A program made the position numbers and the translations under genes. The notes below the pieces were generated by a model. The model was not told the origin of the DNA, did no database searches, and saw only the letters and a program-made list of their open reading frames with translations. Shown here piece after piece: positions 1 through 22,490 of a DNA stretch of 22,490 bases (within the stretch, counting starts at the first letter, position 1; each line of letters opens with the position of its first letter). Source of the DNA: a virus; the IMG/VR virus record IMGVR_UViG_3300048010_000058, positions 1 to 22,490 of that record; one strand, given 5' to 3'.

Positions 1-3000
1 ATCCACGGAGCATAGTAAAAACTTTCTTCTCACTCGGTTTGAGTTTGTTGACAGCGGTTTCATTTCGCAACGCAGTTACAATACGTTGATGTGATTTTGG
101 CTGTGCCTCGGCACGAGTTGGGTTAAAACCAAATAAGTTACTTTCTGAATTTCCAAACCTACGAGATAGGGCTTCCGCTGTGGTGTCGTACATTTGTTTT
201 AGACCAGCATCGAACCAACGCCCCATAGGATTTTTACTATCTGGTAAGGCACTTAACGCTCTTGTCATTGGTTGAAGGATACGAGCCATCTTGCCGTGAA
301 TACGTTCATAGTGACCGCCACTACCATCAGCGGGTTCAGCAAAATCGGCAACATAGTTCATGCCTGATCGACGTATGATCCCTGATTGAGTGTCAGTTGT
401 TAAAGCTGTGCGTACCGCTTCAACCTCACCAGTTTTTAAACTCTTACCACGACGCATATTCATAGTCGCTTTTAGGAAGTTTGGATCAGCACCGCCTTGT
501 TCTAAAACATGGGCGGCTCTCTTAACTGCATCCTCACCACCATCAGTTGCAACACGAGCCTCAGACATGATAAAGCTATTAAGTCCTGATCCTATTTCTT
601 TCTCGCCCAACAATGGTTTAGCGTGTAACAACTCTGGACTATCGACACTGCGAACATTCTTTGGACTGACAAGAACAGTCTCACCATCTACTGTTATAGT
701 AGAATAATTATTGCGCCTCATAACTCTCCGTAGTTCTTCGGCACTACCAGCGATATTAGACAGGGTTTCAAACACTTGACGACCAGTAAACAAGCCAACA
801 TTGTCTTCTATTGCTCGGTCTACCTGTCGAATAATCTCAGGTGAGTTTGCTGTTCTTTTGATAGCATCAGTAATACCCTTAACAACATCGGATTTAAATG
901 TCATTTGATGCCCAAATACGGCTGGCTTACTGTCCTTCAAAAAGACTGCATTCGCTTTAGTCATATCAGTAGCACCAAACCGTTCGATCTCTTTACCTAC
1001 GACATCATCAAACAAGTAATGGTCCCCTAAATCACTAGAAGAACCATCAGCCCTCATACCATTGATGCCATTACGAACCGCTTCAGATTGGTCAACTAAT
1101 TCAGATACTAATTCCTTACGGGCTGTTGGTGCGCTTTCAATAATCTTATCACGCATATTTGCCATAGTATTAGTCGGACGGTCTGTGATCTGTGGCATGT
1201 TGCCAAACATAGGGTCTACATTTGCCCCTGTTACAAAGAAAACCTTTACATCGTCTGAACCAGTAAAGTCTTTTACTGCATCAACACTTGCTTGTGTCAG
1301 ACGACCTATGGTTTCACTTGCATATTCGGAAGCAAATTCCGCTGGCACTTCGTTTCCATAAACAGCGGCGGGAGAACCGCGAGACAATACACTGTCTGCT
1401 TTCATATCACCGTACATAGTCAGAGGTAAAAACCTTTGACGTGCTTGGGGATTTACAATTAGCCCATTAACCGAATACGCAATTGCTTCGCGCATAGCAT
1501 CACGAGCGTCATTGATTGCATCCTCTACCTCAAACCCATCGACCTCTGGCAACGTGTCTTTGATTTGTTTCATAAGTACACGGTTAGCTTGCATGTCTAC
1601 ATCCTCAACTACAAGCTGTTCAAGAATGCTATCAGCATCATATCCCATTCGTGCCGCTGTTTTTTCTAGTAGATTACGTGTACTGTCTTCCAAAATATGA
1701 GAAGGGTATAACCGCTTCGATAACTCTCGAACCGTTTGTGTTATATCATCAGTCTCTAGGTTTGCAGCTAATCGTCTAACTACGTTTCGGAACTCTTTGA
1801 ATGCGTCTGTCTTAGTGCTAGGCGACATATTAAAACCTAGACCTACCATTCTCATAGCAAGCTTACGGGCAGCATTCATTTTCTGTGGTGTTCTGTGCTT
1901 AATCTCTCCAAGAAAATCAGACAGAATAAATGGTGTGCTTTGTCCTATACCAACATCAACCTCACCGCCCCTGTCAAATGCAGCCTCAACTTTAGTTGCA
2001 TTAATGACAGCTTGGCTATCAGGTACTACTGCTTTCTTTTTCTTATTAATACTACGACGTTTAAATTCCCAAGCAACATCTTGGATTTTCTTTTTATCGC
2101 CCGTGCCTATTAAACCTTCGCGCAATATTGCAGCCAACTCTGGAGATTTAGCCATTTGGTATGGCCCTTCGGGACCAGCTTTTGTTGTTCTTTGGATAGT
2201 GGCTGGGCCAGAAACATCTAAGGTTGTCAAAAGTATTTTTTGCATTTGGGTGGCTATGTTAATAGCCTTTTTACTTTTTGATAAATCCTTAACGTTTGTA
2301 GCTATTTCTTCCAATTTACCCACAAGAGGAACTAAGTCTGGATATTCCGTTGCTGCAAACCCATCGAACTCGGTTTCATTAAAATCTGTTTTCTTAGATT
2401 GTAATGCCTTGACCGCTTTCTCGACTAAGTTCTTACGCCTACCTCTAGCTTGTTTTGTTTTCTTAAAGTTTTCGTCGGCCCTTGCACTTTGCTCTATAGC
2501 TTTCATGCCAGTTTTTTGACGTTGTTCTATTGTAAGAGCGTCGAACTGTGCGGTGGGAATATCACCATGCTCTAACCGATAGTATGCGTCATTGATTTGG
2601 TTCATAGCCTGTTCCATAGTCGGAACTATTTCATCCTCATACAGTCTTCGTAGCTCTTGGTAATCCTCTAGAGGATACTCCGTTGCAGACGTTACTTGTG
2701 GATCAAGGTCTGCATCCGCTTCCCCTTCAAAATTACTAGCATTAACAGCCTGTCCATCATCACGAATAGTCTTGTTTATTTTTCGACCAATGCCCAAACC
2801 TTCAAGGCGGGTAACTATCCTTTTAAGTTTTTTACCGACATCATTTTCCTTGACTGCTTCTAACATACCAGAATAGCCTTTGAAGTCTTGACCTTTACGC
2901 CTTGCGTATGCTTTCGCATCATTCTCAGTAGCAGTTAGTCTGCGAAGTTGTGCTTCTAGCCCACTCTCAGGCTCTTTGATTTTTTCAATAAACGTACCTA

Positions 3001-6000
3001 TATCCGCGTTCTCAAGGGCGCGAGTTATCTCACCCTTACCTACCCTCAAGTTTTCGTAGTTTGCCATTAATGTTAGAGAGAACTTATTGGTCGGGTCTTT
3101 TGGACGTAAGAACTGCTTACGCATTTGTAAGTCTTTACGCTTAATTAACTTGTCAAAGATAGGCTCTAACTCAGGATCAAGGATTTCCTTGCGAGACATT
3201 ATATGCCAAAGCTTTTTCACGAGCTTCATAGTGTTTTTCCAGAACGGCTCATTAGGCCACATCATCAAATCAAATTTGTGGTTCATAAATAGAGCGAACT
3301 GGTTAGCAAAGTATTCGGCTGGTGAGTCTAATGCGTTACCAAAACCAACAGCATCCTTACTCCCTTTAAAGTATGGGCTGCGCAAAGCAATATCACGCAT
3401 AGCATCCCTATCACCTTCTTTATACAAGCGACCTTCAGCATCGTAGTAGCCGTCTATTGCATTCCAAAACTCGCTTTTGTCTCGGTTCGATAGCAAGTTG
3501 TTATACAACCAATGCCCTAGCTCATGTCCCACTATATGAGTTTCGCTTAAACCTTTTGTCTGTGCAGTGTTGCCAATAGCATCAGCATTTAGCTGAATAC
3601 GATTAAGCGCATCATTACGATCATTGACATACCTACCAAGCACATCAGCATCCATGTCAGCACTTTCAAAAATCGGTGCTAACGTATCAGGAACAACCAT
3701 TCGGATCATGCGCTCTATGTTTTTACGAGTGGTGGGGCTTGCGCCAGTAATAATGCTGTTGACTTGTTCAATACTGGTATCAATATCAACCGCTGGTTTG
3801 CGGATACCGTTAGGCGCAATGCTACCGTTTAAGTTATGTAAGACAGATAATATTTTTAATCTTTGTTTGTTGTTCATTGGAATAGTTTGACCATTAATAG
3901 TGTAGTCAATTTCCCAAGGTGCATTATCTATAACAGCTTCCAGACGGGTTAAGTCTCTAAGAGTTACTTGATGCCCATGAATGTCGTCTGGTTTTCTGAT
4001 GTCACCGATCAGGTTTATGTTTTTATTTCGAGCGAGAGAGTAGGCAAAATAAAGGCTATTAAGTTCATCGGTTGTGAGCGAGTTAGTTTCAATAACCAGT
4101 GAGTCGCCACGAGATTGCAAATCGAGTGGTGCTGGCGGTGCTGTTGGATCATTACGATTAATTTCACCTACTTTGTTACTAGCATTCAACGGCTCAAAAG
4201 CTTCGACCATTGCATCCATGTCGGACACTTTGCTTCGCATCGAAACTGGAACGTAACCAATATAGTAGTCATTAGCGTTCTCATTGCCGATCAATGCCTC
4301 TGCGCTTTTACCACTGTCAACTTGTCTTTTGGTCAACACTTTCGATAAAATTACACGACCAGAACCATCGAACTCTTTGCGAGGGATAGCCGCAATAACT
4401 TTATTCCCACGAGTGTTGGGTATACCCGCCTTAACTCTTTCAATTATTTTACCATCCCGCCCCACTACATCTATCTTTGTAGGCGTGACCATTGCGTTTT
4501 CTGCGCGTTCTTCTAGTCGCTGAACTTTTGCATTGAATTGTTCTTTGGTAATTAATTTTTTCTCAAGTTGACTGACTAGAGATTTCTTTTCATTTGTGAA
4601 CTGTGTGTCAGTAAAGATCGGAGCGTCTTCACCTTGCAGTAAAGAGTATTCAGCATTTGTATTAATGCCCTGATCTTGCATAGCTTTGAGGGCAGTGTTT
4701 AGATTTTTAAATGATTTGCCAGTAACAGGTACATAGTATGCCGTTATTGAACCGTCTTCTCTTGAAGTCACACCATCCGCATGTCTATCACCTACGAAAG
4801 AAGTATAACCATAGTATAGTTTACCCTGATCACTTTTAGCATCCTTCTCAGCTTGGATCTTTACTGTAGACTTGGCAAACTCTGGCGGTCTAGTACCAGT
4901 TGCATCGGTAGCAAAGTTACCACCACCAATATTTTTACTGCCCTTGAGTGCGCTTGATACACCTTGATCTGCTTCTACAAAATCAGGATTTTTTACTAAG
5001 CGTCCTGTCTCCATATCTGTAACGAATGGTGGCACATCCTCAAGACGATCCATTGATACTTGGGTACGGTCAGCCTTGCGCCCAAACTCAGGACGCAATC
5101 GACGGTTTAGTTCATTGAATTGTTTGGTTGTAATTTTACCAGCGGCTTTATCTTTTCGTAACTGCTTTAGTTGCGCTGCAATCTTTGGGTCGCTTGTAGG
5201 AGAGCCTATATCTCTCGGTGCTTCTTGTGCATTTGCTCTAGCAATTGCCAAGTTATACAAACGCTCTCTAACATTTGGTGTATCAAAATTAGAAAAAGCT
5301 TCAGTTTTTAACAATCGAGATTGGATAGCTACAATCGGATCACCGTCTAAACCTTCAGCCGCTTTCATAAGCTCTCTAACCCTGTCGTCGGTATCACTTT
5401 CAATTCTTTGAATACGTGGGTTTTCTTCTAGTTCCTCATTTATTGGTGCTTTCTCGGCTGCGTCACCTTCTGTTTTTGATGCCTCTGTACTTAGCGCATC
5501 CTTGGTCGCGTCCTTAACATCATCCTCTGAAACAACCGCTGTGTTACGACGTTCATCAATGATCTTTTGCAGATCATCCATTCCCTTCTTAGCTATTTGT
5601 CCTGTTGCTGGTGTAAGCCGTATTTTATTTTCGGCTATTAAAGCTTTAACCTCTTGGGTGGTTATGATGTCTTTGTTTGCTTCTAGCAATTGAGGCAAAG
5701 TATCTTTAAATGATTGAGATGGTTTAAAATCAGGTAGTTCAGCAACTTCAGCATCGCCAGTGTCGTCAACTCTTACTTTACCACTTTCGACTGTATCTAC
5801 GTCTTCACTAGTACGGGTACTTGTAAACTCTGGTGTATCTGTATCACCCTCTGCATCTGCCTTAACTTCGGCTTCTGGCTCTGTTGTTCTAGCACTTCTA
5901 AATTCTGGTGTTCTTTCACCAGGAAATGTACCACCTTCTCGTACTTCTTCAGTTGTACGTGCGCGAGGTGGCAACCGTTTCTTAGCCGTAGTTGTTTGTA

Positions 6001-7060
6001 ATTCGTCTAGTGTTTTATTGTATTCGGTACGAATAGGAGCAATATCAACACCATTCTTTTGCCCGTCTTGTAGCTGTTTTGCTAAGTCGTCTAGCTTTGT
6101 ATTTAGATCATCGACTAATGTACCATCAGCTTCGATGTCCGAAAGCTCCATATCAATTGTTTCGATCTGTTCTTTAACAACATCACGATCAATGTCTAAA
6201 CTTTCGTCTGCTAATTGAGCATCTAAAGCATCACGCTCACGCGCCAAGGATTGTGTTCTTGTCGTTAAACTTTGACCAAGCGTAGTGTTCTTTTGCCAAC
6301 TAGCTACATCGTCTGCATAATCGCCACCCAAGAACCGATTAAGAACTGGCAAGCTTCTACCAACTTGGCTTGTCCCAAATGTGTCTAAGGCTGTCCCAGC
6401 CGCACCAGACAAGGCACTATCAAGAGCAACAGAGCCAGCAAATCGACCAACATCAAAACCATCTGATACGCCTTGCTGTATCTCTGTGGCTTGCTGCATT
6501 GCGTCAAGACCACCACCAACAGCACCACCTATAATCGCCTCTTGTTTACCAGCTTGCAAAGCACCAGCAGTACGGGCAGCTTTTTGAGATTGTTGAAGAG
6601 TTTTACCGCCAGCACGGGCGAGGTTAAAGGCAGTTTTTGCTTTTGTAACTTGCCCAGCAACAGGAATAAGGTTTGTCGGATCAAGAATAGCGGCCTTACC
6701 ATAGTCCCAAACACGGTCTAGTGTCGTACCTCGTTGCGGCGCATTTGCCCATATCTTTGATAGTCTAGCTAGGCGGTCACGATCATCACCAGCTAATGTA
6801 CTTTCGACTAAAGCACCAGCCGCACCTAGAGTATTAACGTCATTCCATCGTCTATCACCATAGAATTTGTCCCACATGTCAGCATAGTTTTCAAACGTAA
6901 CGCCTTGCGCGGAATAATAATCTCGCACATCTTTAATTGCATCCTGATTAGTGAGCAAATCAACACCATGTAAATCGGTGTAAGATGTAGAACTTTGGGA
7001 AGGTGCGTTGAAAGAAAAGCTTGTGCCAAGGGCATCGCTAATTAATTTATTATCTGCCAT
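1..7060 (-). CDS. Giant virion (ejection) protein with HExxH metallopeptidase motif, C-terminus missing
   Basis: One stop-free frame covers at least 2353 codons from the ATG at 7060 to the left edge, where it runs off. GGAG lies 9 bases before this ATG; an in-frame ATG at 7075 would leave that site inside the gene. Visible parts: a Gly/Ala-rich helical stretch at about residues 130-260 (starting DPTNLIPVAG) that could insert in membrane; acidic linkers with a repeated TPEF-x-S-x-RT-(T/S)-E motif around 385-425; H1179-E-L-G-H1183 followed by SPAEYFANQF with E1249, the ligand layout of anthrax lethal factor-type (M34-like) zinc peptidases; and long charged helices to the edge. It follows a gp14-like and a gp15-like gene, so it sits where T7 has gp16 (about 1318 aa). 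I see no transglycosylase motif at the N-terminus. Inference: it is packaged in the capsid and ejected with the DNA, with the protease acting during assembly or in the host. Coding status is sure; function is moderate. Confidence 0.85.
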   Translation of the reverse strand, partial: MADNKLISDALGTSFSFNAPSQSSTSYTDLHGVDLLTNQDAIKDVRDYYSAQGVTFENYADMWDKFYGDRRWNDVNTLGAAGALVESTLAGDDRDRLARLSKIWANAPQRGTTLDRVWDYGKAAILDPTNLIPVAGQVTKAKTAFNLARAGGKTLQQSQKAARTAGALQAGKQEAIIGGAVGGGLDAMQQATEIQQGVSDGFDVGRFAGSVALDSALSGAAGTALDTFGTSQVGRSLPVLNRFLGGDYADDVASWQKNTTLGQSLTTRTQSLARERDALDAQLADESLDIDRDVVKEQIETIDMELSDIEADGTLVDDLNTKLDDLAKQLQDGQKNGVDIAPIRTEYNKTLDELQTTTAKKRLPPRARTTEEVREGGTFPGERTPEFRSARTTEPEAEVKADAEGDTDTPEFTSTRTSEDVDTVESGKVRVDDTGDAEVAELPDFKPSQSFKDTLPQLLEANKDIITTQEVKALIAENKIRLTPATGQIAKKGMDDLQKIIDERRNTAVVSEDDVKDATKDALSTEASKTEGDAAEKAPINEELEENPRIQRIESDTDDRVRELMKAAEGLDGDPIVAIQSRLLKTEAFSNFDTPNVRERLYNLAIARANAQEAPRDIGSPTSDPKIAAQLKQLRKDKAAGKITTKQFNELNRRLRPEFGRKADRTQVSMDRLEDVPPFVTDMETGRLVKNPDFVEADQGVSSALKGSKNIGGGNFATDATGTRPPEFAKSTVKIQAEKDAKSDQGKLYYGYTSFVGDRHADGVTSREDGSITAYYVPVTGKSFKNLNTALKAMQDQGINTNAEYSLLQGEDAPIFTDTQFTNEKKSLVSQLEKKLITKEQFNAKVQRLEERAENAMVTPTKIDVVGRDGKIIERVKAGIPNTRGNKVIAAIPRKEFDGSGRVILSKVLTKRQVDSGKSAEALIGNENANDYYIGYVPVSMRSKVSDMDAMVEAFEPLNASNKVGEINRNDPTAPPAPLDLQSRGDSLVIETNSLTTDELNSLYFAYSLARNKNINLIGDIRKPDDIHGHQVTLRDLTRLEAVIDNAPWEIDYTINGQTIPMNNKQRLKILSVLHNLNGSIAPNGIRKPAVDIDTSIEQVNSIITGASPTTRKNIERMIRMVVPDTLAPIFESADMDADVLGRYVNDRNDALNRIQLNADAIGNTAQTKGLSETHIVGHELGHWLYNNLLSNRDKSEFWNAIDGYYDAEGRLYKEGDRDAMRDIALRSPYFKGSKDAVGFGNALDSPAEYFANQFALFMNHKFDLMMWPNEPFWKNTMKLVKKLWHIMSRKEILDPELEPIFDKLIKRKDLQMRKQFLRPKDPTNKFSLTLMANYENLRVGKGEITRALENADIGTFIEKIKEPESGLEAQLRRLTATENDAKAYARRKGQDFKGYSGMLEAVKENDVGKKLKRIVTRLEGLGIGRKINKTIRDDGQAVNASNFEGEADADLDPQVTSATEYPLEDYQELRRLYEDEIVPTMEQAMNQINDAYYRLEHGDIPTAQFDALTIEQRQKTGMKAIEQSARADENFKKTKQARGRRKNLVEKAVKALQSKKTDFNETEFDGFAATEYPDLVPLVGKLEEIATNVKDLSKSKKAINIATQMQKILLTTLDVSGPATIQRTTKAGPEGPYQMAKSPELAAILREGLIGTGDKKKIQDVAWEFKRRSINKKKKAVVPDSQAVINATKVEAAFDRGGEVDVGIGQSTPFILSDFLGEIKHRTPQKMNAARKLAMRMVGLGFNMSPSTKTDAFKEFRNVVRRLAANLETDDITQTVRELSKRLYPSHILEDSTRNLLEKTAARMGYDADSILEQLVVEDVDMQANRVLMKQIKDTLPEVDGFEVEDAINDARDAMREAIAYSVNGLIVNPQARQRFLPLTMYGDMKADSVLSRGSPAAVYGNEVPAEFASEYASETIGRLTQASVDAVKDFTGSDDVKVFFVTGANVDPMFGNMPQITDRPTNTMANMRDKIIESAPTARKELVSELVDQSEAVRNGINGMRADGSSSDLGDHYLFDDVVGKEIERFGATDMTKANAVFLKDSKPAVFGHQMTFKSDVVKGITDAIKRTANSPEIIRQVDRAIEDNVGLFTGRQVFETLSNIAGSAEELRRVMRRNNYSTITVDGETVLVSPKNVRSVDSPELLHAKPLLGEKEIGSGLNSFIMSEARVATDGGEDAVKRAAHVLEQGGADPNFLKATMNMRRGKSLKTGEVEAVRTALTTDTQSGIIRRSGMNYVADFAEPADGSGGHYERIHGKMARILQPMTRALSALPDSKNPMGRWFDAGLKQMYDTTAEALSRRFGNSESNLFGFNPTRAEAQPKSHQRIVTALRNETAVNKLKPSEKKVFTMLRG

Positions 7061-7112
7061 GTGTAGGTACTCCATTTAACCTTGCTACAGATTAAATGAT
7101 TGTACCCTTTCA

Positions 7113-7120
7113 ATCGTCCC
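7113..7120 (-). promoter_or_regulatory. Octamer GGGACGAT, putative late phage promoter for the giant gene
   Basis: This is a variant (T for the last C) of the octamer found in five gene junctions. It lies just after the stop of the 826-aa gene, about 53 bases before the giant gene's ATG. On the minus strand TAATAAAA precedes it. The first bases of the transcript could form a 5-bp hairpin, GATTG (7111-7115) with CAATC (7098-7102). Promoter function is inferred from placement and recurrence. Confidence 0.55.
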
Positions 7121-7125
7121 TTTTA

Positions 7126-9606
7126 TTAAGGAAGAATTTTAATAGGGTTCATGTTCCCATCATCATCAACCAAAGGATTTTCAAACAAATCAAAATTAGG
7201 GAATGCGTAGTTGAACCTATCAACAATGCTATTATAAGTTCCCGAAATAGGATCTATTATTTGTTCTTCCACTGTTCTTGCGCCAGCGGCATCACGCATT
7301 TCCGTAGCTGTTGGCATTTCCATACCAAGTTCTTCAAAAATCATTTTCATTACAGTTAGGTAATCAGTCACTTCGGAACCACCAGAAACTAAACGATCAA
7401 GAGGATTATTTATATCTTGACCTTGGTACGGACCATACGGAACTTCTCCCGTCGATGTTCGTCTGTTATCAATTGATCCTTGATACTGCGTTTTAGGAAG
7501 TAGGTTTTTGTCAGTTTGTTGTAACCTTGCAAACACCAAGTTAGCAATTTCCGCTGGTGTTTTTTCTACACCCTGTTCTGTGAAATTATCCATAGCAACT
7601 TTTACTTCAGCCGCGTAATTAGATACTATCTTAGGAAGTTGACTTGCCTCTGGGTTTGGTGGATTTCCTTCGGAAGCAATTGTCATTCGTCCTTTTAGAT
7701 CAAGAATGGTATTCGCTATACCTTCGCCAACAGTTTCAAGATCATCAGCTTGCTTTCTTAGCTTATCAACTTCGGCTCTAGCCGCCTTAACAGCGTTTCG
7801 ATCATTGTTGTAAAAATCATTAGCCGCTAATTGCTCTAGTCTATCTGCTTTAGAACGAAGGTCGCTTGCTGATACCATCACTTTGTTCAATTCGGTTCTA
7901 GCCTTATTGCCTAATTCTTGAATTGAAATGACATTTTGTGAACTTACTGTTTCCGATAATAATTGCGCACCAGTATCTATAATCTCAGTAATGTCGCCTC
8001 TATCTATTTGACTTAAAATTTGAGAAGCTTCATTATTTACATTTCCTTTTACGGCATCAAGCGTTGTTTCCGTTTGATCGAAAATATCTTTTTGATCTCT
8101 GATCATTCCTTTAATTTGCTTTTCGACTTCACTAGCAAAGTCACGATCACCTAGCTTTACAACATCAGCCATTCCAGCATAACCCTTTTCAGTTAGTGCT
8201 TTCTGGATTGCTATACGCTCAATATCGTTTAACCCTTCCCCACTTCGTAGCATTTCGTCATATGCTTGAGCAAAATGGCTTTGATCTAAAATTACTTCTG
8301 CATCAGTACCTTCAGCACCTTGTTCTCGTTTGCGAATGTCGAGAGCCGAACGAGTTATGTTTGCAACAATTGATTGGTCGTTTGCATTTATTCCATACAT
8401 CCCCATAGCGGTAAGGTGAGTTGCAACTTGATTGCTTAATGCAGCAACATCAATGTTTTGCTGTGTGCTTGCCTGATCACTGTCTGGATTTAAAGCAACC
8501 TCACCTTCAATTATGTTCTTAATTAATTCTAAATTATTTTCATCTGAATATTGACGATTTGCTAGGGCAGCTTGGGTAGACGTGATAATGTCCTGTTCTT
8601 CTAACCTGTTCTTTTCGTCTAATACTTCTCCACGCTTATCATCCAAGGCTTTTTCTAGATCGGACATATATTGTGCTGGGTCAGTACCTTTTAAATCAGG
8701 ATCAGCTTCAATAGCTAACTTCAGTTGTTCAGCTATTTCTGCATCCGTTTCGTAGCCGTCTGTATTAACCTTATCAAGAACGTTTTTATAAATAACTTTT
8801 AATTTACTTTTATTGGTGTCAGCTAATTCAGTTCTTCTTAATTTTAATTGGGCACGACCTTCTAGTTCTATTTGTTGTTTTTGTTGGTCGGTAAGCAAAT
8901 CATTGTATTTTGCATACTCCGCTTCCATAAGACTTTTAAAAATATTATCGTCTTCTAAATCTACCCTTTGAGCCATATCAAGAATATTAGCATTTGCCGC
9001 CACAAAAGCAGTGTCTTTTGCTTTTTGTAGTTCACTTGTAAACTGTTTCTTTAGATCATTGCCCCATTTTTGACTATACCCTTCGCGCAACAAACTATCT
9101 AAATTTGCTTGTGAGGGATTTTCTCTAAAGTTTTGAATTAGAGGTGCGGCTTCCTGTTGAAACTTTGCCCATCCCACACGATTTGCTTGGGCTGTAATTG
9201 AAGGAAGTAAGTCGTCTGATATTAACGTGCCATATATTTCTTTGGTCATTGTACTTGCGGTTTCTGCATCGGTAGTCTGCAACAAGTCAGCCATATAATT
9301 TGTGGCTTCACCCGCAATCTTAATATTTTCTAATTTAAGTTTTCTACTGGCTTGATCTTTTGCAAGCTGGGCTTTGCGATTGTACTCAGCAACATTACTT
9401 TCCATCAAAGACCGAGTAGGTAATACTGCCCGAAAAGATTTATTGTTACCCGCTAAAGAGCCAGCAAACTTTTCTCTTTCATCAGCACTAGACCCAGGAT
9501 TAGTTGCAACAAAGTTTGCATACAAGGCTGCGTTTTCTTTTCTTCTCGCCGCAAGGTCTTTTTCACTATCAGAATAACCTTGCTGGAACGAACCAAAATC
9601 TATCAT
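7126..9606 (-). CDS. Putative internal virion protein, T7 gp15-like by position
   Basis: The protein has 826 residues, is almost wholly charged and helical, and has no signal peptide or clear membrane span. Long segments at about residues 230-360 and 590-640 look like coiled coils (Glu/Lys/Arg-rich with spaced Leu). It lies between a 384-aa gp14-like gene and the giant gp16-like gene; T7 gp15 is 747 aa, so order and size fit the middle ejection protein that helps build the DNA channel across the periplasm. The ATG at 9606 has AGGA about 10 bases upstream and follows the previous stop by 7 bases. I do not recognise the sequence itself, so the name rests on context. The stop is followed within 5 bases by a promoter-like octamer. 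Confidence 0.8.
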   Translation of the reverse strand: MIDFGSFQQGYSDSEKDLAARRKENAALYANFVATNPGSSADEREKFAGSLAGNNKSFRAVLPTRSLMESNVAEYNRKAQLAKDQASRKLKLENIKIAGEATNYMADLLQTTDAETASTMTKEIYGTLISDDLLPSITAQANRVGWAKFQQEAAPLIQNFRENPSQANLDSLLREGYSQKWGNDLKKQFTSELQKAKDTAFVAANANILDMAQRVDLEDDNIFKSLMEAEYAKYNDLLTDQQKQQIELEGRAQLKLRRTELADTNKSKLKVIYKNVLDKVNTDGYETDAEIAEQLKLAIEADPDLKGTDPAQYMSDLEKALDDKRGEVLDEKNRLEEQDIITSTQAALANRQYSDENNLELIKNIIEGEVALNPDSDQASTQQNIDVAALSNQVATHLTAMGMYGINANDQSIVANITRSALDIRKREQGAEGTDAEVILDQSHFAQAYDEMLRSGEGLNDIERIAIQKALTEKGYAGMADVVKLGDRDFASEVEKQIKGMIRDQKDIFDQTETTLDAVKGNVNNEASQILSQIDRGDITEIIDTGAQLLSETVSSQNVISIQELGNKARTELNKVMVSASDLRSKADRLEQLAANDFYNNDRNAVKAARAEVDKLRKQADDLETVGEGIANTILDLKGRMTIASEGNPPNPEASQLPKIVSNYAAEVKVAMDNFTEQGVEKTPAEIANLVFARLQQTDKNLLPKTQYQGSIDNRRTSTGEVPYGPYQGQDINNPLDRLVSGGSEVTDYLTVMKMIFEELGMEMPTATEMRDAAGARTVEEQIIDPISGTYNSIVDRFNYAFPNFDLFENPLVDDDGNMNPIKILP

Positions 9607-9615
9607 TCTATTATC

Positions 9616-10770
9616 CTAGAAATTATTTACTGACTTGTAGTTAGACCACCATCCACCAAGACCTTTAGAAGCTGAACTAGCCATAGTCTGTTGATTTGCA
9701 GCCATAGTACCCAAGGCACTTACAGAGTTTGCATTTGAAATGTTTGCCTGACCATCCGCTGAATATGAGTAAGGTGCGGTAGAAAGGTCGAGCGTTTGAT
9801 TGATAAAGTCATTCGCTAAAGAGTTTTCTGCACCTGTTAAGTTTAACGCATTGGTGTAATCAGATAATGCCGTGTTATTTCTCATTCCTTGTAATGCGCC
9901 AATCTCCTCTATGTTTCGACCCCGCATTGCTTTTTCGTTACCATAGAAATCTTGACCGTATTGACCGCTACGCAGATCATTATTTAAGGTAGTTGTGCCA
10001 TAGTTTAAACTATCGGTTACTAGGTTGCGAGACATATTACGTTCCGCATTTGTCATGTTTTGTTGGTTAGAAGCCGCTTGCTGTAAGCCAGCGATATATT
10101 GTTGAGCATCACCAACAGCCGCAAGCATATCACTGTTATAAGCTTCCCGTGCCGCATCTTGAGAAGCACGTTCCATTTGGATACGAAGAGTGGAATTTTC
10201 CATACCCTCTGGAATATTAGCTAGTGCTTTAGAATACTGTCGATTTAATGCACGTTCAGTATTTTGATTGCGAAGGTTTTGGAAAGACATAGCAACCTGA
10301 TCTTGAAGTTGTGCATACTTCAACGTATCTGGCGCGGTCATTTTTGCTTTTTGATCTTGGAAGTAAACTTCATCACGACCTTGATTTAATTTTACATCCG
10401 CAAATTCTCTGAACATGTCTTCCATGCCACGAAGTCTTGCGCGATCATAATCCGTAAGATTATCAACCTCTTTACGGTTTGCAGCTTCTTCGGCTGAACG
10501 ATTTTTAGTAACAAAATTGTTAAACTGATTTACCGTCGAAGGGGTAACTTGCCCAAAGTCTCCATAAGTTGCCAATAGACGCGAAAGATTGTCCGACATA
10601 ACAGACGACCCTTCGGCGTACAGATCAGCAACTTCCTGATTACGAGCAATGTCAGCATTTATCTGTTTCTCAGTTAGATCGTTAAGCCTACCAGCTTCAC
10701 GAGTTGAACGGATGGCTGAACCTAAGTTTAGCGCACCCATTCCCAAATCAATTACGTCTGCCCAACTCAT
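9616..10770 (-). CDS. Putative internal virion protein, T7 gp14-like by position
   Basis: The protein has 384 residues. The N-terminus (MSWADVIDLGMGALNLGSAI) is a Gly/Ala/Leu amphipathic stretch that could enter the outer membrane. Residues 30-250 are Gln/Asn/Arg-rich helices, and the tail is Ser/Asn/Gly-rich. T7 gp14 (196 aa) forms the outer-membrane part of the ejectosome, has a similar Gly/Ala start, and precedes gp15 and gp16, as this gene does. The start ATG at 10770 is well supported: the ribosome site AGGAG overlaps the TAG stop of the upstream repeat-protein gene, which suggests coupled translation. Sequence similarity to gp14 was not tested; the assignment is from order and composition. 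Confidence 0.72.
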   Translation of the reverse strand: MSWADVIDLGMGALNLGSAIRSTREAGRLNDLTEKQINADIARNQEVADLYAEGSSVMSDNLSRLLATYGDFGQVTPSTVNQFNNFVTKNRSAEEAANRKEVDNLTDYDRARLRGMEDMFREFADVKLNQGRDEVYFQDQKAKMTAPDTLKYAQLQDQVAMSFQNLRNQNTERALNRQYSKALANIPEGMENSTLRIQMERASQDAAREAYNSDMLAAVGDAQQYIAGLQQAASNQQNMTNAERNMSRNLVTDSLNYGTTTLNNDLRSGQYGQDFYGNEKAMRGRNIEEIGALQGMRNNTALSDYTNALNLTGAENSLANDFINQTLDLSTAPYSYSADGQANISNANSVSALGTMAANQQTMASSASKGLGGWWSNYKSVNNF

Positions 10771-10781
10771 GCGGGTGTCTC

Positions 10782-12578
10782 CTAAAATGTATCGAATGTT
10801 CCCCCAAAGCCAGCACGTCTACGGCGTTGGAAACCGCCCGTGCCAGTAAGAGAGGCGTTGCCAATAGGAACATTAACATAGCGCACCTCGCCTGTGTCTC
10901 TGTCTCTGACCGCCCGTCTTTCATAAACACCATCTTGAGACATGAATGTTGGGATTGGCTGTCCAAAATAATTTGGCTGCGCTGCGAAACCAAAAGCGTT
11001 CATATAAGCTAGAGGGTTGTAGTTTGCAGAGTTTTGATTACGCATGGACTCGGCTATTAACTGCAAAATTTCTTCTCGCGTCATACCGTCTGTGTCTTGA
11101 GTAGAACCATTAGTAAGTAATGCAAGCTGTTGACGAAGGTTTGCAATCTCAGCTTCTAACGCAGTAATCGTACCGTCATTGTTTTGATCGGCAAATTGAT
11201 CATTAGCACTACCGTTATTAACTTGTGACTCACCAGTTCCCTCACCAGTTCCCTCACCAGTTCCTTCGCCAGTACCTTCGCCAGTTCCTTCTCCCGTACC
11301 TTCACCAGTACCTTCACCAGTGCCAGTGCCAGTTCCTTCACCTTCACCAGTTCCAGTTCCAGTACCCGTGCCAGTACCCGTGCCTGTTCCTGTTCCTGTT
11401 CCTGTTCCAGTGCCGCCGCCGCCACCGCCGCCACCGCCGCCGCCGCCGCCACCGCCGCCGCCGCCAGATCCAGTACCGCCACCGCCAGCAATTTCACTGA
11501 TAATACTAGCTAAACCACCGCCATCACCCTCGTTAGGATTATTTTCCTGACCGCCGCCGCCAACATTTGTGGGTACTGGAAAAGTACCAGGACCACCTGT
11601 CGGGATAACTGCGGGACCATTCTGGTTAGGGTTATTGTCTTGACCGCCGCCACCAACATTAGGGGGTACTTGTGATGGATCACCATAATCTGTTCCCGAA
11701 ACCGCGCCCGTCATATTAGCTTTTGCCTTACCATCAGGCCCAAGGGTCCAGCCGTATTCTTCAACAAGTATTTGATCTACGTTTGAAGCGTACCCACCAC
11801 CTTCGGCATTAGGGTTATTGTCTTGGGCAGTGTTATTCATCACTGCACCACCACCATCACCAGCGTTGGGATTGTTGTCTCCTACAATAACAGAACCGCC
11901 GCCATCACCAGCGTTGGGGTTATTATCTTGTCCACTAGAGGCAGCAGCGGCAGTCGCATCTGCACTCGGATAACCTGATGAGCCTGTTACGGCTTGTACT
12001 GTATTACCACCGCCAGCATTAGGGTTATTATCTTGACCGCTACCACTCCCCATATTAGCCGCCATCGCATCTAAACTCGTGTAACCTGACGACCCTATCG
12101 AACTGCTATTACTGCCAACATTAGGGTTATTGTCTTGACCAGTAGTGGTAACTCCAAGCGGTCCATCAACATTGGGGTTGTTGTCTAAAACAACACTTAA
12201 ATCCCCATCGACGTTTGGATTATTGTCTTGACCAGAACCGCCAACCGAACTTGCAGAGCCGCCACCGTCACCCGCATTCGGGTTATTATCTTGACCACCC
12301 TTATCGCCGCCGCCATCTCCCGCATTGGGGTTGTTATCTTGCCCACTACCCGCATTAGTTGTAGAGGCTGCACTTTCTATTGGGGATCGACCATCATTAA
12401 GAATAGTTTCCATTCCCCCGCCATCATCGGCATTTGGATTGTTGTCTAGTGCGCTACTACTGCTACTGCTACCACCGCCACTACTAGAGGAGCCGCCGCC
12501 ACCTTGAGATGCGCCACCAAATACAATTTTGGGGTTAAGAGGGTTTAATCCTAGTAAATCAAGAAGCGTGTGTTTCAT
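10782..12578 (-). CDS. DNNPN-repeat, glycine-rich stalk protein with EF-hand-like loop
   Basis: The protein has 598 residues and I recognise no family. Visible in order: a short N-terminus (MKHTLLDLLGLNPLNPKIVF); Ser/Gly linker; twelve copies of [D/E]NNPN, often as QDNNPNAGDGGG, spread over residues 45-350; a tract of about 19 Gly; about 60 residues of alternating Thr-Gly and Glu-Gly; a loop DQNNDGTITALE near residue 465 that fits the 12-residue EF-hand pattern; a Leu-heptad helix (IANLRQQLALL); and a conserved-looking end with GGFQRRRRAGFGG. The layout suggests an extended fibrous virion protein with a C-terminal oligomer and anchor. The start overlaps the end of the acyltransferase-like gene (AAGGGAAA before the ATG). 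It sits between tail-fibre-region and ejection genes, so it may be a tail appendage or a core-associated protein. The low-complexity tract produces long spurious frames on both strands. Confidence 0.82.
   Translation of the reverse strand: MKHTLLDLLGLNPLNPKIVFGGASQGGGGSSSSGGGSSSSSSALDNNPNADDGGGMETILNDGRSPIESAASTTNAGSGQDNNPNAGDGGGDKGGQDNNPNAGDGGGSASSVGGSGQDNNPNVDGDLSVVLDNNPNVDGPLGVTTTGQDNNPNVGSNSSSIGSSGYTSLDAMAANMGSGSGQDNNPNAGGGNTVQAVTGSSGYPSADATAAAASSGQDNNPNAGDGGGSVIVGDNNPNAGDGGGAVMNNTAQDNNPNAEGGGYASNVDQILVEEYGWTLGPDGKAKANMTGAVSGTDYGDPSQVPPNVGGGGQDNNPNQNGPAVIPTGGPGTFPVPTNVGGGGQENNPNEGDGGGLASIISEIAGGGGTGSGGGGGGGGGGGGGGGGGGTGTGTGTGTGTGTGTGTGTGTGEGEGTGTGTGEGTGEGTGEGTGEGTGEGTGEGTGEGTGESQVNNGSANDQFADQNNDGTITALEAEIANLRQQLALLTNGSTQDTDGMTREEILQLIAESMRNQNSANYNPLAYMNAFGFAAQPNYFGQPIPTFMSQDGVYERRAVRDRDTGEVRYVNVPIGNASLTGTGGFQRRRRAGFGGTFDTF
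11226..11486 (-). repeat. In-frame low-complexity tract (poly-Gly, Thr-Gly, Glu-Gly codons)
   Basis: On the plus strand the tract reads as runs of CCGCC/CCACC units (about 11410-11470) next to runs of CCAGTN, CCTGTT and CCTTCN hexamers. It encodes poly-Gly, then (TG)n, then (TGEG)n of the 598-aa protein. Third-position changes between units show that selection keeps the peptide. Hexamer units keep the frame when copies are gained or lost, so copy number probably varies between related phages. Confidence 0.85.
11532..12446 (-). repeat. Twelve dispersed [D/E]NNPN peptide repeats
   Basis: Eleven DNNPN and one ENNPN units are spaced from about 13 to 60 residues. Most are preceded by GQ or AQ and followed by AGDGGG, VDG or AEGGG. 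On the plus strand each shows as a variant of (g/a)ttNGGgttattgtc. Codons differ between copies, so this is an old, peptide-selected repeat rather than a fresh DNA duplication. Asn-Pro-Asn-Ala is a known beta-turn unit, and the Asp/Asn/Gly richness could bind metal ions, but it does not match the RTX nonapeptide. Confidence 0.85.
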
Positions 12579-12978
12579 GCCATTTTCCCTTATTAGGCCA
12601 CGATCCTACGCGGCTTGCGTGTCTAAAACTTAGAACGGTTTCTACAAGCGGATACTTGTCTTTAATTTTGCTCCGCATATCTCTACAAATTCTTAGAACG
12701 TCGGCACGACCACCGTTGGCTACCATGTCAATAAACCAGAGCTGATCGCCACTTTCTCGTTTAAATGCTTCTGGCCCATACCATTCTAAATTTTCAGCCT
12801 CTTTATCAGTTAAGAAGCAATAAGTAATAAACCCAATAGGTTTATCACCGTCATAGTAAACGTGAAGTTTATCGTTATCGTAAGCTGCAACTAACCGATA
12901 CCAAAGGAACTTACTTATGTACTCTCTGTATTTTGGGCAACTTGCCCAAATCTCGATTGCGTCGCGCAATTTGTCCAC
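12559..12978 (-). CDS. HlyC-like (toxin-activating acyltransferase, GNAT-fold) protein
   Basis: The protein has 139 residues. WASCPKYREY (11-20) and SGDQLWFIDMVA (76-87) line up with the two signature blocks of HlyC-type lysine acyltransferases (in HlyC about WASSPLHRNW and DRKWFIDWIAPF). The catalytic Asp is present (D84), but the catalytic His of the first block is Tyr17 here, so activity is uncertain. T7 gp13, an internal protein of 138 aa that I recall also carrying GDQ-x-WF, has a similar place before gp14. This may therefore be a gp13-type assembly factor with the same fold. The start is GTG at 12978, one base after the stop of the 88-aa gene; no ATG occurs early enough to replace it. 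Its 3' end overlaps the repeat-protein gene by 20 bases, so the two are translated together. Family similarity is from memory of the motifs. Confidence 0.75.
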   Translation of the reverse strand: MDKLRDAIEIWASCPKYREYISKFLWYRLVAAYDNDKLHVYYDGDKPIGFITYCFLTDKEAENLEWYGPEAFKRESGDQLWFIDMVANGGRADVLRICRDMRSKIKDKYPLVETVLSFRHASRVGSWPNKGKWHETHAS

Positions 12979-12979
12979 T

Positions 12980-13246
12980 TTAGTAGCCCATCCGTTTTCT
13001 AACCATGTCGTCTACATTGTAGAACTCAAGCATCCCTGTCTTTGGATTAAATGAACCAGCACCACCGATGTCTTGAAGCAGCTTCATTGTAAATGGCGAA
13101 GCGTGGACAACCATCGTGTCACCATGCCGCCCTTGCTCTGCTATTTTTTCACCAGCCGCCATAGCATCTTTACGTTTTGAGATGCTTGTACCCGTGTTAG
13201 GGCCGAATACATCCGCTGATCCGAGAATTGCTGTAGAAAACGACAT
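12980..13246 (-). CDS. Small protein sharing the GDT-VH-NPxTG-EFY module
   Basis: The protein has 88 residues. Residues 38-76 (GRHGDTMVVHASPFTMKLLQ onward) match the N-terminus of the 497-aa protein in the pattern GRxGDTxxVH-x6-KLLxxIG-x-G-x2-NPxTGxxEFY. Short phage virion proteins with this pattern are common, but I know no function. It is the first gene after the octamer at 13295, with a strong AAAGGAGTT site before the ATG, so it leads a transcription block that continues into the acyltransferase-like and repeat-protein genes. It may be a copy number-two form of the module used as a plug, linker or attachment domain in the particle. Confidence 0.8.
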   Translation of the reverse strand: MSFSTAILGSADVFGPNTGTSISKRKDAMAAGEKIAEQGRHGDTMVVHASPFTMKLLQDIGGAGSFNPKTGMLEFYNVDDMVRKRMGY

Positions 13247-13294
13247 ACTTTAACTCCTTTGTTTATGTGACTTTAACCTTTTATTAGACGGTCA

Positions 13295-13302
13295 GTCGTC
13301 CC
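13295..13302 (-). promoter_or_regulatory. Octamer GGGACGAC, putative late phage promoter for the 88-aa to ejection-gene block
   Basis: An exact copy of the junction octamer, 4 bases after the stop of the 497-aa gene and about 49 bases before the ATG of the 88-aa gene. CATAAATTC precedes it on the minus strand. GACG and CGTC just inside the transcript could make a 4-bp hairpin. Function is inferred from the five-site family. Confidence 0.6.
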
Positions 13303-13306
13303 GAAT

Positions 13307-14800
13307 TTATGCAAACATTCCCGCCGCCGCTGTTGCGATAGACCGTGTGACACCATTTACTGAATATTCGGCTGTGTTAGCCGCTGGATTACCGTCACGC
13401 CTTTTGATTTCATCCTCTAATTCTTGAAGACGCTCTAACCAAAGCAAGTACAATGGCGTACCCTTTTCATAGTTATCACCCTCAGACTTTAAGCGAGCGT
13501 ACTCAGTGTTTAATACACTATCATCATAGCCCTTAAATCTTTGTGCTGAACGAACTCGCCCCGTATACCCAGCATCAATTTTTAAATCTCCGCTTGCCTC
13601 GCCGTATGCCAGCATGTTTGCTACATCTTTCATAGCAGTAGACATACCAGTGTCGTCTGAAGTATAGACCGCCTCGACGTAGCCGCTATTTTCGTCCCCG
13701 ACATATAATGCAAGTTTGTTATCTGGTGTTAGTTGTACGGATATAGAACCCGCAAGTTTGTCTTGCAATTCTGTGTCTAATTGCGAAACCATTTGGTCGA
13801 TTGCATTTGACGCTGTTTCAGCAACTACATAAGCATCAACACTCTGTTGATCTGTAGCCACATAAAAAGGCTTGGCAGTACCGTTATAAGAAGAAACTGG
13901 CTTGCCCGTTCCATCTGTGTAGTCATATTCTATAAACTTACGACGCTCTGGTAATGATGTAAAATTTGGACCCTTATATGTAAGGTTATTACTTATCTCC
14001 GAATAAGTCCCGTCCTCACCTTCTGCACCAGTTGTATCAGTCTCACCAGTTGAGGTTGATTGCGTAGTCGTTTCAGTATCATTGTCACGGTTTCTTTTCC
14101 GCGCCCTTTTCCTATACTCTTCAGCGGGATTGGTTGTATTAGTTTTAGTACCAGCTTTTTTAGAGAATAACCCACCATCATCAAGCGCATTTGCCGCCAC
14201 CTTTCCAAGACCATAAGCAATAGGACTAGCCACCATTCCTACGACGTTGGCAACAGTTGTAAACGGGCTGTCCTTGTCGCCATCAATGCCGCCTTTTAAA
14301 CCCTTTCCGCTTTCTGCTTTAGAGATATATCCATCACCATTTTTATCTAAGTTAGAGAAATCACCATGACCGTAAGTGTCTCCCTTCATACCTATGCCGC
14401 CGCCATCAAACATATCAGTAAAGGACTCGTAGGTATAATCCTTGTCGTCATTCTTACTGTCTTTGTCATTAAGGCCATTGTTAGCGTGGGATGCGCCAGC
14501 CATAGAATTAGAGACAGCGGCAATACCCGTGACCTCGTTATTTGGATCATTGTCATTGTCATAAGTGTTACCAGATTGCCCAGGACCACCACCGTCAATC
14601 ATGTCAGTCCAGTTGTCATAACCAGCAACGTAAAACTCTTTTAATCCAGTGTCGGGATTGATTGTTCCCGCACCAATTTTTTCTAAGAGTTTTACTTCTT
14701 CTTCATTAACATGGACAAGTTGAGTGTCTCCAAAGCGTCCCTTTCCAGATAGGGACGCGGCTATACGTTTCATTTGCTCAGATGTTAAATTATCAAACAT
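13307..14800 (-). CDS. Virion-associated protein with GDT-VH module and EF-hand-like loop
   Basis: The protein has 497 residues. Residues 20-58 carry the module shared with the 88-aa protein. Two 17-residue repeats follow, WTDMIDGGGPGQSGNTY (64-80) and FTDMFDGGGIGMKGDTY (127-143). A canonical EF-hand loop, DKNGDGYISKAE (152-163), comes next, then a hydrophobic Gly/Ala stretch (181-205), a basic patch KRARKRNRD (231-239), a Thr/Ser/Glu linker, and a mixed alpha/beta C-terminal domain (about 260-497) ending in a charged helix. The ATG at 14800 overlaps the stop of the fibre gene, so translation is coupled. Its place directly after the fibre gene suggests a tail or fibre-associated protein, but I do not recognise the C-terminal domain. 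The hydrophobic stretch could alternatively mark a membrane-active protein. Confidence 0.78.
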   Translation of the reverse strand: MFDNLTSEQMKRIAASLSGKGRFGDTQLVHVNEEEVKLLEKIGAGTINPDTGLKEFYVAGYDNWTDMIDGGGPGQSGNTYDNDNDPNNEVTGIAAVSNSMAGASHANNGLNDKDSKNDDKDYTYESFTDMFDGGGIGMKGDTYGHGDFSNLDKNGDGYISKAESGKGLKGGIDGDKDSPFTTVANVVGMVASPIAYGLGKVAANALDDGGLFSKKAGTKTNTTNPAEEYRKRARKRNRDNDTETTTQSTSTGETDTTGAEGEDGTYSEISNNLTYKGPNFTSLPERRKFIEYDYTDGTGKPVSSYNGTAKPFYVATDQQSVDAYVVAETASNAIDQMVSQLDTELQDKLAGSISVQLTPDNKLALYVGDENSGYVEAVYTSDDTGMSTAMKDVANMLAYGEASGDLKIDAGYTGRVRSAQRFKGYDDSVLNTEYARLKSEGDNYEKGTPLYLLWLERLQELEDEIKRRDGNPAANTAEYSVNGVTRSIATAAAGMFA

Positions 14801-16361
14801 TCGTGATTACCGCCGCTAGTGTGACTTCTATATCTGATATGTTGTTAGCAGACGAAACAGTGAACGCTATTTCCTTAGAAGTTGTCACCGCGTCGATTGC
14901 GATTGAGGCAGATAAGTTTTGCTCAGTTAATGTCGAGGATGCAGCAACAACGTCACCAGCATTTATCCCGTTTATTTTTAACTGTACGTTTCCTGATCCG
15001 CTTGTACTTTTAACAGCCATAGCGTCGATACGAACGTTTTGTTTAAACGCACGAGTGATAACGTAGTCTCCGTTTGTTATTGAGCCTGATTGCTGAAAGA
15101 AGAAACTCCTAGTTGCAAACGTATCGGGAAGTTGGGCAATTGGAAGTTTACCAGTAGCGTCTAGACCCGCAACTCCATCAGCCGCGCCGATATAAGTTTT
15201 TGGGACTAGGGATGTAAAGTCAACGTCTGCAAATTCAAGACCACCACCTGTTGAGTTTACGCGAAGAAACTGTAAGGCGTTTGTTGTTCCGAAAGCTGGG
15301 ATGCCCGTGTCGGGCGAAGTGAGCAACCAACCTGTTCCGTTATAAAATTTCAGAACGTTTGGTGAGGCAGACGTATCAACCCACATGTCCCCAGCATTTG
15401 CATTCAATGGCTCGGATGGGCTTACATATACCCGACCTCGGTTTGCAAGTAACTCGGTTACACCCTCAACCTTTGCACGAGGTATATCAGCATCTTGAAT
15501 TGCTAACTTGTTAAAGGGTATAAGACCGTTTGTGTTCGTAAACTTATCTTCGGTCATTAGTCCTGACACACGAACCTGTGAAGTGTCTTCCACAATAATG
15601 AAGGTAACTAAGTCTCCCGCTGTCAAAGCGGAAGTAAATGTTATAGTCGAGTTTGCGGGTTGCTGTGTGTAATCATTCGTACCGCCTGATCTCTGCAATA
15701 CACCGTTTCGATACACAAGAACTTTTTGGTCTTCATTGTGTACGAACGGAAACACCGCTTGGGATGTACCAGCAACAACGTCTTCACGAGTGAAACCACT
15801 ATCGTTAGCAGACTGAACTTTATAAACAGTTATCAGATCATTTGCTTGTGTGGCTTGTGCTAGAGTTATAGTGTTTGCAGCATTGTCGGCTGTAACATTT
15901 GAAGAAGTTTCTAATGCTCCATTTATGTAAACAACAATAGCATCAGCCGCCTCGTGGATGTAATTGAAAACAGTTGTGCCTGTTGGGTACTGAATAGCAC
16001 CATTACTATCGGCTTCATTTACCACAATATCTTGACGTGATGAAAACAATGGCGCACCGATTGTACCCACGTCGCTACCGCTTGCGCCTCTAATATCTGC
16101 AACCGTAGCCAGTTGTGTCCAACCAACTTCAGCTTCAGTGTATTCACCAACGCGGTACTCTAAACCATTAATGTTATCTTTGCGTAGCTCAACAGGAGCC
16201 TTGAGAATACCGTCACCGTCAAATAACTTCTTTAGAAGTTCCGCTAGTGTTTGGTCCCCAAGCTCACTTGAGTTTATGTATCGAACTATGTTCTCAACAT
16301 CTGCGCCGATATTTCCACTCGACGTATGGTTTCCAGGGTATAATACTTTTAGACGGGCCAT
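14793..16361 (-). CDS. Tail fibre protein
   Basis: The protein has 522 residues. The N-terminus (about 1-110) probably attaches to the tail. Two similar beta modules follow: around 115-195 (TTVFNYIHEAADAIVVYING) and around 200-275 (AVFPFVHNEDQKVLVYRNGV), both of the form vFxfxHxxdxxxVYxNGxLe...ITfxxAxxxxDLvT. Next come GDMWVDTSASPNVLKFYNGT (a fibre-type WxDT...YxGTxW element), DATGKLPIAQLP (a common fibre shaft-to-tip motif) and a Ser/Thr/Val-rich beta C-terminal domain that is the likely receptor-binding tip. The ribosome site AAGGAG lies inside the last codons of the nozzle gene, 3 bases before which reading ends. No collagen repeats or peptidase motif are visible. The fibre role is well supported; the receptor is unknown. 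Confidence 0.82.
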   Translation of the reverse strand: MARLKVLYPGNHTSSGNIGADVENIVRYINSSELGDQTLAELLKKLFDGDGILKAPVELRKDNINGLEYRVGEYTEAEVGWTQLATVADIRGASGSDVGTIGAPLFSSRQDIVVNEADSNGAIQYPTGTTVFNYIHEAADAIVVYINGALETSSNVTADNAANTITLAQATQANDLITVYKVQSANDSGFTREDVVAGTSQAVFPFVHNEDQKVLVYRNGVLQRSGGTNDYTQQPANSTITFTSALTAGDLVTFIIVEDTSQVRVSGLMTEDKFTNTNGLIPFNKLAIQDADIPRAKVEGVTELLANRGRVYVSPSEPLNANAGDMWVDTSASPNVLKFYNGTGWLLTSPDTGIPAFGTTNALQFLRVNSTGGGLEFADVDFTSLVPKTYIGAADGVAGLDATGKLPIAQLPDTFATRSFFFQQSGSITNGDYVITRAFKQNVRIDAMAVKSTSGSGNVQLKINGINAGDVVAASSTLTEQNLSASIAIDAVTTSKEIAFTVSSANNISDIEVTLAAVITNV

Positions 16362-16364
16362 GCC

Positions 16365-17885
16365 TTATTTCTCCTTGTGCATTAAGAACGCAAAACTGAT
16401 AACCGTTACGTCGGTATCAACGTCCTTTTCTTCTGTGCGGAACCGAAGCCTGACGCCGCGAAAGATGTGGTTAAATGGGAAGGTGTAGTCGGATTTTAGA
16501 GGAGCATCACCCCAATGCGTATCACCAGGAAGACGATCAAGATTTATTTCTAACGAAGACATCATACGCTCTTCATCATCAACAGCGTCGATAAAAAACC
16601 GACCTCTTCCTGTTGCTTGAATAATTACTGAGTGTGTACGCTTACTGTTGAGAAAATCGCCCAGCCATAAGACAGGAGTTTCCGCAACCATTGGTGAGCG
16701 TCTTAGATCAGCAAGGCCAGTGTCTTGAGTAATCACCCTGTCCGTTGCTTCATAAACTCCATCCGCTGTGCCAAACATTAAACGACCACCAAGGAATGCA
16801 CCGCAACGCGGTAAGAGTGTGTCGCCTAATTGGAAGTTGACCATTTCATATCCAGAACGGAAATTCATAGATAGTCTCTTGGTCTGAGTACCCCCAGGAC
16901 GCGGAAAGAAAACATGATAGGTTTGTGTGTCGGGATCATAGACCGCGCTGATCATTCTTGGATCTGGCGTCGTCTTTACAAGTTCTTGATATAGCGGCTC
17001 GACTTCATCAGAGAGAGAAGCTTCCGCGATAGTAATACCGTTTTGCTCTGATCGCATGATTGAGTGAATACCGCGACGTGAACAGAACAAAAGGTCAGAG
17101 CCAGCATTCACAATTGAGTTGTGGCTGATACAACCAATACGAAGGTTAGCACGGCTGTCTAGCTGCCATTGCTCAAAGTCTGGGTCGATGATGTAAACGA
17201 GCGTTTGGTCTTTTGTGAAAACCGCTAGTCGGTTTGCCTCGAATGCTCCAAGCCCTGTGATTTCATCCGCTGTCCCAATAAGATTGGAAATGTCGATAAA
17301 TGAAGCACGGGTTACTTCTTCAGTAATAGCTTCTTCTTCTAGAAAGATGTCGGGATTATCAACTCTGCTAAACTCAACTACCGTTGGCCTATCTTTAAAT
17401 CCAGATATAGCAAGTCTTCTTTGAATAGGAACTCCAAAGGAAGGTTTGATAGAAGCTGTTGCTGTATCAAATTGAAACCCATCATAACGATACATTCTGT
17501 GATCTTTACAGAAAATATGCACCTTACCTTTAAAGTTAGTCATAGTGATTATTGCATCTTTAGCGTATGCCGACTCCACCCTATCACCACGATCTGAGGC
17601 TAAGTGAGTATTTGCAGCGTCTTCCTCTGCGTAACAAACACCTTCCCTGTTGTAGAACCGAAGGGCTTTTACTGGAAACCGATTAGATCCAGTATGTAAA
17701 AAGAACTTAGGATCTCGTATTAACTGACCACGATAGTCCACAAAACAATTTTCAAGGTTGAAAAAGTTTTGATCCTTTTGGGTTTCCATCGCTGTAATGT
17801 CACGAGAACGGTCAATGCCACGAAACCCGTAATAGGTCGTGGCCTGAGATTTTATAGCGATTGGTGCGTAAGCTAGTCTTGCCAT
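16365..17885 (-). CDS. Tail nozzle protein, P22 gp10 / T7 gp12-type beta-propeller
   Basis: The protein has 506 residues, rich in beta strands. Phrases such as NFFNLENCFVDYRGQLIRDP near the N-terminus, ITGLGAFEANRLAVFTKDQT, QLDSRANLRIGCISHNSIVN, DLLFCSRRGIHSIMRS and YDPDTQTYHVFFPR are the recurring blocks of podovirus tail-tube (nozzle) proteins that form a propeller ring under the adaptor. P22 gp10 (472 aa) is near in size; T7 gp12 is larger. It follows the putative adaptor (TAATG overlap) and precedes the fibre, the expected order from head to tail tip. The role is from block recognition and context; a specific family was not confirmed. Confidence 0.75.
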   Translation of the reverse strand: MARLAYAPIAIKSQATTYYGFRGIDRSRDITAMETQKDQNFFNLENCFVDYRGQLIRDPKFFLHTGSNRFPVKALRFYNREGVCYAEEDAANTHLASDRGDRVESAYAKDAIITMTNFKGKVHIFCKDHRMYRYDGFQFDTATASIKPSFGVPIQRRLAISGFKDRPTVVEFSRVDNPDIFLEEEAITEEVTRASFIDISNLIGTADEITGLGAFEANRLAVFTKDQTLVYIIDPDFEQWQLDSRANLRIGCISHNSIVNAGSDLLFCSRRGIHSIMRSEQNGITIAEASLSDEVEPLYQELVKTTPDPRMISAVYDPDTQTYHVFFPRPGGTQTKRLSMNFRSGYEMVNFQLGDTLLPRCGAFLGGRLMFGTADGVYEATDRVITQDTGLADLRRSPMVAETPVLWLGDFLNSKRTHSVIIQATGRGRFFIDAVDDEERMMSSLEINLDRLPGDTHWGDAPLKSDYTFPFNHIFRGVRLRFRTEEKDVDTDVTVISFAFLMHKEK

Positions 17886-18385
17886 TATTTATACCGTTTG
17901 TTCGACCCACCATCTTTGATATTAACCGTATACCCTTTGTTCCCATGAGTACGGTTATGCAAAGTATCCGTTAAGTTTGCTTGATACATTTGTAGAAAAA
18001 CCATTGCCTTATCTGATCCCTGTTGGATCAAATAATGTGCGGTCAAACCATCAATCATTATCATGTCTGGAATAGGGCGGCACTCTGTAGGATCATTGTA
18101 GTAGTCAATGTCGCCACCCGTCCAATAAGGGTTTCGTCTTATTTCTTCAACGATACGGTTCGCCAATTCAATCATCATCATCATCACTTCACCGTCAATA
18201 CGGGAAGGTGAGAAGTTACCAGCCCTAGTAAGAGCCGATCTTACCAAGTCTTCAAGGGGGGTGTTCTCTTTTGAACCAGCCGCAAACGGCTTAACAATGC
18301 TTTCTGGTGTTGCGCTAGATGTACTGGTTTGCACAACGGAAGTGTCAGACGTTGTTGAATTTTCCGTAGTCGCTGAATATCCCAT
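17885..18385 (-). CDS. Putative head-tail adaptor protein
   Basis: The protein has 166 residues. A Ser/Thr-rich disordered start (1-45) is followed by a helical core: EDLVRSALTRAGNFSP, EVMMMMIELANRIVEEIRRN, then PDMIMIDGLTAHYLIQQGSD and KAMVFLQMYQANLTDTLHN. Podovirus adaptors that ring the portal (T7 gp11, P22 gp4; 166-196 aa) are this size, alpha-helical, and directly before the nozzle gene, as here. P22 gp4 also has 166 residues, but I cannot claim sequence similarity. It starts at an ATG overlapping the stop of the 112-aa gene and ends overlapping the nozzle start. Name given from size, helices and gene order. Confidence 0.7.
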   Translation of the reverse strand: MGYSATTENSTTSDTSVVQTSTSSATPESIVKPFAAGSKENTPLEDLVRSALTRAGNFSPSRIDGEVMMMMIELANRIVEEIRRNPYWTGGDIDYYNDPTECRPIPDMIMIDGLTAHYLIQQGSDKAMVFLQMYQANLTDTLHNRTHGNKGYTVNIKDGGSNKRYK

Positions 18386-18723
18386 TAATCGTCAGCCTTG
18401 ATAATGCGACCTGACCAAACATGATGGTGTTTAGCCATAGAGTTTACAAGGTCATTAGGAACTTTCCACCAAACATGTGTGCGGCTACCATCCCACGCAC
18501 CACGAACTCGACTATCACCAATCCTAAGATCAAAGACAGACGCTTCTTCATCAGACGAAACATACATGGAAAATGGACTAGACGCTTCTAGTGTGGGTGC
18601 TTTCTTTTGCTTTGCTTTCTTCTTTGGGTTTTCTTCACTTACCCAAGCTTCATTAACATTGGGAGTTGAAGGATCGTCACCAATAAGACGACCATTATTA
18701 TCTCGCGCACGTTTTTTAGTCAT
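18385..18723 (-). CDS. Unknown protein between capsid and tail adaptor genes
   Basis: The protein has 112 residues. Residues 1-42 are basic and probably disordered (MTKKRARDNNGRLIGDDPST, then PKKKAKQKKAP). Residues 50-112 form a small folded domain with VFDLRIGDSRVRGAW and HVWWKVPNDLVNSMAKHHHV. It is the first gene after the terminator and octamer, with a clear AGGAGTAACC site before the ATG. Marine phages often carry a small protein with this RxxNGRxxxDDPSTPxVNEAW start next to the capsid gene, as I recall, but with no known function. Head decoration or completion is possible. Confidence 0.75.
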   Translation of the reverse strand: MTKKRARDNNGRLIGDDPSTPNVNEAWVSEENPKKKAKQKKAPTLEASSPFSMYVSSDEEASVFDLRIGDSRVRGAWDGSRTHVWWKVPNDLVNSMAKHHHVWSGRIIKADD

Positions 18724-18777
18724 AAGGTTACTCCTAAATTTACCTACCTATTATTTATGCTGATTTTTCACCCCTTA

Positions 18778-18785
18778 GTCGTCCC
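18778..18785 (-). promoter_or_regulatory. Octamer GGGACGAC, putative late phage promoter for the tail block
   Basis: An exact copy of the junction octamer. It begins at the base after the U-rich tail of the capsid-gene terminator, in the context TTATTGGGACGACTAA, about 55 bases before the 112-aa gene's ATG. Read-through is cut and transcription is restarted at one point. This copy looks most like the short promoter of cyanophage Syn5 RNA polymerase as I remember it (ATTGGGCACCCGTAA). Confidence 0.62.
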
Positions 18786-18813
18786 AATAAGAAAGGGCGA
18801 CCGAAGCCGCCCT
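18786..18813 (-). terminator. Rho-independent terminator after the capsid gene
   Basis: On the minus strand AGGGCGGC-TTCG-GTCGCCCT forms an 8-bp stem (one G-U pair) closed by a C(UUCG)G tetraloop, an especially stable loop. It is followed by TTCTTATT. It lies 23 bases after the capsid stop, matching the position of T-phi after T7 gene 10. Partial termination here would make capsid mRNA more abundant than tail mRNA. Confidence 0.88.
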
Positions 18814-18835
18814 ATCAATCAAACTGTGATAAAGG

Positions 18836-20002
18836 TTATGCAACCAAATCCCAATTTTTGATGTAGGTGTGAACCTTGTCTTGAAGCAATTCTAAGCCGC
18901 ATTCCGTTAGGTACTCGTGCTTAACTGCATCAAGATCGGCAGCTTGTCTATCACGTAGAAGCTGCGTATCACGCCCTTCCATATAGCGGTACTTCATATA
19001 CGGGAAGTCAATAATGACCGCCGCATTTTCCATACCAGGAACCATACGGAATTGTGGGTGTAGATGTACGGCTAATGTACCCGCAAATGTCTCATAACCT
19101 GTCAAGCTTACGCCATAGGTGTCTTCGATCACATGTGGAGTCCATCTGTCCTTACCGAATTTCTGCAAGTGTCCAGCAACTTTTGCTCCGCAGAACATAA
19201 TTTTTTGCTTGGAACCGAATGCAAAAATGTCTTCGATCAATGCACGATCAAATTGATCCTCTGTCATTGTGCTTGAAGCCGTTGAACGGTCAATCACGTT
19301 TGACAAAGTATTGATCAACCCGCCAGTGAAACGGCGTGGCTGTGATGTTGAGCCGTTGCTTTCGTTCTTCTTACCGAAGAACATTGCTCTCTCAATATCC
19401 ATCATGTGCATTTTTAAGGCTTTGGTTGCCATTTCGTCTTCTTTGTCGCCAGTCCTTAGATTTGTGGCTCTCAAAGTTTCGGTCACGGTAAATGCGGTAC
19501 GAAAAATTTGTGTAAAATTTTCAGCTACCGTCGCGTCAAAACTCACTCCTGTTGGTGATGCCGCGCCTTCTTCATATGCTGTACCAGCTATGAACAATTC
19601 TGCATTATCAGCAATCTGGTGTGATGTACCGCCGATGTTTCTTTCAACAGTTAAAGCTGTTGCTGTCGCATCCGCTGTACAACGCATTACCTCGCCTGTG
19701 GTTGCGTTTACAACAATAGAACCAGCAACCGCAAACAAGTTGTCGTTACCAGCGTCTACTGTAATAGCTGTAGTAGAAGTCGAAGCTACTGCCCCGTTTA
19801 CTGTCAGCTTTCTGTCAGGCAATTCGTCCCTAAAGTTCTTGAACTCAGGATCGTCTGTTGCCTCTGAACCTGTCATTGCTAACAGTCCGTTCAAAGGCGC
19901 ATTGCCGTTTGGTTCCAAGAGCGTAAAAAGCTCGCGGTAGTTTTTCGGGCGAAAGTCTGTATTAAACTGACCTGTACCCCGAAGTCCTTGAATACCAGCC
20001 AT
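18836..20002 (-). CDS. Major capsid protein, SU10 (DUF5309-like) HK97-fold family
   Basis: The protein has 388 residues. MAGIQGLRGTGQF at the start, a beta-rich insertion (about 68-150; the E-loop/I-domain region), then FTQIFRTAFTVTETLRATNL, DIERAMFFGKKNES, RRFTGGLINTLS, FAFGSKQKIMFCGAKVAGHL, YGVSLTGYETFAGTL, HPQFRMVPGMENAAVIIDFP, YRYMEGRDTQLLRDRQAADL and KHEYLTECGLELLQDKVH are the conserved blocks I know from SU10/DUF5309 capsid proteins. It forms the icosahedral or prolate shell. It has its own octamer promoter, a structured leader of about 150 bases, a strong AAAGGAG site, and a terminator after it, all fitting a highly expressed gene. The scaffold gene is just upstream. Confidence 0.92.
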   Translation of the reverse strand: MAGIQGLRGTGQFNTDFRPKNYRELFTLLEPNGNAPLNGLLAMTGSEATDDPEFKNFRDELPDRKLTVNGAVASTSTTAITVDAGNDNLFAVAGSIVVNATTGEVMRCTADATATALTVERNIGGTSHQIADNAELFIAGTAYEEGAASPTGVSFDATVAENFTQIFRTAFTVTETLRATNLRTGDKEDEMATKALKMHMMDIERAMFFGKKNESNGSTSQPRRFTGGLINTLSNVIDRSTASSTMTEDQFDRALIEDIFAFGSKQKIMFCGAKVAGHLQKFGKDRWTPHVIEDTYGVSLTGYETFAGTLAVHLHPQFRMVPGMENAAVIIDFPYMKYRYMEGRDTQLLRDRQAADLDAVKHEYLTECGLELLQDKVHTYIKNWDLVA

Positions 20003-20060
20003 CTGCTAGTCTCCTTTCGATAGGTTAAAATTTTCGGGGGACGTTAGTTGGCGCGGAAAA

Positions 20061-20146
20061 CACGCGACCTTCCAATTTCCCATTATAGAACAAGTGAAGC
20101 CGTAGCGTCTGTTCATGTACTAATATGTGGAAAATTAAGTCGCGTG
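20061..20146 (-). promoter_or_regulatory. Long stem in the capsid-gene mRNA leader
   Basis: CACGCGAC (20146-20139) is perfectly complementary to GTCGCGTG (20068-20061). Just inside, AATTTTCC (20136-20129) can pair with GGGAAATT (20081-20074, one imperfect position), with a loop of about 47 bases. The outer arm starts directly after GGGACGA, so the stem would cap the 5' end of the capsid mRNA. Possible roles are RNase III processing or protection from decay, as for T7 late messages. The pairing is seen; the role is inferred. Confidence 0.6.
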
Positions 20147-20153
20147 TCGTCCC
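20146..20153 (-). promoter_or_regulatory. Octamer GGGACGAC, putative late phage promoter for the capsid gene
   Basis: An exact copy of the junction octamer, 4 bases after the scaffold stop and about 143 bases before the capsid ATG, preceded by CATAAATAA. T7 also places its strongest class III promoter (phi10) between the scaffold and capsid genes. Function is inferred. Confidence 0.62.
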
Positions 20154-20157
20154 TTAT

Positions 20158-21153
20158 TTATGGATTTCTATTGGATAATGCTTTTGCAGCCATCCGCGCC
20201 ATCGTATCATCACCAGTTGGCCTTGCCGCCTCGGAAGCTGGGCTACCTGATTGAGTTTGTAAAAAGGCTTGGCGACGTGAAGACATGTCCTTTAGCCTTT
20301 GAAACTCTGGTGTGTTTCGCTGATTTGAAAAGTCTTGAACTACCTTCATAGTCAAATTACTATCTGCAAAATCTTCAGCGGTATAACCACGTTCACCAGC
20401 ATAGGCTTGGAAGTCTTGTACTGCATCGTCTGGTAAACCAGCCGCTTGTTGTGCGCGGTCTAGGTTGTTACGAATGCTTTGCTCAACAGCCGCCATTCTA
20501 TCCCCTTGGGCTTGCTGTGAAGACTGAACGCCTTGCTGTGCCTGTTGGCCCATACGCTGTGTCATTTGATTGAGCATTTGCATACCCTGACCCAAACGCT
20601 GTTCCATAGAATTTAGACGTGCAGCCGCTTCCCTATATCCAGGGGGAAGGGAAATAGCATTATCGTCTTCATACTTTTTAAACTCAGTATCTAAGTTGGG
20701 CTGTTGCGCGTTAGGCGATGGTTGCTGTGGCTGTGCAGTTCCAGCTTGAGGGTTTTGAGTTGCTCGACCCATCTGTGCATTCTTTGTGTAAGCTTGCATA
20801 GAAGCTTCCATAAGCTTTGCAGCCGTGCCACCATCAATATTACCAGCCGACATCATCTTTTCAGCTAAGTCCATAACAGGTTTCATCTGTGCTTGCTTGT
20901 GGTTTAAGTCTCGGTAACGCTCAAATGTGCTTGTGATTTGTTGAGGTGTAAGATTTCGCTCTTTGTCACCCATCTTAACCTTATACATAACAGCCGCCTC
21001 TTGCGATTTATCACCTTCAGTCTGTGGTGAAGCGACTTGGGCAGCTTGCTCTTGTGGGGTTGCGTTTTCAGCGGGTGCGCTTTGCTCTTTTGGAGCCTCG
21101 CCTGTTAATTGCTTTGCTGCAATACGAGCGATTTGGTCTTCTTCTTTTGCCAT
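20158..21153 (-). CDS. Capsid scaffolding protein
   Basis: The protein has 331 residues, Gln/Ala/Met-rich and acidic, directly before the capsid gene: the classic scaffold position (T7 gp9 is 307 aa). Residues 15-50 are disordered and Ala/Pro/Gln-rich. Residues 55-95 are VMYKVKMGDKERNLTPQQIT and a helix, a pattern common in podovirus scaffolds. Residues 180-240 form a Gln/Met coiled coil (SMEQRLGQGMQMLNQMTQRM). The two ends carry a matching helix, DQIARIAAKQL (6-16) and DDTMARMAAKAL (315-326). The ATG follows the 92-aa stop by 1 base with GAAGGAAAC upstream. No protease motif is seen. It should direct procapsid assembly and then leave. Confidence 0.85.
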   Translation of the reverse strand: MAKEEDQIARIAAKQLTGEAPKEQSAPAENATPQEQAAQVASPQTEGDKSQEAAVMYKVKMGDKERNLTPQQITSTFERYRDLNHKQAQMKPVMDLAEKMMSAGNIDGGTAAKLMEASMQAYTKNAQMGRATQNPQAGTAQPQQPSPNAQQPNLDTEFKKYEDDNAISLPPGYREAAARLNSMEQRLGQGMQMLNQMTQRMGQQAQQGVQSSQQAQGDRMAAVEQSIRNNLDRAQQAAGLPDDAVQDFQAYAGERGYTAEDFADSNLTMKVVQDFSNQRNTPEFQRLKDMSSRRQAFLQTQSGSPASEAARPTGDDTMARMAAKALSNRNP

Positions 21154-21154
21154 T

Positions 21155-21433
21155 TTAAGTTTCCTTCTCGGCCATAGCGGAGTTATAAGTTGCGTCTTCT
21201 AATGCCAGTTCGCCTTGTAGTTTGTGAATTAAACGCTCTGGCACGTTTAGTAATTGTTCAGCGGCCCAAATTGCCCCACGCTGGAAGTCCATTTGTTGCT
21301 GCGTCATATCTGGTGATCGGGCCATGCTTAGAGCGAGGGTTAGTATTTCGTCTTGCATGACCTTGTTAATTTTAGCCCAACCTTTACTTTCAGAAAGTTC
21401 GATTAGGTCTTTAAGGTCAGTTTTAATTGTCAT
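21155..21433 (-). CDS. Small helical protein upstream of the scaffold gene
   Basis: The protein has 92 residues, predicted helical throughout: TDLKDLIELSESKGWAKINK, ILTLALSMARSP, FQRGAIWAAEQLLNVPERLI and a charged end. Similar short proteins with a SKGW element and a GAxWxxxxLLxxPxxLI helix are frequent between portal and scaffold genes in marine phages, as I recall; no function is known. The ATG lies only 2 bases after the stop of the 37-aa gene and no strong ribosome site is visible, so coupled translation is likely. Confidence 0.75.
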   Translation of the reverse strand: MTIKTDLKDLIELSESKGWAKINKVMQDEILTLALSMARSPDMTQQQMDFQRGAIWAAEQLLNVPERLIHKLQGELALEDATYNSAMAEKET

Positions 21434-21435
21434 GG

Positions 21436-21549
21436 TTATTTTGAAGTTTTCATTCCTGATTTTGGTTTCTTTTTAATCGGTGCTTTCTTTGCAGCGGTCA
21501 TGCTTCCACATCCCGCCTTTCGTAATTGCCTACTTGGTCCTTTTGCCAC
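21436..21549 (-). CDS. Tiny lysine-rich protein (37 aa, GTG start)
   Basis: The frame begins GTG GCA AAA GGA, with AAAGGAAAG about 7 bases upstream, and gives VAKGPSRQLRKAGCGSMTAA and then a Lys/Pro-rich tail ending MKTSK. It overlaps the end of the 49-aa gene by 20 bases. An ATG start at codon 17 would give only 21 residues with a weaker site, so I prefer GTG. The protein is strongly basic (one Cys) and might bind DNA or the scaffold. Nothing in it is a known domain. Confidence 0.55.
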   Translation of the reverse strand: MAKGPSRQLRKAGCGSMTAAKKAPIKKKPKSGMKTSK

Positions 21550-21679
21550 TTTTCTTTCCTTTCTTCTTAGGGAAACCCTTTTTCATATTTGAATAAGCTG
21601 CATCCGAAATAGTTGAGTTAGACTTACTCCTCGACGTACCAGCTTTTTTACGCTTGTTGATATTACGATAGAGGCTCAT
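21530..21679 (-). CDS. Tiny lysine-rich protein (49 aa)
   Basis: The protein starts MSLYRNINKRKKAGTSRSKS and ends in a Lys/Gly-rich tail. The ATG overlaps the TAA of the 36-aa gene (TAATG), which supports translation. Small basic proteins with an MSLYxNIxxRKKAGTSRSKS start recur in marine phage structural regions, as far as I remember, without assigned function. Its charge suggests nucleic-acid or capsid-interior binding. Confidence 0.68.
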   Translation of the reverse strand: MSLYRNINKRKKAGTSRSKSNSTISDAAYSNMKKGFPKKKGKKSGKRTK

Positions 21680-21789
21680 TAGTAGCCTTTCTTCTTCTTC
21701 ATAGGCTTGCCAGTTTTCTTGGCGGCTTTCTTAGCAGCGGCCTTACCAGCTTTTGTGTAAGGGAATTTCTTTTTACCTACTGTTGGCAT
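21679..21789 (-). CDS. Tiny lysine-rich protein (36 aa)
   Basis: The protein starts MPTVGKKKFPYTKAGKAAAK and continues with Lys/Ala pairs to a KKKKGY end, resembling a short histone-H1 tail. The ATG has AGGAGAA 8 bases upstream, next to the stop of the 91-aa gene. About 15 of 36 residues are Lys. Similar VGKKxFPYTKxGxxAAxxAAKK peptides are common in phages, in my recollection. A DNA-compacting or virion-internal role is possible. Confidence 0.7.
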   Translation of the reverse strand: MPTVGKKKFPYTKAGKAAAKKAAKKTGKPMKKKKGY

Positions 21790-21790
21790 G

Positions 21791-22066
21791 TTAGTTCTCC
21801 TGTTCTGGGGGTTTCTTAGTTCCAAACATACGAATGTATGTCATGTCGTCTGAATAAGCCTCTGCCCATCTGTTTTCAGTGTAGGTGGCAAAGGTTATCA
21901 AATCTCCTGTGTCTAAAAATAATTGGTCAACATCTGTGTCGATCTTGGCTAACGAGTTTTCAAGATGCTCAATCCTGTGGGCTTGCTCAGATAAATAAAA
22001 TACCGCACCCACAGTTTGTGCGACGATTACGAAAACAAGTGCTACTGGAACCTTTAGATCACCCAT
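21791..22066 (-). CDS. Single-span membrane protein (holin- or spanin-like candidate)
   Basis: The protein has 91 residues. One hydrophobic segment near the start (VPVALVFVIVAQTVGAVFYL, about 6-25) is followed by a heptad helix (EQAHRIEHLENSLAKIDTDV) and an acidic C-terminus. This N-in, C-out layout fits an inner-membrane spanin or a class III type holin, but no lysis neighbour or endolysin is in view. It starts 1 base after the stop of the 86-aa gene, so it is co-translated with structural small genes. The lysis role is a guess; the membrane span is clear. Confidence 0.72.
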   Translation of the reverse strand: MGDLKVPVALVFVIVAQTVGAVFYLSEQAHRIEHLENSLAKIDTDVDQLFLDTGDLITFATYTENRWAEAYSDDMTYIRMFGTKKPPEQEN

Positions 22067-22067
22067 G

Positions 22068-22328
22068 TTAGCAGTCCCACGCTCTACGCGACCAGTAGTT
22101 AGCCGTTAGTTTGTTGCTCTTTCCCTTGATGCCGCCAGAACGTGCGCAATAAGACTTTTTATTCTTTGGGTTTCCCTTCTTGATAGACATTTTAGGATCT
22201 CCAAATCGAACAACCACTTCCTTGCCACCCGAGCAAGCCTTTACAACAGACTTCTTCTTGCTCCCCGCTGGTGCGCGACGAGGCTTGTTACAAGGCATAG
22301 ATTTTTTCGACACACGTTTAGTCGCCAT
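22068..22328 (-). CDS. Cys/Lys-rich small protein (DUF6321-like)
   Basis: The protein has 86 residues. It is basic, with Cys at 13, 32, 60 and 86, and carries KACSGGKEVVVRFGDPKMSI, then KKSYCARSGG and a final NYWSRRAWDC. The run KACxxGKExxxRFGDxxMxIxK...SxxARxxx...YWSxxxW is what I remember of the DUF6321 phage family; the function is unknown. The start ATG at 22328 has AAAGGAGTTG upstream and is the first gene after the octamer at 22370, so it leads the scaffold/small-gene block. Four Cys might hold a metal, but the spacing is not a standard zinc finger. Confidence 0.8.
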   Translation of the reverse strand: MATKRVSKKSMPCNKPRRAPAGSKKKSVVKACSGGKEVVVRFGDPKMSIKKGNPKNKKSYCARSGGIKGKSNKLTANYWSRRAWDC

Positions 22329-22363
22329 AACAACTCCTTTCGGACATTATCCCTATTCACTGA

Positions 22364-22490
22364 CTACGTGTCGTCCCTGTATTGCCCCCAAAGAACAAGG
22401 CTGTTTCTTTTTCCCCAAAAAACTGTCTTGGCTTTATGGTCAAGGATACTTGGGAAAACCACCATAGAGCCTTGATCTGCTTTAATGTCC
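22364..22490 (-). CDS. 2-oxoglutarate/Fe(II) oxygenase-like protein, C-terminal fragment
   Basis: Only the last 41 codons are in the window; the 5' part lies beyond the right edge. The peptide carries ADQGSMVVFPSILDHKA and then GKRNSLVLWGQY, matching the end of prolyl-4-hydroxylase-type oxygenases (xQGxxVxFPSxxxHxVxPVxxGxRxSLVxW). H18 of the fragment would be the distal Fe ligand and R28 the 2-oxoglutarate-binding Arg. Such enzymes are frequent in marine phages. The stop overlaps the octamer, so the last codons (RDDT) are written in promoter sequence. Too short to be sure of the substrate. Confidence 0.65.
   Translation of the reverse strand, partial: DIKADQGSMVVFPSILDHKAKTVFWGKRNSLVLWGQYRDDT
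22370..22377 (-). promoter_or_regulatory. Octamer GGGACGAC, putative late phage promoter for the scaffold block
   Basis: An exact copy of the junction octamer. Unlike the others, it lies inside the last codons of the upstream oxygenase-like gene, about 42 bases before the ATG of the 86-aa gene. CAATACA precedes it on the minus strand. It would drive the small genes and scaffold. Confidence 0.58.

Follow-up and report, generated by a model that had tools for sequence, protein, structure and literature searches.

A predicted lethal factor-like zinc-peptidase domain and a degenerate second copy in a giant gp16-like protein of a CRP-810-type marine phage

We found that a marine phage sequence encodes a giant gp16-like ejection protein carrying what is very probably a functional zinc-peptidase domain (D1) of the kind seen in polyvalent proteins, judging from its motifs, its relatives and its predicted fold. 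A homologous second domain (D2), degenerate in this phage, lies further down the same chain. The class itself, zincins of polyvalent ejection proteins, is known; what is new is the gp16-like host protein and a tandem of domains with reciprocal loss of their zinc sites. The window analyzed here is the whole 22,490-nucleotide stretch of the IMG/VR record IMGVR_UViG_3300048010_000058.

A giant gp16-like protein among virion genes

The giant ORF (2..7075, minus strand) is open at the window edge, with 2358 aa inside the window. Its full length, 3083 aa, was seen in a near-identical relative, L003, in which the searched domain is identical to that of the window and the remainder almost so. Residue numbers given here are counted from the first ATG of the ORF. 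The true start is probably M6, since the matching methionine in another relative (L004) is the first Met after a stop codon; the initial annotation counted from this in-frame M6, so its H1179 is H1184 here.

The protein begins with a module (residues 37-283; 6227..6967, minus strand) that Pelagibacter podoviruses have in their 'internal virion protein D'. The N-terminal ~250 residues matched 16 records in total by tblastn, CRP-810 among them, and the module matched protein D of HTVC121P by blastp (E 1.2e-14). The HTVC121P protein is shorter (1281 residues) and has no HExxH, so the zincin lies in an extension of a gp16-like protein. The initial annotation had called the ORF an ejected virion protein, and the homology agrees with a gp16-like internal virion protein, with packaging and ejection predicted from homology and gene order. 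By homology, the giant protein is likely to be carried in the particle and to enter the cell with the DNA.

Downstream of this module, a linker (residues 284-700; 4976..6226, minus strand) was found to be poorly conserved in 26 aligned ORFs and to evolve fast (dN/dS 0.17-0.22 in four close pairs). In 227 of 231 loci, a count that includes overlapping ones, a single ORF contains both D1 and the C-terminal region. Over 26 diverse ORFs, including those that have lost the D1 site, the D2 and C-terminal regions were better conserved than D1; the view that D1 ranks with the best conserved parts holds for dN/dS in close pairs and fails for this wide alignment. The best conserved part family-wide was found outside the window, at residues 2650-2945 of L003, which hold 19 invariant columns in 26 sequences and have no Pfam match; one scan with this region gave 450 relatives.

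Searches of the whole giant protein against Pfam, PHROGs and PDB sequences gave nothing useful. No recognized effector domain was found in the 3083 aa of L003, where Pfam gave one chance-level match (E 0.055), nor did Pfam find an RNA polymerase domain in the giant chain. A polymerase was also rejected on its motif: DxDGD occurs in just 13 of 197 giant ORFs and is therefore not a feature of the family.

The neighboring genes are consistent with a virion block. An 826-aa protein adjoining the giant ORF (7126..9606, minus strand) and a 384-aa protein (9616..10770, minus strand) would be gp15-like and gp14-like, respectively, by position; a search of the phage collection with the former gave nothing at E up to 0.01. 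Upstream of the giant ORF are an SU10-type capsid gene and a minor-tail-like gene. The major capsid protein (18836..20002, minus strand; Pfam SU10_MCP, E 3e-38) is 71% identical over 99% to the capsid protein of Roseobacter phage CRP-810, and we assign the window to a marine phage of the CRP-810 type. CRP-810 is the type of a marine phage family and an isolated member with a cultured host (PMC11288001). A 598-aa Gly/Ser-rich protein (10782-12578, minus strand) contains a QDNNPNAGDGGG-like unit repeated about a dozen times, as well as long poly-G, GT and GE runs, and a 497-aa protein (13307-14800, minus strand) has an EF-hand-like calcium loop at residues 147-163, where the match to Pfam EF-hand_5 (E 0.0013) is below the cut-off.

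Zinc site and predicted fold of the first domain

D1 (residues 1034-1333; 3077..3976, minus strand) was recognized as a lethal factor-like zincin domain from alignments (A2 and A4), an AlphaFold2 model and comparison with the PDB. The initial annotation had read HELGH and SPAEYFANQF as a zinc-protease signature, and this motif pair is real. HELGH (H1184/E1185/H1188; 3512..3526, minus strand) is followed by SPAEYFANQF (residues 1251-1260; 3296..3325, minus strand), which places E1254 (3316-3314, minus strand) 70 residues past H1184, and both motifs are conserved in relatives. The predicted zinc ligands are H1184, H1188 and E1254, with E1185 as the predicted general base that activates water. 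HELGH is the sole HExxH both in the part of the protein within the window and in the entire 3083-aa ORF of L003. When the protein was shuffled 2000 times, HExxH turned up in 23 of the shuffles, and in none of them was it followed, 50-90 residues on, by a motif of the E-aromatic-F-A/G type. Conservation in relatives is much stronger evidence than the shuffles, and the two together rule out a chance motif.

We examined this conservation in several scans. A scan with the D1 alignment returned 80 loci, of which 79 have HExxH in the matched domain and the remaining one ends before it. Across the 50 aligned domains of A2, with a mean column identity of 22%, the H, E, H and distal E are invariant. 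Conservation of E-F-A-N-Q in both sets is partly selected because the scan pattern, [AQ]E[YF]FANQ, contained the motif. This bias does not affect a scan with the C-terminal region, which is blind to D1, nor the clade that has lost the D1 site. The C-terminal scan (best 80 of 450 relatives) gave 79 loci, and D1 was present in 45 of them, with H, E, H and E intact in all 45; some of these are near-identical, and loci overlap or come from the same contig. The H/E/H triad singled out by the initial annotation thus persists in close relatives. Of the 34 loci without D1, 33 have ORFs cut short at the 5' contig end; in the other (L012), a frame change splits the ORF, and D1, its HELGH intact, sits in an upstream ORF of its own. 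Because the best 80 of 450 and, in a second scan, the best 80 of 452 relatives were retained, the C-terminal scans sample the neighborhood of the first sequence. A scan with D2 found D1 in 69 of 80 loci, the other 11 being ORFs truncated at the 5' end.

Purifying selection on D1 is strong among close relatives, with dN/dS of 0.03-0.06 in four close pairs (six pairs were computed; two distant pairs with saturated dS are outside the ranges given in this work). In the clade that has lost the D1 site, HExxH and the distal Glu are gone together in 12 of 12 loci, and P101 and Y158 (domain numbering) are retained. This joint loss of four residues, with P101 and Y158 kept, fits a shared metal. A genome scan returned four loci, one of them on a Poseidonocella contig, and the D1 region searched as DNA had no plasmid match.

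The AlphaFold2 model of D1, built from 49 sequences (pLDDT 86.6, pTM 0.87), shows three strands (102-105, 114-117 and 126-129 in domain numbering), an HExxH helix (145-160) and a Glu helix (219-235), which is the zincin order; E1254 falls on the second of these predicted helices. When the model was compared with the PDB by Foldseek, ranks 1-8 were lethal factor (E 0.10-0.48), and rank 9 was an unrelated chain with the same E as rank 8 (0.48). In VIA-align, the first 44 rows were lethal factor, Certhrax and PPEP, with Z from 7.7 to 5.5, where rows within 1 of each other rank equal and a Z below 8 cannot be relied on by itself; M1 aminopeptidases followed at Z 5.5, within 1 of the PPEP rows. The predicted fold is that of a gluzincin, apparently nearest to lethal factor and PPEP, and the lethal factor-type fold anticipated by the initial annotation came out at the top of both comparisons.

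The initial annotation had also called the domain M34-like. The likeness to M34 (lethal factor, Certhrax, PPEP-1/2/3) stands for the predicted fold, in which these rank as the nearest solved structures though with modest scores, and for HExxH with a distal Glu; formal membership of M34 does not. D1 of the window has no ATLF match, and Pfam as a whole gave none at E up to 10; PDB profile searches with A1, A4 and A3 retrieved no M34 chain. The family has Tyr seven residues before the ligand Glu, where D1 has N1247; at least 90% of the 50 A2 rows have N there. The spacing from H to E, which is 49 residues in lethal factor and 43 in PPEP-1, ranges from 50 to 84 in the relatives.

Profile matches of the relatives were faint. 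ATLF was found in 9 of 50 A2 members (best E 0.011) and in 1 of 10 members viewed singly (13.5 bits against a cut-off of 27.4), no better than matches to unrelated families such as TDH (E 0.0058) and RGS (0.0093). M91 matched 8 of 50 members (best E 0.001) and Tox-MPTase3 matched 2 of 50 (best 1.9e-4). NCBIfam gave weak, scattered matches in 1 of 50 members each, including M3, leukotriene-A4 hydrolase and aminopeptidase N models, and the 'metallo-protease' phrog_87 was found in 3 of 50 (best E 0.0018). With the A1 profile, the M1 zincin leukotriene A4 hydrolase aligned around HExxH, at a non-significant E of 2.1. In a viral library, three uncultured-phage proteins matched D1 (E 7.6e-11 to 1.9e-7), and all three bear the name 'large polyvalent protein associated domain'.

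Among the known systems most like D1 are the zincins of phage polyvalent proteins. The zincin is the commonest domain of polyvalent proteins, and the one in the N4 vRNAP was found and linked to lethal factor, so the idea that an ejected phage protein can carry a zincin resembling lethal factor is already published (PMC5512222). The giant ORF shares with these proteins a zincin in a very large chain (3083 aa) among virion genes, and with N4 vRNAP in particular an HExxH and a downstream Glu helix in a giant ejected protein; it differs from the latter in its gp16-like N-terminus and in having no RNA polymerase domain by Pfam. The structure of N4 vRNAP is the subject of a preprint from 2025 (PMC12633501), which shows an HExxH-bearing C1 domain, which corresponds to gp50 aa 2124-2375 and whose sequence is in PDB entries such as 9pnr. 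The N4 profile matched D1 (HHalign 92.6%, E 4.7e-7) only from the Glu helix onward and with a shifted register, so D1 was not placed in N4's own clade. The N4 profile also matched the HExxH and following Glu region of an 'internal virion protein' of 1337 aa (PDB 9sfn, chain G; E 3e-8), which is much smaller than the giant ORF and was found by the N4 profile, not by that of D1; no paper naming this entry was found in the literature searched. The tape measure protein of P23-45 also carries a metallopeptidase domain (PMC10770324).

A second domain and the pairing of active and lost sites

D2 (residues ~1690-1895; 1391..2008, minus strand) was located by an HMM match in L003 and lies ~600-700 residues downstream of D1. 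The HMM, built from an alignment of 15 intact second domains, matched the L003 ORF with E 7.4e-12 and detected D2 in 73 of 80 ORFs, HExxH being kept in 19 of the 73. D1 and D2 are homologous, HExxH aligning on HExxH (HHalign 95.9%, E 5.3e-9; 0.18% for an unrelated C-terminal profile used as a control). The N4 domain scored only 1.7% against D2.

A direct relative of the giant ORF is gp34-gp36 of CRP-810, of which gp35 holds two HExxH domains. It differs from the window in that both zinc sites are intact and the annotation divides the giant protein into three overlapping ORFs (7992-17632 of the CRP-810 locus), which lie in different frames and overlap by a few tens of bases. This layout may come from a frameshift, an error of sequencing or a genuine split, and it fits separable modules; a relative 93% identical over D1 carries all three regions (D1, D2 and C-terminal) in a single ORF. 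The main text of the CRP-810 paper (PMC11288001) contains no word starting with 'protease' or 'peptidase'.

In the lineage of the window, D2 has RELSK (residues 1783-1787; 1715..1729, minus strand) at the site of the HExxH of intact copies, and the Glu loop is absent. The dN/dS of this dead D2 is 0.04-0.06, which argues that it is maintained and not decaying. The model of the window D2 gives no support to a folded zincin, since it is all-helical and its best Foldseek result (E 0.93) is no match; the case for a former zincin is therefore one of sequence alone. Six loci (L036, L039, L042, L049, L051 and L053) have a half-dead D2, in which HExxH is down to its final His and the distal Glu motif is retained. 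These domains are possibly intermediates of site loss.

We then compared the states of the two sites. Among 133 distinct pairs, five were dropped, with D1 ending before HExxH (L150, L086, L298, L092 and L282). The 128 scorable pairs comprised 72 with only D1 intact, 46 with both, 10 with only D2 and none with neither. The two C-terminal scans (best 80 of 450 and of 452) gave 49 D1-only, 12 both, 10 D2-only, none with neither and two uncovered. In the D2 scan, 67 loci have a D1 that covers the site; it is intact in 55 and lost in 12, and all 12 of the latter retain the HExxH of D2. On a tree of the C-terminal region with 124 tips, a quick build with long branches, the D1-lost rows form one clade (support 94); the state of D2 changed eight times, at least three of these changes being forced by well-supported branches. 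Because D1 was lost once on the tree, the pattern of never losing both is statistically unestablished, and an independent-pairs test had one pair and shows nothing. The counts are suggestive that at least one zinc site is always retained.

More than one copy is found in ~8% of zincin-bearing polyvalent proteins (PMC5512222). A tandem with reciprocal loss of sites is not described for polyvalent zincins in the accessible text of PMC5512222 and PMC12633501. More generally, no description of an active-plus-dead tandem was found in the literature searched, which left subscription journals mostly outside.

Possible roles of the two domains

Taken from N- to C-terminus, the ejection protein of ~3080 residues would consist of a gp16-like module, a linker, D1, a dead D2 and a highly conserved C-terminal region. 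Our main explanation, which we infer and hold tentatively at somewhat under even chances, is processing by D1 after ejection. D1 would cleave the giant chain at the linker or between modules, or would cleave a partner ejection protein, and this cleavage would mature the ejection complex; D2 would be a homologous copy retained for a non-catalytic role. We favor this reading because D1 is present wherever the DNA reaches it and is under strong selection in close relatives, and because the protein is one long chain in nearly all loci, with its N-terminal module on a fast-evolving linker. Against it, D1 is not the best conserved part family-wide, and the N4 analogue is packaged uncut. PMC5512222 lists three options: the protein may process itself, either in the head or once injected, or the zincin may cleave host proteins.

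The last of these, an injected effector with which D1 cuts host proteins (transcription, defense or envelope factors) early in infection, is possible but rather unlikely. The nearest folds are toxins and secreted peptidases, the faint Pfam matches of the relatives include the effector or toxin peptidases M91, ATLF and Tox-MPTase3, and host cleavage is named as an option by Iyer et al. (PMC5512222). However, D1 is found in every locus that reaches it (45 of 45 among the best 80 of 450; 69 of 80 in the D2 scan), it evolves under strong purifying selection among close relatives, unlike a fast-changing effector, and no hint of a host target was seen. A packaged maturation protease of the assembly stage, whose substrates would be scaffold or capsid-interior proteins or the giant chain prior to packaging, is less probable still. 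The gene does lie within the virion block with capsid and tail-like genes, and DdrB of P1, which has a predicted zincin, is cut before packaging, but N4 vRNAP, the closest analogue with data, is packaged unprocessed (PMC5512222). Least probable is a structural or regulatory zinc site in a domain that cleaves nothing: the accessible text of PMC12633501 reports no assay of protease activity for N4 C1 and the dead copy of the related D2 is under strong selection, but the catalytic Glu of HExxH, not the ligands alone, is kept in 45 of 45 loci among the best 80 of 450.

The substrates published for injected phage zincins are predictions, none of them demonstrated in the accessible text of PMC5512222 and PMC12633501. 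This family offers a conserved site and natural site-dead lineages for comparison. The reciprocal loss of two active sites is an evolutionary handle on the need for the protease, and the strong selection on a dead copy suggests that the domain also does a non-catalytic job.

Lethal factor consists of one active and one inactive copy. The two zincins in one ejected chain could, in a reading that we consider doubtful, form a pair of enzyme and pseudoenzyme, in which either copy may lose its zinc site, at least one must stay active, and the dead copy is retained for binding, gating or presenting the substrate. If this were true, the injected zinc protease would be essential to infection, and the tandem would be an independent counterpart of the active-plus-inactive build of lethal factor.
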